DNA of 64,000 nt from Nitrosospira multiformis (GTDB lineage: Bacteria > Pseudomonadota > Gammaproteobacteria > Burkholderiales > Nitrosomonadaceae): contig NZ_FOHI01000002.1 of assembly GCF_900111585.1 (NCBI RefSeq), positions 62,001 through 126,000 of the forward strand. The letters are read 5' to 3'. The stretch's first letter is position 1. The number at the start of each line of letters is the position of its first letter. This document shows, piece after piece, positions 1 through 64,000 of the stretch. The notes beneath the pieces were generated by a model that saw only the letters and a list, made by a program, of their open reading frames with translations, was not told where the DNA came from and did no database searches. Made by a program: the position numbers and the translations under genes.

Positions 1-1284
1 ATAAGCACCAGTTTTGAAGGCGAATTGCTCCCGCCTTATTTGATCCTGTCGGTGATCGTGTTCTCTATCTCCTTTCCGGGTGCGTCACATCTTCGATCAT
101 CCGTCAAAGTCCTCATCTTTGACGTGCTCTACACCTGGTTCTGGATGGTTTTGCTACTGTTTTTTCTCGGTTTTGCGACCGGCTATATCGCGCAATTCTC
201 CAGCCAGGTGCTCATCACATGGCTATGGGCTGCGCCCCTAAGTCAAATCGGCGTCCATCTGCTGTTTCGTATCGCCGCACCCTATCTTCTCATGCTCCAG
301 GGTCCACCCCAGCGCGCCATCATAGTCGGCATGAACGAGCAGGGAGTGGCACTCGCCCGTCGTATCCATGAGACGCGTTATTCGAATATGGAACTGTCCG
401 GTTTTTTTGATGATCGGAATGAGAGTCGACTCTCGCACGCGCGGCATAATCCCTTGCTCGGAAGGCTTCGAGAACTTCCCGAATTTGTCAAGGAGCATCG
501 CATTCAGTTCATTTATCTGTCGTTGCCGATGGCTTCCCAGCCACGCATTCTGCATGTTCTCGAAGAACTGAAAGATACGACGGCCTCCATCTATTTTGTA
601 CCCGATATGTTTATTACGGATCTTATTCAGGCGCGCAGTGGCACAGTGTGTGGTACGCCGGTTATCGCTGTCTGCGAATCGCCTTTTACGGGCTCCAATG
701 GGATGGTCAAGCGCGCAAGCGACATTATCCTCTCCCTGCTTATACTGCTACTCATATCACCACTTCTGCTGCTCATCGCGACTGCCATCCGGCTGGATTC
801 GCCAGGCCCCATTATTTTCAAGCAGCGACGCTATGGACTGGACGGAGAGGAAATCCTTGTTTACAAGTTTCGATCGATGAGCGTCTGCGAAGATGGGAAT
901 ACCATCCGGCAAGCACAAAGGAATGATAACCGCATAACCCGCGTCGGAGCTTTCCTGCGGAAGAATTCCCTGGATGAATTGCCGCAGTTCATCAATGTAT
1001 TGCAGGGGCGCATGAGCATTGTCGGTCCCAGGCCTCATGCAGTAGCGCACAACGAGATATATCGCAATCTTATAAAGGGCTACATGATCCGGCACAAGGT
1101 AAAGCCGGGAATTACGGGTTGGGCGCAGGTCAACGGCTACCGTGGGGAGACGCGGACCCTCGACAAGATGCAGGCGCGTATCGATCATGACCTCGATTAT
1201 TTACGCAACTGGTCGTTGCGGCTCGATTTGCACATCATCTGCAAGACTATCCTGGTAGTACTGAAAGATCGGGCTGCATATTAA
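1..1284 (+). CDS. Undecaprenyl-phosphate glucose phosphotransferase (EpsB/WcaJ type), 5' truncated by window
   Basis: This inner-membrane enzyme should start repeat-unit assembly by moving a sugar-1-phosphate from a UDP-sugar to undecaprenyl phosphate. The frame is open from base 1, so the true start lies upstream and 427 residues are visible. Order of parts: the tail of an N-terminal multi-helix membrane region, a nucleotide-binding-like CoA_binding_3 domain beginning near [16 protein letters not shown], then the bacterial sugar transferase domain. That catalytic domain shows a membrane hairpin ([16 protein letters not shown]), the KQRRYG and YKFRSM motifs, [17 protein letters not shown] with its conserved acidic residue, the SIVGPRP loop and [12 protein letters not shown]. 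It lies 130 bases before epsL and fits the EpsB position of exosortase-linked EPS operons. The sugar specificity (glucose) is family knowledge and is not visible here. Confidence 0.93.
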
Positions 1285-1414
1285 GTGCTTCTCTCTCATG
1301 CGCCGCAAAGCTTCTCAGCAGTCATTAACACGAATAACACTTCCGCTATCCTCCCGTTAGTCAAGGTGATACTCTTGCAGCCTCCTTTGTATCGGAAAGA
1401 TAGAGATATCTAAA

Positions 1415-2734
1415 ATGAAAAAAAGATTGCCGTTAAATCTTTCCTTTGGTCGCCGTCGTTGGATCGCAGTAATTGCTTCTTTAAGTTTTTTTTCGTGGGA
1501 TGCGCAACAGGTAATGGCTCAACAGTCGATGCCACATCCCCCCAGGAAGGTTCCCGACAAGACTTTCAGCGTGACCGCGGGCACCACATTTACGTACGAC
1601 AGCAATGTCTTTCGTTTGTCTCCTCTCGTTAATCCGGTTGCATTAACCGGTCAACCGCGTAGAGCCGATCAGATCATTATCACGTCTGCAACTCTTGGGT
1701 TTAATAAAACATATTCCATGCAACGCTTCGAGGTAACCGGTACCTTGGTTGATAATCGTTACATGAATTTTGATTTCCTTGACTTTCTCGGAAAAAATTA
1801 CAACGCGGCCTGGCACTGGTATGTAACCCCTTACCTTCATGGCAGATTGACTAGCCGCCACAGTGAAGCCCTTAACAATTTTGCAAACCTCTCCGGTTTT
1901 CTGAATGCCACGAATCGCAACCTGCGCACCATTGACAACTATCATTTCGATGGAATTCTTGAGCTTAACAGGGCCTGGCATCTCATTGGCGGTCTTGACC
2001 ATACCGTCATGAAGAACAGCCGCTTAACCATTCAGGATTTCAACAACATGGTTTCCTCGGTGGAGGGGGGAATACGCTATGTCTCAAGTTCCGGCGGCAC
2101 GCTCACTTACAGAGTGAGAAGCGGGCGCGGGGAGTTTATCAATCGACCGGAGCCTCTTGCCGACGTTCTCTTTGATACCCGTTTCGATGAAATGGAGCAC
2201 GATCTCCGCGTGCGTTGGCCCATCACGGTCAAGACCTCCATAGAAGGACGAGTCGGCTACCTCGATCGCAAGCATGCTCATTTTTCCCAGCGGAACTTCG
2301 CCGGCTTCGTGGGCGATCTCAATATAAGTTGGATGCCAACCAGCAAACTGCAGGTGGTGGGGGGGTGGTCCAGACAATTGTCCAATTATCAGACTGCACC
2401 ATTTGCCTTTCAGAATTCTATCTATGAGCGTTTCTCGAGTAGTTACATTGCCACTAATCGCTTCTCGATTGCCCCGACCTGGCAAATCACGGAAAAGACT
2501 GCATTGAGGGTGCGCTATGATTATGTTATCAGTGATTTTCATGGCGCTGTTATTCCTCTTCCTACAGAGAGTCGAAGCGATCAAATGCATTCCGGTTTGG
2601 TTGCTCTCGATTGGCGGCCACTTAACACACTCTATTTAAGCGCCGCTTTTCATCGGGATCATCGCAGTTCCAACCATCGCGGCTTTGACTTTGACAGCAC
2701 CGCAGGAAGTGTTTCAGCCACGCTTAATTTTTGA
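1415..2734 (+). CDS. epsL: EpsL-type outer-membrane beta-barrel protein of the EPS operon
   Basis: A 439-residue protein with a cleavable signal peptide: a basic start (MKKRLPLNLSFGRRRW), a hydrophobic stretch and a likely cut after VMAQQ. The mature part is rich in alternating beta-strand patterns and aromatic residues (YDSNVF, RYMNFDF, GWSRQLSNYQT) and ends TAGSVSATLNF, with the C-terminal phenylalanine typical of outer-membrane barrels. Position between the priming transferase and EpsD matches EpsL of the Methylobacillus-type EPS cluster. EpsL is presumed to help the polymer cross or anchor at the outer membrane; no catalytic motif is visible. ATG at 1415 is followed directly by the signal sequence, which supports this start. 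Confidence 0.85.
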   Translation: MKKRLPLNLSFGRRRWIAVIASLSFFSWDAQQVMAQQSMPHPPRKVPDKTFSVTAGTTFTYDSNVFRLSPLVNPVALTGQPRRADQIIITSATLGFNKTYSMQRFEVTGTLVDNRYMNFDFLDFLGKNYNAAWHWYVTPYLHGRLTSRHSEALNNFANLSGFLNATNRNLRTIDNYHFDGILELNRAWHLIGGLDHTVMKNSRLTIQDFNNMVSSVEGGIRYVSSSGGTLTYRVRSGRGEFINRPEPLADVLFDTRFDEMEHDLRVRWPITVKTSIEGRVGYLDRKHAHFSQRNFAGFVGDLNISWMPTSKLQVVGGWSRQLSNYQTAPFAFQNSIYERFSSSYIATNRFSIAPTWQITEKTALRVRYDYVISDFHGAVIPLPTESRSDQMHSGLVALDWRPLNTLYLSAAFHRDHRSSNHRGFDFDSTAGSVSATLNF

Positions 2735-3002
2735 TGATCAAGCAACTCATGTTTCGCTATTATTACTATTGAGAGGAGTTGGGAAAAGGTGATTTACAAT
2801 GGGAGTCTGATAGTACGAACGGACTATTGCGGCCAAATACCACCTCGGCTACCGTGGTTGTCAGATACCTGAATTACACGCCTGTATTGACGAGAATCTG
2901 TGTCCTGGCAGGAAGTTTAAAATATTTGAAAACACCGGATTGTTTTAAATTATTTGTCCTATTCTTTAACCGAAAAGCCAATGGCTCAACAAATTTGATC
3001 AT

Positions 3003-3965
3003 ATGAAAATGAATCGTCAGAAATTCATAACGCCACTATTACTCCCGTTGCTTGCTTTAGGACTTGTGGCTTGCGATAAAAAGGAATCACAACAACCGGC
3101 CAGTCAGGTAGCGGCCAAAGTAAATTCCGGCGAAATCTCCGTGCATCAACTCAATTATGTTCTGGCCAGAGCCACGCGCAATAGCGCAAATTCTCCGGAA
3201 AACGCGTCCAGGATTCGGCGGGAAGTTCTTGATCGCCTGGTCGATCAGGAGCTTGCGGTAGAACAGGCTATCAATAAAAAACTTGACCGTTCACCGGAGG
3301 TTCTCATGGCCTTGGACAACGCCCGTAGAGAGATCCTTGCACGTGCCTATCTCGAGCAGATCACTGCGGCCACTCCAAAGCCAACCGTCGAAGAAGCAAA
3401 AACCTACTATTCGGAACATCCACAGCTTTTCGCGGAACGCCGCATTTATAACATACAGGAAATTGTGCTTCCTTCATCAGTCGGTGTCGCGGACGAGTTG
3501 CGGCAAATGCTCGACTCAGGCAAACCCATGGAAGACATTGCGAAGTGGCTGAAAGGCAAGGAGATAAAGTTTGCCGCTGGCAGCGCAACACGTTCTGCCG
3601 AGCAGATTCCTCTTGAGCTCCTGCCCAAGATACATCCGCTGAAACCCGGCCAGGGTCTGCTCATCCAGGGCCCGCAATCGATTACCCTCATGCGGATTGC
3701 CGCCGCCCAAACAGCGCCGATTACCGAAGCAGCAGCGTTACCGCGTATCCAGCAGTTTCTTGGAAATCAGCGCGCGGCGGAAGCCGCGAGGGGGGAAATA
3801 AAGGCTCTCAAGGCAAAAGCCAATATCACCTACATGGGCGAATTCGCTGCTTCGGATAAAAATGCATCCGGCGGAGAACATTCCGTTTCGTCAGTCGCCA
3901 GTTCTACGGATACGAGTTCGCCGCAAGCCGACCTTGAAAAGGGTGCGGCTGGTTTGTTGAGATAA
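3003..3965 (+). CDS. epsD: EpsD-family peptidyl-prolyl cis-trans isomerase, predicted lipoprotein
   Basis: This 320-residue protein has a lipoprotein signal ending in the lipobox LVAC (cysteine about residue 27), so it should be lipid-anchored in the periplasm. The mature part resembles a SurA-type chaperone: a helical N-terminal segment (VNSGEISVHQLNYVL, RIRREVLDRLVDQELAVEQA) followed by a parvulin-like rotamase region (RRIYNIQEIVLP, LELLPKIHPLKPGQG). EpsD proteins are expected to help fold or assemble the EPS export machinery. The 268-base gap before it is long for this operon and may hold a secondary promoter. The ribosome site is weak, and an ATG two codons later (3009) is an alternative start. 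The last 40 or so residues are low complexity, rich in serine and alanine. Confidence 0.88.
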   Translation: MKMNRQKFITPLLLPLLALGLVACDKKESQQPASQVAAKVNSGEISVHQLNYVLARATRNSANSPENASRIRREVLDRLVDQELAVEQAINKKLDRSPEVLMALDNARREILARAYLEQITAATPKPTVEEAKTYYSEHPQLFAERRIYNIQEIVLPSSVGVADELRQMLDSGKPMEDIAKWLKGKEIKFAAGSATRSAEQIPLELLPKIHPLKPGQGLLIQGPQSITLMRIAAAQTAPITEAAALPRIQQFLGNQRAAEAARGEIKALKAKANITYMGEFAASDKNASGGEHSVSSVASSTDTSSPQADLEKGAAGLLR

Positions 3966-3993
3966 CGCAATTATCAAGAGGAAGTTCGACAAT

Positions 3994-4788
3994 ATGTTTC
4001 AAATTTTGGTTCGTACCTTGATCCTTTTATCGATGTTGTCTTCGGCTAAGGCTTTTGCCGAGAGCCCTGACTACCCGCTGGGTCCGGGTGATATCCTGCG
4101 CATTCAGGTTTTTCAAAACCCCGACCTTACTACTGAAACCCGGGTTTCCGAAAGTGGTTCCATCACGTTTCCGCTGGTTGGCGCTCTCGAGGTCGGAGGG
4201 CTTTCTGTTGCTTCTGCCGAAAATAAGCTTGCAGCCGCCCTTAAAAAGGGTGGTTTCATAAAGCAACCTCAGGTAACCATTGTCCTCCTGCAGATGCGAG
4301 GCAGTCAGGTGAGTGTGCTGGGTCAGGTTAATCGACCGGGACGCTTTCCACTGGAAACACTCAGTAGAGTGAGTGACATGCTGGCTGCCGCGGGAGGTAC
4401 CACCGCGCTCGGCGATGATTTCGCAATCGTTACCGGTACACGCAACGGACAGGCCTTCCGAAAGGTGATCGATATTCCCGCACTCTATCTGGAAGAGAGA
4501 TCCGATGAAGATATCATCCTTGCTGGAGGAGACACGATCTATGTTCACCGGGCTCCCGTTTTCTATATTTACGGCGAGGCACAGCGACCCGGCGCTTATC
4601 GTATTGAGCGAGGCATGACCGTAATGCAGGCTCTGGCTCAGGGCGGGGGGCCTACTCCGCGAGGTAGCGAATGGTGGTTGCGTCTTCATCGCAGAAACGC
4701 GGATGGGGTCGTGGAGAGGCTTTCACCCGAAATGACCGACGCTGTCCAGCCCAACGACATAATCTATGTGCGAGAAAGCATTTTTTAA
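3994..4788 (+). CDS. epsE: EpsE polysaccharide export protein (Wza-like, SLBB domains)
   Basis: A 264-residue periplasmic/outer-membrane polysaccharide export protein. After a signal peptide (cut near KAFAES) comes the Poly_export domain with its hallmark YPLGPGDILRIQVFQNPDLT, then SLBB-type repeats (VSVLGQVNRPGRFPLE and FYIYGEAQRPGAYRIE). It is shorter than Wza and lacks the C-terminal transmembrane helix, as is usual in the EpsE family of exosortase-linked loci. EpsL may supply the outer-membrane part. A good ribosome site (AAGAGGAAG) precedes ATG 3994. The gene sits 28 bases after epsD and 15 before epsF, so one transcript is likely. It should work with EpsF and EpsG as the trans-envelope export complex. 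Confidence 0.95.
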   Translation: MFQILVRTLILLSMLSSAKAFAESPDYPLGPGDILRIQVFQNPDLTTETRVSESGSITFPLVGALEVGGLSVASAENKLAAALKKGGFIKQPQVTIVLLQMRGSQVSVLGQVNRPGRFPLETLSRVSDMLAAAGGTTALGDDFAIVTGTRNGQAFRKVIDIPALYLEERSDEDIILAGGDTIYVHRAPVFYIYGEAQRPGAYRIERGMTVMQALAQGGGPTPRGSEWWLRLHRRNADGVVERLSPEMTDAVQPNDIIYVRESIF

Positions 4789-4803
4789 GCGTCCTCCGTA
4801 CCT

Positions 4804-6195
4804 ATGACACTTCAACAATTTTTACTCATCCTTCGTGCCCGGTATAAGGTAGTCCTCTCTATTTTATTGTTTACGGTAATCGCTACCCTAATAGTCAGTT
4901 TGTTATTGCCTAAACAATATACCGCCGGTACAGCTGTAGTGATTGACATTAAATCGCCCGACCCGGTAGCGGGGATGGTATTGCCCGGCCTGACGTCCCC
5001 TACTTACATGGCTACCCAGGTAGACGTGATCAATAGCGACCGTGTAGCAGAGCGCGTCGTAAAAATGCTGCGCCTGGATGAAAGTCCTATGGTAAAGGAG
5101 CAGTGGGAGGAGGACGGAAGCAAGGGTGAGCTTACCATCTGGCTGGCCAACTTGCTGAAAAGAAAGCTTGATGTCAAACCTTCCCGGGAAAGCAACGTAA
5201 TCTACATTGAGTATACCGGGAATGATCCCAATTTTGCCGCAGCTGTTGCAAACGCCTTCGCTCAAGCCTATATCGACGTGAATCTGGATTTGAAGGTCGC
5301 TCCTGCCCGCCAGTATGCACACTGGTTCAAAGGACAAACTGCCGCGGCCAGGGATGAGCTTGAGCGAGCCAAAGCTGCACTTTCCGTGTATCAACAGGAA
5401 ACCGGGCTCGTCGCCACCGAGGAACGTCTGGATTATGAAGTAGCCAAGCTCAATGAACTTTCAAGTCAACTCACTCTTATTCAAGCCCAAACATCGGACA
5501 GCAGCAGTAAACGGAAAGCCGCTGAAGATCCGGACACTTTGGCTGAGGTCATACAGAGCCCGCTGATAAATAGCCTCAAATCGGACATTGCGCGCCTCGA
5601 CGCGAAGCTTCAGGAAAGCAGCGCCTATCTGGGGCCAAATCATCCACAAACCAAACGCACGCAATCTGAACTCGCATCTCTCAAAAGCAAGCTATCCGCT
5701 GAAACGCGCAAGATACATAGCAGTATCGGTACTTCATATGAAGTGGGGAAGCGAAAGGAGCAAGAGTTGCTCGAAGCGATGGAAAAGCAAAAGGGGCGCG
5801 TGCTGGAGCTTAACAGGCAGCGTGATCAGATGAGTGTCCTTCAAGGGGACGTGGAAGCTGCTCAACGCAATTTCGAAGGCATAAGCCAGCGTAGTGCTCT
5901 CACCCGTCTGGAAAGTCTTTCCGTTCAGACTAACATAACCCCGTTGAACCCTGCTTCAGTCCCGAGTGAACCGTCAAAACCCAAGTTATTGCTCAATATG
6001 CTGATTTCCATTTTTCTTGGGACACTGCTAGGTGTAGGTGTCGCCCTAGTAATGGAATTAATGAATCGACGTGTGCGTTCTGTAGAGGACATCGTGGAAG
6101 CCATAGAGATTCCGGTGCTGGCGGTAATGTCCGGCCCGTCTCGCAACAAGCTTTCGAGTCGTCTTCCCAAATTACCCAACCCGGAAACCAGTTAA
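4804..6195 (+). CDS. epsF: EpsF chain-length determinant protein (Wzz/PCP family)
   Basis: A 463-residue inner-membrane protein of the Wzz/polysaccharide co-polymerase type. It has an N-terminal membrane segment (about residues 17-37, VVLSILLFTVIATLIVSLL), a large periplasmic region with long coiled-coil stretches (residues roughly 170-370), and a C-terminal membrane segment (LLNMLISIFLGTLLGVGVA) preceded by the proline-rich PLNPASVPSEPSKPK typical of the family. The cytoplasmic tail is short. The kinase-like partner is encoded separately as epsG, 18 bases downstream. EpsF should set polymer length and connect the polymerase to the export protein EpsE. Confidence 0.94.
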   Translation: MTLQQFLLILRARYKVVLSILLFTVIATLIVSLLLPKQYTAGTAVVIDIKSPDPVAGMVLPGLTSPTYMATQVDVINSDRVAERVVKMLRLDESPMVKEQWEEDGSKGELTIWLANLLKRKLDVKPSRESNVIYIEYTGNDPNFAAAVANAFAQAYIDVNLDLKVAPARQYAHWFKGQTAAARDELERAKAALSVYQQETGLVATEERLDYEVAKLNELSSQLTLIQAQTSDSSSKRKAAEDPDTLAEVIQSPLINSLKSDIARLDAKLQESSAYLGPNHPQTKRTQSELASLKSKLSAETRKIHSSIGTSYEVGKRKEQELLEAMEKQKGRVLELNRQRDQMSVLQGDVEAAQRNFEGISQRSALTRLESLSVQTNITPLNPASVPSEPSKPKLLLNMLISIFLGTLLGVGVALVMELMNRRVRSVEDIVEAIEIPVLAVMSGPSRNKLSSRLPKLPNPETS

Positions 6196-6213
6196 CTCAA
6201 ACGGAGCTACATC

Positions 6214-7143
6214 ATGAATCCCGTAAGCGCCAGTTTGCCGGCTATCAAGCGGAGTCAGAATTCCAATCCCCGCGAATCGTTCTTTGCTGGCCGAACTCAA
6301 ATCATTGGAAATAGCAGTTCGATCGGAGCCATTCTCGTCAATGCGGGAAGGCTGTCCGAGGAGAATGTGACTCGCATACTGGAAGCGCAAGTACAGCAGC
6401 AAAACCACTTTGGTGAAGCCGCTATATGCCTCGGTTTGCTCACGGAAGACGATGTGCGCTTTGCTCTTTCGCGGCAGTTTAACAATCTCTATCTGCCAGC
6501 AGGCGACAACAGTCTCAGTCATCATTTAATTGCGGCTTACAAGCCGTTCAGTCCTGTCGTCGAACACCTGCGAAGTCTGCGCAGCCAGCTCATGCTACGC
6601 TGGTTCGAGCCAGATACGGACCGGAACGTGCTTGCCATTGTCAGTCCCGGACTGGGAGAAGGTAGAAGCTTCATAGCTGCCAATCTTGCCATCGTTTTTT
6701 CACAGCTTGGCAAAAGTACATTGCTCATCGATGCAAATCTTCGTGCGCCCCGTCAACAGGAATTCTTTAAAGTGAATACAGGGGGAGGCTTATCCAGCTA
6801 CCTTGCAGGCCGTGCTGGCTTGGAGAGCATTGTCAGAATTCCTTCATTGCTTGGTCTTTCCGTACTGCCCGCGGGTGCAGTACCGCCAAATCCACAAGAA
6901 CTTATTGGTCGATCCGTTTTTGCGGATTTGCTGCAATCGGTTGGCTGCGAGTTTGATATCGTTATCGTGGATACACCCTCAGCAAGCGAATACGCGGAAG
7001 CACAAATCATCGCGACGGAGGCATCTGCTGCCTTGATTGTCCTTCGAAAGAACCATACTTCTCTATCACGCACCATGGAGCTGGCGCGACGTTTCCAACA
7101 GACGGGTGCTGCGGTGGTAGGTTCTGTGCTGAATGATTTTTGA
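6214..7143 (+). CDS. epsG: EpsG chain-length tyrosine-kinase-like ATPase with N-terminal MshEN-like repeats
   Basis: A 309-residue cytoplasmic partner of EpsF. Residues about 35-90 hold two tandem MshEN-like motifs (IGAILVNAGRLSEENV and FGEAAICLGLLTEDDV). The rest is a BY-kinase/MinD-like ATPase: the P-loop GLGEGRS at residues 146-152, in which arginine 151 stands where lysine is usual, Walker A' LLIDANLR with D173, and the downstream VIVDTPSASEY. There is no tyrosine-rich C-terminal tail; the protein ends GSVLNDF, so autophosphorylation like that of Wzc is not evident. The arginine P-loop is, to my knowledge, common in this family. Ribosome site GGAG lies 8 bases before ATG. It is the last gene of the first operon. 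Confidence 0.92.
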   Translation: MNPVSASLPAIKRSQNSNPRESFFAGRTQIIGNSSSIGAILVNAGRLSEENVTRILEAQVQQQNHFGEAAICLGLLTEDDVRFALSRQFNNLYLPAGDNSLSHHLIAAYKPFSPVVEHLRSLRSQLMLRWFEPDTDRNVLAIVSPGLGEGRSFIAANLAIVFSQLGKSTLLIDANLRAPRQQEFFKVNTGGGLSSYLAGRAGLESIVRIPSLLGLSVLPAGAVPPNPQELIGRSVFADLLQSVGCEFDIVIVDTPSASEYAEAQIIATEASAALIVLRKNHTSLSRTMELARRFQQTGAAVVGSVLNDF

Positions 7144-7320
7144 ATAATAAAAGCGGCATAGATTCATGGTCATACCCCCATAGATGATTCGCATGATCGA
7201 AATTCTAGGAACATCAGGCGCTAAACGAAAGGGATGATATATATCTTATATTTTCTTCATTTTCTTGATTCGCTTGTGAAAACAGAGAGGAGGGCTATTG
7301 GCGCAGTTGAGAAAGCCGTA

Positions 7321-7695
7321 TTAATTTCGGCGCCGCCACTCTGCCTCGAGCAAGGCAATACCGATAAGACTACCTGTCACATCAGCGGCAAAATCATCCC
7401 ACCCTGCCTTGCGGCCGGGCAGATAGATCTGATGCCATTCATCAAACAAGCCGATCAGCGCTGCTCCGAGAAATGCGAGACCCAGCTGTCTCCAGCCAGT
7501 GAGGCCACTTGCCGCACCTATAGCGCAGGTGAGCAGGGCGAAAATAACAGCGTGGACAAGCTTATCCCAAGGACTGGGTATCAGGTTTACGGCAACAGGG
7601 TGCGCTCCACCGGCAAATAGACCAGTCAGAATTCCCAGCACGAGCAACATGGAGGCAGTGCGAAGGTAGCGAGATAACAGATGTTGTGAAAACAA
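7321..7695 (-). CDS. VanZ-like small membrane protein
   Basis: A VanZ-family inner-membrane protein of about 124 residues with four hydrophobic segments. The family signature is clear: SPWDKLVHAVIFALL, then FDEWHQIYLPGRKAGWDDFAADVTGSLIG. The function of these small proteins is not known. They often sit near exosortase and polysaccharide genes. The frame is open up to an ATG at 7782, but that would overlap 86 bases of xrtB. A TTG at 7695, with GAGGAA about 14 bases before it, or the ATG at 7650 are more likely starts. If 7695 is right, its start codon and the xrtB start are separated by a single base, and the two genes read away from each other. Confidence 0.8.
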   Translation of the reverse strand: MFSQHLLSRYLRTASMLLVLGILTGLFAGGAHPVAVNLIPSPWDKLVHAVIFALLTCAIGAASGLTGWRQLGLAFLGAALIGLFDEWHQIYLPGRKAGWDDFAADVTGSLIGIALLEAEWRRRN

Positions 7696-7696
7696 A

Positions 7697-8611
7697 ATGA
7701 TTATAAATTCCTCAATTATCTTCAATAAAAAAAATCTGCCAGTGGAACCTCGCAATCTCATGCTCATCTGGTTGCCTATCATTGCCGGATTAATCGTACT
7801 TTATTTACCAAGTCTGGTCGATCTTTTTCGCGGTGTCTGGTCCACCGATCAGCAAGCTCATGGACCGATTGTGCTGGGTATCGCTTGTTGGCTTATCTAC
7901 CGGAAATGGCCGGAAATGTGGCATCAGAGCGAGTCGGAGCCTTCAGCTCCGACTGCAGGCTGGCCGATCTTCATTTTTGGCCTGATGTTCTATGTGATCG
8001 GACGCTCCCAGGAAATCCTGCTGTTCGAAATAGGCTCGGTAATCTGGCTGCTTGCCGCCATTGTTTTGCTTATGCGTGGCTCCCGAGCGCTTAAGGTGCA
8101 ATGGTTTCCGCTCTTTTTCATGTTGTTCATGATTCCTCTCCCCTCCGCGTTCGTCGATGCTCTGACAATGCCGATGAAAATGGCAGTTTCGTATGTGGCG
8201 GAAACCATTCTTTTCTGGTTTAACTACCCCATCGCGCGTACCGGAGTAATCCTGCAAATCGGGCAATACAAGCTGCTGGTAGCAGATGCGTGTGCAGGTC
8301 TTCATACTCTCTTTACGCTCGAGGCGCTGGGCCTGCTCTATCTTAATCTGGTTCGTCACGACTCGTTATTCAGAAACGTCGCATTGGCTATCCTTATTGT
8401 CCCGATATCCTTCACCGCCAACGTTATCCGGGTAATGGTACTGACGCTGATTACCTACCATTTCGGCGATGAGGCGGGGCAAGGCTTCCTGCACGGCTTT
8501 GCCGGCATGGTACTGTTCCTCAGTGCTTTGCTGCTGATCATTGGGGTCGATTCGCTATTACAAATGGCAGTCAGGTTGCGTGTTAGAAGCAACGTGCTCG
8601 GCGAAGTATGA
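7697..8611 (+). CDS. xrtB: Exosortase B (XrtB/EpsH), transpeptidase-like processing enzyme for PEP-CTERM proteins
   Basis: A 304-residue multi-pass membrane protein with about eight hydrophobic segments. The exosortase catalytic triad is visible: cysteine 199 in ADACAGLH, arginine 245 in FTANVIRVMVL and histidine 266 in GFLHGFAG. Exosortases cut proteins carrying a C-terminal PEP-CTERM signal and are thought to attach the product to a cell-surface carrier. The TDQQAHGPIVLGIACWLIYR segment near residue 50 and the EPS setting point to the B type. Possible targets in this window end at 23022, 27821 and 41474. Its stop overlaps the epsI start (ATGA). An internal ATG at 7760 is an alternative start. 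Confidence 0.94.
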   Translation: MIINSSIIFNKKNLPVEPRNLMLIWLPIIAGLIVLYLPSLVDLFRGVWSTDQQAHGPIVLGIACWLIYRKWPEMWHQSESEPSAPTAGWPIFIFGLMFYVIGRSQEILLFEIGSVIWLLAAIVLLMRGSRALKVQWFPLFFMLFMIPLPSAFVDALTMPMKMAVSYVAETILFWFNYPIARTGVILQIGQYKLLVADACAGLHTLFTLEALGLLYLNLVRHDSLFRNVALAILIVPISFTANVIRVMVLTLITYHFGDEAGQGFLHGFAGMVLFLSALLLIIGVDSLLQMAVRLRVRSNVLGEV

Positions 8612-9291
8612 CGATGAATCCCTGGCTAAGAAATTGCTTACTTCTGGTACTCATGCTCGCTGCCTCAGGCCTCGCGCTCGCGCTGAAGCCTACCCAAAAA
8701 ATCGCCGATCAGGGTCCGGCAGTCGACCTCGAAAAAATAATACCGAAGGAATTCGGAGACTGGAGGGAAGAGCAGCACAACTTTATACAAATGGTCGATC
8801 CCCAGCAAAAAGAGCTGATCGAACGTATCTACACCCAGACACTGAGCCGTACGTATGCGAATTCCAACGGCTATCGCATCATGCTGGCAATAGCCTATGG
8901 CGACGACCAGAGAGATTCCATGCAAACACACTATCCGGAGGTTTGTTATCCCGCACAGGGTTTTGAACTGATATCGAGAGAGAAAGGAAGCATTGTCTCC
9001 CCAACGGGTTCGATTCCCGTTGTGCAGCTCGTAACCTCGCTGGAAAAACACAGGATTGAACCCGTCACGTATTGGGTAATGATAGGCGACATGCCAATAG
9101 TCCAAGGCTGGAAAAAGAAGCTGGCGGAGATGCAATATGGTTTGAGGGGGCTGATTCCCGATGGACTGCTTTTTCGGGTCTCATCCATTGATGAGGATAA
9201 CCGGCACGCATTTGAAATGCACCAGGCATTCATAAACGATATCCTGGCTGCAATGCCGGTAATGCAACGAAAGCGATTTTCAGGAACGTGA
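8608..9291 (+). CDS. epsI: EpsI family exosortase-associated protein
   Basis: A 227-residue protein with an N-terminal membrane anchor (LLLVLMLAASGLALAL) and a periplasmic domain. EpsI signatures are present: PKEFGDWREE, then Y.QTLSRTY, then an HYPEVCYPAQGFE segment with a conserved cysteine. Its start overlaps the xrtB stop by four bases, implying translational coupling. EpsI is often fused to or directly downstream of exosortases. Its exact role is not established. It may assist the sorting reaction or EPS export. Confidence 0.92.
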   Translation: MTMNPWLRNCLLLVLMLAASGLALALKPTQKIADQGPAVDLEKIIPKEFGDWREEQHNFIQMVDPQQKELIERIYTQTLSRTYANSNGYRIMLAIAYGDDQRDSMQTHYPEVCYPAQGFELISREKGSIVSPTGSIPVVQLVTSLEKHRIEPVTYWVMIGDMPIVQGWKKKLAEMQYGLRGLIPDGLLFRVSSIDEDNRHAFEMHQAFINDILAAMPVMQRKRFSGT

Positions 9292-9352
9292 TCATGTGGA
9301 TTTCCACCCGTCTCTTTGCATCCTCTTTCGGGAACGTTTGAAATAGGCGTAT

Positions 9353-10819
9353 ATGAGTCTTGCAGTCAAGAGCTTAAGCGCCGTCAAGAGCAACTATACC
9401 GGCACGATCATTCGAATTGCCGCGCAGTTGATTGCGCAGATTTTAATCATGCGGCAACTCGGTCCCGAACTGGTAGGCACGTTTGGTTATGCGCTGCTGC
9501 TCCAACCAGTACTGGCTGCGATCATCGATCAAGGCTTTGGGTGGGCTTTGATACAAGGGCATTTCAATGATAAACGGGAAATCGCTACAGCCTTTTCCAG
9601 AATCATGCTTTTATCGTTTATTAGCATGCTTGGCGTCATCGCCATCTCATACCCTGTTGCAGATTATCTCGAAAATGAACTTGTTGGAGCTGTATTCAGG
9701 TACACCGCTCCTTCGTATCTGTTCCTCGGATTCTTTGCGATATCACAGGCGAAACTGCGGGCTGAACTTCGATTTCGAGAAATTCAAATCTCAATCACCG
9801 GCGCCTATCTTATAGCCTATCTCACTGTAGGGGTGAGCATGGCCTACGCGGGCTTCGGTGTCTGGGCGCTGGTTACAGCCTGGTATGTACAAACCATTCT
9901 CCAGGTTGTCATCGGGCATTACTATAGTCCACACTCATTAAGACTGACGAATCCCTTTCAGCCTACCAAGAGTGGTCCAATTGGACGTCAAGTGGCCGGA
10001 ATCAACGTCTTGAACTGGACTGTAGATAACAGTGGTGGCGTATTCGTTGGTAGCCTCGGTGCATCATCATTAGGTAATTTCAATGCTGCTTCCATGTTGG
10101 CCCGCACCCCTGCGCTGCACGTGGTACAAACGCTTCAGACTATCCTTTTTTCCACGGCTTCCGCAATTGGTGATGATCAACGGCGAATAAAGCGTCTTTA
10201 CCTAAGCGCCCTCGCCGCGGTCAGTTTTATCGTCTTTCCGGCATTTGGATACACTCTCACTCATGCAGAACTGATCATTAAGGTGGTGTTCGGTAACAAG
10301 TGGCTTGACTCCGCTGGCATTTTTTCCGCTATGTCCATAGGCATGATTGCACTTGCGATGAGTTCGCTTTCCGGTGCGATCCTTACCGCAACCGGTGATC
10401 AGAAAATGGTGCTTTATTCCCAGACAGTTTGCTTGATCTTCATGATCCTGGGTCTGTACTTCACGATAGACATTGGCCTCGTCTATGTGGGGCTCGCCAT
10501 CACTGTTGCGTACATTGCTCGATTCGTATTACAGCTAAAAGCAATAGCAATAAGGGGTGGAATCACGCCGGCCGAGTTCATTTCGGTAATAAGAGGGCCT
10601 TTTTTAATCGCGATGTTTATGGCCATACCTGTTACCCGGCTTGGCGACTTCTCGCCTGCAGCAGTGATTCCCATCGAGTTGCTGGCACTTGTTCTCAAGT
10701 GCTTCGTGTTTCTGCTTCTGTTTAAAGCATTTCCCCGCTTTTTCTTTAGCTTCAGTCTTACAGATTTGCTGATGAGATTTTCGGGAGGTCGCAGGGCGGT
10801 CACCTTGCTGGGCCTTTGA
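9353..10819 (+). CDS. Wzx-like lipopolysaccharide/EPS repeat-unit flippase
   Basis: A 488-residue integral membrane protein of the polysaccharide transport (MVF/MOP) superfamily with about 12-14 hydrophobic segments along its whole length. The N-terminus shows the usual pattern of these flippases (IIRIAAQLIAQILIMRQLGPELVG), with further signatures such as FNAASMLARTPALHVVQTL. It should move undecaprenyl-linked repeat units to the periplasmic side. It follows epsI by 61 bases and precedes the polymerase-like gene at 10866, forming a Wzx/Wzy pair. A second flippase of the same superfamily lies at 56287. Confidence 0.88.
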   Translation: MSLAVKSLSAVKSNYTGTIIRIAAQLIAQILIMRQLGPELVGTFGYALLLQPVLAAIIDQGFGWALIQGHFNDKREIATAFSRIMLLSFISMLGVIAISYPVADYLENELVGAVFRYTAPSYLFLGFFAISQAKLRAELRFREIQISITGAYLIAYLTVGVSMAYAGFGVWALVTAWYVQTILQVVIGHYYSPHSLRLTNPFQPTKSGPIGRQVAGINVLNWTVDNSGGVFVGSLGASSLGNFNAASMLARTPALHVVQTLQTILFSTASAIGDDQRRIKRLYLSALAAVSFIVFPAFGYTLTHAELIIKVVFGNKWLDSAGIFSAMSIGMIALAMSSLSGAILTATGDQKMVLYSQTVCLIFMILGLYFTIDIGLVYVGLAITVAYIARFVLQLKAIAIRGGITPAEFISVIRGPFLIAMFMAIPVTRLGDFSPAAVIPIELLALVLKCFVFLLLFKAFPRFFFSFSLTDLLMRFSGGRRAVTLLGL

Positions 10820-10865
10820 ATGGAACCATATATCAACGGCGTAATATCGTTTACGAGGATTTAGG

Positions 10866-12347
10866 GTGCTTACAGTCATCGTTCTCTTGATCGTGGCATT
10901 CGTTTTCGCGCTTTGCTGCGTGGCCGCCGTGATTGCCGTTGTAGGTGTGGCGTCGAATTGGCCCGGTCGATTGTTCAGCTATTTGATATGGATGATAGTT
11001 GTAGCGAGTGCTGGCACAATTATCCTTTCCGAGCGTGTTCTCAGAATTGAGCAACAAGGATTTGTTGTCACATCGGAGGGCGAGATGGGAGGAACCATAC
11101 TCGCCAAGCTGCTCCTGGCGGCCGTCATCGGAGTCTCCGTTGCGCTATGTGCGGCCTGGGTATTTACATCGAGCAAAAAGAGGGCTCAGAATGATCGCTT
11201 CAAGCGGAGGAAATTGTATTCACCTAACGATATCGTCATAGCGTTTATGGTGTTTTATGTGGCGTTCAGCATCTTGCCGCTTGTTTTTGGTGATAGCCAT
11301 TATTTTCATGTATCGCTGATTTATCCATTTTTCGTATTTCTTGCCCTGTTCCTTTGGGTGCGGATGTCAAGTAGCGATCCGATAATCGTTGTCAAGCAGT
11401 GTCTTGCAGTAATGGTGGTCGGCAGTTTAGTCGCTGCGGTGGTTGCGCCAAGCCTTGCAATACAACCTGGCTATACAAGTCTCATTCCCGGATTCACAGC
11501 ACGCCTTTGGGGCTTGGCCGGCCACGCAAATTCCATGGGGTCGGTAGCCTGTGCTCTTCTTCTCCTCGAGGCAGCGGAGCCTTCAGCAAAAGCATGGGTT
11601 AAAGGATGTATTCTCGCAGTGGCAGCGCTGGCATTGATTTTGAGCCAATCGAAGACATCGATTGTGGCTGCCTTTATCGGACTTTGCATCATTCTTGGTT
11701 GGCGGTTGCTGTCCAATGTTGGCGCAAAAGCAAGAATCAGCCATACAAATCAGAGTCACGCACTTTCCATTTTGATCGTTGCTTTTAGTGCATTTCTCGC
11801 AATAGGTGGAGTCTGGTTGATGTTCTCCGATACATCTCTCCTGACATCACTCGAACATCAGTTGGAAGGGAGGGCAGTCGGCCACCTGGAAACTGGCAGC
11901 GGGCGCACGTATATATGGGACAGAGCAATTCAAGGCGGCATGGAGAGCCCCTTGTTCGGACAGGGGTTGGATTTCTGGCATCTTGAAAACAGGCTCCGTT
12001 GGGGTCTCACTGGCGCAGTCAACGCTCATAACCTGTTTCTACAGGTATTTTCCGTCTCTGGATTTATCGGATTGGCGGCTTTATTGGTGTTTCTTTATTT
12101 CTTCTTGCGCTACTCCATACGTGCAGCGAAAGTCACGCGCGGGGGCAGCATAGCGATGTTCACCGTTTTTCTCATCCGGTCGATGGCAGAAGTGGCAATT
12201 ACGCCAAATTCCATTCTCGGAGGCGAGAGCCTGGCGATAATGGCTTATTTTATCTATGCTATCGATAGAGGCGCTAAAGGTTTTCAAGAAACTCGCGCAG
12301 AACCTACCTGGCGGAATGGTTTTGTCAAGACTGCAGGAATTAGATAA
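10866..12347 (+). CDS. Wzy/O-antigen-ligase-like polysaccharide polymerase
   Basis: A 493-residue membrane protein with about 12 hydrophobic segments and a Wzy_C/O-antigen-ligase-like region. Visible hallmarks are GLAGHANSMGSVA, ILSQSKTSIVAAFIG, the large periplasmic loop with GRTYIWDRAIQGG...LFGQGLDFW and NAHNLFLQVFSVSG. These match the WaaL/Wzy family, and the position after a Wzx-like flippase favours a polymerase over a ligase. The start is GTG at 10866 with GAGGA seven bases before it. Such proteins are poorly conserved, so the assignment is to the family only. Confidence 0.85.
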   Translation: MLTVIVLLIVAFVFALCCVAAVIAVVGVASNWPGRLFSYLIWMIVVASAGTIILSERVLRIEQQGFVVTSEGEMGGTILAKLLLAAVIGVSVALCAAWVFTSSKKRAQNDRFKRRKLYSPNDIVIAFMVFYVAFSILPLVFGDSHYFHVSLIYPFFVFLALFLWVRMSSSDPIIVVKQCLAVMVVGSLVAAVVAPSLAIQPGYTSLIPGFTARLWGLAGHANSMGSVACALLLLEAAEPSAKAWVKGCILAVAALALILSQSKTSIVAAFIGLCIILGWRLLSNVGAKARISHTNQSHALSILIVAFSAFLAIGGVWLMFSDTSLLTSLEHQLEGRAVGHLETGSGRTYIWDRAIQGGMESPLFGQGLDFWHLENRLRWGLTGAVNAHNLFLQVFSVSGFIGLAALLVFLYFFLRYSIRAAKVTRGGSIAMFTVFLIRSMAEVAITPNSILGGESLAIMAYFIYAIDRGAKGFQETRAEPTWRNGFVKTAGIR

Positions 12348-12455
12348 GTAATCTGTCCAAATTTTATTCCTTTTATTGAAAATCCTTCTGATACTCCATG
12401 AGTCAAGAAATAAGGATGATTGATAGCATGAGTCTCAATCTTAATGAGGTGCAGT

Positions 12456-13526
12456 ATGAGATTGTCAGTCCTAATAAAGACCTATAACGAAGGGAGCAAG
12501 ATCGCCAAGTGCATTCAGTCGGTTCTTGATTCCGTTCAGGGAATAGAGGGAGGAGTCGAGATCATCGTGGCGGACTCGCTATCCACCGATGATACGGTTG
12601 AAATAGCAAAGAATTATGACATCAAAGTAGTACAGCTGCGTTCCATCGAGGATCGTGGCTGCGGCAGCGGTGTTCAGCTTGGGTTTCAGCATTCGAGTGG
12701 ACGCTACGTGTATCTTCTGGACGGAGATATGGAGCTGCAGGCTCCCTTTCTCTCTCAGGCTCTCGAATTGTTGGAGGGCGATTCCCGGCTTGGGGGAGTA
12801 TCTGGATTATTGCGGGATAGAACGATAAGGAATTGGTTCGAGCGCCAGCGCAATAACCACAAGCCCACGACTCCAGGGGAGGTGGCATGCTTGCCGGGGG
12901 GCGGGTTATATCGCCGTACCGCTATCGAAAACGCGGGGGGATATGCGGGAAACCGTAATCTCCAAGCCTTTGAAGAAGCCGAGCTGGGTTTTCGGCTGCG
13001 CAGCCAGGGCTGGCGACTGGTCCGTATACCGGTGGTGGCGGTTCTTCATACCGGCCATGTCGGTACGACCGGTTCCTTGATTGGACGGCTATGGCGAAAC
13101 GGTCGGGTAGCCTCCGGGGGTATGTTCCTTAAGCTTGCACTTGCCCAGCCTTACAGGTTTGATGCAATCAGAATGTTTATCCATCCATTGGCTACGCTTG
13201 CCTATTGGATCATCTGGCTGGTCAGTCTGATCCTCGTGGAAGATGGGCGGATTTTGGCTGGACTGACGGGATTTGGTCTTCTGGTGTACGCATGCCTGGT
13301 TTTCAAGAAACGGAGTTTCAGGGATGCGGCAATATCTATGCTGCTGTGGCATTTGGCAGCACTCGGGATCATTAGGGGATTTGCGCTGCGTAACCTTCAT
13401 TCGCCCAATGCAGAAATCCCTAGCGTCGTTTTAAAGGAAAGTGAATCAGAGGCGGCGGTTGTTCGCGAGATGCTTCCGTCAACACTTGCCATCGAACCTA
13501 AAAGAATCGGTGCCGCGAACTATTAA
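12456..13526 (+). CDS. Glycosyltransferase family 2 with C-terminal membrane segments
   Basis: A 356-residue GT-A-fold transferase: SVLIKTYNEGSKIAKCIQSV at the N-terminus, a DD-type nucleotide site (ADSLSTDDTVE), the DxD-like LLDGDME and a later FEEAELGFRLRSQGW acceptor-side motif. The C-terminal 100 residues hold two or three hydrophobic segments (LATLAYWIIWLVSLILV), so it is probably membrane-bound on the cytoplasmic side. ATG 12456 is preferred because GAGGT stands at a normal distance; an in-frame ATG at 12444 overlaps that ribosome site. It lies downstream of the polymerase and 18 bases before the heparinase-like gene. Confidence 0.86.
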   Translation: MRLSVLIKTYNEGSKIAKCIQSVLDSVQGIEGGVEIIVADSLSTDDTVEIAKNYDIKVVQLRSIEDRGCGSGVQLGFQHSSGRYVYLLDGDMELQAPFLSQALELLEGDSRLGGVSGLLRDRTIRNWFERQRNNHKPTTPGEVACLPGGGLYRRTAIENAGGYAGNRNLQAFEEAELGFRLRSQGWRLVRIPVVAVLHTGHVGTTGSLIGRLWRNGRVASGGMFLKLALAQPYRFDAIRMFIHPLATLAYWIIWLVSLILVEDGRILAGLTGFGLLVYACLVFKKRSFRDAAISMLLWHLAALGIIRGFALRNLHSPNAEIPSVVLKESESEAAVVREMLPSTLAIEPKRIGAANY

Positions 13527-13544
13527 CTTCGATTGCTAACGACT

Positions 13545-15854
13545 ATGTTTACAAAACATATACTTCAAGCATTTGCTGTCATGAGTTTGCTCGCTTGTGC
13601 TCAGGCTGGATATCAACAACCACCTCCAGAGAAAATCGACAATCGGGTGAGCGATTGGGCAAGGCCAACAGCCGCCGAGCAGATTCCCCTCGCGCCGGCG
13701 AACGGAACCATAGTGAAACAGAATCCGCCGGATTTCGACTGGCGGCGCATAAACCTTTCTACGGAGTACGTACTGGTAGTACAGCAGGAAGGGGGAAAAC
13801 GGTATGAGTGGCGGACTCCGCGGAACTGGTACTTGCCCTCCGCCAGTCTGCCGCCGGGTAAATACTCCTGGCAGGTTCGTCCAATCGGAGCGGGTAGCGA
13901 GGTTGGCGCAAGCACCTGGCGTCAATTCACAGTTCCTGCGGATGCGATAACCTTCGTCGTTCCGAGTAACGAGGATTTGCTGCGGGCACTGCGGGATAAG
14001 CCCAGGCCTCGCAGCCTCCTGCGAGGTAGGGATGAAAGCAAGTTGCGTTCACTCGTGCCGAGCGAGCGAAAGAATGTCGTGGAAGTCGTAAGGAAGCAGG
14101 TACAAAAGAAAATGGCTCGCCCCGCACTTGGTGCGGCGCCGAAGAAAGTTGAGCGCAAAGTCGGCAAGGAGGCGGATTGGGCCAACTCCTTGGTCGCCAT
14201 TCGAAATTATGTGACGGAAGATGTGTGGCAACTCAGGGCCGCAGCTCTTCTCTGGCAGCTTAACCGCGATCCGGCCCTGCTGGCAGAGGTGCTGAAAACC
14301 GGCAATGCGCTTGCAGCATTGGATCCGAACGGTCCTACAGGATATAAATCCCAGGACCAGGCATCCCGTGATATCGCAATTGGGCTTGCCTCAGCCTACG
14401 ATTGGCTCGGAGATGCAGTGCCTGCGGAATCCCAGAAGCTATGGCTAAAAGCAATCGCCGCACGAGGCCAGGCCATGTACGAAGATATTCTGGGAGGGCA
14501 AAGGCGCTTCGACGTCTCACACTACGACTCGCACGGATGGACAAATCTGGCGTATCTCGCTGATCTTTCCGCATTAATGGTCGGAAGTCTGCCAGAGGCT
14601 GAGAACTGGTTCAACGAATCTTTCCGTTTCTATATTCACACTGTGAGCCCCTGGGGAGGCGAGGAGGGGGGCTGGGCAAACGGCTCCACTTATGCTACCT
14701 GGTCGCTTGGTGACGGAATAGTTTCCCGCTGGGATTCGATTCGGGCAGCGACGGGGGTCAATATTTACAACAAACCGTGGTCGCAAGGATTTCTCAAATA
14801 CTTTGTGTATTTCGTACCTCCGTCCTCGCCCACCCAGCTTTTTGGCGATGGCGCAGAGATGCCTCCTGACTTCAGCCTGATTAAAGGTTTTGCGTCACGG
14901 TACGACACTCCACTGGCGGCGTGGTACGTTCTCAATATCGATAAAAAAGAAGACTTCGTACGGCTTTTGGCAGCTCCGGATCCTCTTCCGGTGGAAGGGG
15001 TTAAACCTCAGCCGCCTCAAACAAATGCGATCGCTTTTCACGATATAGGATGGGTGGCGATGCACAGTGCAATAGTCGATCGATTGAGAACTTCAATCTA
15101 TTTCAAATCAAGTCCATATGCAGCGTTTAGCCACAGTCACGCCGATAACAATTCTTTTGTTCTCGTATCCAGGGGAGAGCCTTTGCTGATCGATAGTGGA
15201 TATTACGACTGGTATGGGTCTCCTCACTGGAAGCAGTGGTATCGGCGAACCAAGGCTCACAACGCCATAACCTTTGATGGAGGAAAAGGCCAGGCAGAGA
15301 AAACAGGTCCGGAAAAAATGACCGCGAAAGGGCGATTGACGGAGTTTCATACCAATGGGAAAGTCGATTTTGCGGAAGGAGACGCAGTCGCCGCCTACGA
15401 AGGGGAATTGCTCCAAGCGAGGAGGCGCTTGTGGTACTTACGGGATGAAAACGTGCTCATCATCCATGATTCCCTGCGATCTGCCGCTCCACGTCAGTTC
15501 GAGTGGAATATTCACGCTCTCAACCCCTTTGAGATCAAGGAGACGGGATCGATCGAGGTAAAGCAGAATACAGCGCGCGCCTGCGTTGATATGCTGCGGC
15601 CGCGTGCCGTTGAGTTCATGCAGAACAACAAGTTTGACGCCCCCCCAAAAAAGCGGTCCGCAGAGAAGGATGAGGGCGGGCTCAAGATGAATGATCAGTG
15701 GCATGGACGCTTTCAGACCAAGGATCGAGAGACAGCGGTGGAGTTTCTTGCAGTGATCAATGTAGACTGCAAGAACCTACCGATAGAGATAGGAAACTTC
15801 GAAAGCAGTCGGGACATTAAGGTAGGTAAGGAGAGTATTCATATTGCCGAATAA
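13545..15854 (+). CDS. Heparinase II/III-like protein (DUF4962-type), exported
   Basis: A 769-residue secreted or lipid-anchored protein. The N-terminal signal ends SLLACAQAG, which reads either as a lipobox (LLAC) or as a signal peptidase I site (AQA). Next comes a fibronectin-like segment (NPPDFDWRR, YSWQVRPIG), a long alpha/alpha-toroid (residues about 150-480) and the heparinase II/III beta-sandwich. That last domain shows FSHSHADNNSFVLVSRGEP (histidine and aspartate around residues 528-532) followed by LLIDSGYYDWYGSPHW. Related proteins cleave uronic-acid polymers, and within an EPS locus a role in trimming or releasing the polymer is likely. A TTG at 13533 would add four residues; ATG 13545 fits the signal peptide better. 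Confidence 0.87.
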   Translation: MFTKHILQAFAVMSLLACAQAGYQQPPPEKIDNRVSDWARPTAAEQIPLAPANGTIVKQNPPDFDWRRINLSTEYVLVVQQEGGKRYEWRTPRNWYLPSASLPPGKYSWQVRPIGAGSEVGASTWRQFTVPADAITFVVPSNEDLLRALRDKPRPRSLLRGRDESKLRSLVPSERKNVVEVVRKQVQKKMARPALGAAPKKVERKVGKEADWANSLVAIRNYVTEDVWQLRAAALLWQLNRDPALLAEVLKTGNALAALDPNGPTGYKSQDQASRDIAIGLASAYDWLGDAVPAESQKLWLKAIAARGQAMYEDILGGQRRFDVSHYDSHGWTNLAYLADLSALMVGSLPEAENWFNESFRFYIHTVSPWGGEEGGWANGSTYATWSLGDGIVSRWDSIRAATGVNIYNKPWSQGFLKYFVYFVPPSSPTQLFGDGAEMPPDFSLIKGFASRYDTPLAAWYVLNIDKKEDFVRLLAAPDPLPVEGVKPQPPQTNAIAFHDIGWVAMHSAIVDRLRTSIYFKSSPYAAFSHSHADNNSFVLVSRGEPLLIDSGYYDWYGSPHWKQWYRRTKAHNAITFDGGKGQAEKTGPEKMTAKGRLTEFHTNGKVDFAEGDAVAAYEGELLQARRRLWYLRDENVLIIHDSLRSAAPRQFEWNIHALNPFEIKETGSIEVKQNTARACVDMLRPRAVEFMQNNKFDAPPKKRSAEKDEGGLKMNDQWHGRFQTKDRETAVEFLAVINVDCKNLPIEIGNFESSRDIKVGKESIHIAE

Positions 15855-16084
15855 AGCAAGCAATGTCGCTACTGTTTTATCCCTGAGATAGATATCAAGT
15901 CTGTATGAAATGAAATTGCGGCAAATAGCACTGACCTTTCTCCATGGATACATGCCCTATATCCTATTCGGGGCTGCCTTACTGTTGTAAATACCCCGGA
16001 CTTTGAGTAACGGAAAACCTCCTTAAATAGAGAACTTGGTAAGACTTATGCTGGAGAAATAGTGCCCTAATCGAGAGGCAGGCG
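15855..16084 (+). other. AT-rich spacer, no gene recognised
   Basis: This 230-base spacer separates the heparinase-like gene from an AT-rich methyltransferase gene. I see no convincing reading frame, RNA gene or hairpin terminator. Base composition becomes visibly richer in A and T from here to about 17400, which differs from the surrounding operon genes. Confidence 0.4.
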
Positions 16085-16933
16085 GTGAGCAATCCAAAAT
16101 GGAGAGACAAAATGCAAAATACCGGTAGAATTTGCGTGGCTGATCCTAATCATCGCTTAAGTCAAAAAAGATTTGCCAGAAATTCCAGAGACATATTTAT
16201 TTGTCCTGATTGTGGCTGCATCATGGCTGATGTTGACTTCGATCATGATCAATATGAGTCTGGAGAGTACTATACTATGCAGCATAAAACAGTACAAAGT
16301 ATCGAAGAAGTATGGGGATTCAGATGGCGCTATATTCTAGCTCAGATTTTGAAAATTAATGGGTGTTCATCCTTGCTCGACGTTGGTGCAGGCAATGGAT
16401 ATTTTGTGGCTTTAGCTTCAAGAGAATTTTCTTTCCATGCAAGCGGATTAGAAATATCGCAAGAAGAAGTCCAATTCGCTGAGAACGTCTTAAACATCAG
16501 GCTTATTAGAGAAGATCTTACTCAACATAATCTCGACTATGACGTAGTTACTTGCTTGAATGTACTGGAGCACGTAGTAGATCCTCAACTGTTTTTATCC
16601 CATCTGGTAAACCGGGTTAAGCCTGGTGGGCTTCTAGTTATTACTACACCTAATCCCGCTTGTATTCATCGAAAGGTAAAGGGATTAAAAAACTGGAATA
16701 TGATAGCGCCTCCCCATCATATTAATCTTTTTACAAAAGAATCCCTGTACATCCTCTTGATGCGCTACGGCTTAATACAACTCGATTACCAAACGCTAAG
16801 TACTTATGTGAACTTTGTAAGAGGATTTGACACTGAGAATCTTCTTCTCCGACGGTTATTTTTCAATTTACTAAAAACATTCGATCTCGGCGCTGATCAT
16901 TTTTTCATTGTTAAAAAGCCAGCTCAATGTTAA
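16085..16933 (+). CDS. Class I SAM-dependent methyltransferase
   Basis: A 282-residue methyltransferase. A short N-terminal part carries a CPDCG motif (ICPDCGCIMADVDFDHDQY), as in EPS-linked methyltransferases with a small zinc-ribbon head. The Rossmann fold follows: motif I SLLDVGAGNGYFVALA, then LEISQEEVQFAEN, DVVTCLNVLEHVVDPQLFL and the post-motif KPGGLLVITTPNP. A sugar or polymer end-group is the likely substrate, but nothing in the sequence fixes it. GTG 16085 and ATG 16112 both have good ribosome sites (GAGAGG and GGAGAG respectively). The gene is clearly more AT-rich than its neighbours, which suggests a different origin. Confidence 0.85.
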   Translation: MSNPKWRDKMQNTGRICVADPNHRLSQKRFARNSRDIFICPDCGCIMADVDFDHDQYESGEYYTMQHKTVQSIEEVWGFRWRYILAQILKINGCSSLLDVGAGNGYFVALASREFSFHASGLEISQEEVQFAENVLNIRLIREDLTQHNLDYDVVTCLNVLEHVVDPQLFLSHLVNRVKPGGLLVITTPNPACIHRKVKGLKNWNMIAPPHHINLFTKESLYILLMRYGLIQLDYQTLSTYVNFVRGFDTENLLLRRLFFNLLKTFDLGADHFFIVKKPAQC

Positions 16934-17424
16934 CGGAAAATTAAATTCTATTTGCAAGAATTCTCCTAAGCAAAGGAAGATATTAACAATTTGAAAAAGA
17001 AGCAAATGCGATTGAATGAGATTCGATTGGCCCTCCGCTACGGGATACGTAAGTTGTATCGCGATTCCTGGTTATGCCACTTTCGTGCTGAAAAAACTGC
17101 TGAGGCAGGAAACAGAAAGTGCGTCCAACATTGAAATCTTTTCCCGGCAACAGCCTGCTCATCTTTCCGGTTCCACAACCTCGCAAACCATCAGTTTACA
17201 ATTGTTCACGCGTCATCTTAATCCCGGATTTTTACCTTGCTGTATAGATGAACTGGAACGATTTTCGTAAAGTATTGTGTAAGGAGTAAATGGAAGTAAT
17301 CGGGGGTGGCATCGCAATTATTCGCCGATTTCGGACTGTTGTACCCGGGCTATTCCAAATGTGAATTGGAAAGCTTGATCCTTTCAAAACTAACGCCTTA
17401 AATGAATAAAGAAAGATCTCCCAA
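16934..17424 (+). other. AT-rich gap with probable gene debris
   Basis: This 490-base gap holds only short fragments. One frame (17016-17270, 84 residues) and an overlapping one from 17007 show no recognisable domain and look like remains of a frameshifted gene. A 24-codon frame at 17290-17364 has a strong ribosome site (AAGGAG) but no known match. An 8-codon frame at 17402-17428 overlaps the next gene. I cannot name the lost gene. Confidence 0.35.
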
Positions 17425-17428
17425 ATGA
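17402..17428 (+). promoter_or_regulatory. Eight-codon upstream reading frame overlapping the next start
   Basis: ATG at 17402 begins MNKERSPK and stops at TGA 17426-17428, which overlaps the ATG of the following glycosyltransferase (17425) as ATGA. The first bases of this mini-frame are nearly repeated at the start of the real gene (both begin MNK, with AAATGAATAAAG in each). It looks like a small tandem duplication of the gene's start region that may couple translation. Whether it is translated is unknown, because no strong ribosome site precedes it. Confidence 0.35.
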
Positions 17429-18504
17429 ATAAAGGAAAGATATCTCTTATGCTCGGAACGGACTCGGCTGGTAGGGGAGGTATAGCCTCGGTTGTTACCT
17501 TATTGGACGAGGAGGGTTTCCTCGATCAGCAAAATATCAGATATATTACTTCACACAGGGAGGGAACGCCTTTTAAAAAGTTCACAACAGCTCTTTTTGC
17601 AACTGTGCAAGTGCTATGGTACTGCAGCCTCACCAGACCAGCCGTTGTTTACGTCCATTCGGCCTCCGGCGCAAGTTTTATTAGAAAATCGATTTTTCTT
17701 GCTATCGCGAGATTGTTCCATTGCCAGACAGTTTTTCATTTGCATGGAGCTGAATTTCATCGCTTTGCCGAAACCGAATCGGGTCCTCTACTGAGGTGGT
17801 GGATTCGGCGGACTCTTGAGAGGAGTTCGAAGGTTATCGCACTATCGGAAAGCTGGGCAACTTTTCTCTCAGCCTATGCCCCTGAGGCTACTATCCAGGT
17901 TATCCCCAATTCTGTCCGGTTTGGAACGCAGTCATCCACACGAAGGGAAGAGGCCGGAAGAATACTTTTTCTGGGGCATGTAGGAGTACGGAAAGGAATA
18001 TTCGAATTATTGGAAGCTTTATCTCTACTCAAGGACTCACTGCCGAATATCAGACTAGCTATTTGTGGAGATGGACAGCTTGACTCGGCGCGAAAGAGAG
18101 CGGATGAACTGGGCATTGGTTCTAACGTAGAGTTTCACGGTTGGATAAACCCGGATCAGAGAGCCGAAGAACTTGCCCGTGCATCCATTTTCACGCTTCC
18201 TTCTTATGACGAGGGCTTGCCAATGGCCATGCTGGAAGCAATGGCGGCCGGTAAGGCGATCGTTGTAACACCAGTCGGAGGCATACCGGAGGTGATCAAG
18301 GATCGAGAAAACGGCTTACTTGTGCCCCCTGGGGATGCACACGCTTTAGCCCAAGCTTTAAGGGAGATACTGGAAGATTCCAGTCTTCGTAAGATGTTGG
18401 CGGAAAATGCGGTAAGGACAGTCGAGGCAAGATTTAGCGCTCCTGTGGTGCTGACGCAGCTATCTCGAGTCTATGAGAGCCTTAAGAGTGTTCCTCAGAG
18501 TTGA
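17425..18504 (+). CDS. Glycosyltransferase family 4 (GT-B fold)
   Basis: A 359-residue GT-B transferase. The N-terminal domain has the glycine-rich DSAGRGGIASVV loop and a FHLHGAEFHRF acceptor segment. The C-terminal Glycos_transf_1 domain shows GRILFLGHVGVRKGIFELLEA, AICGDGQLD, LPSYDEGLPMAMLEAMAAG (the EX7E motif) and GGIPEVIKDRENGLLVPPGD. It acts on the cytoplasmic side with a nucleotide-sugar donor that cannot be read from the sequence. The start is preceded by a near-duplicate of its own first codons (17402). It is separated from both neighbours by long gaps, so it may be its own unit. Confidence 0.9.
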   Translation: MNKGKISLMLGTDSAGRGGIASVVTLLDEEGFLDQQNIRYITSHREGTPFKKFTTALFATVQVLWYCSLTRPAVVYVHSASGASFIRKSIFLAIARLFHCQTVFHLHGAEFHRFAETESGPLLRWWIRRTLERSSKVIALSESWATFLSAYAPEATIQVIPNSVRFGTQSSTRREEAGRILFLGHVGVRKGIFELLEALSLLKDSLPNIRLAICGDGQLDSARKRADELGIGSNVEFHGWINPDQRAEELARASIFTLPSYDEGLPMAMLEAMAAGKAIVVTPVGGIPEVIKDRENGLLVPPGDAHALAQALREILEDSSLRKMLAENAVRTVEARFSAPVVLTQLSRVYESLKSVPQS

Positions 18505-18822
18505 GCCGCGTTACACAGTTCGTAACATAAGTTATTCGTAACCTAATCCCTGACACAAACGATGGATTCGCCGTTTGCGAAGAGCATCCACTTGGTTGTC
18601 CTACTGATTCATTGCACGTTACTCATAATATTTCGAATTATCCGTTTATGTATAACAAAAACAGTAGGCACAACCATTCCAAAAGAGTTGGAGGGAAACT
18701 GTGTCTCCCGGGGAGCCGAAAGAACGTATTGCAGGATAAATACTGATCTGCTCCCGGTAATGCAGAAAGGCGAGGTTATTCCGTGTTCGCAACAATAGAC
18801 TTAACGAAATTAGAGTAAATAT
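18505..18822 (+). other. Spacer of 318 bases without a supported gene
   Basis: The only frame of note (18562-18798, 78 residues) has one hydrophobic stretch near its start and no recognisable domain or ribosome site. I regard it as chance. No hairpin terminator stands out. Confidence 0.4.
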
Positions 18823-19845
18823 ATGCGAATCTGGTTCGAGCTCACGAATTCACCCCATGTAAACATGTTCGCGGCAATGATCCGCGACCTGGAACAGGAT
18901 CATGAAGTAATCATTACTTCGCGGCCGCTGGCAAACACGATTGATTTGCTGGACCTTCATGGATTCAAGCATGAAGTGGTGGGACTTCATTACGGCGGCA
19001 GATTGACTGCCAAACTGCTGGGCTTCCCAGTCCGGGTGATGCAACTGCGGCAATTTCTAGCCAAACGGCAGATAGACGTTGCTATCTCTCAGAGTTCGTT
19101 CCATTCCCCGGGAGTTTCCCGTTTGCTGGGCGTGCCTTCTATTTATATGAATGATAATGAGCATGCGCTGGGAAATATTCCTGCCTTTATCTGCGCAAGC
19201 AAGATCATGGTGCCCGAATTCCTCAGCTTAGGGAAATTGAAGAAGCAGGGAGCCAATCCTCGGAAAGTGATCCATTATCCTGGCGTAAAAGAGGGCATCT
19301 ATTTATGGGAACTGGATGCGCGCCTGTCAAAGGAGGGAGGCTGGCAAAGAAAGGCTAAATCGCGCAAGGTCGTCTATGTCCGCCCCGAACCGTGGACTGC
19401 ACAATATTACAAGGGAAAGCGAAATTTTCTCGACGATCTTCTGCTTGGTATGCAGGATCATGTGGATATTGTGTTGCTGCCACGGGGCAAGGAACAGAGC
19501 ATTCACTACCAGAAACCTCAGTTCTCGCGTATCCGTGTGGTAGCCACCGCGCTTGATATCGCAGATATTGCTCCTGACTGCGACCTTTTCATAGGAGCGG
19601 GTGGTACGATGACTCGTGAAATGGCAGTACTTGGCATTCCAACCATTTCTGTCTATCAGGATGAGTTACTGGATGTAGATCGCTATTTGCTGAAGGTGGG
19701 AGCGTTTGCACACAAACCCGAGTTGATGGTTGACGACGCCTTGCGCTACCTGGAGCTGACTGAAAGCCGTCCGCCGAATCGCGAACTGCTTGAAAAAGGG
19801 AAAGCGGCTTACGATATGATCAAAAATGAAGTTCTGAACAGATAA
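18823..19845 (+). CDS. DUF354 family protein, predicted GT-B-like sugar enzyme
   Basis: A 340-residue DUF354 protein. The family start is clear (MRIWFELTNSPHVNMFAAMI) and the central GxGGTMTREMAVLGIPTISVY segment resembles the nucleotide-sugar site of UDP-GlcNAc 2-epimerases and GT-B transferases. The precise reaction of DUF354 proteins is not known to me. It stands 22 bases before the Gfo/Idh/MocA oxidoreductase and, through it, in a run that ends with wecB. This suggests a role in making or transferring an N-acetylated sugar. ATG 18823 is well placed at the start of the conserved region. Confidence 0.85.
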   Translation: MRIWFELTNSPHVNMFAAMIRDLEQDHEVIITSRPLANTIDLLDLHGFKHEVVGLHYGGRLTAKLLGFPVRVMQLRQFLAKRQIDVAISQSSFHSPGVSRLLGVPSIYMNDNEHALGNIPAFICASKIMVPEFLSLGKLKKQGANPRKVIHYPGVKEGIYLWELDARLSKEGGWQRKAKSRKVVYVRPEPWTAQYYKGKRNFLDDLLLGMQDHVDIVLLPRGKEQSIHYQKPQFSRIRVVATALDIADIAPDCDLFIGAGGTMTREMAVLGIPTISVYQDELLDVDRYLLKVGAFAHKPELMVDDALRYLELTESRPPNRELLEKGKAAYDMIKNEVLNR

Positions 19846-19867
19846 TTTTTGCTTGGGAGTAATTACT

Positions 19868-20974
19868 ATGGTGCGTCTCGCAGTGGTAGGTTTGGGCAAA
19901 ATGGGTTTATCGCATTACGCCATGATCAACGCCCATCCGGATGTGAAAGTCGAAGCGGTATGCGACTCGACCGGTTATGTTCTGGATGTTCTCAATAAAT
20001 ACACCGGCGTTCGCACTTATACGGATTTCGATGTCATGTTACGCGATATCGAGCTGGATGCGGTAATCGTCGCTACCCCTTCCCGTTCGCACGGGCAGAT
20101 GGTCGAGGTGGCGCTCAATGAAAATCTCCACGTTTTTTGCGAGAAGCCCTTTTGCCTCGATGTAACAGAGGGTGAGAGGCTTGCCCGCATCGCAACCGAG
20201 AGGGGTCTGGTCAATCAGGTCGGTTACCACAATCGCTTTGTAGGGGCCTTTCAGGAAGTGAAGCGCTTGCTTGATACAGGGGCAATCGGTGCTGTCACGC
20301 ATGTGCTGGCCGAGGCGTACGGCCCGGTAGTGCTCAAGCCCAAGGGTTCCACCTGGCGCACCCAGCGCACCGAGGGAGGTGGATGCCTGTACGACTACGC
20401 TGCCCATCCGATCAACCTGGTAAATTGGTACCTCGGCGCGCCTCAAAGCGTGGGGGGGTCGGTATTGAATCAAATTTTCTCCAAAGACACGGAAGATGAG
20501 GTATTCAGTACGTTGTATTACGAGGATGGAAAGAGTGCTCAAATCTCGGTGAACTGGAGCGATGAGTCCTACCGCAAGATGACTACAAAAGTGACTATCT
20601 GGGGAACCCAGGGGCGCATATACGCTGATCGCCAGGAATGCCAGGTGTATATCCGCGATGGCGCGAGTATTCCTGCGGGATATCAGCGAGGGTGGAACGT
20701 GCGTTATACGACGGATTTGACTGAGGCGGTATGGTTTTATCTGCGCGGCGAGGAATACTCGGCGCAGCTGGATTACTTTGTGCGCTGTATCGAAGAGAAG
20801 GATGGGAATGACAATATCAATTCCTTCGAAGAAGCCGTGATAACGGATCGGGTGATGGCAATGATGGTTGCCGATGCAGAAAAGCGTCCACCCGTTACAT
20901 CTGGCATCGCCCCCCGGCCGGCGCCGGGAAAAAAATTCGGTCTGCTATTTGGCGGTCGCAAGGCAGTGAGCTAA
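19868..20974 (+). CDS. Gfo/Idh/MocA family oxidoreductase
   Basis: A 368-residue NAD(P)-dependent sugar oxidoreductase. The Rossmann motif is at the very start (VRLAVVGLGKMGLSHYAMI), followed by VIVATPSRSHGQMVEVAL and the catalytic-domain signature VFCEKPFCLDVTEGERL. The C-terminal half carries GGGCLYDYAAHPINLVNWYLG with the conserved aspartate and histidine. Relatives such as WbpB oxidise UDP-GlcNAcA at C3, but substrate cannot be read from this sequence. The start chosen is ATG 19868, with GGGAG before it; a TTG at 19853 would add only five residues. It is followed after 30 bases by the unassigned gene at 21005. Confidence 0.9.
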   Translation: MVRLAVVGLGKMGLSHYAMINAHPDVKVEAVCDSTGYVLDVLNKYTGVRTYTDFDVMLRDIELDAVIVATPSRSHGQMVEVALNENLHVFCEKPFCLDVTEGERLARIATERGLVNQVGYHNRFVGAFQEVKRLLDTGAIGAVTHVLAEAYGPVVLKPKGSTWRTQRTEGGGCLYDYAAHPINLVNWYLGAPQSVGGSVLNQIFSKDTEDEVFSTLYYEDGKSAQISVNWSDESYRKMTTKVTIWGTQGRIYADRQECQVYIRDGASIPAGYQRGWNVRYTTDLTEAVWFYLRGEEYSAQLDYFVRCIEEKDGNDNINSFEEAVITDRVMAMMVADAEKRPPVTSGIAPRPAPGKKFGLLFGGRKAVS

Positions 20975-21004
20975 CGCAGCCACTCATTTCAGGGAAGAGA
21001 TAAA

Positions 21005-21871
21005 ATGGACCGTTTGTTGTTTGGTGACAATCAGTTTTTTGGGGTCAACCATATGTCGGAAGAGAAGGCGCGTGCGCAGATGATGCGCTTTCAGGATCTG
21101 GCGGCAGTCATCGACGTACTGGATAACGCATATGATGAAGGCGTCACTTCTTTCATGTGTACTACCCATGATCGCATCGCGATGGTCTGTGATCACATGC
21201 GATCGAATCCGCAGCGTTACAAGGACTTCCAGTTTTTGCCGTGCATGCCTTACGCCCATAAATATGCGAATGCAGTCACTGAGGATGGGATGATAGGCGC
21301 ACTGAAGCGCTTCCTTCCGGAAGAAGGCATCGTCAATGCTGCGCTACGCGGGGGAATGTCTCTGGCAAGAAAGGATATCGAAGGCATTACCACTTTATTG
21401 GTGGATGCAGAAATGAAAATGTTTACGGGTTTGAATACCCCCGTGATCTTCCTTCAGAACGTTGTAGTCGATCTGCTGCTGGGTCTCGACTTCAAAGCAG
21501 CTTTTCGTATTTTTGCCGATCATATCAAGTCTCGCTATAACGCCGAACCTGGCTTCATTACGATGAACATGCCGAAGTTGCTGGATGCGCTCGAGGAGGT
21601 GGGTATCGAGAATCCGATCGTGTGTTCCAACATCAACAAGATCGGGTTTCGCATGTGTGGCGGTTTCGAGGCTTATGAGCGGGCGCTGGATGAGAAGAAG
21701 TTCCGGGCCATTGCAATGTCGGTGTTCGCGTCGGGCGCGGTTCCACCCAGGGAGGCAATCGAGTGGATCTGTCAGCAGCCAAACATACAGGCCATCGTTT
21801 TCGGGGCTTCGAGCAAGACAAATATCCGGAATACAAAATCCTTGGTAGAGGAATTCTGGCGTATCAATTAG
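21005..21871 (+). CDS. Uncharacterised protein, possibly TIM-barrel (aldo/keto-reductase-like)
   Basis: I do not firmly recognise this 288-residue protein. It begins MDRLLFGDNQFFGVNHMSEEK, contains DVLDNAYDEGVTSFMCTTHDR, and ends AIVFGASSKTNIRNTKSLVEE. The spacing of hydrophobic strand-helix units and the closing strand resemble aldo/keto reductases, but the usual catalytic tyrosine and lysine motifs are not evident. There are no membrane segments or signal peptide, so it should be cytoplasmic. It lies between an oxidoreductase and a polysaccharide lyase, in one run of closely spaced genes that continues to wecB. A role in sugar-nucleotide metabolism is an inference from context only. Confidence 0.75.
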   Translation: MDRLLFGDNQFFGVNHMSEEKARAQMMRFQDLAAVIDVLDNAYDEGVTSFMCTTHDRIAMVCDHMRSNPQRYKDFQFLPCMPYAHKYANAVTEDGMIGALKRFLPEEGIVNAALRGGMSLARKDIEGITTLLVDAEMKMFTGLNTPVIFLQNVVVDLLLGLDFKAAFRIFADHIKSRYNAEPGFITMNMPKLLDALEEVGIENPIVCSNINKIGFRMCGGFEAYERALDEKKFRAIAMSVFASGAVPPREAIEWICQQPNIQAIVFGASSKTNIRNTKSLVEEFWRIN

Positions 21872-21891
21872 TATTTTTTTTTGGAGCAGGG

Positions 21892-23022
21892 ATGGTCAGG
21901 GTTACAACGTTTGTTTTATGTTTTGCTTTAACGTTTCCTTTTAGTTTCGCCTATGCTGATATAGTTTTCGATGGAAGATTAAGTAAAGGGGATTTTTCCG
22001 GTTATCGGGCGCTCGAAGCCAATGGAACGCGTTTCGGTGGTGCTTTGGCTCCGAACGGTATTTCATCTCGGCTGGACAGGGTCCGTGATCCAGCGGGTTC
22101 TGGTCAGTTGGTGATGCGCGCAACTCATGTTCATGGCGATCTGCCTATATATGGAGGTTATCGCTCAGAATTGAGCACCTTCCATGATCCCATTGGCTCC
22201 GAACGGTGGTACTCCTGGGGCTACTATCTTCCAAAAACGTTTACCACAGCGAAAAATGATGTCGTTATAGCGCAGATCCATAATACCCCGGATATTATGG
22301 AGAGCAATAGTCGGAATCCTACTCTTGCAGTGCTGGTTCAGGGTGAGAGGATAAAGCTCATAAATGTATTCGATTACGACAAGATTACCTCGCCAGCAGG
22401 TACTCGCCCAATCGTTGGGGTTGATTATGAACGCCGGGAATTGGCCTCTTGGGATCTTCATCCTGGACGTTGGACGTTTTTAGACTTGCACGTAAAGTGG
22501 GCTGCGAACGATACAGGTTTTCTCGAATTCTGGAAAGATGGGGCACTGCTTTTCCAAGAGAAAAATCATATCAACACTTTCAATGACGAACGGGGCGTAT
22601 GGTTCAAGAGCGGGCTCTATGATTGGTCACCGAGTCCCGACCCTATTTCCACATATTTCTCTGGAGTGATCATCAGGGACGAAAAAGAAATGTTTCGGTC
22701 TATGTTAATGTCCCTCATGCTTGAATCAAACATTTCTCTGAATCCACTTCTGCGCTGGAGCGTGGAACAGGACTTAAACGACATGATAGGGGATGCCATT
22801 GCTCACCGGACGGTCCGGCCAGGGGAGAACCTGATCTATAAGCATAATGAAACCCTTCATGATGTCGTCACCGGGGATGGAAAGGAAATGTTTCAGTCTA
22901 TGTCAGTGTCCCTCGTGCCTGAGCCGAATATTTATTTGATGATGCTGGCCGGTATGGCAACCATCGGTTTCTTCACGTATAAGCGTCGAACGATCTTGCT
23001 AACAAATCCTATGCCAGCATGA
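21892..23022 (+). CDS. Polysaccharide lyase (heparin lyase I-like) with PEP-CTERM sorting signal
   Basis: A 376-residue secreted enzyme. ATG 21892 has a GGAGCAGG ribosome site and opens a signal peptide (FVLCFALTFPFSFAYA). The body resembles the Polysacc_lyase jelly-roll family: GGYRSELSTFHDP, GSERWYSWGYYLP, VIAQIHNTPD and WTFLDLHVKWAANDTGFLEFWKDG. The C-terminus is a PEP-CTERM signal: VPEPNIYLMMLAGMATIGFF, then the basic KRRT. It should be processed by XrtB and displayed at the surface. Between the catalytic domain and the signal is a second, decayed copy of the signal region (22678-22743). The last four bases overlap the wecB start, so lyase and epimerase are translated together. Confidence 0.88.
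   Translation: MVRVTTFVLCFALTFPFSFAYADIVFDGRLSKGDFSGYRALEANGTRFGGALAPNGISSRLDRVRDPAGSGQLVMRATHVHGDLPIYGGYRSELSTFHDPIGSERWYSWGYYLPKTFTTAKNDVVIAQIHNTPDIMESNSRNPTLAVLVQGERIKLINVFDYDKITSPAGTRPIVGVDYERRELASWDLHPGRWTFLDLHVKWAANDTGFLEFWKDGALLFQEKNHINTFNDERGVWFKSGLYDWSPSPDPISTYFSGVIIRDEKEMFRSMLMSLMLESNISLNPLLRWSVEQDLNDMIGDAIAHRTVRPGENLIYKHNETLHDVVTGDGKEMFQSMSVSLVPEPNIYLMMLAGMATIGFFTYKRRTILLTNPMPA
22678..22943 (+). repeat. In-frame duplication of the PEP-CTERM signal region (first copy decayed)
   Basis: Two 66-base segments, 22678-22743 and 22876-22941, agree at about 50 of 66 positions by my count and lie 198 bases (66 codons) apart in frame. The protein copies read DEKEMFRSMLMSLMLESNIS and DGKEMFQSMSVSLVPEPNIY. 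In the first copy the sorting motif VPEP has become MLES and no membrane segment follows. The second copy is intact. Most differences are transitions. The first copy stands just after the end of the lyase domain, where a PEP-CTERM signal would normally begin. Confidence 0.75.
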
Positions 23023-24134
23023 AAAAAATTTATCTTGTTGCCGGAGCTCGTCCCAATTTCATGAAAATTGCGCCGGTTGTGCGCGCTTTGCAGACTCGCA
23101 AGTGTTTGGAATTTAAAATCATTCATACTGGTCAGCATTACGACAGAGAGATGAATGACGTTTTTTTTGAAGAACTCGGCATCCCCCAGCCGGATGTTTT
23201 CATGGCTGCGGGTGGCGGAACTCATGCGCAACAGACCGCAAGGATCATGATGGCGTTTGAAGAGTTTTGTGAGGCCGATCCCCCGGATGCTGTGCTGGTG
23301 GTAGGTGATGTGAACTCGACATTGGCATGTTCCATTGTAGCCAAAAAGTTGCATATACCCGTGGCTCACGTGGAGGCCGGCTTAAGGAGTGGCGATATCA
23401 CGATGCCGGAGGAAGTCAACCGTATCGTTACCGATAGCATTTCCGACTGGTTTTTCGTGACTGAGCCCAGTGGAATAGATCACTTGAAGCGGGAAGGAAA
23501 GCCGGATTCCGCAATTCATTACGTTGGCCACGTGATGATCGATAATTTACTGTACCAGCTCGAAAAGCTGGAGGACCACGATATTTCAAGTCTTGAAACA
23601 AGCCCCTTTAAGACGAAGCTTGCGATCAACGGAAGTCGTTATGGAGTCGTGACTCTCCACCGGCCGAGCAACGTGGATAACGTCGAGATGATAACCCGCC
23701 TGTGTGGTGCGCTGCGGGAGATTGCCATGGAATTGCCCTTGATTTTTCCGGTTCATCCTCGGACGCGGGGTAATCTTGAAAAGTTTGGCATTGAGCTGGG
23801 GCCGGACATCACACTGCTAGGACCGCAGGCATACATGCCTTTTCTTAATCTATGGAAAGATGCCGCGGTGGTGCTGACTGACAGCGGAGGATTACAGGAA
23901 GAAACCACGGCTCTCGGGGTGCCTTGCGTTACTCTTCGCGATAATACCGAACGTCCCATCACTGTGGAAGAGGGATCCAATGTGTTGGCTGGTACCGACC
24001 CGGTGCGCATCGTTAGCGAGGTAAGAAAGATATTGCACGGAGCAGGCAAGCGCAGCCAGCGGCCCCATCTATGGGATGGAAAAGCGGCTGAACGGATAGT
24101 GGATGTACTGGTGAGGGAAGTAAATCAGGCGTAA
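23019..24134 (+). CDS. wecB: UDP-N-acetylglucosamine 2-epimerase (non-hydrolysing)
   Basis: A 371-residue cytoplasmic enzyme that interconverts UDP-GlcNAc and UDP-ManNAc. Family motifs are complete: AGARPNFMKIAPVVRAL, TGQHYDREMNDVFF, VLVVGDVNSTLACSIVA, HVEAGLRSGDITMPEEVNR, VTLHRPSNVD and the nucleotide-site TDSGGLQEETTALGVPCVTLR. It starts by a four-base overlap with the lyase gene. UDP-ManNAc can feed amino-sugar repeat units or be oxidised to ManNAcA. No dedicated UDP-ManNAc dehydrogenase is beside it, although the TviB-type enzyme is at 34370. Confidence 0.95.
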   Translation: MKKIYLVAGARPNFMKIAPVVRALQTRKCLEFKIIHTGQHYDREMNDVFFEELGIPQPDVFMAAGGGTHAQQTARIMMAFEEFCEADPPDAVLVVGDVNSTLACSIVAKKLHIPVAHVEAGLRSGDITMPEEVNRIVTDSISDWFFVTEPSGIDHLKREGKPDSAIHYVGHVMIDNLLYQLEKLEDHDISSLETSPFKTKLAINGSRYGVVTLHRPSNVDNVEMITRLCGALREIAMELPLIFPVHPRTRGNLEKFGIELGPDITLLGPQAYMPFLNLWKDAAVVLTDSGGLQEETTALGVPCVTLRDNTERPITVEEGSNVLAGTDPVRIVSEVRKILHGAGKRSQRPHLWDGKAAERIVDVLVREVNQA

Positions 24135-24431
24135 ACAGGATACGCTGTGGGTCAGCACGGCTAATAACGATTACTCGCGGTGCCGTCAGCCCAGAGCAAG
24201 ATCATTCGCGATAAGATGTGACTACTGGTCTCTCCCTTTGACTGTTTTGAATGGAATTGCTTGAGACGTGGAGCATCGTATCCCTCAAGTATTATTGAAA
24301 GGAGTCGAGGGAGGAGGAAATCGCGGAAAACCGGATTACGATAAATCGTTTACGCTCTCCCGTCGGCGCGTGATTATTGCGAAGGCGCCGAGCCATTATA
24401 ATTTTTATTTTTGCAATGAAGCAGGACACTT
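24135..24431 (+). other. Intergenic region before galE, promoter-bearing
   Basis: About 297 bases without a gene. An imperfect inverted repeat lies near its start (TGGGTCAGCACGGC against GCCGTCAGCCCA, roughly 24149-24202), which may act as a weak terminator for the wecB transcript. A TATAAT box stands near its end (24397). Nothing else is seen. Confidence 0.35.
24397..24402 (+). promoter_or_regulatory. Possible -10 box of a galE promoter
   Basis: A perfect TATAAT lies 30 bases before the galE ATG. No good -35 box is present at 16-18 bases: TTATTG at 24374 has a 17-base spacer but poor match, and TTGCGA at 24377 has only 14. Treat it as a weak or activator-dependent candidate. Confidence 0.35.
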
Positions 24432-25493
24432 ATGATCCTTGTTACCGGCGGCGCAGGCTATATAGGTTCACACACCTGCCTGGAATTACTGAACGCAGGT
24501 CTTGATGTCACTGTATTCGACAATTTTTGTAATAGCCATCCGGAAGCATTAAGACGAGTTGAGCATATCACCGGAAAGAAGCTGCACGTTGTGCAAGGCG
24601 ACTGCCGTGACCGCTCCTCCGTGACCAAGGCTCTCCAAGAGAGTCAAGCAAGCGCTGTCATCCACTTCGCCGGTCTTAAAGCCGTGGGAGAGTCAGTGCA
24701 GCAACCGCTGGCTTACTACGATAATAACGTTGTCGGTACCCTTCGTTTGTTGGAGGCGATGTCAGAGTGCGGAGTGAAAACTCTGGTGTTCAGTTCTTCT
24801 GCTACTGTTTACGGTGAGCCAAGGCGGCTACCGTTAACCGAAGACCATCCTCTCTCTGCCACGAATCCCTACGGGCGAAGCAAACTGATGATCGAAGAAA
24901 TTCTACGCGACGTATATCGCAGTGATTCTTCCTGGCACTGCGCCATCCTCAGGTATTTCAATCCTGTTGGAGCACATTCGAGTGGTCTGATCGGTGAAGA
25001 CCCCAGAGGAACTCCTGACAATCTCATGCCCTTTGTGGCCCAGGTTGCCATCGGCCGTCGCGAGTATCTGAACGTGTGGGGCAACGACTATCCGACGCCG
25101 GATGGAACGGGCGTACGCGACTACATTCATGTCGTGGATTTGGCATTAGGCCATCTCAAAGCCCTCGAAGCCCTGGAGAATCCGGAAGTGCGCAATGCAG
25201 ACGCCGTTAACAGGCAAGGAGGATGCCTGACGGTAAACCTCGGAACCGGGACGGGCTACAGTGTGCTGGAAATGATAAGGGCTTTTGAAAAGGCGAGTGG
25301 CCAAAAGGTATCATACAGAATTGCTTCCCGCCGTCCGGGTGATATTGCCTCATGCTATGCGGAGCCCGCGCTCGCATCCGATCTCCTCGGTTGGCGGGCA
25401 AAGCGGGGCCTCGAAGAAATGTGCGTTGACACATGGCGCTGGCAGAACCAGAATCCCGAGGGATATGGGGTCGAGAATTCACATTTGGACTAA
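24432..25493 (+). CDS. galE: UDP-glucose 4-epimerase
   Basis: A 353-residue extended short-chain dehydrogenase that interconverts UDP-glucose and UDP-galactose. Motifs: [19 protein letters not shown] for NAD binding, [40 protein letters not shown] with the catalytic serine, and [16 protein letters not shown] with the YxxxK pair. The C-terminal half ([20 protein letters not shown]) is typical of GalE. Length is slightly above the usual 338 residues. It supplies UDP-Gal for the surrounding transferases. It probably shares a transcript with manC, whose start follows after 102 bases. Confidence 0.96.
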
Positions 25494-25595
25494 AGTGGAG
25501 TGCGTTCGAATTTCTTTGCCGCTATCAGCTCTTTGCTGCCAGGGTCCCCGGTAAATCCACTCGAGTAGCGACGCTTCTTTTTTCGTAAAAACTTT

Positions 25596-27041
25596 ATGCA
25601 ACCATTGGTTCCCATTGTCCTCTCCGGCGGATCCGGAACCCGCCTGTGGCCCCTTTCACGCCAGAAATATCCGAAACAGCTCTTGTCTTTTATCGGTGAA
25701 GACTCGCTGTTGCAAGCCACCCTCCGCCGCATGGAAGGACTCACCGATGTCGAGCTTGGAGCGCCTCTCGTCATTTGCAACGAGGAGTACCGCTTTGTCA
25801 TCGCCGAGCAACTGCGGCTCATGGGAACAAAAGGGAATATTCTGCTCGAACCGGTGGGACGTAATACTGCTCCCGCACTTACACTGGCTGCACTTGCAGC
25901 AATGCGGGATGGAAGCGATCCGGTTCTGCTGGTGATGCCGGCAGATCATGTGATCGTTGATGTGCCCCGTTTTCAAATGGCCATTCGTGCAGGCCTGACG
26001 CTGGCGGCGGAGGGTGCAGTGGTAACATTTGGGATCACGCCGGATTCGCCGGAAACAGGCTATGGCTATATTGAAGCCGGCGAGCCACTGGGAGAGGGTG
26101 GAGCAAGCCGGATAGCGCGCTTTGTTGAAAAACCCGATCGTGTCACCGCGCAAACATATCTCGAGAGTGGCTCCTATTTCTGGAACAGCGGGCTGTTCAT
26201 GATGACGGCTTCGGTATGGCTTGCCGTCATAGGCGCTTGTCGTCCCGATATTTCAACTGCTTGTCGTGCAGCCTGGGAGAAGGGGGTAGTCGATGGCGAT
26301 TTTTTACGTGTCAATAAGGAAGAGTTTCTGCGCTGTCCGAGCGATTCGATTGATTATGCCGTAATGGAGCGCCTTGCTCACGACGACTCGTTGCCAGCCG
26401 GAGTATTCATTCCGCTCTCCGCTGGATGGTCCGATGTGGGATCCTGGGATTCCTTGTGGCAGGTTCTGCCCAAGGATCATCAAGGCAACGTGTCTCAAGG
26501 CGATGTGCTGTTGAATGACTGCCGCAACGTATTGGCCTTGTCCGAGCATCGGCTTGTGGCCTGCGTGGGGATTGAGGACATGGTGGTGATTGAAACCCCT
26601 GATGCCATTCTCGTGGCTCACATGAACAAAACCCAGAATGTAAAGAAAATCGTGGACGACCTCAAACGCGGAGGCCGACCGGAGAGCGAACTGCACCGAA
26701 AGGTATTCCGTCCCTGGGGCTGGTATGACGGAGTCGATTCGGGTGAGCGTTTCCAGGTAAAGCGGATCGTTGTCAAGCCAGGCGCTTCGTTGTCGCTTCA
26801 GATGCACCATCATCGTGCCGAGCATTGGATCGTCGTACATGGAACTGCACAGGTAACCCGGGGCGATACGACCTATCTTGTGTCGGAAAATGAGTCTACT
26901 TTCATCCCACTAGGCACGCGTCATCGTTTGCAGAACCCTGGCTGCGTTCCATTGGAGATGATAGAGGTTCAGTCCGGTTCATATTTGGGAGAAGACGACA
27001 TCGTGCGATTCGAGGATGTTTATGGAAGAAAGGAAAGCTGA
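25596..27041 (+). CDS. manC: Mannose-1-phosphate guanylyltransferase / mannose-6-phosphate isomerase
   Basis: A 481-residue bifunctional enzyme. The N-terminal nucleotidyl transferase has VLSGGSGTRLWPLSRQKYPK, VMPADHVIVD, the FVEKPD motif and NSGLFMM. The C-terminal cupin (type II phosphomannose isomerase) shows RPWGWYDGVDSGERFQVKRI and the metal-site histidines in LQMHHHRAEHWIVVHG. It makes GDP-mannose from fructose-6-phosphate-derived mannose phosphates, together with a phosphomannomutase not present in this window. GDP-mannose is a donor for EPS transferases and for polyprenyl-phosphate mannose synthases such as the gene at 42020. Confidence 0.95.
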   Translation: MQPLVPIVLSGGSGTRLWPLSRQKYPKQLLSFIGEDSLLQATLRRMEGLTDVELGAPLVICNEEYRFVIAEQLRLMGTKGNILLEPVGRNTAPALTLAALAAMRDGSDPVLLVMPADHVIVDVPRFQMAIRAGLTLAAEGAVVTFGITPDSPETGYGYIEAGEPLGEGGASRIARFVEKPDRVTAQTYLESGSYFWNSGLFMMTASVWLAVIGACRPDISTACRAAWEKGVVDGDFLRVNKEEFLRCPSDSIDYAVMERLAHDDSLPAGVFIPLSAGWSDVGSWDSLWQVLPKDHQGNVSQGDVLLNDCRNVLALSEHRLVACVGIEDMVVIETPDAILVAHMNKTQNVKKIVDDLKRGGRPESELHRKVFRPWGWYDGVDSGERFQVKRIVVKPGASLSLQMHHHRAEHWIVVHGTAQVTRGDTTYLVSENESTFIPLGTRHRLQNPGCVPLEMIEVQSGSYLGEDDIVRFEDVYGRKES

Positions 27042-27251
27042 AGATTGGATTAATTCCCTAGCTAGTCCTATCGGTCTATTGATCATTTTCTCATGGAGTG
27101 TAATCTTCCATTATCGAGGCTCGCGAATTTATTTCGTACCTCGGTGCAATAGGTATCACCAACAAAAAAATTGTCAGCCACTCTTTGATATATGAAGAGT
27201 TATGCAGGACGGTTGGCTACTTCCATGTACATGACGATTAGGAGGTATAAG

Positions 27252-27821
27252 ATGACTAAATTTCCAGTGAAACACGCTATTGCAGTTGCGGTTCTCGCGG
27301 GAGCGAGTATGGGTGCCCAAGCGGACACGCTGACGGATCTCGGCACGCTATCCACCTCTGCTCCCACGACTTTCTCGGGGGTGGTAGGACCCACCAATAC
27401 GGGTTTTAGCGATATCTTCACGTTTACACCCTCGGAGCCCAATCTTGGCGGTGGGGCAACGGTAGTAAACCTTCCGCTCAGCTTTGGCGGATTTAGCTTT
27501 GATACAGCGCTTGCCACCATGTCGCTTGTTTCAGCGGGCGCCGATGGGGTAGTTGGTAATGGCGACGATAGCATTCTGCAGTCCGTTGTGCTTCCCTCAC
27601 CCGGCAACAGTCAAGATAGCCTGACCCTGAACTGGGACACTCCCATTTCCGGCTTGCACTATCTTAATATTACCGGTGTAGCAGTCGGCAGCGAGGGCGG
27701 TATATATAGTGGCGCAATTGCTGCAGCGATACCTGAACCCGAAACATATGCGATGCTTCTGGCTGGTTTGGGGCTCATGGGCGCCGTCGTTCGTCGCCGG
27801 GGAATGCGCAAAACCTCATAA
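27252..27821 (+). CDS. Small PEP-CTERM sorting domain protein
   Basis: A 189-residue exported protein. The start ATG 27252 is fixed by a strong ribosome site (GGAGG six bases before it). The signal peptide cuts near MGAQAD. The mature part is low complexity, rich in threonine, glycine and serine (DLGTLSTSAPTTFSGVVG, PSEPNLGGGATVVNLP) with no enzyme motif. It ends in a classic PEP-CTERM signal: IPEPETYAMLLAGLGLMGAVV followed by RRRGMRK. It is probably a surface or matrix protein processed by XrtB. A strong hairpin follows 35 bases after the stop, so it is likely the last gene of its unit. The 210-base gap before it suggests its own promoter. Confidence 0.9.
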   Translation: MTKFPVKHAIAVAVLAGASMGAQADTLTDLGTLSTSAPTTFSGVVGPTNTGFSDIFTFTPSEPNLGGGATVVNLPLSFGGFSFDTALATMSLVSAGADGVVGNGDDSILQSVVLPSPGNSQDSLTLNWDTPISGLHYLNITGVAVGSEGGIYSGAIAAAIPEPETYAMLLAGLGLMGAVVRRRGMRKTS

Positions 27822-27856
27822 GCGAAGATTCGCAGTCCTTTGCTCTTTGTTTGACG

Positions 27857-27874
27857 CGGCCCCTTCGGGGGCCG
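27857..27874 (+). terminator. Rho-independent-like terminator after the PEP-CTERM gene
   Basis: A perfect seven-base-pair stem CGGCCCC/GGGGCCG closes a TTCG tetraloop, followed by the T-rich TTCTCGTTTCC. The distance of 35 bases from the stop at 27821 is normal. The T-run is interrupted, so termination may be partial. Confidence 0.75.
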
Positions 27875-28112
27875 TTCTCGTTTCCTGGCTGGGATGTTCT
27901 TTTCATTCCGGTGGTCTGTCTGCTTCCCCTTTTTGAGTAAGGAGTCTTTCTTCCCTCAAAGGAATGCTTTAAACGCTTTCCTGGTCTTGGGCGTTTTGCT
28001 CTAACCCGCGTGTAATCGAAACTTCTTTCGATGGTTTAAATGATCGGACGCGGCAGAGAGAAAGTATGGCAGGGGAGCGCGCAGCAAAAAGCAAGAGAAA
28101 GACCAAGCGCGC

Positions 28113-28140
28113 TATCCTGTTTATTGGAGGAAACAGGATA
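28113..28140. repeat. Perfect 10-bp inverted repeat
   Basis: TATCCTGTTT and AAACAGGATA are separated by eight bases. No T-run follows on either strand. It lies about 95 bases beyond the 3' end of the tRNA gene on the minus strand, so it could end that transcript or mark a protein-binding site. The rest of 27875-28234 shows no gene. Confidence 0.45.
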
Positions 28141-28234
28141 ATGGATGTAAGGGATATTGGCTCAACGGTGTGATCAACCGTGTCTGATGAATGCCCATCC
28201 CCCGTTAATGGGAAAGAGCCAAGAGCCGGGATAT

Positions 28235-28311
28235 TGGTAGGCGCGATTGGACTCGAACCAACGACCCCCACCATGTCAAGGTGGTGCTCTAACCAGCTGA
28301 GCTACGCGCCT
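28235..28311 (-). tRNA. tRNA-Val (anticodon GAC)
   Basis: On the minus strand the 77-base gene folds fully. The acceptor stem AGGCGCG pairs with CGCGCCT, followed by discriminator A and an encoded CCA. The D arm has GCTC...GAGC. The anticodon stem CCACC/GGTGG encloses TTGACAT with anticodon GAC. The T arm has the TTCGAGT loop. GAC reads valine codons GUC and GUU. Confidence 0.96.
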
Positions 28312-28422
28312 GCAAGGCGCAATTTTAGCTGAAACAGTGCGGACGTTCAAACTATAATGTGCAGTTCTTGAACGATGTGTCGTTATGTTTCGTGAATCTT
28401 TTTCGTTCAGCAGCAGGAAGCA

Positions 28423-29154
28423 ATGGAAAAAATCCGGTTATCCAAGCTCATGTCCCAGAAGGGGTTGTGTTCGCGCCGGGAAGCGGATGACTATATCGAA
28501 CGCGGCTGGGTATTTGTGGATGGCGAGCGCATCAGTCAATTAGGCATCAAGGTTTTTCCTACGCAGGAAATAAAGCTTGCGCGCATGGCGCAAGCGCAGC
28601 AGTGTGATCAAATCACCGTACTGTTGCATAAGCCCGTCGGGTATGTTTCAGGACAACCCGAGCGAGGATACAAGCCCGCGATCAGCCTCATTAATAGAGA
28701 ATCGCAGTTTCAGGATAACAAGACACCCTCCAGTTTTAGCCCACCGAATTTGAAAGGCATGGCGCCGGCAGGTCGGTTGGATATCGATTCAAGCGGATTG
28801 CTTGTGTTTACCCAGGATGGTCGCATCGCAAGGAAATTGATCGGTGCCGAATCCGAGATTGAAAAGGAGTATCTTGTACGTGTGGAAGGAGCGTTGTCCC
28901 AGCGCACTCTGGATCTGTTAAGTTACGGTCTGAGTCTGGATGGACAGGCCCTGAAACGTGCTGCCGTGGTCCAGCAAAATAAGGACCAGTTAAGGTTCAT
29001 TTTAAAGGAAGGCAGGAAGCGGCAGATTCGTAGAATGTGCGAACTGGTGGGTTTGAAGGTCACAGGGCTGAAGCGCGTTCGCATCGGCAAGGTAAGGCTG
29101 GGCGAGCTTCCCTTGGGAAAGTGGCGTTATTTGCGGCAAGGCGAAGAGTTTTAA
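28423..29154 (+). CDS. RsuA/RluF-family rRNA pseudouridine synthase
   Basis: A 243-residue RNA-modifying enzyme. An N-terminal S4 RNA-binding domain ([20 protein letters not shown]) precedes the catalytic domain, which has the aspartate motif [18 protein letters not shown], then KEYLVRVEG and the C-terminal [18 protein letters not shown]. It isomerises a uridine in rRNA. The sequence looks closest to RluF/RsuA enzymes, but which rRNA position it modifies cannot be decided. It is a housekeeping gene between two EPS blocks and next to the tRNA. Confidence 0.92.
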
Positions 29155-29266
29155 CCACGTATTCTGCGTTTTTTCCATTTTGTCCATCATCAGGATTTAT
29201 CGTAAAGATTCCTGAGCGGTAAGGGTGTATTAAACAGCATAATGTAACGAGTTCAAGGAAGAGCAA

Positions 29267-30328
29267 ATGATTCTGGTAACAGGAGGCGCCGGATTTATCG
29301 GGGGGAATTTCGTATTGGATTGGTTGGAGCAATCTGACGAGGCGGTCATCAACCTCGACGTGCTCACTTATGCTGGCAACCTGGAGAACCTGAAAACGTT
29401 GGAGGGTGACAAGCGGCATGTTTTTGTACAAGGCGATATTGGTGATTCCGACCTCCTGATTCATCTGCTAAAGGACTATCGGCCGCGCGCCATCCTTAAT
29501 TTTGCCGCAGAGAGCCACGTCGATCGTTCCATACATGGTCCGGAGGACTTCATACAGACCAACATCGTGGGTACCTTTCGCCTTCTGGAAGCATCTCGCG
29601 ATTACTGGAGCAAACTGAAGGGAAATGAAAAGCAGCAGTTTCGTTTTCTGCACGTCTCAACCGATGAGGTTTATGGCTCGCTGGCAAAAGACGAAATGCC
29701 TTTTACCGAGACGCATCGTTACGAACCTAACAGCCCTTACTCGGCAAGCAAGGCAGCGAGCGATCATTTGGTGCGCGCCTATCACCACACTTACGGATTG
29801 CCTGTTCTCACCACAAACTGCTCCAACAATTACGGCCCATATCAATTTCCCGAAAAGCTCATTCCGCTCATGATCGTCAATGCATTGGCGGGAAAGTCAT
29901 TGCCGGTCTACGGCGATGGCCAGCAAATCCGTGACTGGCTCTACGTAAAAGATCATTGCAGCGCCATTCGCCGCGTGCTGGAGGACGGCATTCCGGGACA
30001 GATTTATAATATCGGCGGCTGGAATGAAAAACCCAACATCGAAATTGTGGAAACAATCTGTAGCCTGTTGGACACGTTTCGCCCCCAGGCGGGCCAGTCC
30101 TATCGCAATCTGATCAAATATGTGACGGATCGTCCAGGCCATGACCGGCGCTATGCGATCGATGCGAGCAAAATCGAGCGTGAACTGGGTTGGAGACCTG
30201 CTGAAACTTTTGAAACAGGAATCAGTAAAACCGTGCAATGGTATCTCGACAACGCGGCTTGGGTCACCCATGTTCAATCCGGTGCTTACCGACACTGGGT
30301 GGAGAAGAACTACAAAGAGCGCGCTTGA
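29267..30328 (+). CDS. rfbB: dTDP-glucose 4,6-dehydratase
   Basis: A 353-residue short-chain dehydrogenase family enzyme making dTDP-4-keto-6-deoxy-glucose. Motifs: [41 protein letters not shown] with the catalytic Thr-Asp-Glu, and [15 protein letters not shown] with the YxxxK pair. The remainder ([20 protein letters not shown]) is characteristic. The product feeds both rhamnose synthesis here and the aminotransferase at 51095. It heads a tight operon; the TGA overlaps the rfbD ATG by one base (TGATG). Confidence 0.97.
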
Positions 30329-31230
30329 TGAAAATTCTGCTGTTCGGAAAAGACGGCCAGGTTGGGTGGGAACTGCAGCGCAGCCTTGCCCCCCTGGGCG
30401 AGATAGTGGCTGTGGATTTTGGCAGCCAGGAATACTGCGGTGACTTCACGCGCTTAGATGGAATTGCGGATACCGTTCGGGCAGTTGCGCCGGATGTGAT
30501 CGTGAATGCGGCCGCCTATACAGCGGTGGACAAGGCTGAAAGCGAGCCGGAGCGTGTCCGTATCATCAACGCCCTCGCTCCCGCTATACTCGCCCGCGAG
30601 GCCGGCAAACTGGGTGCCTGGCTGGTGCATTATTCTACTGATTATGTATTTGACGGGAGTGGAAGTGTGCCTCGGGTGGAAACCGACCCCCCTGCCCCTT
30701 TAAATATGTACGGCATAACCAAGCTGGAAGGCGAACAAGCGATTCTGACCTCGGATTGCAATCATCTCATCTTTCGCACGAGTTGGGTTTTTGCAGTGCG
30801 TGGCAGTAATTTCGCAAAAACCATGCTGCGCTTGGCCCAGCAACGCGATAGTCTCAATGTTATCGATGACCAGGTCGGTGCTCCTACCGGTGCGGAGCTT
30901 CTGGCTGACATCACTGCTCACGTCATACGGATAAGCAGGCAGCGGCAGAATATCTCAGGGCTTTATCATCTGGCTGCCGCGGGTGAAACATCCTGGTACG
31001 GTTATGCGAATTTTGTATTGAACTTTGCGCGGCAGAGAGGAGTCAAGCTCACGGTCGCGCCGGAAAATGTTTTCCCGGTAGCAAGCAATGAATTTCCATC
31101 CGCCGCTCGGCGGCCAAAAAACTCGCGCCTCGATACCGGAAAACTGCAAAGCACATTCGATTTAAGCTTGCCGTCGTGGGAGACAGGGGTTGCGCGCATG
31201 GTCACCGAAATTCTCGAGAAACCACTATGA
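30328..31230 (+). CDS. rfbD: dTDP-4-dehydrorhamnose reductase
   Basis: A 300-residue NADPH-dependent reductase for the last step of dTDP-L-rhamnose synthesis. It starts [17 protein letters not shown] at the ATG overlapping the rfbB stop, and contains [29 protein letters not shown] and [14 protein letters not shown] with the YxxxK motif. It ends by a four-base ATGA overlap with rfbA. Upstream in-frame codons in rfbB are rejected as a start because the Rossmann motif begins at 30328. Confidence 0.96.
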
Positions 31231-32114
31231 TTCAGCGTAAAGGCATCATTCTTGCCGGGGGCTCCGGCACACGGCTCTATCCGGTGACAAAAGCAGTCTC
31301 CAAACAACTGCTGCCTATTTACGACAAGCCCATGATCTACTATCCGCTCAGCACATTGATGCTCGCGGGTATTCGCGACATTCTCATTATTTCCACTCCT
31401 CAGGATACGCCACGTTTCGAGCAGCTTCTGGGCGATGGGGGCGGCTGGGGTTTGAATCTGCAATATGCGGTGCAAAACAGCCCGGATGGGCTCGCTCATG
31501 CTTTTATCATTGGCAGGGATTTCATTGGAAGGAATTCGAGCGCGCTTGTGCTGGGTGATAACATTTTCTATGGTCACGATCTGCATCTGCAATTACAGCA
31601 TGCCATGGAAAGACAGGAAGGTGCGACAGTCTTTGCCTATCACGTACAGGATCCGCAGCGCTACGGGGTCGTCGCCTTTGATGCGAATCACCGGGTTTCT
31701 TCGCTGGAAGAAAAACCCGCTCAACCCAAAAGCAACTACGCGGTGACCGGCCTGTATTTCTACGATAATCAGGTGGTGGATATTGCTAGTGACCTCAAGC
31801 CTTCCGCACGCGGCGAGCTGGAAATCACCGATGTCAATCGCACTTATCTCAAGCACAATCAGCTCAATGTGGAAATCATGGGGCGTGGCTATGCCTGGCT
31901 GGATACCGGCACGCATGAAAGCCTGATAGAAGCGAGCAACTTCATTGAAACCATCGAGCATCGCCAGGGGCTCAAAGTGGCCTGCCCGGAAGAGATCGCC
32001 TTTCGCCAGGGTTTCATCAGCAGTGAGCAACTTGAGAAGCTGGCGCAACCTCTGGCCAAGAATGGTTACGGCCAGTACTTGAAACGCTTGTTAGAGGAAC
32101 GGGTGGTTACATGA
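31227..32114 (+). CDS. rfbA: Glucose-1-phosphate thymidylyltransferase
   Basis: A 295-residue enzyme making dTDP-glucose, the first step of the pathway. It starts at ATG 31227 ([20 protein letters not shown]), overlapping rfbD by four bases. Family motifs: [51 protein letters not shown] and [15 protein letters not shown]. It overlaps the next gene by ATGA too, so rfbB-D-A-C are translated as one coupled unit. Confidence 0.97.
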
Positions 32115-32662
32115 AGGTTATCGCCACCTCTATCCCGGAGGTCCTGATAATCGAGCCCAAAGTATTCGGAGATAGTCGCGGATTTTTCTTCGAGAGCTTC
32201 AATCAGGAAAATTTCCGGCAGGCGATCGGACTTGACGTGCGGTTTGTACAGGATAATCATAGCCGCTCTGTCAAGGGTGTGCTGCGTGGGCTGCACTATC
32301 AGCTTCGTCGGCCGCAGGGAAAGCTGGTACGTGTCGTGCGGGGAGCAGTATTCGACGTAGCGGTAGACATTCGCAGATCATCCCCTACTTTTGGGCATTG
32401 GGTCGGGATCGAATTGACTGAAGACAATTACCGCCAGTTGTGGTTGCCGCCCGGATTTGCGCATGGGTTCTATGTCCTCAGTGACATTGCAGATTTCTTA
32501 TATAAAACCACCGAGTACTATTTTCCTGATTTTGATCGCAGTATTCTGTGGAACGACTCGGGAATTGCCATCGAATGGCCCATCGAGGCAGGTGCAAGCC
32601 CCATTGTTTCCAGCAAAGATGAAAAGGCGGCGAGACTGGTGCATGCCGAGGTGTTCGAATGA
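32111..32662 (+). CDS. rfbC: dTDP-4-dehydrorhamnose 3,5-epimerase
   Basis: A 183-residue cupin-fold epimerase. Motifs: [34 protein letters not shown] with the catalytic histidine, [18 protein letters not shown] and [14 protein letters not shown]. It converts dTDP-4-keto-6-deoxyglucose to the L-configured keto sugar. It is the last of the four rhamnose genes. The desaturase gene follows after 104 bases. Confidence 0.96.
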
Positions 32663-32766
32663 AGTCGTGCCGTGTTCCAGGTTCGTGAAATAATGGCGGG
32701 ACGTGGAAAGAGAGCAGATAGCACGTCAGATCGAGTCGGTACCAGACAAAGAACAGTGAGTATCCG

Positions 32767-33873
32767 GTGATGATGCAGATACAGTCAGGACAGGAATTTC
32801 CGTTGCGGGAGGCGCACAACCTTGTCCGCGATCTCATGAGGCCCAACCCCTGGATCTACTGGTTGGATTTTCTCTTCCATATCTCGCTTGGCTGGACAGC
32901 CTTCCTGATCATCCTGTCCATGCCGCTCTTTTCATTCTGGCAGTTGTTGGGCATGCCGGTTGCCACGTTTGCTTTTTATCGCGCCGCTATCTTTGTACAT
33001 GAGCTGGCCCACCTCAGAAAGGGCACCTTCGGGTTGTTTCGCTTTATCTGGAATGTGACGTGTGGCATACCTCTGCTGATTCCTTCCTTTACCTATGATG
33101 GCGTGCACAACGATCACCACAGGAGGGATGTGTACGGCACTGCCGGAGATGGCGAATATATCCCTTTTGCAACCTTGAAACCGATGGTCATGGTGGGGTA
33201 TGTGCTGCTATCCTTCATCCTGCCGCTTTTCTTCATCGTTCGTTTCCTGCTTCTCACACCGTTGTCGTATTTCATTCCGCCGCTGCGCCGGATTTTATGG
33301 GAGCGCGCCTCCTCACTCACCATAGACATGAACTATAAGCGCGCACCGAATGCGCTCCGCAACGACAGGCATTGGAGAATTCAGGAGTTTGGCGCTTTTG
33401 TATTCATCACCGCGGTGGTTACCTGTATTGCACTGGGTATTCTGACCTCTTACTTCCTGGTCTTCTGGTACGTCATCGCGATGTTCATCTTTTTTATAAA
33501 CTCCTTGCGTACATTGACCGCACACGCGTATCGTAATTCCGCCGACCATCCGATGGAATTTGCCGAACAATATCTCGATTCCATCAATGTGCCAGGGAAC
33601 CTCCTCACTGGCCTGTGGGCTCCGGTTGGTTTGCGCTATCACGCAACACACCATCTCTTCATGAGCATGCCCTACCATAATCTGGCTGAAGCTCAGCGGC
33701 GTCTTGTAAACGGGTTGAGCGATAATACTCTTTATCTGACCACAGTTCGTGCAGGCATGTGGGATGCACTACGGCGGATATGGGAGGAAGCCGTCGCGAA
33801 TACGCGGCGGAGCGTGGCGTCCGCACCTGGGGTTGAGCTGGACGATAGTGTAGGACGGCATAGAAACGCCTAA
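32767..33873 (+). CDS. Membrane fatty-acid desaturase family protein
   Basis: A 368-residue integral membrane di-iron enzyme. The three histidine boxes are visible: HELAHLRKG, HNDHHRRD and HATHHLF, with at least four hydrophobic segments between them. It should introduce a double bond or hydroxyl into a lipid acyl chain or related substrate. In this locus the acyl substrate is unknown; two acyl carrier proteins are nearby. The first three codons are GTG, ATG and ATG, so the start could be 32767, 32770 or 32773. The ribosome site is weak. Confidence 0.88.
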   Translation: MMMQIQSGQEFPLREAHNLVRDLMRPNPWIYWLDFLFHISLGWTAFLIILSMPLFSFWQLLGMPVATFAFYRAAIFVHELAHLRKGTFGLFRFIWNVTCGIPLLIPSFTYDGVHNDHHRRDVYGTAGDGEYIPFATLKPMVMVGYVLLSFILPLFFIVRFLLLTPLSYFIPPLRRILWERASSLTIDMNYKRAPNALRNDRHWRIQEFGAFVFITAVVTCIALGILTSYFLVFWYVIAMFIFFINSLRTLTAHAYRNSADHPMEFAEQYLDSINVPGNLLTGLWAPVGLRYHATHHLFMSMPYHNLAEAQRRLVNGLSDNTLYLTTVRAGMWDALRRIWEEAVANTRRSVASAPGVELDDSVGRHRNA

Positions 33874-34369
33874 AATATCATCCGTCGCAAACGCCGCTTA
33901 TCCCGGGTCATCAGGCACTACTTGGTTGCGAACCTCAACAGGCCTCCAGACTTTGCGCGGGACTTGTTCCAAAGCAGTGCAATGAACTTTGTTCCTGATT
34001 GAGTCGAGGCAGGGCGGGCTGATGGCTCGCCCGGCTTCTATATATGTGAGCCAGGGTGTGATCGTTTCCTTGGCTTGCGTGATTTTGAAAGCATCAAGAG
34101 GTTCAAGAGGTTTTAGGAGGTTTCGCGCTGTAAGCCAGACAGAGGGCAGGGCAGGTTGAAAGTGTGTTGGGGCAAGCACAAATCCTGCTCACAGCCAGCC
34201 TCTTCCTTTTTCCTTTGGCATTTCTCGCTATGATATGCTGCCGTGAACCGTCCGGGAATTGACCTTCAGTACAATGGTATTCGAGGTGATATGGCTTGAT
34301 GATATTGGATGGAGATGATCTGGTTTTGTGCCGTTATAACGTCTATAAGTATAAAGCGGGAGGTGACTG
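33874..34369 (+). other. Spacer of 496 bases; one doubtful minus-strand frame
   Basis: The spacer has no supported gene. A minus-strand frame (34179 to 33898, 93 residues) reads well for its length (ITQAKETITPWLTYIEAGR) but lacks a known domain and a ribosome site. A GC-rich inverted repeat (GGGCG...CGCCC, about 34014-34034) and a short direct repeat (TCAAGAGGTTCAAGAGG, near 34096) are present. The 3' end carries TATAAC/TATAAG boxes (34335-34349) and a strong GGGAGG site for tviB. Confidence 0.35.
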
Positions 34370-35650
34370 ATGAGTGTGGTGGCAGTGGTTGGGCTAGGCT
34401 ATGTGGGATTACCTTTGGCGATGGAATTCGGAAAAAAAAGGAAAACCATTGGCTATGATCTTTCGAGCAGCAAGATAGCAAGTTACAAGCAATTTATCGA
34501 TCCGACCGGTGAGGTTTCCTCCGATGACTTGAAAGCCGCAGAGCAGCTTCATGTCACTACCGACCCGGCTGAGTTGTCACAGGCGGATTATATTGTCGTG
34601 GCCGTTCCAACACCTGTAGACGCAGCTCATCAGCCCGATTTTCGCCCCCTCATAGGTGCGAGCGAAACCGTGGGAAAACATATGAAGCGGGGAGCAATCG
34701 TTATTTACGAATCCACCGTTTACCCAGGAGCAACCGAGGAAGTCTGTATTCCTGTCCTTGAGAAACATTCCGGCATGAAATGGAAAAACGATTTTCATGT
34801 CGGCTTCTCGCCAGAGCGAATCAATCCAGGCGACAAGCAGCACACGCTTACAAAAATTCTGAAGGTCGTCTCTGGAGACGATGAGGATACACTGGAAAAA
34901 ATTGCAGTGCTTTATGAGAGCATAATTACCGCCGGTGTGCACCGTGCGTCCAGCATCAAGGTGGCGGAAGCAGCCAAAGTAATTGAAAATACTCAACGAG
35001 ACCTGAATATCGCGTTGATGAATGAACTGGCGATTATTTTCGACAAGCTGGACATTGATACCCTGGAAGTGCTGCAGGCGGCTGGCACCAAATGGAATTT
35101 TTTACCCTTTCGCCCGGGTCTGGTCGGAGGCCATTGTATCGGCGTCGATCCCTACTACCTTACTCATAAGGCGGAAATGGTCGGTTATATCCCCCAGGTC
35201 ATCCTCGCGGGACGGCGTATTAATGACAGTATGGCCAAATTCGTGGCGGAACAAACGATCAAGCATATCATCAAGGCCGATATCAACGTTCGGAGTGCGC
35301 GCGTAAACGTCCTCGGCTTGGCCTTTAAGGAAAACTGTCCTGATCTCAGGAATTCCAAAGTTGCCGATCTGATCAGTGAACTCAAAAGCTATGGAATAGA
35401 GATTCACGTCCACGATCCTGTAGCCAGTACCGAAGAAGCTCGCCACGAATACGGTGTGGAACTTGAATCATGGGAGAATCTTCCACGCGCGGATGCAATG
35501 ATTGTTGCCGTTGCCCATCGCCAGTTCACTGAGATGCCCTTGACCCAGTTTCAGACCAAACTCACGGACAAAGGGTGTTTCATCGATGTGAAATCCCAGT
35601 TCGATCCTGCCGCGCTGCGAGAGGCTGGCTTAAACGTGTGGAGACTGTGA
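34370..35650 (+). CDS. tviB: TviB-type UDP-N-acetylglucosamine C6 dehydrogenase
   Basis: A 426-residue nucleotide-sugar dehydrogenase. It has the N-terminal Rossmann motif [39 protein letters not shown], the central [19 protein letters not shown] helix, the catalytic-cysteine loop [16 protein letters not shown] and the C-terminal [16 protein letters not shown]. These features match TviB/WbpO-like enzymes that oxidise UDP-GlcNAc or UDP-GalNAc to the uronic acid. The TviC-like epimerase follows with a four-base overlap (GTGA), strongly supporting UDP-GalNAcA as the pair's product. Ribosome site GGGAGG precedes ATG 34370. Confidence 0.93.
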
Positions 35651-36720
35651 AGGATAGTCCACCTGGTATGGCTGCTTACCCAAAATGGCTGCGGCATTTG
35701 GAGGACCACCAATACTGCTGGCTGGTCACGGGCGTTGCGGGCTTCATCGGATCCAATCTGCTGGAGGCCTTGCTCAAGCGTAATCAGAAAGTAGTCGGAT
35801 TGGATAATTTTTCCACTGGCTATCTGCGGAATCTCGAGCAGATACGGGACCTGGTCGGGGAAAAGGCCTGGGGTAATTTCAGTTTTATAGAGGGTGATAT
35901 CTGTCACCTGGAAACTTGCACGGATGCATGCCGGGGTGTGGATTTCGTTTTGCACCAGGCAGCACTGGGTTCCGTGCCGCGTTCCATTCAAGATCCCATC
36001 CGAACAAACGAAGCCAATATTTCCGGATTCCTCAACATGCTGGTGGCATCAAGGGATGCGCAAGTGAGGCGCTTCATCTACGCTGCCTCCAGTTCCACCT
36101 ACGGCGACCACCCGGATTTGCCAAAAGTGGAAGCGGTAATTGGACGTCCTCTTTCGCCCTATGCTGTCACCAAGTATGTGAACGAACTCTATGCCGAAGT
36201 GTTCGCGCGCTGCTATGGACTGGACTCCATTGGGCTGCGCTATTTCAACGTATTCGGTCCAAGACAGGATCCCAATGGTGCTTATGCCGCAGTTATTCCC
36301 CAATGGGTTTCGGCACTGATCAGGAACCAGACACTGTATATCAATGGGGATGGCGAAACCAGCCGGGATTTCTGTTATATCGACAACGTGGTGCAAGCCA
36401 ATCTTCTCGCCGCTCTCAGTGACAACGCAGGAGCGGTGAACCAGATTTACAATGTGGCGGTGAATGAGCGCACCAGCCTGAATCAGCTGTATGGCATGAT
36501 GCGTGAGCTGTTACTGGAGAAGTTTCCGGAGCTGGAAAATCATCGGCCCGCGTACGTCGACTTTCGCAAGGGCGATGTGCGGCATTCACAGGCGGATATT
36601 ACGAAAGCGACCAAATTACTTGGTTTTGAACCGTCCCACCGCATCGATGAAGGACTCAAACAGGCAATGGGCTGGTACATCGCGCATTTTGTCTCTACGC
36701 GGGAGGCGACTGGCGTCTAA
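35647..36720 (+). CDS. tviC: TviC/WbpP-type UDP-N-acetylglucosaminuronic acid 4-epimerase
   Basis: A 357-residue short-chain dehydrogenase family epimerase. Motifs: [73 protein letters not shown] with the YxxxK pair, and [20 protein letters not shown]. These are near-diagnostic for TviC/WbpP. The start chosen is GTG 35647, which overlaps the tviB stop (GTGA) and has GGAG just before it. ATG 35668, seven codons later, is also possible. Product with TviB: UDP-GalNAcA, a component of acidic polymers. Confidence 0.92.
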
Positions 36721-36764
36721 ACGTTCGTCGGAACTTCGATTCGCGCTAGTCTCCGCTTTCCGCG

Positions 36765-37379
36765 CTATTCATCCCATTTCCCCGCTTGTTTCAACTGATT
36801 CTTCAAGCCCGGTAACGGAAATCCAAGCTCATACGCTTTCTTCGCATACGTTTTCGCCTGCTCGTAATTTTTCTGTTTCAAGTAGAGCAGGCCAAGATTG
36901 TAATTGATAGTAGGATTTTCTGGTTCAAGGTCAATGGCTATCCCCAGTTCCTCAGTCGCCTTGTCAGTTTGTCCAGCTTTCAGCAGATAATCGCCGTATA
37001 CCATTCTTACTAAGGCATCGTTTGGTTTGAATCGAATGGCGCGATCAAAAAAACACCCAACGGAATATTTTGCGCCAGTCGGTTTTAAAACCTTATCCCT
37101 CAAGGAGAGTTTACCCAAAGCCGCTAGTGCCCGATGATGATTCGGGAAGAGCATGAGCGTATAGCTCAGCTCTGCACCCAGAGTGCCGCTATTACCATGA
37201 CGTAAGCTTTCTACGTTTGAGGTAAAGTGATGCTGCTCAACAATTTTCAGAAACTGCTTATCCCCCTCTATATAATCATGGACATTTATCAATTCTCCGC
37301 AATAAGGAGAAGAGGTTGCATGAAGATCCATCGAGATTAATGAAATAACCAGTATCGCAATGCCGGGTATGACTTTCAT
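36765..37379 (-). CDS. Exported tetratricopeptide-repeat protein
   Basis: A 204-residue protein. The start ATG 37379 has AAGGA six bases before it and opens a signal peptide (MKVIPGIAILVISLISMDLHA). The C-terminal half holds two to three TPR units (DALVRMVYGDYLLKAGQTDK, NPTINYNLGLLYLKQKNYEQ, AKTYAKKAYELGFPLPG). It is probably periplasmic and mediates protein contacts; its partner is not known. It reads toward tviC, with 44 bases between the two stops and no clear terminator. An ATG 15 bases upstream is a less likely start. Confidence 0.85.
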   Translation of the reverse strand: MKVIPGIAILVISLISMDLHATSSPYCGELINVHDYIEGDKQFLKIVEQHHFTSNVESLRHGNSGTLGAELSYTLMLFPNHHRALAALGKLSLRDKVLKPTGAKYSVGCFFDRAIRFKPNDALVRMVYGDYLLKAGQTDKATEELGIAIDLEPENPTINYNLGLLYLKQKNYEQAKTYAKKAYELGFPLPGLKNQLKQAGKWDE

Positions 37380-37618
37380 TAGCGTTCCTTGCAATCAAGC
37401 TTACCTTGCTCTGTCTGACTCTATCTGGTCAAGAGTCTGTCTTGACAGAAGAGAGATTCCCTTAATACTCGTTTGGTTTTAACTTGAGGCCTCTTAAAAC
37501 GGTTCTAAATATTCTCAAGATAGAAGGAAGCGGCTGTCAAGTTCAATCAAGCGACGCGAGTTCTTTGAAAGTGGTTTTTCCGAAATCGGTCAGCCAAGAT
37601 GGCAATTCAGAGCGGTTT

Positions 37619-38497
37619 TTACCAGGAATAAAGCCATTCTCTTGTCCAGCGCGCTATCTGATCGCGCCATTCCCGCCGGGAAAAGGTATGGTTGGCTTCC
37701 GGCAAGCTGAAGCGTGAAAAGTGCGGAGAAGCCAGCAGTTTTTTCCATTTTTGTGAACCTTTGACCAGATCGGAGAACTCCTGGGCTGTCAGATCATTGC
37801 CGCACAGTATCAGGAGCACCCTTCCCTGGAAACGCTCAAGCCCTTGAAACATCCGTTCCGGCAAGGGGGCAGGGTCACATCCGTTTTTGCACTTATTCCT
37901 TGCAGCGGAAGGTGCAATTTCCCTTCTTTCGGTCACGACTGTGCTGATAGTGCCGAAAAGTGATCTTACAGACGCGGCATAGTTGAAATTTCCGCTCCAT
38001 ATTTTGCGCCAGAGTTCGCGATCAAAAATGCGCGAAATGTAATAGTGCTTCAAATACGTTCTGGCAGAGCCTTCCTCCGTTCTTACCCACGGATTCAGCA
38101 GGACCAGTCCGGTCACTCGCCGGTCCTGATAAGCATAAAACAATGCAGCCGATGCGGCATCGCATAGACCCAGAATTACCAGTTCGCTCAGGGAAGGGAT
38201 TTCTGCGAAGAGACGATCTATTCCAGAGCGCACATCATCTTTCACGTTTTCAAAAGTCCTTGCGTCTCCCTCACTATCACCCATGCCGCGGAAATCAAAG
38301 CGGAAGACCGGTATGCCATTCGCTGCCAACTGGCGGGCAAGGAGGGTAAACTGGCGATGGCTTCCTACGCGATATTGAGGGCCTCCAACGAGAATAAGAA
38401 CACCTCTTGAAGCAGCGTGTTCAGGCAAGGTTAAAATACCGTAAAGGCAATCGCTCCCACAGCAAAAAACAATGGGACGTTCCTCGTAATTCATCAT
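37619..38497 (-). CDS. Exosortase-A-system-type hydrolase 1 (alpha/beta hydrolase)
   Basis: A 292-residue alpha/beta hydrolase. It has the strand-turn GVLILVGGPQYRVGSHRQF, then FRFDFRGMGDSEGDARTF and the nucleophile elbow LGLCDAASAAL, in which cysteine (about residue 112) takes the place of serine, and a late SLPEANHTFSRREWRD with the catalytic histidine. This matches the hydrolase 1 family described for exosortase A loci. The start ATG 38497 overlaps the stop of hydrolase 2; a second ATG follows at once. The frame stays open further upstream but has no conserved residues there. Role unknown; acyl or ester bonds on lipids or polymer are possible targets. Confidence 0.88.
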   Translation of the reverse strand: MMNYEERPIVFCCGSDCLYGILTLPEHAASRGVLILVGGPQYRVGSHRQFTLLARQLAANGIPVFRFDFRGMGDSEGDARTFENVKDDVRSGIDRLFAEIPSLSELVILGLCDAASAALFYAYQDRRVTGLVLLNPWVRTEEGSARTYLKHYYISRIFDRELWRKIWSGNFNYAASVRSLFGTISTVVTERREIAPSAARNKCKNGCDPAPLPERMFQGLERFQGRVLLILCGNDLTAQEFSDLVKGSQKWKKLLASPHFSRFSLPEANHTFSRREWRDQIARWTREWLYSW

Positions 38498-39345
38498 GCT
38501 GCCAGTGCAAAAACGCTCGTCGTTGCCGATATCAGTTCCGCACATTCCGAGATTTCCTGGGTCGCCCAGAACGGCTGGCACGGTATGAGATGGATGTGGA
38601 GCTCGACACCCTTCTGCTTCCACTTCTCGGTTATCTTTGCCCCGCCTGGAGTCATGGAACGCCCCGGTTCAGGGATGGTCTCGAACCAGTGGACGGTGCT
38701 TTTTCCGACTGCCAATTCAGCCGCTTTCAAGCCATCGATTGCATTTGCGAGTCGAGGTGCGAGTTCGTATCCCGCTATTTCCAGTATTTCGCCCCTTTCC
38801 ATTTGCTTGCGCAACATAGCCGTTCCTGTCGATTTTTCCTCAGAGACTGTGGAGAACAATTCACCTGCCATTCGCAATCGCAAGAACTGGCTCAGGAAAG
38901 TTTCTCCGCTGATAACGGGTTGCCATAAAATGATGCGGTCAACGGCATTTGCTTCATCTTGTGCGAAGTCAAGAGCCAACAGCGCGCCCAGACGCAGGCC
39001 CCACAAGCTTATCGGAACGGTAAGACGACTTTCAAGCCAGCGTCGGGCGTAGGCCAGATCCTGCTTCCAGATGTCCCAGCGGGCATCACGAAACTCGCCA
39101 CTACTATCGCCACAACCAAAAAGATCCATTTGCAGCACACCCCATCCAATTGCGGCGAAAGCTCTTGCCTGGACCGCAACCATTCGCCGCGTTTTGTTCA
39201 TCTCGTCGCCAAAAGGATGTACATATAGGATGGCTCCTTGGCATTCCCTATCCGGAGGAGGCCGATGAAAAAGACAGAAACGTTGTCCCAAGTCAGTTTG
39301 CAAAAAGAAAGGCTCTGCATGAACCGAACCCGGATCCGTTTTCAT
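38494..39345 (-). CDS. Exosortase-A-system-type hydrolase 2 (alpha/beta hydrolase fold)
   Basis: A 283-residue alpha/beta-hydrolase-fold protein: GAILYVHPFGDEMNKTRRMV, LQMDLFGCGDSSGEF, and ISLWGLRLGALLALD where the nucleophile elbow should be. At that elbow the sequence is G-L-R-L-G, with arginine 118 in place of the nucleophile, so classical serine-hydrolase chemistry is doubtful. Hydrolase 2 proteins of exosortase A loci look like this from memory. It overlaps the acyl carrier protein gene and hydrolase 1 by a few bases on either side, so the three are translated together. Confidence 0.88.
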   Translation of the reverse strand: MKTDPGSVHAEPFFLQTDLGQRFCLFHRPPPDRECQGAILYVHPFGDEMNKTRRMVAVQARAFAAIGWGVLQMDLFGCGDSSGEFRDARWDIWKQDLAYARRWLESRLTVPISLWGLRLGALLALDFAQDEANAVDRIILWQPVISGETFLSQFLRLRMAGELFSTVSEEKSTGTAMLRKQMERGEILEIAGYELAPRLANAIDGLKAAELAVGKSTVHWFETIPEPGRSMTPGGAKITEKWKQKGVELHIHLIPCQPFWATQEISECAELISATTSVFALAA

Positions 39346-39593
39346 TCTGCCAGTTTCTGCTCGACGAATTGCACCAGACTGCCGACAGTTTCAAAGGTTT
39401 TTGCACTGATCTCATCATCGTCAACCGTAATGTCGAAGTGCTCCTCGAGAGCAGTGATTACATTGACGACAGCCATTGAATCCAGTTCAGGAATGGCTCC
39501 AAGCAAGGGGGAATCTTCATTGAGCGCGTTTCTTCTTTCACCAAGGCTCAATACGTCAGATAGAATGTTTCTCACTTCTTCAATATGCTGCAT
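39342..39593 (-). CDS. Acyl carrier protein (exosortase-locus type)
   Basis: An 83-residue acyl carrier protein. The phosphopantetheine serine is residue 39 in PELDSMAVVNVITALEEHF, and the four-helix pattern is normal (acidic, no cysteine). It is first in a three-gene operon with hydrolases 2 and 1. In exosortase A loci a dedicated acyl-CoA ligase usually accompanies such a carrier protein; none is adjacent here. A promoter should lie in the 400-base divergent region upstream. Confidence 0.92.
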   Translation of the reverse strand: MQHIEEVRNILSDVLSLGERRNALNEDSPLLGAIPELDSMAVVNVITALEEHFDITVDDDEISAKTFETVGSLVQFVEQKLAE

Positions 39594-39995
39594 GTTTACT
39601 CCGCGCTGTTTGTTTTTGAGGATACGTCATTGCTGCAATTCCTGAGTATCAAGATGAAACTTTCAAAATGAACCGGAGTTGCCAAGACAGATGAAAACAG
39701 GATAAGGGCTGTGAGACGGTGCGCACTTCATTTTTCAGAAGATGACAACACGCCCTAGTGGTACAGGAAGTCTATGAAGCGCCACTCCCTGGTTATATGC
39801 TGGTTGGATAAGCGATAAGTTTCCTACTGTCACCGTTCTTCCTGCGTCCGCCGGTAATTTTGCTATCCTGGATAAAAATCCGCTAATGTTACTACAAGTC
39901 GCAGGACCTTACTTTTGAAAAGTAAAAATCGCTTTACTTTTCAACGGATTTTCTAGTAATCTTCAAAGCCTTATCTTTGTCAAGAAAACAATAAC
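39594..39995. other. Divergent intergenic region between ACP operon and PEP-CTERM gene
   Basis: About 402 bases with no gene. It should hold promoters for both directions. A perfect 12-bp inverted repeat lies at 39915-39944. No sigma-54 type element (GG-N10-GC) was found by eye. Confidence 0.5.
39915..39944. repeat. Perfect 12-bp inverted repeat upstream of PEP-CTERM gene
   Basis: TTGAAAAGTAAA and TTTACTTTTCAA are separated by AATCGC. It is AT-rich, lies 52 bases before the start of the PEP-CTERM gene at 39996, and overlaps where promoter elements would be. An operator for a dimeric regulator is more likely than a terminator, because no gene on the plus strand ends just before it. Confidence 0.55.
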
Positions 39996-41474
39996 ATGAA
40001 AAAACTGAGGGTATTCAAGAAGAAACCGAAGCCGGGAAAGGGCTCGGGAGGCCTGAACAACGTTCGCCCGACGGGTTTGATTCTTCCTTTTTTACTCGTC
40101 GGCGCTTCTTTCCCGGCTCTTGTGGGACAGGCAAGCGCTGAGACCTCATTCGAGCGGTTATCGTCTTTGCTGGCAGGGACGCCCCAAGGCGGCTGGGTCA
40201 AGGCAAGTACCAACTTATTTTCCGATGCATGGGCAACGGGAGCAGATGCGGCTCCTGGTCCGACTAGCGCGGTTGTTCGTGCATGGAGTTCATTCGCCTG
40301 GGATTCCACTCGCGGAGATCTGCTGCTATGGGGCGGCGGTCATGGGAATTACGTGGGCAACGAAATGTATGTCTGGGATGGCGCAACAGGAAATTGGGAC
40401 CGTGGCTCCTTGGCCAGCAGAATAGACTCGAAGGGTTTTATTGTCGACAATGCTGCACCTCAATCCGCTCATACCTATGACAATAATGTCTATCTCCCGG
40501 TAAATGATATGTTCCTTACATTCGGAGGGGCCGCAGCGCCAGGCGGTGGGGCGTTCCTCCAAACGGATGGGGTCAATGTGAGCGCCGCCGGACCTTTTAT
40601 GTGGGATCCAAGAAAGGCCGATCCGAACAAGGTCGGGGGTACTACCGGCTCGGGCTGGAACACGACCAATATAGCCGAAGGGGGCAATATGTGGCTCGAT
40701 CGGCACGTACCGACGGCGAGCCATATTGACGGTACAACGGCTTATCGCATGGAAAACGGTAAAGACGTCGTTTATCTCACAGCGGATACGGCGGCTTCAG
40801 GCTTCCCTTCGCTTTACCGCTATACGGTGGGAGACGTGAGAAATGGCGGTCAGGATACCTGGGAAAGAATTGGCCGCTCATGGAACACCGTTGGATACCA
40901 GGGCTCCGGAACACTTGATACAGACCACAATCTTTACATCCGAACGGCCAATCCCAGGCCCAACTATACATCCGATCTGACAATATGGGATCTGGACAAT
41001 GCCAATCCCGATCACAACTGGGATATCGGAATAAACCTGGTAAAGGCGGATGGTAGCGACTTTGTGATGACGTCGTATTTCGGTATCGACTATGATTCTG
41101 CCAACAACTCGATCATGCTTTGGGACGGCCGCGATGGCGGGGGAACAGTCTGGTCAGCCAATGTCCTTACAGATGCGGATGGCAACATTGGTTCCCATAC
41201 TACCTGGGTGGTTCATGAGATAGAAAGCGCCACAGCGGATCATCCCCTTGGCAATCATGAGACTGGGGTTCTTGGCAAATGGAAATACGATCCCACGCTT
41301 GGGGCATTCATAGCGCTCGATGAGGCTGCAAAGACGGCCGATGGCAAGTGGGATGCAGCAGTATGGTTATACAAACCGGTTGTAGGGCACGTCCCAGAAC
41401 CTCAGGCATACGCACTTTTGCTTGCAGGACTCGGTCTTATTGGATGGACTCTCCGTGGCCGTCGCCCAGGTTAA
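39996..41474 (+). CDS. Large PEP-CTERM sorting domain protein, probably beta-propeller-like
   Basis: A 492-residue exported protein. The N-terminus is long and basic (MKKLRVFKKKPKPGKGSGGL) before a hydrophobic stretch and a likely cut at GQASAE. The body has repeated kelch/propeller-like strands (RGDLLLWGGGHGNYVGNEMY, DSANNSIMLWDGRDGGGTVW) but no catalytic motif that I recognise. The C-terminus is a PEP-CTERM signal: VPEPQAYALLLAGLGLIGWT followed by RGRR. It should be cut by XrtB. The 24-residue basic region before the signal core resembles extended signal peptides. It may be a secreted sugar-binding or matrix protein. Confidence 0.88.
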   Translation: MKKLRVFKKKPKPGKGSGGLNNVRPTGLILPFLLVGASFPALVGQASAETSFERLSSLLAGTPQGGWVKASTNLFSDAWATGADAAPGPTSAVVRAWSSFAWDSTRGDLLLWGGGHGNYVGNEMYVWDGATGNWDRGSLASRIDSKGFIVDNAAPQSAHTYDNNVYLPVNDMFLTFGGAAAPGGGAFLQTDGVNVSAAGPFMWDPRKADPNKVGGTTGSGWNTTNIAEGGNMWLDRHVPTASHIDGTTAYRMENGKDVVYLTADTAASGFPSLYRYTVGDVRNGGQDTWERIGRSWNTVGYQGSGTLDTDHNLYIRTANPRPNYTSDLTIWDLDNANPDHNWDIGINLVKADGSDFVMTSYFGIDYDSANNSIMLWDGRDGGGTVWSANVLTDADGNIGSHTTWVVHEIESATADHPLGNHETGVLGKWKYDPTLGAFIALDEAAKTADGKWDAAVWLYKPVVGHVPEPQAYALLLAGLGLIGWTLRGRRPG

Positions 41475-42019
41475 CTGCTGGCATGGCGACAAATAACTAC
41501 GGATAACGAGTTTTCTCCCCTGCGCCAGGAACCGTAGTATTTCGAATTCTGGATGCTTCCCTCCAAACTGCCATCCATGAGTCATAGGGAAAGAGCAATT
41601 GCATACAGAGCTCGCGCCAGCGGTTCCTGGAAATCACGCCTGTTTTTCATGGGCGACTTCGAGGATTAAAGGGGTGTGCCGGCTTTCACGTATCTAGGGA
41701 AGAGCAGTAAGCGGGGAAGGCTTACTGGCAGAGCGTCAGGCATACTAATAATTAATTGATCTTCGGGGCGTTAGTCCCCGAAACGGGTGAATGCATTCCC
41801 CGATTATTGCGAGCCTGGGGTAACATCCGGAATAGGAACTTCGTTTTTACTGATTGGCTATGATGATTGTGGATGATCCGCCTTGATAGGCACTTGCAAT
41901 GGGGCGGTTTCCCACACAATCCTGAGAATCTGCAACCAGCCAAAGTCTCATAACTTCTCGCCCTTTTTGCACCAAACCGCCCACCCAGTTAAGGAATTGC
42001 CTCTTTCCGTGAATACTCT
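41475..42019 (+). other. Intergenic region of 545 bases with one hairpin
   Basis: No gene is supported. A perfect seven-base-pair hairpin TTCGGGG-CGTTAGT-CCCCGAA lies at 41762-41782. A minus-strand frame at 41943-41752 (63 residues) shows no domain. The spacing suggests a new transcription unit begins before 42020. Confidence 0.4.
41762..41782. terminator. Hairpin with seven-base-pair stem, possible terminator or leader structure
   Basis: TTCGGGG pairs with CCCCGAA around a seven-base loop. No T-run follows on the plus strand (AACGGGTG), so it is not a standard terminator in that direction. It is 238 bases before the glycosyltransferase gene at 42020. Confidence 0.35.
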
Positions 42020-43141
42020 ATGGCAACTTTAAAAGTTGTAGTCATTTTGCCGACCTACAACGAGCGGGATAACATTGGCATCATGATTGATGCGCTACAG
42101 GTTCAGGCTCGAGAATTTCTTCATAATATGCACATCCTTGTGGTGGATGATGATTCACCCGACGGCACGGCGGAAGTGGTTCGGGCCAAGCAGACGATAT
42201 ATCCGAATGTGCATTTGCTGATGGGAAAGAAGGCAGGGCTTGGTGCCGCCTATATTCGCGGAATGATTCATGCGATGGATGAGCTTCATGCCGACGTCGT
42301 GTTCGAGATGGATGCGGATTTTTCGCACAAACCCGAGGATGTGCCTCGGCTTATGGCGGCGCTCGATGGAGGCGCGGATTTTGTGATTGGCAGCCGTTAT
42401 GTGAAGGGCGGTTCCATTCCAAAGGAATGGGGGTTTTTACGCCGCATGAATTCCCTGGGCGGTAATATCGTTGCACGCTACGTTGCCGGGATATACAAAA
42501 TTCGAGACTGTACAGCCGGTTTCAGGGCGATCAAAACCACTCTCCTCAGAAAAGTCACTTTTGACGATCTTCGTGTTCAGGGATACGCTTTCCAGGTTGC
42601 ACTGCTGCACAAGGCCGTATCGCTCGGTGCAGTCATAAAAGAAGTTCCCGTGGACTTCATAGATCGCACCAAGGGTGAGTCGAAGCTCGGAATCGCGGAT
42701 ATCATCGAATTCATCCTGAACGCCTGGTGGATACGTCTCCACAGCTCAAAGACCTTTATCAAGTTCGCCATAGTAGGATTATCCGGCGTTGTTGTGAATC
42801 TTGGCGTGTTTACACTGCTTCTTCAGGCAAATATAAATAAATATATCGCCTCTCCTATCTCAATCGAAATATCGATCATCACGAACTTTCTGTTGAATAA
42901 TTACTGGACCTTCCGCTGGCGCACGTCTCAAGATCATATCCGTGTCAAGGGTCTGAAGTTCAACATGGTTTCTCTCGTATCCCTGGGGGTAAGTTATTCC
43001 ACTTTTGTAGTGCTATCCATTCTGTTCCCTGAGGCCTCGCCGGAGATTCACCAGCTTGTCGGTATTGCACCCGCCATGTTCATAAATTACTTTCTGAATT
43101 CTTATTGGACGTTCAAGAATACTCCCGCACCCAAGGATTGA
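42020..43141 (+). CDS. Polyprenyl-phosphate mannose/glucose synthase fused to a GtrA-like membrane domain
   Basis: A 373-residue two-domain protein. Residues 1-240 are a DPM1-type GT2: VVVILPTYNERDNIGIMIDAL, LVVDDDSPDGTAEVV, FEMDADFSHKPEDVP with the DxD-like site, and RDCTAGFRAIKTTLLRKV. Residues about 245-370 are a GtrA domain with four hydrophobic segments (FIKFAIVGLSGVVVNLGVFT, NFLLNNYWTF, MFINYFLNSYWTFKN). It should charge undecaprenyl phosphate with mannose (or glucose), and the GtrA part may help flip the product. GDP-mannose could come from manC at 25596. The product could be a donor for the membrane transferases at 43312 and 58868. Confidence 0.9.
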   Translation: MATLKVVVILPTYNERDNIGIMIDALQVQAREFLHNMHILVVDDDSPDGTAEVVRAKQTIYPNVHLLMGKKAGLGAAYIRGMIHAMDELHADVVFEMDADFSHKPEDVPRLMAALDGGADFVIGSRYVKGGSIPKEWGFLRRMNSLGGNIVARYVAGIYKIRDCTAGFRAIKTTLLRKVTFDDLRVQGYAFQVALLHKAVSLGAVIKEVPVDFIDRTKGESKLGIADIIEFILNAWWIRLHSSKTFIKFAIVGLSGVVVNLGVFTLLLQANINKYIASPISIEISIITNFLLNNYWTFRWRTSQDHIRVKGLKFNMVSLVSLGVSYSTFVVLSILFPEASPEIHQLVGIAPAMFINYFLNSYWTFKNTPAPKD

Positions 43142-43311
43142 GTAAACTGGAAGGGGTGTCATTTCACAGCCGCTTTCAATTGTTTTCGGCTCTTTACTCG
43201 ACAGAACATCATTAAACTGAACGTAAGCTGGCGCCACTTTGGACCGGATTTGTCAACATATCCGGTTTACCTGTGTTAAAAGGTATGCGCTAATTTTCCG
43301 AATCCTCAGCT

Positions 43312-44637
43312 TTGAACACACTTCCAGATCCAGAAAGTAACATCGAACGCGTCCATCGCTTTCAACGCCGGCACACGGTTGCCGCTCCCTTGTTTCATCT
43401 CCTCGATTCCCACGTTTTCCTGCCGGTGTGTTTCATACTCTTCGTGGCATTGCGCGTAGCGCTGATTTTCTTTGTGCCCGTTGAGATGACTTCCGATGCA
43501 AGCTGGTACTTCGACAGGGCGGTTAGCATAGCGAGTGGCGGCGGCTATTCGGAAGCCGGATATCCGACAGCCTACTGGCCGGTTGGCTATCCCGGCTTTC
43601 TTGGTATCCTTTTCTATCTTTTCGGTCAGGATCAATTGGTAGGGCAGATAGCTAATTTAGTAATGGCAGTCATCAGTTTTTTTTTGCAACTGGAACTGAC
43701 ACGAAGAATTTTCCGGAACGAAGCGGTTGCGCGCCTGGGAGTCCTCCTGCTTACCCTATACCCGAATCATGTAGCTTATACCTCTTTGATCTTAACCGAA
43801 ATTTACTTTACCTTTTTACTGCTTCTTGGCGTATACCTCTACATAACAAGGAGCCACTGGTTCTGGATATGGGTTTGCGGCATTGTCTTCGGGCTGGCAG
43901 CGCTGACCAAACCGCAGGTAGTATTCTTGCCTGGTCTGCTGGTACTTTTTCATGTATTCAGCGCGGAGAGAAGGGATAGGCTGCGGCAGCACCTCATCAA
44001 GGGACTTGCTATCTATCTTACAATGGCTGTGGTGCTGGTCCCATGGGCGGTGCGGAACACAATGATTTTCGGGGAACTCGTCCTGATCTCCACCAACGGG
44101 GGCGCAACGCTCCTGACTGGAAACAATCCCACAGCGCGCGGAGGCTACGAGGAAAATGATCCATTGGTGGCCCAGCGCAATTTCTCGGTTCAGGATCAAG
44201 TGGAATCGGACCGGCGCGCAAAGAAGTTGGCAACCGATTGGATAAGAGAGAACCCCGTGCGGTTTGTAGAACTTATCCCTCTGAAGATATGGCATCTGTG
44301 GTCCAGAAATGGCGAAGCGGAGTGGGCCTATCAGGCGGGCTACCGGTATTATGAGCAATATAGCGGCGCGTTCCATACCGTGAGGTGGATAAATCAGATC
44401 TTTTATGCTCTACTGCTTGTGGGCTCGTTCGCAGCAGCTTTCCTGTTGATAAAGCATTGCGATAAAGTCGCCTGGCCGTGGGTGCTCATCGGATACTGCC
44501 TGATGATTTACCTGACCCTGATATCGATAGTCTTTTCTGGACAACCCAGATTCCATTTTCCGGCCATGCCATGGGTCATCATGTATACAGCGTGGGCAGC
44601 CGTTATGATCAAGGTAAGTCAGCCTCGGGAACGATAA
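43312..44637 (+). CDS. GT39/ArnT-like membrane glycosyltransferase
   Basis: A 441-residue polytopic membrane protein with 9-11 hydrophobic segments. The first periplasmic loop has TSDASWYFDRAVSIASGGGY, with an acidic residue in the position used by PMT/ArnT-family enzymes, then TAYWPVGYPGFLGILFYLFG. The family transfers a sugar from a polyprenyl-phosphate donor to an acceptor in the periplasm. The start is TTG 43312; no ATG stands before the first membrane segment, and the ribosome site is poor. It is followed by an ArnC-like transferase (44851) that could make its donor. Confidence 0.82.
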   Translation: MNTLPDPESNIERVHRFQRRHTVAAPLFHLLDSHVFLPVCFILFVALRVALIFFVPVEMTSDASWYFDRAVSIASGGGYSEAGYPTAYWPVGYPGFLGILFYLFGQDQLVGQIANLVMAVISFFLQLELTRRIFRNEAVARLGVLLLTLYPNHVAYTSLILTEIYFTFLLLLGVYLYITRSHWFWIWVCGIVFGLAALTKPQVVFLPGLLVLFHVFSAERRDRLRQHLIKGLAIYLTMAVVLVPWAVRNTMIFGELVLISTNGGATLLTGNNPTARGGYEENDPLVAQRNFSVQDQVESDRRAKKLATDWIRENPVRFVELIPLKIWHLWSRNGEAEWAYQAGYRYYEQYSGAFHTVRWINQIFYALLLVGSFAAAFLLIKHCDKVAWPWVLIGYCLMIYLTLISIVFSGQPRFHFPAMPWVIMYTAWAAVMIKVSQPRER

Positions 44638-44850
44638 GACGCCTATGTATCCAGAACATCAGGTTTCTAGAGGCTGCAACCCGCTTCCAGACGAATGAGC
44701 GCTCGTTTGGCGGATGCGATCCATCCGGTAAGAGGGCGCCATGATCTCGAACTTTTCCAGGTTTCCCATTGCGGCGCGTCTTCGTCTAAAAAGTAAATCA
44801 TGCCACTTTAAGCCGTAATTAAGTAGAATTTGACCACAGGGCACCAGAAG

Positions 44851-45804
44851 ATGAACAAGGAATCCGGATCTGACCATACGCCGCCGGAAATCAGCATTGT
44901 CTCCACCATGTACCGGTCGCGACCGTTTCTTGACCGGTTTCTTGCCGAGTCCCTGCAAGCCTTATCCGATATCAAGTGTGACCATTTTGAGATATTGCTC
45001 GTCAATGATGGCTCGCCGGATGAGTCTCTGGCTTATGTGCTTGAGCGCCAAGCAGACATCCCGCAACTCGTCGTGGTTGACCTTTCGCGGAACTTTGGAC
45101 ATCACCAGGCCGTACAAGCTGGATTACGGCATGCGCGAGGAAATCTCATTTTTCTCATCGACTGCGACCTGGAGGTGTCGCCGCTGGTGCTGGGAGAGTT
45201 TTACGCCAAACTACGCGAGACAAAATCCGACGTCGTTTTTGGCTATCAGGAAATGCGCAAAGGGGGACAGTTTGAACAGATGAGCGGAGGACTATTCTGG
45301 AAAGGGTTCAACCTGCTCAGCGATGTAAAGATCCCTGAAAACATTCTTACGGAACGGATCATGACGCGTCGTTGTGTGGAAGCGCTACTGCAGATGGGCG
45401 ACCGGAATCTTTTTCTCGGTGGTATGATGAGTTGGACGGGTTTTCAGCAAATCGGCCTGCCTATCGTCAAGAAACAGCGCAAAGGCAGAAGCACATATAC
45501 TCTCCTGCGACGTATCGGACTGATGATCAATGCAGTGAGTTCGTTCTCCGCTCAGCCACTGATCTGGCTGTTCAATATAGGCGTGATCATTACCCTGCTG
45601 AGTTTCTCATTTGCATTCTATCTTGTATTACGAAAGCTACTGTTTGACGACACCCTCATGGGTTTCACTTCAGTAATGACCATGATGATGCTCAGCCTCG
45701 GCATTATGACCACAGCCATTGGGGTCGTAGGTATTTATCTGGGAAAGGTATTCAACCAGGTGCAGAACAGACCCAATTATATCGTGAGAGATATTTACCG
45801 CTGA
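44851..45804 (+). CDS. GT2 polyprenyl-phosphate sugar transferase (GtrB/ArnC-like)
   Basis: A 317-residue enzyme. The GT-A domain shows EISIVSTMYRSRPFLDRFLA, LLVNDGSPDESL, DLSRNFGHHQAVQAGLRHAR and IFLIDCDLEVSPLVL. Two hydrophobic segments follow (PLIWLFNIGVIITLLSFSFA, TMMMLSLGIMTTAIGVVGIY) and the end is QNRPNYIVRD, as in GtrB and ArnC. It should attach a sugar to undecaprenyl phosphate. The start ATG 44851 is preferred over TTG 44830, because an AGAAG site precedes it. Location between an ArnT-like gene and the amino-sugar cassette suggests it loads the modified sugar. Confidence 0.9.
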   Translation: MNKESGSDHTPPEISIVSTMYRSRPFLDRFLAESLQALSDIKCDHFEILLVNDGSPDESLAYVLERQADIPQLVVVDLSRNFGHHQAVQAGLRHARGNLIFLIDCDLEVSPLVLGEFYAKLRETKSDVVFGYQEMRKGGQFEQMSGGLFWKGFNLLSDVKIPENILTERIMTRRCVEALLQMGDRNLFLGGMMSWTGFQQIGLPIVKKQRKGRSTYTLLRRIGLMINAVSSFSAQPLIWLFNIGVIITLLSFSFAFYLVLRKLLFDDTLMGFTSVMTMMMLSLGIMTTAIGVVGIYLGKVFNQVQNRPNYIVRDIYR

Positions 45805-45916
45805 TGTTCAACCTGCACCGATGTACGGTAACGTGGCGTCCTTCTGATTTAGAATGAGAGCAAGGGATAATTAAAAAACTTATGCTCCATTTCTACTTAA
45901 ATAAAGGAGGATATTC

Positions 45917-46633
45917 ATGAGCCTGGAAAATGAGCAGGATTCAACCGCATATGATCGCACTTATGTTCTCGATAATCGGCTAACCCTACAGTGGTACCCC
46001 CAAAGAGTCGTTGCGATGGCGCAAACGGGCAGCATGTTGGAGCTGGGCTTGGGACACGGTTACTCCACCGAATATTTTGCAAAGACTTTTCAGCGCTACC
46101 AAGTGGTTGAAGGCTCCCAGGAGATGATTGATCGCTTCAGAAAGCGCTTCGCAATCGAGGGCGTTGATATCGCACAGGGGTATTTTGAGGATTTCGAGAC
46201 TGACGAACGCTTCGACGTGATTGGCATGGGTTTCGTTCTTGAGCATGTGGACGATCCGGCCGCGATTATACGACGCTATGCGCAGTTCCTTTCTCCAGGT
46301 GGATCCATTTATATTGCCGTTCCGAACGCTGAATCCCTGCATCGGAGGCTGGGGCATGCTGCAGGCCTGCTCCCCGACATTTATGCTTTGAGTTCAGCCG
46401 ATCTCGAATTCGGCCATAAGCGTTATTTCACTCTGGAATCGCTGGTTACAATGGTACAAGGCGAGGGATTGAGGATACGCAAGGTTGAAGGTCTCTTGCT
46501 CAAGCCGATCACGACGCAGCAGATGCTCGATTTGAATCTCAGCGAAGCAATCTTGCAGGCAATGCTCAAAGTGGGCGTTGACTATCCCGAGCTATGCAAC
46601 TCTTTACTGATCCAGGCGAGCAGACCTGGCTAG
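45917..46633 (+). CDS. Class I SAM-dependent methyltransferase
   Basis: A 238-residue methyltransferase: motif I MLELGLGHGYSTEYF, VEGSQEMIDRFRKRF, FDVIGMGFVLEHVDDPAAII and the post-motif SPGGSIYIAVPNAESLHRR. An excellent ribosome site (AAAGGAGG) precedes ATG 45917. It is the first gene of the run to rffA. The target could be a sugar hydroxyl or the acyl group made by the following genes. No substrate-specific motif is visible. Confidence 0.88.
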   Translation: MSLENEQDSTAYDRTYVLDNRLTLQWYPQRVVAMAQTGSMLELGLGHGYSTEYFAKTFQRYQVVEGSQEMIDRFRKRFAIEGVDIAQGYFEDFETDERFDVIGMGFVLEHVDDPAAIIRRYAQFLSPGGSIYIAVPNAESLHRRLGHAAGLLPDIYALSSADLEFGHKRYFTLESLVTMVQGEGLRIRKVEGLLLKPITTQQMLDLNLSEAILQAMLKVGVDYPELCNSLLIQASRPG

Positions 46634-46655
46634 CACTGGCGTCTGGTGCCATCGG

Positions 46656-46681
46656 AAAAACTTGAATTAGAAAAACTTGAA
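46656..46681 (+). repeat. Short direct repeat before the VOC gene
   Basis: AAAAACTTGAA occurs at 46656-46666 and again at 46671-46681, with a 15-base period. It lies just before the VOC gene. Its meaning is unclear; it may be a slippage product. Confidence 0.3.
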
Positions 46682-46699
46682 CTGGCTTCTTAACAGGAA

Positions 46700-47125
46700 A
46701 TGCAATTTTCAATGCAGGCGTTCGCTCTTCGCTTCCATCATTTTGGTCTGGCCAGCAGACGGCCGGAGCAGACGCTTAAGTTCCTCAAGGGACTGGGCCA
46801 TGAGGTGGCTATGCAGGTCTATGACCCGCTGCAAAACGTGAATCTCTGGCTGTGCCCCCATTCTTCCATGCCTACTGTGGAGCTGGTCGCGCCTGCGGAG
46901 GGACAAGGTCCCTTGGATGCAATCCTCACCCAATCGAGCGAAAGCATTTACCACCTCTGTTACGAAACCGAAGATCTCCAAAACAGCCTTGAAGCCTTGA
47001 AAACAGGCGGATTCCGCGTAATCTGCGTATCCCCCCCAAAGCCTGCGATCCTCTTCGATGACAGACGGGTCAGCTTCTATATGATTAAGGATTTTGGCAT
47101 AATCGAGTTGTTGGAATCCCGTTGA
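46700..47125 (+). CDS. VOC family protein (glyoxalase/epimerase fold)
   Basis: A 141-residue vicinal-oxygen-chelate protein. It has FRFHHFGLASRRPEQ-like opening strands (ALRFHHFGLASRRPEQTLKF), VELVAPAEGQGPLDAIL, the HLCYETEDLQNSLEAL middle with a metal-type histidine and an IIELLES end. These features recall methylmalonyl-CoA epimerase-like VOC proteins. Within this cassette it may act on the acyl group or its carrier-bound form. The start 46700 overlaps its AGGA site, so ATG 46712 is also possible. Confidence 0.85.
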   Translation: MQFSMQAFALRFHHFGLASRRPEQTLKFLKGLGHEVAMQVYDPLQNVNLWLCPHSSMPTVELVAPAEGQGPLDAILTQSSESIYHLCYETEDLQNSLEALKTGGFRVICVSPPKPAILFDDRRVSFYMIKDFGIIELLESR

Positions 47126-47143
47126 CGATATCGCCGGAGAAAA

Positions 47144-48922
47144 GTGTTTACAGCCGTTTCCTCATTCCCTGCGGATATTCCCCCGACTCTCTCGGATCTT
47201 ATCAGTACCTCCGATACCATGTATGCCGCGATGTCCTCTACGGCTCCCGCATATCGCTTCGGTTTCTTACGCAACGTAACGCTGGAAGGGATTGAGCCTT
47301 ATCTGCGCTACCACATGTTGAGGATGGGGCTGCGGCCTGAACTGATCTTTGGGGGCTATGGATCCATCCGTCAGGATCTGATATTACCCGACTCACCGCT
47401 GGTCAAGGGTTGTCCAGACCTTCTGGTAACGGCGTTTATGCTTGAGGAGTTGGATCCGCATTACGGCCTCCCGGGGTGGAATGCATCACATTGCCGGGAG
47501 GAGTTGAGTACTATTTTTGACGCCTTGGCGGCCAGCGACGCCTCCACCATCAGCCTCAATACGTTCATCGTTCCCTTTCGCTCGGAGACTGGCACATTAA
47601 TCGCGGCCCCGGACATTGCCAGTGAGGTAATCAGGCTTAATGATTTTGTCCGGACCTTTGTCCGTGAGCACAGTCCGCGTTTCTGTCTAATGGACTGGGA
47701 TCGGCTTGCATACCGGATTGGCGAGGCCGAGGCCATGGACTATCGGTACTGGTATATTTCCAAGGCTCCGTTCAAACGATCCTTTCTCGATGCCTTGGCG
47801 CGGGAATTAACGAAAGTTGTGCTTGCCCTCAAGGGGCATAGCAAGAAATGCCTGGTCCTGGATTGTGATAATACGCTTTGGGGCGGCGTTGTCGGGGAGG
47901 ATGGCATTGAAGGTATCCATTTGGATGGGCATGATTATCCGGGCCGGGCATATTATGATTTTCAGAAGACCGTCCTGCAATTGGCCGAACGTGGCGTGTT
48001 AATAACGCTCTGTTCGAAAAACAACGAACAGGATGTGCTCGATGTCCTCGATAAGCATCCCTGGAGCCTGCTCAAACGCAACCATCTGTCCGGCTTCCGG
48101 ATCAACTGGGACGACAAGGCTGCTAACCTGGTCGAGTTGGCAAAGGAGCTGAATCTCGGTCTCGATGCTTTTGTATTCGTGGATGACAATCGGCGAGAGC
48201 TGGAATTAATACGGCAGGTACTCCCTCAAGTGACTACCTTGCAAGTGCCGGATAGGCTCTATGAATATCCGGCATTGCTCCAGCGCGATGGCCTGTTCGA
48301 TACGTTGCTAACCAGCCAAGAGGATAAGCTGCGAACCAGTCTCTATCAGACTGAAGCGCAGCGCAAAGCCGAACGAAATCAGCATCCGGATTTGGAGAGC
48401 TACCTTTTATCGTTGCAATTGGTGGTGAATATTCAAGTTGCAACCGACCGGGAGGCAATGCGGGTTGTACAGCTGACCCAGAAAACGAATCAGTTCAATT
48501 TAACGACCCGGCGCTATTCCGATCACGATATTGCGCGGTTTCGCTCATCCAAGGACGCCTGTGTTTATACTTTATCCGCCAGCGACCGTTTTGGCTCTCT
48601 TGGATTGGTAGGTGTATTTATAGTCCAACGCCGGCAGGAGACCGCCTTGGTCGATTCCCTTTTGATGAGTTGCAGAGCGCTAGGCCGCCGTCTTGAGATA
48701 GCCTTTGTCCTGGAGTGCATGCGGCGTATTGTAGCGGATTGGGGAATCCTCACCTGGGAAGCAGAATACCTGTCCACAGCCAAGAACAGTCAAGTGGCGG
48801 ATTTCTGGAGTACCCTTGGTTTTGCTCTGCTGGAACAAGCGGACGGACGCCGGCGCTATCGCTTGCAGGCCGCCATGCCCGAGATCGATCCACCGAGCTT
48901 TATCCATATTGAAGGAGAGTAG
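47144..48922 (+). CDS. FkbH-like HAD-IIIC protein with N-terminal SGNH-like and C-terminal GNAT-like regions
   Basis: A 592-residue multi-domain protein. Residues about 1-220 resemble the N-terminal domain common in long FkbH proteins. The HAD domain begins KKCLVLDCDNTLWGGVVGED, with aspartates 240 and 242, then LCSKNNEQDVLDVL, AFVFVDDNRRELELIRQ. The C-terminal part (QLTQKTNQFNLTTRRYSDHD, VYTLSASDRFGSLGLVGVFI) is an acetyltransferase-like fold. FkbH proteins load three-carbon units such as a glyceryl group from 1,3-bisphosphoglycerate onto an acyl carrier protein. The next gene is such a carrier. GTG 47144 has GGAG four bases before it. Confidence 0.9.
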   Translation: MFTAVSSFPADIPPTLSDLISTSDTMYAAMSSTAPAYRFGFLRNVTLEGIEPYLRYHMLRMGLRPELIFGGYGSIRQDLILPDSPLVKGCPDLLVTAFMLEELDPHYGLPGWNASHCREELSTIFDALAASDASTISLNTFIVPFRSETGTLIAAPDIASEVIRLNDFVRTFVREHSPRFCLMDWDRLAYRIGEAEAMDYRYWYISKAPFKRSFLDALARELTKVVLALKGHSKKCLVLDCDNTLWGGVVGEDGIEGIHLDGHDYPGRAYYDFQKTVLQLAERGVLITLCSKNNEQDVLDVLDKHPWSLLKRNHLSGFRINWDDKAANLVELAKELNLGLDAFVFVDDNRRELELIRQVLPQVTTLQVPDRLYEYPALLQRDGLFDTLLTSQEDKLRTSLYQTEAQRKAERNQHPDLESYLLSLQLVVNIQVATDREAMRVVQLTQKTNQFNLTTRRYSDHDIARFRSSKDACVYTLSASDRFGSLGLVGVFIVQRRQETALVDSLLMSCRALGRRLEIAFVLECMRRIVADWGILTWEAEYLSTAKNSQVADFWSTLGFALLEQADGRRRYRLQAAMPEIDPPSFIHIEGE

Positions 48923-48930
48923 GCATTGCT

Positions 48931-49167
48931 ATGTCTGATATAGAGAATCGCACCCGTGACGTTATGGCGAAAGTCCTGCAAGTCGCACCGCAAGATATCT
49001 CTCCCGACATTTCACGTAAGAATCTTCCCGCGTGGGACTCACTCAAGCACATGAATCTGATGCTGGCTCTGGAGGAGGAATTCGGTATCGAGTTCAGTGA
49101 CAAGGAAATAGCCGATCTAAGCAGTCTGCATCTTTTAGTGGACGCCTTGCGGACCAAGCATTCATGA
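48931..49167 (+). CDS. Acyl carrier protein, FkbH partner
   Basis: A 78-residue acyl carrier protein with the phosphopantetheine serine 37 in LPAWDSLKHMNLMLALEEEF. The tryptophan directly before DS is common in stand-alone carriers paired with FkbH. It starts eight bases after the FkbH-like gene and overlaps the acyltransferase gene by four bases (ATGA). This is strong evidence that the three work on one carrier-bound acyl group. Confidence 0.92.
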   Translation: MSDIENRTRDVMAKVLQVAPQDISPDISRKNLPAWDSLKHMNLMLALEEEFGIEFSDKEIADLSSLHLLVDALRTKHS

Positions 49168-49844
49168 ATGGTCAGTCTGATAGGCCTTTAGTCATCTTCG
49201 GCGTGGGGGAACTGGCCCAGTTGGCTTGCTATTACTTTACCCATGATAGCCCCCGCCGGGTTGCTGCCTTTACCGTAGATCGCATCTATTTCCGGGAAAA
49301 TCAATGCATGGGGCTACCGGTGCTTGCCTTCGATGAGGTAGATACGCGCTACGCGCCTGAGGAATATGATATGTTTGTGGCCTTGGGCTATACCCGCCTG
49401 AATCAGGCCAGAGCAGAAAAGTGCCTGGAAGCTAAATCCCGTGGTTACCGCCTGGCGACATATGTCAGCAGTCGAAGCGTGACTTGGCCCGATCTGACCG
49501 TCGGCGAGAACTGTTTCATCATGGAGGGAAATGTAATTCAGCCCTTCGTGCGAATAGGCAACAATGTCATCATCTGGTGCGGCAGCCTTGTCAGCCATCA
49601 CGCCGAAATTGACGACAATTGCTTCATCGCCGCTCACGCAGTCATCTCGGGTCATGTAAAGATAGGTGCTCACAGCTTCATCGGTGTAAACGCAACCCTA
49701 CGCGACAAGATAACTCTGGCGGAGCGCACTCTACTCGGTGCGGGTGCCCTGGTCACTGCCAGTACTGACGAGAATACCGCGTATCTTACTGCATCCAGCC
49801 AGGAAGCCGGGGTTCCTAGCCATCGGCTGCAATCATTGCTCTAA
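49164..49844 (+). CDS. NeuD/PglD-like left-handed beta-helix acyltransferase
   Basis: A 226-residue sugar acyltransferase. An N-terminal Rossmann-like nucleotide-sugar domain (LVIFGVGELAQLACYYFTHD) is followed by hexapeptide repeats (NCFIMEGNVIQPFVRIGNNV, IIWCGSLVSHHAEIDDNCFI, AAHAVISGHVKIGAHSFIGV). The histidine in VSHHAEI is in the usual catalytic position. NeuD and PglD enzymes acetylate O or N groups of amino sugars, and PglD works on 4-amino-4,6-dideoxy sugars. Here a carrier protein overlaps the start, so the acyl donor may be acyl-ACP and not acetyl-CoA; that part is an inference. Confidence 0.9.
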   Translation: MNGQSDRPLVIFGVGELAQLACYYFTHDSPRRVAAFTVDRIYFRENQCMGLPVLAFDEVDTRYAPEEYDMFVALGYTRLNQARAEKCLEAKSRGYRLATYVSSRSVTWPDLTVGENCFIMEGNVIQPFVRIGNNVIIWCGSLVSHHAEIDDNCFIAAHAVISGHVKIGAHSFIGVNATLRDKITLAERTLLGAGALVTASTDENTAYLTASSQEAGVPSHRLQSLL

Positions 49845-49856
49845 CAGAGCTATATC

Positions 49857-50561
49857 ATGCAAGCCAGGCACAACAAAGTTGCTATCCTTCAATCCAATTA
49901 TATACCCTGGAGAGGCTACTTCGATCTCATTCACGACGTCGACCTTTTCATCTTCTATGACGACGTGCAATACACGCATTCGGACTGGCGCAATCGGAAC
50001 AAATTGATGACGAAGGATGGGCCGCGATGGCTGTCGATACCCGCTGGCCATAATCTGAAGAGTCTGATCTGCGAAGTGGAAATTCCGGATCAGCGCTGGA
50101 AACAGCAGCACAGAAGCATAATCGAACAGAACTACCGAAGTGCCCCTTTCATCAAGAAATCACGACCACTGCTGGATTTTCTGTATGAAAATTCGATAAC
50201 AAATCTTTCCGACTATAACCAGCGCGCAATCAGGCACCTGTCCGATATCCTCGGCATTCAAACCCAATTTACTGATAGCAGGCTTCTTGGAATCAATGGC
50301 AGGAAAACCGAGCGGTTAATAGGCATCCTCGAGAAAGTCGGGGCAACGACATACATTAGCGGTCCTTCGGCGCGAGATTATATCGATGAATCTCTGTTTG
50401 ATGAGGCCGGTATCAAGCTGGAATATAAGGAATACCCTGCTTATCCCACTTATCTGCAATGTTTTTCACCATTTGCGCCATTTGTTACTATCCTGGATCT
50501 GATTCTGAACGTGGGATCCGACTCGCCTCGTTATATCTGGGAATGGCGCAAGCAAATATAA
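49857..50561 (+). CDS. WbqC family protein
   Basis: A 234-residue WbqC-like protein. The signature is complete: VAILQSNYIPWRGYFDLIHD, FIFYDDVQYTHSDWRNRNKL near the N-terminus, and PAYPTYLQCFSPFAPFVTIL near the C-terminus. WbqC proteins occur in O-antigen clusters with unusual acylated sugars. Their reaction is not established to my knowledge. It sits 12 bases after the acyltransferase gene, in the same cassette. Confidence 0.9.
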   Translation: MQARHNKVAILQSNYIPWRGYFDLIHDVDLFIFYDDVQYTHSDWRNRNKLMTKDGPRWLSIPAGHNLKSLICEVEIPDQRWKQQHRSIIEQNYRSAPFIKKSRPLLDFLYENSITNLSDYNQRAIRHLSDILGIQTQFTDSRLLGINGRKTERLIGILEKVGATTYISGPSARDYIDESLFDEAGIKLEYKEYPAYPTYLQCFSPFAPFVTILDLILNVGSDSPRYIWEWRKQI

Positions 50562-50678
50562 AGAGCGGCCGTAATTGACCCAGGATAGTGATACGATTAA
50601 AAAGTTGCGTCAACGTGATCTCTGGTTCTGTTCCATCCGGTGATCCACTTTCCATAAGCTGCTGCGCCTGAGGTGAAG

Positions 50679-51062
50679 ATGAAGGAACGATTCGATATAG
50701 CAGGACATGTTTATATCCTGTTAACCCTGCTGTTCACCGTGTATGGTCAACTGGTGCTCAAATGGCAGATGGGGCGGAGCGGCAGCATGCCGGAAGGAGG
50801 AGTCGATAAGGTTCTGTTTCTGCTCCAGCAGTTTCTCAACCCATGGATCATCTCGGGTTTGTTTGCGGCTTTTCTTGCCTCGCTTGCCTGGATGGCAGCC
50901 ATGACACGTTTCGAGCTCAACTACGCTTATCCTTTCATGAGCCTGGCGTTTGTCATCGTCATGCTCTTCTCTGTGCTTTTCCTCAACGAATCGCTCACTC
51001 TCCAAAATGTCCTGGGCACGGTTATGGTTGTCAGCGGGCTGATTGTCATAGCTCGAGCCTAA
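50679..51062 (+). CDS. Small four-helix transporter (EamA/SMR, ArnE-like)
   Basis: A 127-residue membrane protein with four hydrophobic segments: YILLTLLFTVYGQLVLKWQM, IISGLFAAFLASLAWMAAM, YAYPFMSLAFVIVMLFSVLF (approximate) and LGTVMVVSGLIVIA. It resembles ArnE/ArnF, which flip undecaprenyl-phosphate-aminoarabinose. The gene lies directly before a sugar aminotransferase. Start ATG 50679 has GAGGTGAAG before it. GTG 50673 is an alternative. Confidence 0.85.
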   Translation: MKERFDIAGHVYILLTLLFTVYGQLVLKWQMGRSGSMPEGGVDKVLFLLQQFLNPWIISGLFAAFLASLAWMAAMTRFELNYAYPFMSLAFVIVMLFSVLFLNESLTLQNVLGTVMVVSGLIVIARA

Positions 51063-51094
51063 GAGCGCCTTACCCAGACACGCCTATTTCAGCC

Positions 51095-52216
51095 ATGATT
51101 CCTTTTAATAAGCCCTATATGACTGGCAAGGAGCTATGGTATGTCAGCCAGGCTCATGCGAACGGACACCTGGCTGGCGATGGGGTTTTCACGAAGAAGT
51201 GCAACGCGTGGCTGGAACGCCGTATCGGGTGTAAAAAAGCGTTGCTGACGCATTCCTGCACGGCTGCGCTGGAGATGGCGGCCATTCTTGCGCAGATCGG
51301 ACCCGGCGATGAAGTCATCATGCCTTCCTATACTTTCGTCTCCACTGCCAACGCGTTCGCATTGAGAGGGGGCGTGCCTGTATTCGTGGACATCCGGCCT
51401 GATACATTCAATATCGACGAAGCCCTGATCGAGGCCGCCATCACCCCGAGAACCAAAGCGATCGTTGCTGTCCACTATGCAGGGGTGGGATGCGAGATGG
51501 ATGCCATCATGTCCATCGCCGAACGATATGGTTTGTTCGTGATCGAGGATGCCGCCCAAGGCATTATGTCAACCTACAAGGGCAGACCGCTGGGCAGTAT
51601 CGGCCATCTGGCAGCGCTGAGTTTCCACGAGACCAAGAACATCATTTCCGGGGAAGGGGGGGCCCTGCTGGTGAACGATGTACGCTTTGCGGAGCAGGCG
51701 GAAATAATCAGGGAAAAAGGTACTAATCGCAGTCAGTTTTTTCGTGGGCAGGTGGATAAGTATACCTGGGTGGATTTCGGCTCATCCTATCTTCCCAGTG
51801 AACTCATCGCTGCCTTTCTCTGGGCTCAAATAGAAGAGGCGGATGCAATCACGCAACGCCGCCTCGATATCTGGGACGTCTACCACGCTAATTTCGAGCT
51901 TTTGGAAAAACAGGGGAAGATCCGGCGACCGATCATTCCTTCTGATTGCGTGCACAACGCGCATATGTACTATCTCCTGTTGCCCAACCTGGACAAGCGT
52001 ACCGCCTTTATCGATGCCCTCCGGCAGAAGGGAATAGGAACAGTTTTTCATTACGTTCCTCTTGACAGCTCTCCCATGGGGGAGAAGTGGGGCCGCAAGT
52101 CAGGCGCATTAACTTGGACACAAGAGCTGAGTGACCGGCTGGTGAGGCTGCCGCTGTGGCTCGGACTGGAGGAATACCAGAACGAAGTTATTCAGCATGT
52201 CGCGGCCGAGTTATGA
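51095..52216 (+). CDS. rffA: dTDP-4-amino-4,6-dideoxygalactose transaminase (WecE/RffA)
   Basis: A 373-residue PLP-dependent aminotransferase. It starts MIPFNKPYMTGKELWYVSQA and has the family's HSCTAALEMAAILAQIGPGD, MPSYTFVSTANAF, EDAAQGIMSTYKGRPLG and the PLP lysine 181 in SFHETKNIISGEGG. Signatures match WecE/RffA, which aminates dTDP-4-keto-6-deoxyglucose, made by RfbA and RfbB here, to dTDP-Fuc4N. A longer reading frame runs back to 50843 but overlaps the transporter gene and is not supported. The cassette context suggests its amine is then acylated. Confidence 0.92.
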   Translation: MIPFNKPYMTGKELWYVSQAHANGHLAGDGVFTKKCNAWLERRIGCKKALLTHSCTAALEMAAILAQIGPGDEVIMPSYTFVSTANAFALRGGVPVFVDIRPDTFNIDEALIEAAITPRTKAIVAVHYAGVGCEMDAIMSIAERYGLFVIEDAAQGIMSTYKGRPLGSIGHLAALSFHETKNIISGEGGALLVNDVRFAEQAEIIREKGTNRSQFFRGQVDKYTWVDFGSSYLPSELIAAFLWAQIEEADAITQRRLDIWDVYHANFELLEKQGKIRRPIIPSDCVHNAHMYYLLLPNLDKRTAFIDALRQKGIGTVFHYVPLDSSPMGEKWGRKSGALTWTQELSDRLVRLPLWLGLEEYQNEVIQHVAAEL

Positions 52217-52345
52217 AAAAAGTCGCGTTCCAGTTTCCATATTCCTTTGCATAAGTCATTTGGCACGACTTCCTATATGTTTCTGACTGGAGTTTCACGT
52301 AAATCTTCCGTTAAGCCATGCTGGACCTGACCGCAAAAAAAATTG

Positions 52346-53563
52346 ATGCGAATTCTGCATATCCTTGATCACTCCATTCCCCTGCACAGTGGCTACACTT
52401 TCCGAACGCTTTCGATTCTGAATGAACAACGGAACCTGGGGTGGGAAACCTTTCACCTGACCGGATCGAAGCAGGAAAATTGCAGTGTGCTGGAAGAGTT
52501 CGTGGAAGGATGGCATTTTTATCGTACCCCAGCCCCGCCAGGATTGAGGGCGCGGCTGCCCGTCTTGAACCAGCTGGCTGTCATGGAGGCGCTTACCCAT
52601 CGCCTGACTGAGGTGGTCAAGATTGTTGAACCGGATATCCTGCATGCGCATTCTCCAGTCCTGAACGCTTTGCCTGCCCTGCGCGTGGGACGAAGAGCGG
52701 GTATTCCTGTCGTCTACGAAGTCCGGGCATTTTGGGAGGATGCGGCCGTAGATCACGGCACCCACCGCGAATGGGGGGCGCGATATCGTCTCACCCGTGA
52801 GTTGGAGAGTTACGCTTTAAGGCGTGTTGATGCAGTAACCACGATTTGCGAGGGACTGCGCGGCGACATTCTCAAGCGGGGTATTCCCTCAGAAAAGGTA
52901 ACCGTTATTCCCAATGCGGTGAATCTCGAAAATTTCAGGATGAGCGAGCGCGGGGATTTGCAACTTGCAAACGCCCTCGGGGTGGAGGGCAAGGTCTTGC
53001 TCGGCTTCATTGGCTCGTTTTACGCCTATGAAGGATTGACCGTACTGCTCAGCGCACTGCCCCGGATGTTGGCAGCAAATCCCGACATCCGCATTCTTCT
53101 GGTTGGAGGAGGACCGCAGGAAGACGAGTTGAAGTCTCTCACAGCCCGGATGGGCCTGCAAGACAAGGTTATTTTCACAGGCCGCGTTCCCCATGATCAG
53201 GTTCGGCGCTATTACAATCTGATCGATATTCTCGTGTATCCAAGATTGCCCATGCGCCTTACCGACCTCGTCACGCCACTCAAACCGCTGGAGGCCATGG
53301 CGCAAGGAAGGCTCGTTGCTGCTTCAGATGTGGGTGGACATCTCGAACTCATCCAGGATGGAAAAACCGGTGTGCTTTTCAAGGCGGGCGATTCTGACGC
53401 TCTGGCAGCCCGGATATTGAATCTGATATCCAGCACCGATACTTGGGATGCCCTTCGGGCCGCGGCCCGCAATTTTGTCGAAACCCAGCGCAATTGGGCT
53501 GGCAGCGTGGCCGGCTATAAGGAGATGTATTGCAATCTCCTCTCAAGGAAAGCATCGTCATGA
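52346..53563 (+). CDS. GT4 glycosyltransferase, exosortase-associated Daro_2409-like
   Basis: A 405-residue GT-B transferase: MRILHILDHSIPLHSGYTFR, PDILHAHSPVLNALPAL, PVVYEVRAFWEDAAVDHGTH, VIPNAVNLENF and LKPLEAMAQGRLVAASDVGG (EX7E motif). The opening and VYEVRAFWED stretch match a family I remember from exosortase A loci, the Daro_2409 type. The start is ATG 52346; TTG 52343 is directly before it. The stop overlaps the next transferase by four bases. Confidence 0.9.
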   Translation: MRILHILDHSIPLHSGYTFRTLSILNEQRNLGWETFHLTGSKQENCSVLEEFVEGWHFYRTPAPPGLRARLPVLNQLAVMEALTHRLTEVVKIVEPDILHAHSPVLNALPALRVGRRAGIPVVYEVRAFWEDAAVDHGTHREWGARYRLTRELESYALRRVDAVTTICEGLRGDILKRGIPSEKVTVIPNAVNLENFRMSERGDLQLANALGVEGKVLLGFIGSFYAYEGLTVLLSALPRMLAANPDIRILLVGGGPQEDELKSLTARMGLQDKVIFTGRVPHDQVRRYYNLIDILVYPRLPMRLTDLVTPLKPLEAMAQGRLVAASDVGGHLELIQDGKTGVLFKAGDSDALAARILNLISSTDTWDALRAAARNFVETQRNWAGSVAGYKEMYCNLLSRKASS

Positions 53564-54672
53564 AAGCTGGCTTGCGCATTGGTTTGGTTGGGCCTTTGCC
53601 TCCTCCTTCAGGGGGAATGGCTAACCAGACGTTGCAGTTGGCAGGGCTTCTACGAGAAGAGCATGTTGAGGTGGAACTGATTCAGGTCAATCGTCCCTAC
53701 CGGCCTGGCTGGATTGGAAGATTCAAGGGGATCAGGGCGGGCTTCCGCCTGCTGTCCTATGTCAGCCACCTGTGGCTTTCCGCCGGCAGAGTTCAATTAT
53801 TTCACGTGATGGCCAATTCCGGCTGGTCCTGGCACTTGTTTGCTGCTCCCGCTATCTGGATTGCGCGGCTCAGGGGTAAGCCGGTGATTATCAATTACCG
53901 GGGGGGTGAAGCGGACTCCTTCTTTGATAAAGCCTTTTCGTGGGTAAAGCCGAGCTTGTCAAGAGCGAACGCAATTATCGTTCCTTCCGGCTTTCTGGAA
54001 GGGGTTTTTGGCAAACGCGGTTTTTCGGCCAGTATCGTTCCCAATATCATCGACCTGAGCCGCTTCGGAGCAGGGATGCGATCCGATACCTCTACGGCGG
54101 TAGCCGGACCTGACTTTCCCCATATCATCGTCACCCGCAATCTGGAGCCGATTTACGACAATGAGACTGCACTGCGCGCTTTTCACATCGTAAGACGCTC
54201 CTTCCCCGCCGCGAAGCTCACCCTGGCCGGGTCGGGACCGGAGCGGCACATGCTGGAGCAACTTGCCTTCGCATTGGGCATAGGGGGGGCCGTGACATTC
54301 ACCGGACATGTGGACAATGAGGGCATGGCTGCAATCTACCGCAGCGCGAGTGTGATGCTCAATCCGAGCCTCGCCGATAATATGCCCATATCGATACTTG
54401 AAGCTTTGGCAAGCGGCGTCCCGGTGGTGAGTACGAACGTGGGGGGTGTCCCCTATCTCGTTGAGCATGAAAAGAACGCCTTGCTCGTACCTGCGCGCGA
54501 CCCGCAGGCGATGGCCAATGCAGTTCTGCGGCTGCTCAATGATGCGACCAGGACCAGGCGTCTGATCGAGGCCGGTATGGAATGCGCGCAACGCTACACC
54601 TGGCCGAACGTGCGCGTCCCCCTGTTCCGTGTCTATGAGCAGGTTCTTGCCGCGCCAGACAGATCCTGTTGA
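53560..54672 (+). CDS. Glycosyltransferase family 4
   Basis: A 370-residue GT-B transferase: GLVGPLPPPSGGMANQTLQL near the N-terminus, IINYRGGEADSFFDKAFSW, VPNIIDLSRF, LTLAGSGPERHMLEQL, FTGHVDNEGMAAIYRSASVM and LADNMPISILEALASGVPVV with the EX7E motif, then GGVPYLVEHEKNALLVPARD. It starts at ATG 53560, which overlaps the preceding stop as ATGA. A role in assembling the repeat unit is likely; donor and acceptor are unknown. Confidence 0.91.
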   Translation: MKAGLRIGLVGPLPPPSGGMANQTLQLAGLLREEHVEVELIQVNRPYRPGWIGRFKGIRAGFRLLSYVSHLWLSAGRVQLFHVMANSGWSWHLFAAPAIWIARLRGKPVIINYRGGEADSFFDKAFSWVKPSLSRANAIIVPSGFLEGVFGKRGFSASIVPNIIDLSRFGAGMRSDTSTAVAGPDFPHIIVTRNLEPIYDNETALRAFHIVRRSFPAAKLTLAGSGPERHMLEQLAFALGIGGAVTFTGHVDNEGMAAIYRSASVMLNPSLADNMPISILEALASGVPVVSTNVGGVPYLVEHEKNALLVPARDPQAMANAVLRLLNDATRTRRLIEAGMECAQRYTWPNVRVPLFRVYEQVLAAPDRSC

Positions 54673-54694
54673 GTGACGCTGAAAACTTTGATAA

Positions 54695-56056
54695 ATGAAA
54701 AACAGCGACTGGTATACATTGCTTGTATCGGGTCTTCTCTTTCCGCTGCAAGAGCGTCTCAAGGATCACTCGACGGTATCGGTACGCAAGGCGCTGGAGG
54801 GGTCTCAATGGTGGAACCGGGAGCGCCTGGAGGACTTGCAGCTGTTGAAGTTGCGCCATCTGCTGACTGAAGCAGAAGCGCACGTACCTTATTATCGCAG
54901 GATATTTGCGGAGGTTGGCCTCAAGGCGGCCGAGGTGTCCAGCCTTGCCGATCTGGCGCGCTTGCCGCTTCTCGATAAACCTGTGATCCGCGCCAATACG
55001 GAGGCATTGAAGTCCGAAAAAGCCAGAAGCCTGCGCTCTTTCAATACTGGAGGATCGAGCGGGGAACCGCTCACCTTTTATATCGGCAAGGAGCGGGTCA
55101 GTCATGATGTGGCGGCAAAGTGGCGCGCCACGCGCTGGTGGAATGTGGATATCGGCGATCCTGAGGTGGTGGTCTGGGGCTCTCCCATCGAACTCGGCGC
55201 GCAGGATCGTCTTCGCATGCTGCGTGATCGGCTGCTCAGAACAAGGTTGTTTCCGGCGTTCGAAATGTCAGAGCAAAAGCTCGACCGCTTCCTGGGCGAA
55301 CTGCGCGCCGCGCCTCCCAGAATGTTTTTCGGCTACCCTTCGGCCTTATCCCATATTGCCCGCCATGCGCAGGCAAGAGGGCAGCGAATGGACGACCTGG
55401 GTATCAAAGTGGCATTCGTTACTTCGGAACGGCTTTACGATGAACAGCGACAACAGATCAGTGAAACCTTCGGATGTCCTGTTGCCAATGGCTACGGAGG
55501 ACGCGATGCAGGTTTCATCGCCCATGAATGCCCGGAGGGCGGCATGCACATCACGGCCGAGGATATTATCGTGGAGATCGTGGATCGGCAGGGGATCCCG
55601 CTACCCTACGGCGAAGCAGGAGAAATCGTAGTCACTCATCTCTCTACCGGAGAATTTCCATTCATTCGCTATCGCACGGGGGATATAGGGATACTGGATG
55701 ATGGAGTCTGTCGCTGCGGGCGAGGACTTCCCCTTCTCCGCGAGATTCAGGGTCGCAGCACGGATTTTGTCGTCGCCCAGGATGGGACAGTCATGCATGG
55801 TCTGGCCTTGATATACATCCTGCGAGATTTGCCGCAGATCAGTCATTTCAAGATCATCCAGGAGAGCCTGAACCTTATCCATATACAGGTGGTTTCCGGA
55901 GCAAAGCTCGATCGGGAGATTATTGCGAAAATCGAGGAAGAATTCAAGGCACGGCTTGGGCCGTCCGTTGATGTTCTGATCGAGGAGACAACTGAAATTC
56001 CAGCGGAAAAATCCGGCAAGTTTCGTTATGTGGTAAGTAAAGTCGCTGCGGCTTGA
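54695..56056 (+). CDS. CapK-like adenylate-forming enzyme (phenylacetate-CoA ligase family)
   Basis: A 453-residue AMP-binding protein of the CapK type. Visible parts: RSFNTGGSSGEPLTFYIGKE as the ATP loop, FFGYPSALSHIARHAQARG, VANGYGGRDAGFIAHECPEG, FIRYRTGDIGILDDGVC and GRSTDFVVAQDGTVMHGLAL. CapK-like proteins occur in capsule and EPS loci; activation of an acyl acid is inferred from the family. It follows two transferases (22-base gap) and precedes a flippase. It could supply an activated acyl group for polymer decoration. Confidence 0.88.
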   Translation: MKNSDWYTLLVSGLLFPLQERLKDHSTVSVRKALEGSQWWNRERLEDLQLLKLRHLLTEAEAHVPYYRRIFAEVGLKAAEVSSLADLARLPLLDKPVIRANTEALKSEKARSLRSFNTGGSSGEPLTFYIGKERVSHDVAAKWRATRWWNVDIGDPEVVVWGSPIELGAQDRLRMLRDRLLRTRLFPAFEMSEQKLDRFLGELRAAPPRMFFGYPSALSHIARHAQARGQRMDDLGIKVAFVTSERLYDEQRQQISETFGCPVANGYGGRDAGFIAHECPEGGMHITAEDIIVEIVDRQGIPLPYGEAGEIVVTHLSTGEFPFIRYRTGDIGILDDGVCRCGRGLPLLREIQGRSTDFVVAQDGTVMHGLALIYILRDLPQISHFKIIQESLNLIHIQVVSGAKLDREIIAKIEEEFKARLGPSVDVLIEETTEIPAEKSGKFRYVVSKVAAA

Positions 56057-56286
56057 AAAAACATCGTGCAATACCGATCGTAACCTGAAGTTCAAGCTGC
56101 AGCTTTTGCCGGATTTGCCGCAAGTGCCAGCGCGGTGACGCTAGCCTGGAATGCAGGATTAAATGAGTCATCCCCTAAGACTCTAGCCCGTGCCAAAGTT
56201 TATGCAAATTTCAACCATCGCCCGGCAGGCTGCTGGCGCAGAGAAATCACATTAGCGGACTTCTGTCCATTTTCTTGAAGAACTTC

Positions 56287-57780
56287 ATGGACGAGCAACA
56301 AAATAAAACAGAAATTATTAATAAGATTCTGTCCGGCGCTCGTTGGTCTATTGTATTTCGACTGATTGCGCAGGTCATCAGTTGGGTGAGTACCATCGTC
56401 GTGGTTCGCTTTATCACGCCGGATGACTATGGGCTTAATACCATGCTCAGAGCTCCGCTGGAGCTATTATTGTTGCTCAGCACTCTCGGTCTCGACCTCG
56501 CGTTGATACGGACAAAAAATATTGAGCAGGACGACTTGCACAACATTTTTGGGTGGCTTCTGGTTATCAATGGCCTGCTTTTCCTTGCTTATTTCTTTGG
56601 AGGCAGCCTGATAGCCGCCTACTTCAACGAACCCGGCCTTGAGCAGTTGGCAAGAGTGCTGGCATTTATCTTTCTGCTAATACCTTTCAGGGTTATTCCC
56701 AACGCGATTCTGGACCGGCATCTTAATTTCAAATTCAAATCACTTGTAGAACTGATCACGAGCGTCTCCGCCGCTATTACGACGTTGGTATTGGCCATCA
56801 TGGGTGCGGGAGTTTGGGCACTGGTTGCAGGCACGTTGATAAGTAACATGCTTCAGATAATTTTGCTGATGATCCTGCAACCCTGGTTCATTATGCCTTC
56901 ACTTAATTTTTCAGCTGTTCGCCGAATGATGGCCTTTGGCGGAGTTCTGGTTTTGGGAGGCACGATTATCAAGGTTACCGAGAATCTTGCGTTTCTGGTC
57001 GTGGGTCCTATCCTGGGTGCTGAATTACTGGGTATATTTGTTGCCGCTTTTGAGCTTGCCTTACTCCCGCTCTCCAAGATAATGGCGGTAATTAATCCAA
57101 TTATCTTCCCCGCATTTTCCAAGTTCCAGGAGCATCGCGATGACGCAGCACATTATCTAGGAAAATCTCTCGGTATCATATCGCTCGGCATGTTGCCTGT
57201 CATGATCGGCACTGCCTGCATTGCCCCGGAGTTTGTGCCCCTGGTACTGGGCGCGAAGTGGTCCGCTGCCGTTACACCTCTTATATTGTTGTCGATCAGC
57301 ATGCCGTTCAGGATGACAACATCTTTCCTTAGACCTGTCATAAACAGCATGGGACGTGCAGATTTGACAGTAAAATCTGCGATCACGGGGCTAGCAGTTC
57401 TGTTGCCCCTGGCATTAATTGGTGCTAATTATGGGGCAATTGGCTTGGCGCTGGCCGTATTAGCGAGCGAGCTGATAGTTGCTTTTTATACTATCAGTAT
57501 ATGTAAGGTTGTTTTCAATATTTCTTTTATGAAGATTGGACAGTGTTTAGGTCCGGCAACTGTTTCTTCAGTTGTTATGGCGGGATGTGTACTTGGTGCC
57601 AAATACATATCTGGTCAACAGGATGGCATAGAAGGATTAATTATTGAAATTGGCGTTGGCGTGACCAGTTATTTTTTGACCTTACGAACCTTTTATCGGA
57701 AAAGGTTGGCGGATACAATAGAATTGTTTTTCCGAAGACACAAAAGCCAAGAGCCTTCAGCGTACTCCTCCACCCTCTGA
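56287..57780 (+). CDS. Wzx-like flippase (second copy in the window)
   Basis: A 497-residue membrane protein of the polysaccharide transport superfamily with about 14 hydrophobic segments: WSIVFRLIAQVISWVSTIVV near the start, RFITPDDYGLNTMLRAPLEL, and FGGVLVLGGTIIKVTENLAF in the middle. ATG 56287 is chosen over TTG 56275. It differs clearly from the flippase at 9353, suggesting a separate repeat unit. A 230-base gap before it may carry a promoter. Confidence 0.88.
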   Translation: MDEQQNKTEIINKILSGARWSIVFRLIAQVISWVSTIVVVRFITPDDYGLNTMLRAPLELLLLLSTLGLDLALIRTKNIEQDDLHNIFGWLLVINGLLFLAYFFGGSLIAAYFNEPGLEQLARVLAFIFLLIPFRVIPNAILDRHLNFKFKSLVELITSVSAAITTLVLAIMGAGVWALVAGTLISNMLQIILLMILQPWFIMPSLNFSAVRRMMAFGGVLVLGGTIIKVTENLAFLVVGPILGAELLGIFVAAFELALLPLSKIMAVINPIIFPAFSKFQEHRDDAAHYLGKSLGIISLGMLPVMIGTACIAPEFVPLVLGAKWSAAVTPLILLSISMPFRMTTSFLRPVINSMGRADLTVKSAITGLAVLLPLALIGANYGAIGLALAVLASELIVAFYTISICKVVFNISFMKIGQCLGPATVSSVVMAGCVLGAKYISGQQDGIEGLIIEIGVGVTSYFLTLRTFYRKRLADTIELFFRRHKSQEPSAYSSTL

Positions 57781-57894
57781 ACTGGAAGATCAATAATACA
57801 CCGTTTGACCTAATCTCAGTCTCAGCGCGCGATTACGATGAGCATCGACCAAGTACAGTGGTTTAATCAGGAAATACCGGATAGAGAGACTGAG

Positions 57895-58860
57895 ATGAAA
57901 CTCGGCATTATTGTCGTTTATCTGGTGAATGAAAATACTCGTTTGATTCTTCAAGAACATCTGCGACGAATAGAACGTCACACCAAAACAATTGATTACA
58001 CTATATACGGGACTATTATTCGGACACCGGAACCATTAATAGCTCAGTTACGTATGGGGTCTCATCCCCACATGAAGCTGTACGATTTCGCTTCTGATAC
58101 TGCAAGTCGTGCTGGTACTGTAGTGCATCCCGATGCACGAGAACACGGTTCCTATCTGGATAAACTCACCAAGGTTGCATTTGCGGATGGATGCAGCCAT
58201 ATTTGCACGATGGATATGGACTCGTTTCCTATCCGTGATGACTGGTTCCACGTCATGGCAGAACAGTCAGCAGCATCTTCGAGTGGTGTCGTGGCTGTGT
58301 TTAGAGCCGAAAATGGAGATACCGATCTGACGCACCCATGCGGATTATTGATGCCTGTAACGTTTTACGAGAAATTTTCTCCTGTTTTCATACCACCTGA
58401 TTCATTTTTCTCTAGTGATGACTTTATTGAATATCGTAAGGAAACGGGCCAGCGTCCAGATACTGGCGTCGGTATATCTGAAATCATTCATCGTCATGAT
58501 TTAAGCTGGACACGGCTGAAACGCACTAACATCAATAATGACGATCTCCTTTTTGCCGGTATATATGGCGATCTTATTTTTCACTTTGGATCGACATCGA
58601 GAAACATCAAATATAACGGCGCGGATTTAATGAATGATCCCATCATTCGAACAATAAACTGGATTGGCGAGAACATCATGTATTTCCGGTCAGGATCGCC
58701 CCTGGATCGATTGCGCGCTTGGCAGCGGGAGCGGATTGGCAATAGAAAAACACAGACGATAGCGAATATTTTTGAAGCTTATTTCTCTGATCCAGACCAT
58801 TATTTGAATTATTTGCGCGGCAATGCGGATTTCTCTCGCTCCATCAAACACCATAAATAA
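57895..58860 (+). CDS. Putative glycosyltransferase-like protein of unassigned family
   Basis: I recognise only the general fold. The 321-residue protein begins MKLGIIVVYLVNENTRLILQ and has a CTMDMDSFPIRDDWF segment resembling a DxD nucleotide site of a GT-A enzyme, then FRAENGDTDLTHPCGLLMPV. There are no membrane segments or signal peptide. It stands after a flippase and next to transferase genes, which fits a cytoplasmic glycosyltransferase. ATG 57895 has a GAGAGAC-type site; an ATG at 57838 would add 19 residues without clear support. Its stop is seven bases from the stop of the opposite gene at 58868. Confidence 0.72.
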   Translation: MKLGIIVVYLVNENTRLILQEHLRRIERHTKTIDYTIYGTIIRTPEPLIAQLRMGSHPHMKLYDFASDTASRAGTVVHPDAREHGSYLDKLTKVAFADGCSHICTMDMDSFPIRDDWFHVMAEQSAASSSGVVAVFRAENGDTDLTHPCGLLMPVTFYEKFSPVFIPPDSFFSSDDFIEYRKETGQRPDTGVGISEIIHRHDLSWTRLKRTNINNDDLLFAGIYGDLIFHFGSTSRNIKYNGADLMNDPIIRTINWIGENIMYFRSGSPLDRLRAWQRERIGNRKTQTIANIFEAYFSDPDHYLNYLRGNADFSRSIKHHK

Positions 58861-58867
58861 CGGCCTA

Positions 58868-60445
58868 TTAAGTGCTTCGGTCGAGCAAATAAACCTTGAG
58901 GTTAAAATCTTCGAGTTTAGGACACCCGTTGAAAGGCCGGTATCTGGAAATAAACCAGGCATAAGTTAGCGGATGCATTCGGCTATATCGAAATTCGGGA
59001 TTGCCATCCAGCGCATGGTCGGATAGGAGCACCAATTCCGGTAAAGCTGATTCGAGACGCTTAATTTCAGCAATTTCAAAGTCCCTGCCTCTTGGGAACA
59101 AAGCATAAATTTCCCATATTGGCATCCTGGTACGAAAAATCGCATGTATGCTCGGCATATTGGGTAAGGCCAAAAACTTTCCAGAAGGTCCCGTTAATTC
59201 TTGCAGCTCTCTGGTTATCAGCTGCAGTCTCTCCGACAAACCGCGACTTATCCAAAGTTGCTCGCCAGCAACATCGGTTTTTACATAATCCATTTTGATT
59301 AAATTGTGTGCCAGATACGCGTTCGAGCCGCTCATGGTAATCAACGATATCCCGAGCAAGCTAACGCCCAGCGCTAGCGGACGCAATCCCTTCATTAACC
59401 CGCCTGCAGCCATTAGACCGATCAAGGCTGGAAATATACCTAGCGAGAGATGCGTTAGGTCTGGACGGGAAAAAGCATAGTGAGCATAAGGAATAGCGGC
59501 AGCAATTGTCGCTACAAGGACTTTTCTCGCATCCTCATTCAAATCAAAACGTTTAAATGCCAGGGCGAGGATTCCCACCAGAGGAAAAGCCAATAAAAAT
59601 ATAAAGCCGATTCCAGTGAATATTGTCACTGTTGTCCAGAAAATTCCCAGCTCTCCCCATTTCACAGCCCAAGGCCAGGGAACAGGAAGGGGAAGGTTGG
59701 TTGCTCCATACTTAAACATCAAGACGATACTATTTATGAATGCAGCTGTGAAACCGTCAACGGCAAGCATCATGATTAGCGTCGGTGAAAAGCCGATCAA
59801 AACGCCCAGGACGAAATAACCACATAAGCCTGCCAAAGCTCGTCGGGAGGATGTCTGGACCAAAAGTGCCGATATCACAAAAATGGATGCGACCGCGCCA
59901 TACACGCCGTGATTACGCCCCATGATGGCTGCAATGCCAAGACAGATACCTGCAAAAAGCCATGCCGCAGGTTTGGCAGTTTTCAGCATGAGGACCAGCA
60001 TTGCGACAATAATAATGCTGGTGGCATGATCATAGACCTTGTAATACGGTATCGCCCAGATGGTAAGAATGAAGGCTGCCAGCAGTGCGAATAGCCATCG
60101 CACAGCGCCTTCTCGTTGCAGGGCCACCAGGCAGGTGAACACGCCCAATAGGATCCCGAAGGTTTGATAGGCGGCCGCACTCAGACGTGCTGCAAAGGGT
60201 CCATCGTCTCCCATGAAGCGCATGAAAGCGGCCGTCCAGTAATATCTACCGATGTCATAGGACATGAAATCACGCAGCGGTACTTCCCCCTGCAAGACGC
60301 GCTGCGCTCCATACCAATAATAACCTTCATCGGCCAAATCAAAGTCATATCGCCAGGTAAGCCAAAACCAAAAGCCTGAAATCCCGACCGCCATCACTGT
60401 CGCCACGAAAAAGTTTGTGCGATATGAGTTATGCGCCGATATCAT
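58868..60445 (-). CDS. Polytopic membrane glycosyltransferase, GT39/ArnT-like
   Basis: A 525-residue protein with about 11-12 hydrophobic segments. The first periplasmic loop reads DFDLADEGYYWYGAQRVLQG, with acidic residues as in PMT/GT39 enzymes, followed by FMSYDIGRYYWTAAFMRF. The C-terminal tail is soluble. It should take a polyprenyl-phosphate-linked sugar in the periplasm. It is transcribed from the minus strand toward the gene at 57895. A 260-base gap before its start is without a gene and is likely its promoter region. Confidence 0.8.
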   Translation of the reverse strand: MISAHNSYRTNFFVATVMAVGISGFWFWLTWRYDFDLADEGYYWYGAQRVLQGEVPLRDFMSYDIGRYYWTAAFMRFMGDDGPFAARLSAAAYQTFGILLGVFTCLVALQREGAVRWLFALLAAFILTIWAIPYYKVYDHATSIIIVAMLVLMLKTAKPAAWLFAGICLGIAAIMGRNHGVYGAVASIFVISALLVQTSSRRALAGLCGYFVLGVLIGFSPTLIMMLAVDGFTAAFINSIVLMFKYGATNLPLPVPWPWAVKWGELGIFWTTVTIFTGIGFIFLLAFPLVGILALAFKRFDLNEDARKVLVATIAAAIPYAHYAFSRPDLTHLSLGIFPALIGLMAAGGLMKGLRPLALGVSLLGISLITMSGSNAYLAHNLIKMDYVKTDVAGEQLWISRGLSERLQLITRELQELTGPSGKFLALPNMPSIHAIFRTRMPIWEIYALFPRGRDFEIAEIKRLESALPELVLLSDHALDGNPEFRYSRMHPLTYAWFISRYRPFNGCPKLEDFNLKVYLLDRST

Positions 60446-60705
60446 TGGCTCACCATGTTTTGGGGTTTAAAGAAGGGAGTTCCGCTAGTCCGATCAAGTC
60501 TGCTCAGGTTGAGGTTGCATCGGTTTTCATCTTCCAACAGGTGTGATTTATGCTGCTGATTGTTTCCTTCACGAGTAGCAACCCAGTCATCAGGGAATTG
60601 CATCGATGATTTGTAGCCAGGGCCGAGTATTGCCTGCTTGCGGACAGTTCAAGAATACATACCAGTGGGCCTACTTCACATACACAGCTGGTGTCGCTCC
60701 ACTTC

Positions 60706-61749
60706 TTAAACATTTCGGAATGTCTCCTGCGTGCTCTTTGATGCGGCGGCACGAAGAATATTCGCATGACATTGCGCGCTTCTCGACCAGGAAAAATCCT
60801 GGCTTCGCTGGAGGCCCACCGCCGCTCGTTCTGCCCTCACCCGCGGGTTTTGGCAGAAAATCCGCATGGCTTCCAGCAGCCCATCTTCGTCGCGGGGGTC
60901 AACAGTTATCGCCGCTTCTCCGGCTATTTCGGGACAAGCGGAAACATTGGAGGTGATGACCGGACAACCGCAGGCCATGGCCTCGAGAATGGGCAGGCCG
61001 AAACCTTCGTAAAGGGATGGAAAAATGAAAGCGAGAGCGTGACGGTAAAGGCGAACCAGTTCCTCGGTTGTAAGAAAGCCACTGAGTACCCGGATGCCCT
61101 CGATTTTTTCATAATTTCGCGCACTCTCTTCGGGGAGCTTGAGTACAAGCTGAGCGCGGCAATGGCGGCGGAGCTGTCGAAACGCCCGTACAATCGCACG
61201 CACGTTTTTGCGCGGCTCGTCGTTGGAGATATGGAAGAAGTAGGGTTCAGATTCTGTATCGGAGCCAGGTGTAAAGGCGTTGCTATCGACCCCATGATGG
61301 CATACATGGATTCTGTCAGCGGGAACGCCGGTAAAGCGAATCGCCTCATCTTTCACAAACGCGGAAACAGCGATAATACTCCCCACTGCGGTCCGGACTT
61401 CCCGCCATCGCTCGCGCTTGTGTTTGGCATACTGTCCCGACATGATCAGACCTTTCAGAGTCCGAAAATACTCCCATCCGTTAAGTGAGACGGGAGCGAA
61501 ACCATGCACCGTCACCACCAAGGGTGGGAGAGGATGTTCCAGGAGAAAATCAGGAGGAGGATTGCCTCCCCCGGAACGGATATCCCAAAGCACGTCCGCT
61601 GATTTCGGCAAATCTTTCCTGTCCTTGAAAGGAATGGTCGCTATATCTTGCTTCGGCAAATGTCTCCATACATTCTCGGCATAAACCTTGAAGCTCTGGG
61701 GAATCTCCGGACCCTGATAGATGCCGACCCGCAGTGCGCTATCTTTCAT
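60706..61749 (-). CDS. Glycosyltransferase family 4
   Basis: A 347-residue GT-B transferase. It has VVTVHGFAPVSLNGWEYF near residue 90, SIIAVSAFVKDEAIRFTGVP, HVCHHGVDSNAFTPG, FFHISNDEPRKNVRAIVRAF, and FPSLYEGFGLPILEAMACGC with the EX7E motif, followed by SACPEIAGEAA. It resembles mannosyl- or rhamnosyl-type GT4 enzymes, but the donor is unknown. It may share a transcript with the membrane transferase at 58868, although 260 bases separate them. Confidence 0.9.
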   Translation of the reverse strand: MKDSALRVGIYQGPEIPQSFKVYAENVWRHLPKQDIATIPFKDRKDLPKSADVLWDIRSGGGNPPPDFLLEHPLPPLVVTVHGFAPVSLNGWEYFRTLKGLIMSGQYAKHKRERWREVRTAVGSIIAVSAFVKDEAIRFTGVPADRIHVCHHGVDSNAFTPGSDTESEPYFFHISNDEPRKNVRAIVRAFRQLRRHCRAQLVLKLPEESARNYEKIEGIRVLSGFLTTEELVRLYRHALAFIFPSLYEGFGLPILEAMACGCPVITSNVSACPEIAGEAAITVDPRDEDGLLEAMRIFCQNPRVRAERAAVGLQRSQDFSWSRSAQCHANILRAAASKSTQETFRNV

Positions 61750-62203
61750 AAACTCTGCCAGGATATTTCATAGTTAAGTGGACGTGACCAACTCATGTCA
61801 CGGATGGCAACTGCTTCATAAGCATATATATGCAAGTCTCCGTTGCCTTCCGCAAAAATTACACAGGTTGCCTCAGAGCGATATTACCTCATCAGCAGAA
61901 ACGGCAAGTCCATTTTTGTCGGAGGGCTTGAGCATCCATTACCGGAAAATCGGTATATTTGTCCCGCTCATTTCAAGATCGGTCAGTGGAGTTTCGTGCA
62001 ATAGTCAATACCGCAGCCAAACCTCGTTCCCGTAATTTTCCCGATACTGGAGATACGATATACAAAAAGGAAGGAGGTCTCCGCGGACATCTAATTTATA
62101 ATGATTATTGCGTCTGAGTTGACTGCCAAAATCCGATTTTAGCGTTTAAAGATCGGGTGTCGAGGTTAAACCTCCCGGATATACTATTTTTTAAAATCTT
62201 CCC
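61750..62203. other. Divergent intergenic region of 454 bases
   Basis: It separates two glycosyltransferase genes reading outward and should contain both promoters. A TATAAT lies at 62097-62102, 102 bases before the plus-strand start, without a recognisable -35 box. No RNA gene or repeat was recognised. Confidence 0.4.
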
Positions 62204-63145
62204 ATGGCAGCGTCCAAGCCAACTGTTTCCATCATTATTCCGACCTATAATTGCGAAGCTTATATCGCGGAAACCCTTGACAGCGTTCTCAGCCAGACAT
62301 TCACGGATCTGGAATTAATTGTGGTTGACGATGGCTCTACTGATCGTACACGGGAAATCGTCACTTCGTATGGGGCTCCTGTCCGGCTCCTGTCGCAGTC
62401 CAATTCCGGGGTATGCGCGGCGCGCAACTACGGAATCCGGGAGGCAGCGGGAAGCTATATCTGCCTCATGGATCATGATGACTACTGGTTTCCCGAGAAG
62501 CTGGCGCTACAGCTGGAGCAAATGTTTTCACATCCGGAGGTAGGTCTCGTCTACAGTACGTTTGTCTGGTGGCATCCCGACCGGGAGGGCGTATTTCCCG
62601 ATCCGGAGAGCTTCAATATAGAAAAAATGCCTGGGGGGATAGACGAGGAATTTTCGGGATGGATATATCATCTGCTTTTACTCGATTGCTGGATTCTGAC
62701 CAGTGCTGCATTGATACGCGCAGAGGTATTCGACAAATGCGGCACTTACGATGAGTCTCTTCCCTATAGCGAAGACTGGGACCTCTGGCTGCGCATTGCC
62801 CGGGAATATCCGGTTATCAAGCTGAATAAAGGACTCACTCTATATCGCCAGCATCCTAAACAAGGAAATCGCCTCACCAGAGAGATCGACTATCGGACCG
62901 TGCTGCTGCGAGATGCCGCTGCGAGATGGGGGTTATGCAGCCGCGATGGTCGATGCATTTCAAGACAGCAGTTCATGCAAAACATCGCCCGCTACCAGAT
63001 GGAATTTGGACTGAAACATCTTGCATCCAACAACTTGAGACCCGCCATGGACTCCTTATGGAAGGCTTGGCTGAGCCATCCCGCCAATCTGAAAATCCTT
63101 GCCTATGTCCCTGCGGGCCTCTTGGGATGGCGGCCGAAGTGGTGA
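62204..63145 (+). CDS. Glycosyltransferase family 2
   Basis: A 313-residue GT-A transferase: VSIIIPTYNCEAYIAETLDS, LIVVDDGSTDRTREIV, AARNYGIREAAGSYICLMDH with the DHDD metal motif, then DESLPYSEDWDLWLRIAREY. The last is the typical acceptor-side ED motif. There are no strong membrane segments apart from a hydrophobic C-terminal stretch. The stop is three bases from the stop of the opposite sulfotransferase gene. Confidence 0.92.
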   Translation: MAASKPTVSIIIPTYNCEAYIAETLDSVLSQTFTDLELIVVDDGSTDRTREIVTSYGAPVRLLSQSNSGVCAARNYGIREAAGSYICLMDHDDYWFPEKLALQLEQMFSHPEVGLVYSTFVWWHPDREGVFPDPESFNIEKMPGGIDEEFSGWIYHLLLLDCWILTSAALIRAEVFDKCGTYDESLPYSEDWDLWLRIAREYPVIKLNKGLTLYRQHPKQGNRLTREIDYRTVLLRDAAARWGLCSRDGRCISRQQFMQNIARYQMEFGLKHLASNNLRPAMDSLWKAWLSHPANLKILAYVPAGLLGWRPKW

Positions 63146-63148
63146 GGG

Positions 63149-64000
63149 TCAGTACTTGCGTAATACTTTTTCGATCAGCCAGAAAGGTTTGACCAGTAAC
63201 CAGCTCAATGAGCGGTAAATGCGAAAAAATTTGATCCGGTAGTCGGCATGCTCCTGGTTGAGATAACGGATCTGCTCAATCAACTCCGGATTCCATTTTT
63301 TCTGATAGGAGGCAAAATCCGCCGCGACTCTGTCAATCCGCTCATCCAGATTCTCACTATGGAAGCCTCCGCTTTCAGCAGCTTTTTCACTGAGGGCGCT
63401 GTACAGTTCATAAGCCATCCCTTCAAGTCCCTGGTATCGTGTTGCTCCGGTATCTGTTTTATCGGCTTTATGATGACGGAGGTCAGGAGAAACAAACCTT
63501 CCGATTTTCTCGTTTGCCTGGTTTACCGAAATAGGGAAGACAATGTCAGCCTCCCGTTCTATTGTTTGCAGTACCCGGACCGGATCAGTCACCACCTGGT
63601 CGAAGTCGATGAAAATCCGGGATTGTCCCCTTGAATAGGATTCAGCGGATAGCGTATGACTCAACCACAAGACCAGGGCCTTTTCCCGTGAAAACCGATC
63701 GCGTTTTTGCAAGGATGCGATCACTTCGAAAGGGTTCCGGTTCATGGAAATAAAAATTGGCCTGATCTGCCGCGCTTCGAGTATGGGCATCCACAATGGC
63801 AGCAATCGGCACATTCGAGGATCCTTCAACGCCCACACAGGGGCTTCCGAAAAATCCCGTTTCACGAGGCTTTGGAGGCGGGCCGCATACGGCTGAACCG
63901 CCTCGTCTTTCCACCACTTGTCGTTCAAAGGCAACAAGTCATCCCATTGTGAATGCAGGTGCAGAAGCAGTTCGTCATGCGTATCGACGATATCCTCGTG
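63149..64000 (-). CDS. Sulfotransferase family protein, 5' end beyond the window
   Basis: A PAPS-dependent sulfotransferase-like protein, 283 residues visible. The frame stays open to base 64000 (DIVDTHDELLLHLHS precedes the first TTG candidates), so the N-terminus with the 5'-phosphosulfate loop lies outside. Visible parts: WALKDPRMCRLLPLWMPILE, then ISMNRNPFEVIASLQKRDRF, which resembles the 3'-phosphate-binding loop, and RIFIDFDQVVTDP. It may sulfate the polymer or a sugar chain. Its stop is three bases from the GT2 stop on the other strand. Confidence 0.85.
   Translation of the reverse strand, partial: HEDIVDTHDELLLHLHSQWDDLLPLNDKWWKDEAVQPYAARLQSLVKRDFSEAPVWALKDPRMCRLLPLWMPILEARQIRPIFISMNRNPFEVIASLQKRDRFSREKALVLWLSHTLSAESYSRGQSRIFIDFDQVVTDPVRVLQTIEREADIVFPISVNQANEKIGRFVSPDLRHHKADKTDTGATRYQGLEGMAYELYSALSEKAAESGGFHSENLDERIDRVAADFASYQKKWNPELIEQIRYLNQEHADYRIKFFRIYRSLSWLLVKPFWLIEKVLRKY

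Follow-up and report, generated by a model that had tools for sequence, protein, structure and literature searches.

A predicted Arn-like sugar decoration locus with an exchangeable acyl cassette in Nitrosospira multiformis

Three-component periplasmic glycosylation, including the GtrAB (Gtr) and pentofuranose systems, is described in the consulted sections of PMC11127046 as the work of a polyprenyl-phosphate sugar synthase, a flippase, and a GT-C glycosyltransferase. In polyketide gene clusters, FkbH makes glyceryl-ACP (PMC7489565, excerpted text). In C. jejuni, pseudaminic acid occurs in a di-O-methylglyceroyl form; in two strains where this form is missing, cj1302 (fkbH) or cj1301 (an annotated epimerase) is missing as well (PMC7099621, excerpted text). 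The Arn system, which places Ara4N on lipid A, combines a 4-aminosugar with an ArnC-like undecaprenyl-phosphate (Und-P) transferase, a small EamA-type flippase, and a PMT-type transferase.

Nitrosospira is a soil ammonia-oxidising bacterium. The window analyzed here is a stretch of 64,000 nucleotides from N. multiformis, compared across 23 genomes of Nitrosospira and a sample of 300 genomes from the order; gene identities were assigned by Pfam and NCBIfam profiles with curated cut-offs applied. All eleven genes of the interval 42020–52216 (Table 1) are open frames on the plus strand where the original prediction had placed them, and each is matched by a profile; WecE corresponds to the frame of 373 aa that opens at 51095. 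Intergenic gaps from the first of these genes through the gene 3' of WecE range from -4 to 213 bp. The surrounding locus is an exosortase-linked exopolysaccharide (EPS) locus, with XrtB at 7697, a TIGR04063 glycosyltransferase (of a family whose name refers to the XrtA system) at 52343, EpsD, and EpsF. Beside the block, the frame at 39996 has a VPEP motif near its C-terminus and encodes a putative PEP-CTERM protein.

Table 1. Genes of the decoration locus and associated features; coordinates are those of the window.
Feature	Position	Strand	Evidence
RmlB 29267, RmlD 30238, RmlA 31176, RmlC 32111	29267..32662	+	NCBIfam equivalogs over cut-off: TIGR01181, TIGR01214, TIGR01207, TIGR01221
Polyprenyl-phosphate sugar synthase fused to GtrA flippase	42020..43141	+	Pfam GT2 + GtrA_DPMS_TM
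PMT_2 membrane glycosyltransferase	43312..44637	+	PMT_2 42 bits; 7 TM by simple hydropathy
GtrB/PgfS-like Und-P sugar transferase, chassis	44851..45804 (alternative start 44830)	+	GT2; PgfS 161, ArnC 123 bits
Class I methyltransferase, acyl cassette	45917..46633	+	Pfam
VOC protein, acyl cassette	46700..47125	+	Pfam Glyoxalase_4
FkbH-type glyceryl loading enzyme (predicted), acyl cassette	47144..48922	+	FkbH domain TIGR01686 279.5 bits, cut-off 146.65
Acyl carrier protein (ACP), DSL motif, acyl cassette	48931..49167	+	PP-binding PF00550
NeuD/PglD/perosamine-acyltransferase-like hexapeptide transferase, acyl cassette	49164..49844	+	NeuD_NnaD TIGR03570 188.8 bits, cut-off 160.8
WbqC, chassis	49857..50561	+	PF08889 241.8 bits
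ArnE/ArnF-like small membrane protein, presumed flippase, chassis	50679..51062 (alternative start 50673)	+	EamA; ArnF 48 bits, cut-off 99; 4 TM by simple hydropathy
WecE dTDP-4-amino-4,6-dideoxygalactose transaminase, chassis	51095..52216	+	TIGR02379 613 bits, cut-off 435; NF008687 623 bits, over cut-off
Membrane protein, 525 aa, candidate GT-C partner of chassis	58868..60445	-	8 TM by hydropathy; early DEG motif

Judged by sequence comparison, these ten kilobases consist of three parts: a conserved chassis, an acyl cassette, and a separate Gtr-type pair. The reading we favor, with a probability of roughly 55%, is that the locus specifies an Arn-like, three-component periplasmic sugar decoration in which an acyl group delivered by ACP is placed on the sugar, the acyl cassette being swappable within the conserved chassis. 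The locus resembles Arn in its predicted 4-aminosugar and its three types of membrane component, but WecE replaces ArnB, an acyl cassette is present, and the setting is an EPS locus. It has a synthase, a presumed flippase, and candidates for the GT-C of the Gtr systems as set out in the consulted sections of PMC11127046, from which it differs by a predicted nucleotide-amino-sugar donor with ACP-linked acylation and by WbqC in the core. As predicted here, C. jejuni has methylated glycerate on a bacterial sugar, with the fkbH-domain gene cj1302 and "epimerase" gene cj1301 in its locus, whereas the sugar there is a nonulosonic acid on flagellin and the excerpted text of the sources mentions no Und-P route (PMC3068675, PMC7099621). 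With polyketide loading as excerpted from PMC7489565, the common elements are FkbH, a discrete ACP, and an O-methyltransferase; here, in contrast, the cassette lacks dehydrogenases, has a VOC partner, and lies in a glycan context.

The predicted task of the chassis (GtrB-like–WbqC–ArnE-like–WecE) is the synthesis of dTDP-Fuc4N, followed by its loading on Und-P and flipping. An ortholog of the GtrB-like gene is present in 10 of the 23 Nitrosospira genomes (window included; the other nine at 80–94% identity), and its eight nearest relatives among the sampled genomes of the order all adjoin WbqC. The protein is a GT2 enzyme with two C-terminal transmembrane segments by hydropathy, the architecture of a polyprenyl-phosphate sugar synthase. 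Across the order, every one of the 18 ArnE-like matches that score over 100 bits has a GtrB-like gene no more than 2.3 kb away, tying the small presumed flippase genetically to the synthase as in three-component systems. This pattern supports the predicted Und-P loading and flipping set. WecE matches PDB entries 4piw and 6blg (E below 1e-142), and its substrate, dTDP-4-keto-6-deoxyglucose, would come from the RmlA and RmlB of this locus, in agreement with the 4-amino-4,6-dideoxysugar originally proposed. WbqC is linked to amino sugars: 52 of 61 WbqC loci have a DegT aminotransferase profile match at a distance of up to 8 kb.

The acylated Fuc4N might instead be an ordinary constituent of the EPS repeat unit, added by a cytoplasmic GT4 and exported by Wzx, with GtrB and ArnE serving another sugar. 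GT4 genes, an AMP-ligase, and Wzx lie directly 3' of the block, and WecE adjoins GT4a; furthermore, 45 of the 61 WbqC loci have no GtrB-profile match within 8 kb, so WbqC and amino sugars usually occur without an Und-P route. However, GtrB, WbqC, ArnE, and WecE are found together in all nine Nitrosospira loci that extend far enough (window included) and in six of the eight GtrB–WbqC loci elsewhere in the order, and in L232 they are lost as a set while GT4a and GT4b remain. We consider this explanation unlikely.

The methyltransferase–VOC–FkbH–ACP–NeuD block appears, from the comparison of loci, to be a cassette exchanged among Nitrosospira strains on the conserved chassis. It sits between GtrB and WbqC in five of the ten GtrB-bearing Nitrosospira (window included), which are five of the 23 genomes with this gene order, and the other four FkbH proteins are 79–97% identical to that of the window. 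In the remaining GtrB-bearing strains, either a hexapeptide acyltransferase or an ATP-grasp/HAD fusion is present, or else neither of them. FkbH and VOC are missing from the same locus in L227–L231; L230 keeps a 41-residue NeuD remnant (73%) upstream of WbqC, and in G321 (L227) the chassis is present and no acyltransferase was found at the locus except a remnant. In L232 the block is gone, leaving a 3' remnant of GtrB between PMT_2 and GT4. All five FkbH-type loci have the methyltransferase, as does L231, the locus of the ATP-grasp type; in L227–L230 it is not beside the chassis. Its relatives (46–51%) also occur without FkbH in L155 and L193, that of L193 (46%) beside WbqC, and its substrate may be the acyl group or the sugar. 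Across the order, FkbH and WbqC coincide in three genomes against about 2.3 expected (13 and 52 of 300), which is not above chance. The observed gene grouping exceeds chance, given the cassette order in five of 23 Nitrosospira genomes and the adjacency to WbqC of all eight nearest GtrB relatives. The expectation that the genes would be conserved together holds for the chassis and fails for FkbH and ACP; because these form a swappable insert outside the conserved core, the lack of joint conservation named beforehand as a ground for refutation was half borne out.

FkbH has the features of the glyceryl-loading family, namely a domain score over the cut-off, the HAD aspartates, and a partner ACP; its DxDxTLW motif and Cys510 are invariant in all seven aligned sequences (window included). 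Of 79 named FkbH loci, 75 have an ACP no more than 2.5 kb from FkbH, consistent with the ACP-borne acyl group first suggested. The methoxymalonyl-ACP pathway has two dehydrogenases with FkbH, ACP, and methyltransferase; no dehydrogenase is found among the cassette genes, so hydroxymalonyl is not expected. NeuD exceeds its family cut-off, like the NeuD/PglD/PerB/VioB N-acyltransferases, and its best PDB match is the perosamine N-acetyltransferase 4ea7; those enzymes use acetyl-CoA, whereas the donor proposed here is acyl-ACP, as in LpxA/LpxD. It is conceivable, albeit improbable, that glyceryl-ACP feeds an O-acyl substituent of EPS or lipid and that NeuD performs plain N-acetylation. Two chassis loci in which neither ACP nor FkbH was found, L156 and L157, have NeuD relatives (49–50%); acetyl-CoA may thus be the donor for NeuD, with glyceryl-ACP going elsewhere. 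NeuD's best PDB relatives are also acetyltransferases. Against this, the ACP and NeuD genes of the window share 4 bp, and NeuD travels with the cassette, being present in all five FkbH-type loci and absent or a remnant in L227–L231.

The VOC protein is proposed to be a glyceryl-ACP 2-epimerase. Its AF2 model (pLDDT 92.8) matches the Ni-glyoxalase I folds 3hdp/2qh0 first and methylmalonyl-CoA epimerases next; although the fold is similar, the methylmalonyl-CoA epimerase model TIGR03081 scores 32 bits against a cut-off of 115. Residues H14, E61, H85, and E136 are each kept in at least 31 of 32 sequences. An ordinary glyoxalase or dioxygenase present in the operon by chance would agree with the best PDB matches, which are Ni-glyoxalase I from C. 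acetobutylicum, but seems doubtful: the first dioxygenase fold appears at rank 29 among the best 50 matches listed, and at E 1e-6 the window and two of 299 other genomes have a member of the family, each time beside FkbH (3/3, probability 6e-5 with the window counted; about 0.0015, calculated by hand, for 2/2 without it, given FkbH in 12 of 299). Among the 79 named FkbH loci, 25 have a VOC gene on the strand of FkbH at a distance of up to 4 kb, and no such gene was found in 60 WbqC loci without FkbH. In 10 of the 13 FkbH genomes no VOC protein was matched at E 1e-6, so FkbH often operates in its absence.

The 42020 and 43312 genes had been assigned to the amino-sugar pathway, 43312 as an ArnT-like transferase; it matches only the generic PMT_2 family, not ArnT. 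A 43312 match occurs in 11 of 23 Nitrosospira genomes, five of them without a GtrB ortholog, and four genomes show the reverse. Moreover, G307 retains the pair in the locus (L232) that lost GtrB to WecE. By its distribution, this is a separate Gtr-type pair, found also without the chassis GtrB, although 43312 could serve the amino sugar too. The GT-C partner of the chassis may be the protein at 58868–60445, outside the interval originally reported. It has no Pfam or NCBIfam match; relatives (31–42%) flank six of the eight GtrB–WbqC loci of the order, and G301, which lacks 43312, has an ortholog (85%). No gene of this type is close to the chassis in G303, G304, or G300. A different PMT_2 family lies directly 3' of WecE in four Nitrosospira, and 43312 is found in others. 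Overall, the original prediction was largely right about the pathway and wrong about two genes.

Slightly less probable than the alternatives above is a protein-linked glycan, in which a PgfS-like system would O-glycosylate exported PEP-CTERM proteins in place of decorating EPS. Among the curated models, PgfS scores best for the GtrB-like gene, and a putative PEP-CTERM protein adjoins the block, but the score is far under the cut-off of 500 bits, the GT-C families differ between strains as acceptor-specific enzymes do, and the locus is an EPS locus. Finally, a classical Arn system placing Ara4N on lipid A, for which ArnC-, ArnE-, and PMT-like genes are present, is highly improbable, as the aminotransferase is WecE (ArnB model 198 bits, cut-off 631), no ArnA exceeds the cut-off in the whole genome G000 (99.6% complete; best 165 vs. 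777 bits), and ArnC (123 vs. 529), ArnF (48 vs. 99), and ArnE (25.5 vs. 92) all fall short.

Under the favored three-component reading, RmlA and RmlB would produce dTDP-4-keto-6-deoxyglucose, which WecE, on family-level evidence, would aminate to dTDP-4-amino-4,6-dideoxygalactose. From family and context, FkbH would convert 1,3-bisphosphoglycerate to a D-glyceryl unit on ACP, the VOC protein would change the C2 configuration of the thioester-bound glyceryl, the methyltransferase would O-methylate the glyceryl or the sugar, and NeuD would transfer the acyl group to the 4-amino group. The GtrB-like enzyme would then load the acylated sugar on Und-P, and the ArnE-like protein would flip it. On the outer side, a GT-C enzyme (58868 and/or 43312) would attach it to a glycan; the likeliest acceptor is the exosortase-linked exopolysaccharide whose locus houses the block. 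WbqC would act at some step on the amino sugar. We infer that the system carries an N-(O-methyl)glyceryl-type amino sugar.

A broader and more tentative interpretation is that the VOC protein represents a new enzyme, glyceryl-ACP 2-epimerase, and that VOC–FkbH–ACP is a widespread plug-in that equips amino sugars of the cell surface with a chiral glycerate, often a methylated one. In this locus it would be joined to an Und-P three-component system; a lipid-carried sugar would therefore be diversified by cassette exchange while the chassis is kept. If true, this would join three subjects usually studied apart, namely Und-P three-component decoration, amino-sugar N-acylation, and the FkbH/ACP glyceryl chemistry of polyketides. 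It would also offer the FkbH-linked VOC family a function that can be tested, place WbqC in a tight context, and predict a sugar mass that can be sought in Nitrosospira EPS. The acyl group would then be the exchangeable part of the system, with the carrier machinery retained.

All eleven genes that the original prediction placed at 42020–52216 of the window were found there on the + strand, with identities supported by Pfam and NCBIfam. Gene families, synteny, gain and loss of the acyl cassette, the linkages of VOC with FkbH and of GtrB with ArnE and WbqC, and a predicted VOC fold are what the analysis shows directly. From these results, we infer every substrate, the order of steps, an N-linkage, the methylation site, and the acceptor of an Arn-like decoration, in which a lipid-carried 4-amino-4,6-dideoxysugar would bear an ACP-delivered glyceryl-type acyl group. 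The block is part of an exosortase-type EPS locus (see table). A fatty acid desaturase gene (32767–33873) lies between the Rml genes and a sugar dehydrogenase gene of the EPS locus. The genome is 3.2 Mb in size and 99.6% complete, and a clear foreign signature of the acyl cassette was not seen in per-gene GC content. Titles in the open-licence literature revealed nothing relevant on Nitrosospira EPS.

Features of the EPS locus and its surroundings in the window
Feature	Position	Strand	Remark
XrtB	7697		exosortase of the EPS locus
EpsD and EpsF	in window		EPS locus genes
RmlBDAC	29267–32662		same EPS locus
Glycosyltransferase TIGR04063	52343		family named for the XrtA system
525-aa, 8-TM protein	58868–60445	-	GT-C candidate; no Pfam or NCBIfam family matched

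Comparison of 23 Nitrosospira genomes, including that of the window, divides the region into three parts. Counting the window, the GtrB-like gene (44851) has a close ortholog (at least 80% identity) in 10 genomes and fkbH (47144) has one (at least 79%) in five. Relatives of the PMT_2 membrane glycosyltransferase 43312 were matched in 11, with 46% identity in G300 and fragments alone in G319. GtrB and 43312 occur together in six genomes (including G319 with its fragments), GtrB without 43312 in four, 43312 without GtrB in five, and neither in eight. Inspection of the locus covered the other nine GtrB-bearing genomes and one from which GtrB has been lost. GtrB, WbqC (49857), and the ArnE-like gene (50679) are kept in all nine loci and WecE (51095) in eight; in the ninth, L231, the contig breaks off within ArnE. 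Between GtrB and WbqC, the complete methyltransferase-VOC-FkbH-ACP-NeuD cassette is found in G300 (with an additional hexapeptide acyltransferase), G301, G303, G304, and the window. In G312, G306, and G319, the same gap is filled by nothing but a hexapeptide acyltransferase, and in G314 (80% complete) by a methyltransferase and an ATP-grasp/HAD fusion (by Pfam); G321 has just a 39-residue acyltransferase remnant there. A 41-residue NeuD remnant immediately upstream of WbqC in G319 is the scar of a lost cassette. At L231:3082–4755, an ATP-grasp/HAD fusion occupies the FkbH-ACP-NeuD position beside a 46% relative of the window methyltransferase; it is possibly an alternative route to the same acylation. 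Glyceramide transfer by ATP-grasp is known from Neisseria PglB2.

The genome that lost GtrB, G307, lacks everything from GtrB to WecE; the 3' end of GtrB survives between PMT_2 and GT4a, and 43312 and the GT2-GtrA fusion 42020 are retained. On this locus and the presence/absence patterns over the 23 genomes, the earlier placement of 42020 and 43312 within the amino-sugar system was rejected. Taken together, the distributions of GtrB, FkbH, and 43312 and the locus contents set apart an independent Gtr-type pair (42020/43312), a GtrB-WbqC-ArnE-WecE chassis, and an exchangeable insert of acyl genes. The chassis itself is mosaic, since WbqC is divergent (49–51%) in G303, G306, and G314. Three-component glycosylation systems (PMC11127046) and the Und-P background (PMC12826051) have been described elsewhere.

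The chassis extends beyond Nitrosospira. WbqC turns up at 63 places in 52 of the 300 genomes sampled from the order, and all 62 places outside the window, corresponding to 61 loci, were inspected. WbqC has a DegT aminotransferase within 8 kb in 52 of the 61 loci and thus belongs for the most part to amino-sugar pathways. A GtrB search independent of WbqC yielded eight non-window relatives (40–47% identity, 240–290 bits; next match 178 bits), all directly adjoining a WbqC place. Seven of these eight loci have an ArnE-like gene; L155 has a GtrA gene instead, and its ArnE match on the opposite strand, about 7.6 kb from WbqC, was excluded from the count. WecE is also present in seven (66–69% identity, measured in six), with none seen in L162, and all four chassis genes are present in six. 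The acyl parts vary, with NeuD in L156 and L157, a formyltransferase in L160, and ATP-grasp and SDR genes in L155. An ArnE search matched 118 of the 300 genomes at E 1e-6; among the higher-scoring matches only, a GtrB match is no more than 2.3 kb away for all 18 non-window ones above 100 bits. Members of a 305-aa family without a Pfam match (L157:3709–4623) recur at 18 of the 61 WbqC loci, eight of which have two copies.

For WbqC itself, a relative has been suggested to be a glycine transferase. The sequence had no meaningful match in the PDB, and the weak AF2 model (pLDDT 59, from 4 sequences) had none under E 0.001; nucleotidyltransferase-like folds among its weak matches were not used. FkbH and WbqC show no genome-level excess across the 300 genomes, which counts against the proposal. 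FkbH occurs in 13 genomes and together with WbqC in three, and the two share a locus only in the window and in G272 (L021), so a general FkbH-WbqC pair is rejected. L021, from another family of the order, reads FkbH-methyltransferase-VOC-ACP-hexapeptide-WbqC-CmcI methyltransferase-aminotransferase, with RmlA-, RmlC-, and RmlD-like genes. Nothing treating WbqC and FkbH jointly was found in the open-licence literature, and none of the 25 titles listed out of 3,822 in a broader search was relevant.

The window FkbH scores above its family cut-off and its HAD residues are invariant. Among the named records found, N. multiformis Nl18 (L032; 97% identity) is the closest; in the same strain (L152:16435–17350), the intact GtrB is preceded upstream by an AMP-ligase-like gene and a second, broken copy of GtrB. 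The survey of FkbH loci covered the top 80 of 523 confirmed matches, with counts over the 79 other than L032 (L033–L111). Within this set, an ACP lies within 2.5 kb of FkbH in 75 loci and a VOC protein within 4 kb on the same strand in 25 (27 on either strand), counts that are somewhat favourable because both profiles were derived from the same loci. A NeuD- or DegT-like gene occurs somewhere in 43 of the 79, and WbqC was matched in two, both archaeal (L043, L079). L028 carries FkbH-ACP-GNAT-VOC-methyltransferase-FdtA-aminotransferase and is probably a 3-amino analogue. Nine Bacteroidales loci (L048, L052, L061, L072, L082–L085, L089) have a VOC gene ahead of FkbH-ACP, and each of them also has NeuD and an additional upstream ACP. 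Archaeal FkbH-ACP records (Heimdallarchaeota, Nitrosopumilales, Nitrosopelagicus, Methanospirillaceae, Nanoarchaeota) include NeuD-like genes nearby (L044, L066, L079, L043, L049). A second, distant FkbH-like gene (33%) is present in the window's genome (G000:C9:181737–182552; L018, L031), and genes of that kind were matched in 12 of the 23 Nitrosospira genomes. A plasmid search with FkbH returned 119 records, all below 60% identity.

The classical Arn pathway was ruled out by the ArnB and ArnA tests, and methoxymalonyl-type chemistry was rejected as its dehydrogenases are absent among the cassette genes. A strict tie of the methyltransferase to acyl activation was not upheld, as a relative occurs without FkbH in L193. 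Such methyltransferase relatives count against the proposal, as do NeuD without ACP in relatives, FkbH often without VOC, and the chassis locus of G321, which lacks an acyltransferase. In C. jejuni, flagellin bears di-O-methylglyceroyl pseudaminic acid, for which cj1295 is required (PMC3068675; PMC3958885). Two strains in which this modification went undetected lack cj1302 (fkbH domain, pseudogene) and cj1301 (annotated epimerase), respectively (PMC7099621). These absences may be connected with the undetected modification, a connection that is drawn here and, in the passages cited, not by the authors; the strains have other differences too. Among the open-licence papers found for WbqC (12) and for FkbH (35), PMC7099621 on C. 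jejuni is, going by titles and the opening lines of abstracts, the only one to deal with fkbH as part of a surface-glycan locus.

When the window VOC protein (46700) was searched alone (E 1e-6, 300 genomes), it matched the window and two other genomes, each time beside FkbH, which supports the VOC-FkbH link independently of the locus-derived profiles. VOC matches are absent from 10 of the 13 FkbH genomes at this threshold, and no member of the family was found in 60 WbqC loci without FkbH. With a pLDDT of 92.8, the AF2 model is of good quality, and its first Foldseek match is the Ni-glyoxalase I of C. acetobutylicum (TM 0.83–0.90), followed through rank 22 by almost only methylmalonyl-CoA epimerases. 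Across 32 sequences, the window and L032 among them, E61 is invariant and H14, H85, and E136 are each kept in 31; all four residues align with 3hdp and correspond to the H/E/H/E metal set known from glyoxalase I. Both enzyme types shift a proton in the alpha position of a thioester or hemithioacetal, and glyceryl-S-ACP is a 2-hydroxy thioester; by this analogy, the VOC protein would be a glyceryl-ACP 2-epimerase. Two functional residues of the S. coelicolor epimerase, Glu43 and Gln60, known from its named variants, do not recur unchanged; D42, invariant in 23 sequences, could serve as the base.

The GT-C candidate at 58868 has relatives (31–42%) flanking six of the eight GtrB-WbqC loci of the order, and G301, an FkbH-type genome without 43312, has an 85% ortholog downstream of its chassis. 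The 340-aa protein beside it (57838–58857), which has no NCBIfam or Pfam match, is also kept there in G301 (91%). In G300, G321, G312, and G319, a different membrane protein directly follows WecE; Pfam assigns the one in G321 to PMT_2, and those of the other three genomes are related to it. Neither type is near the chassis in G303 and G304; 43312 is present, and 58868-type paralogs (33–40%) are found elsewhere in these genomes. This distribution points to 58868 and 43312 as the candidates for the enzyme that would transfer the sugar in the window.
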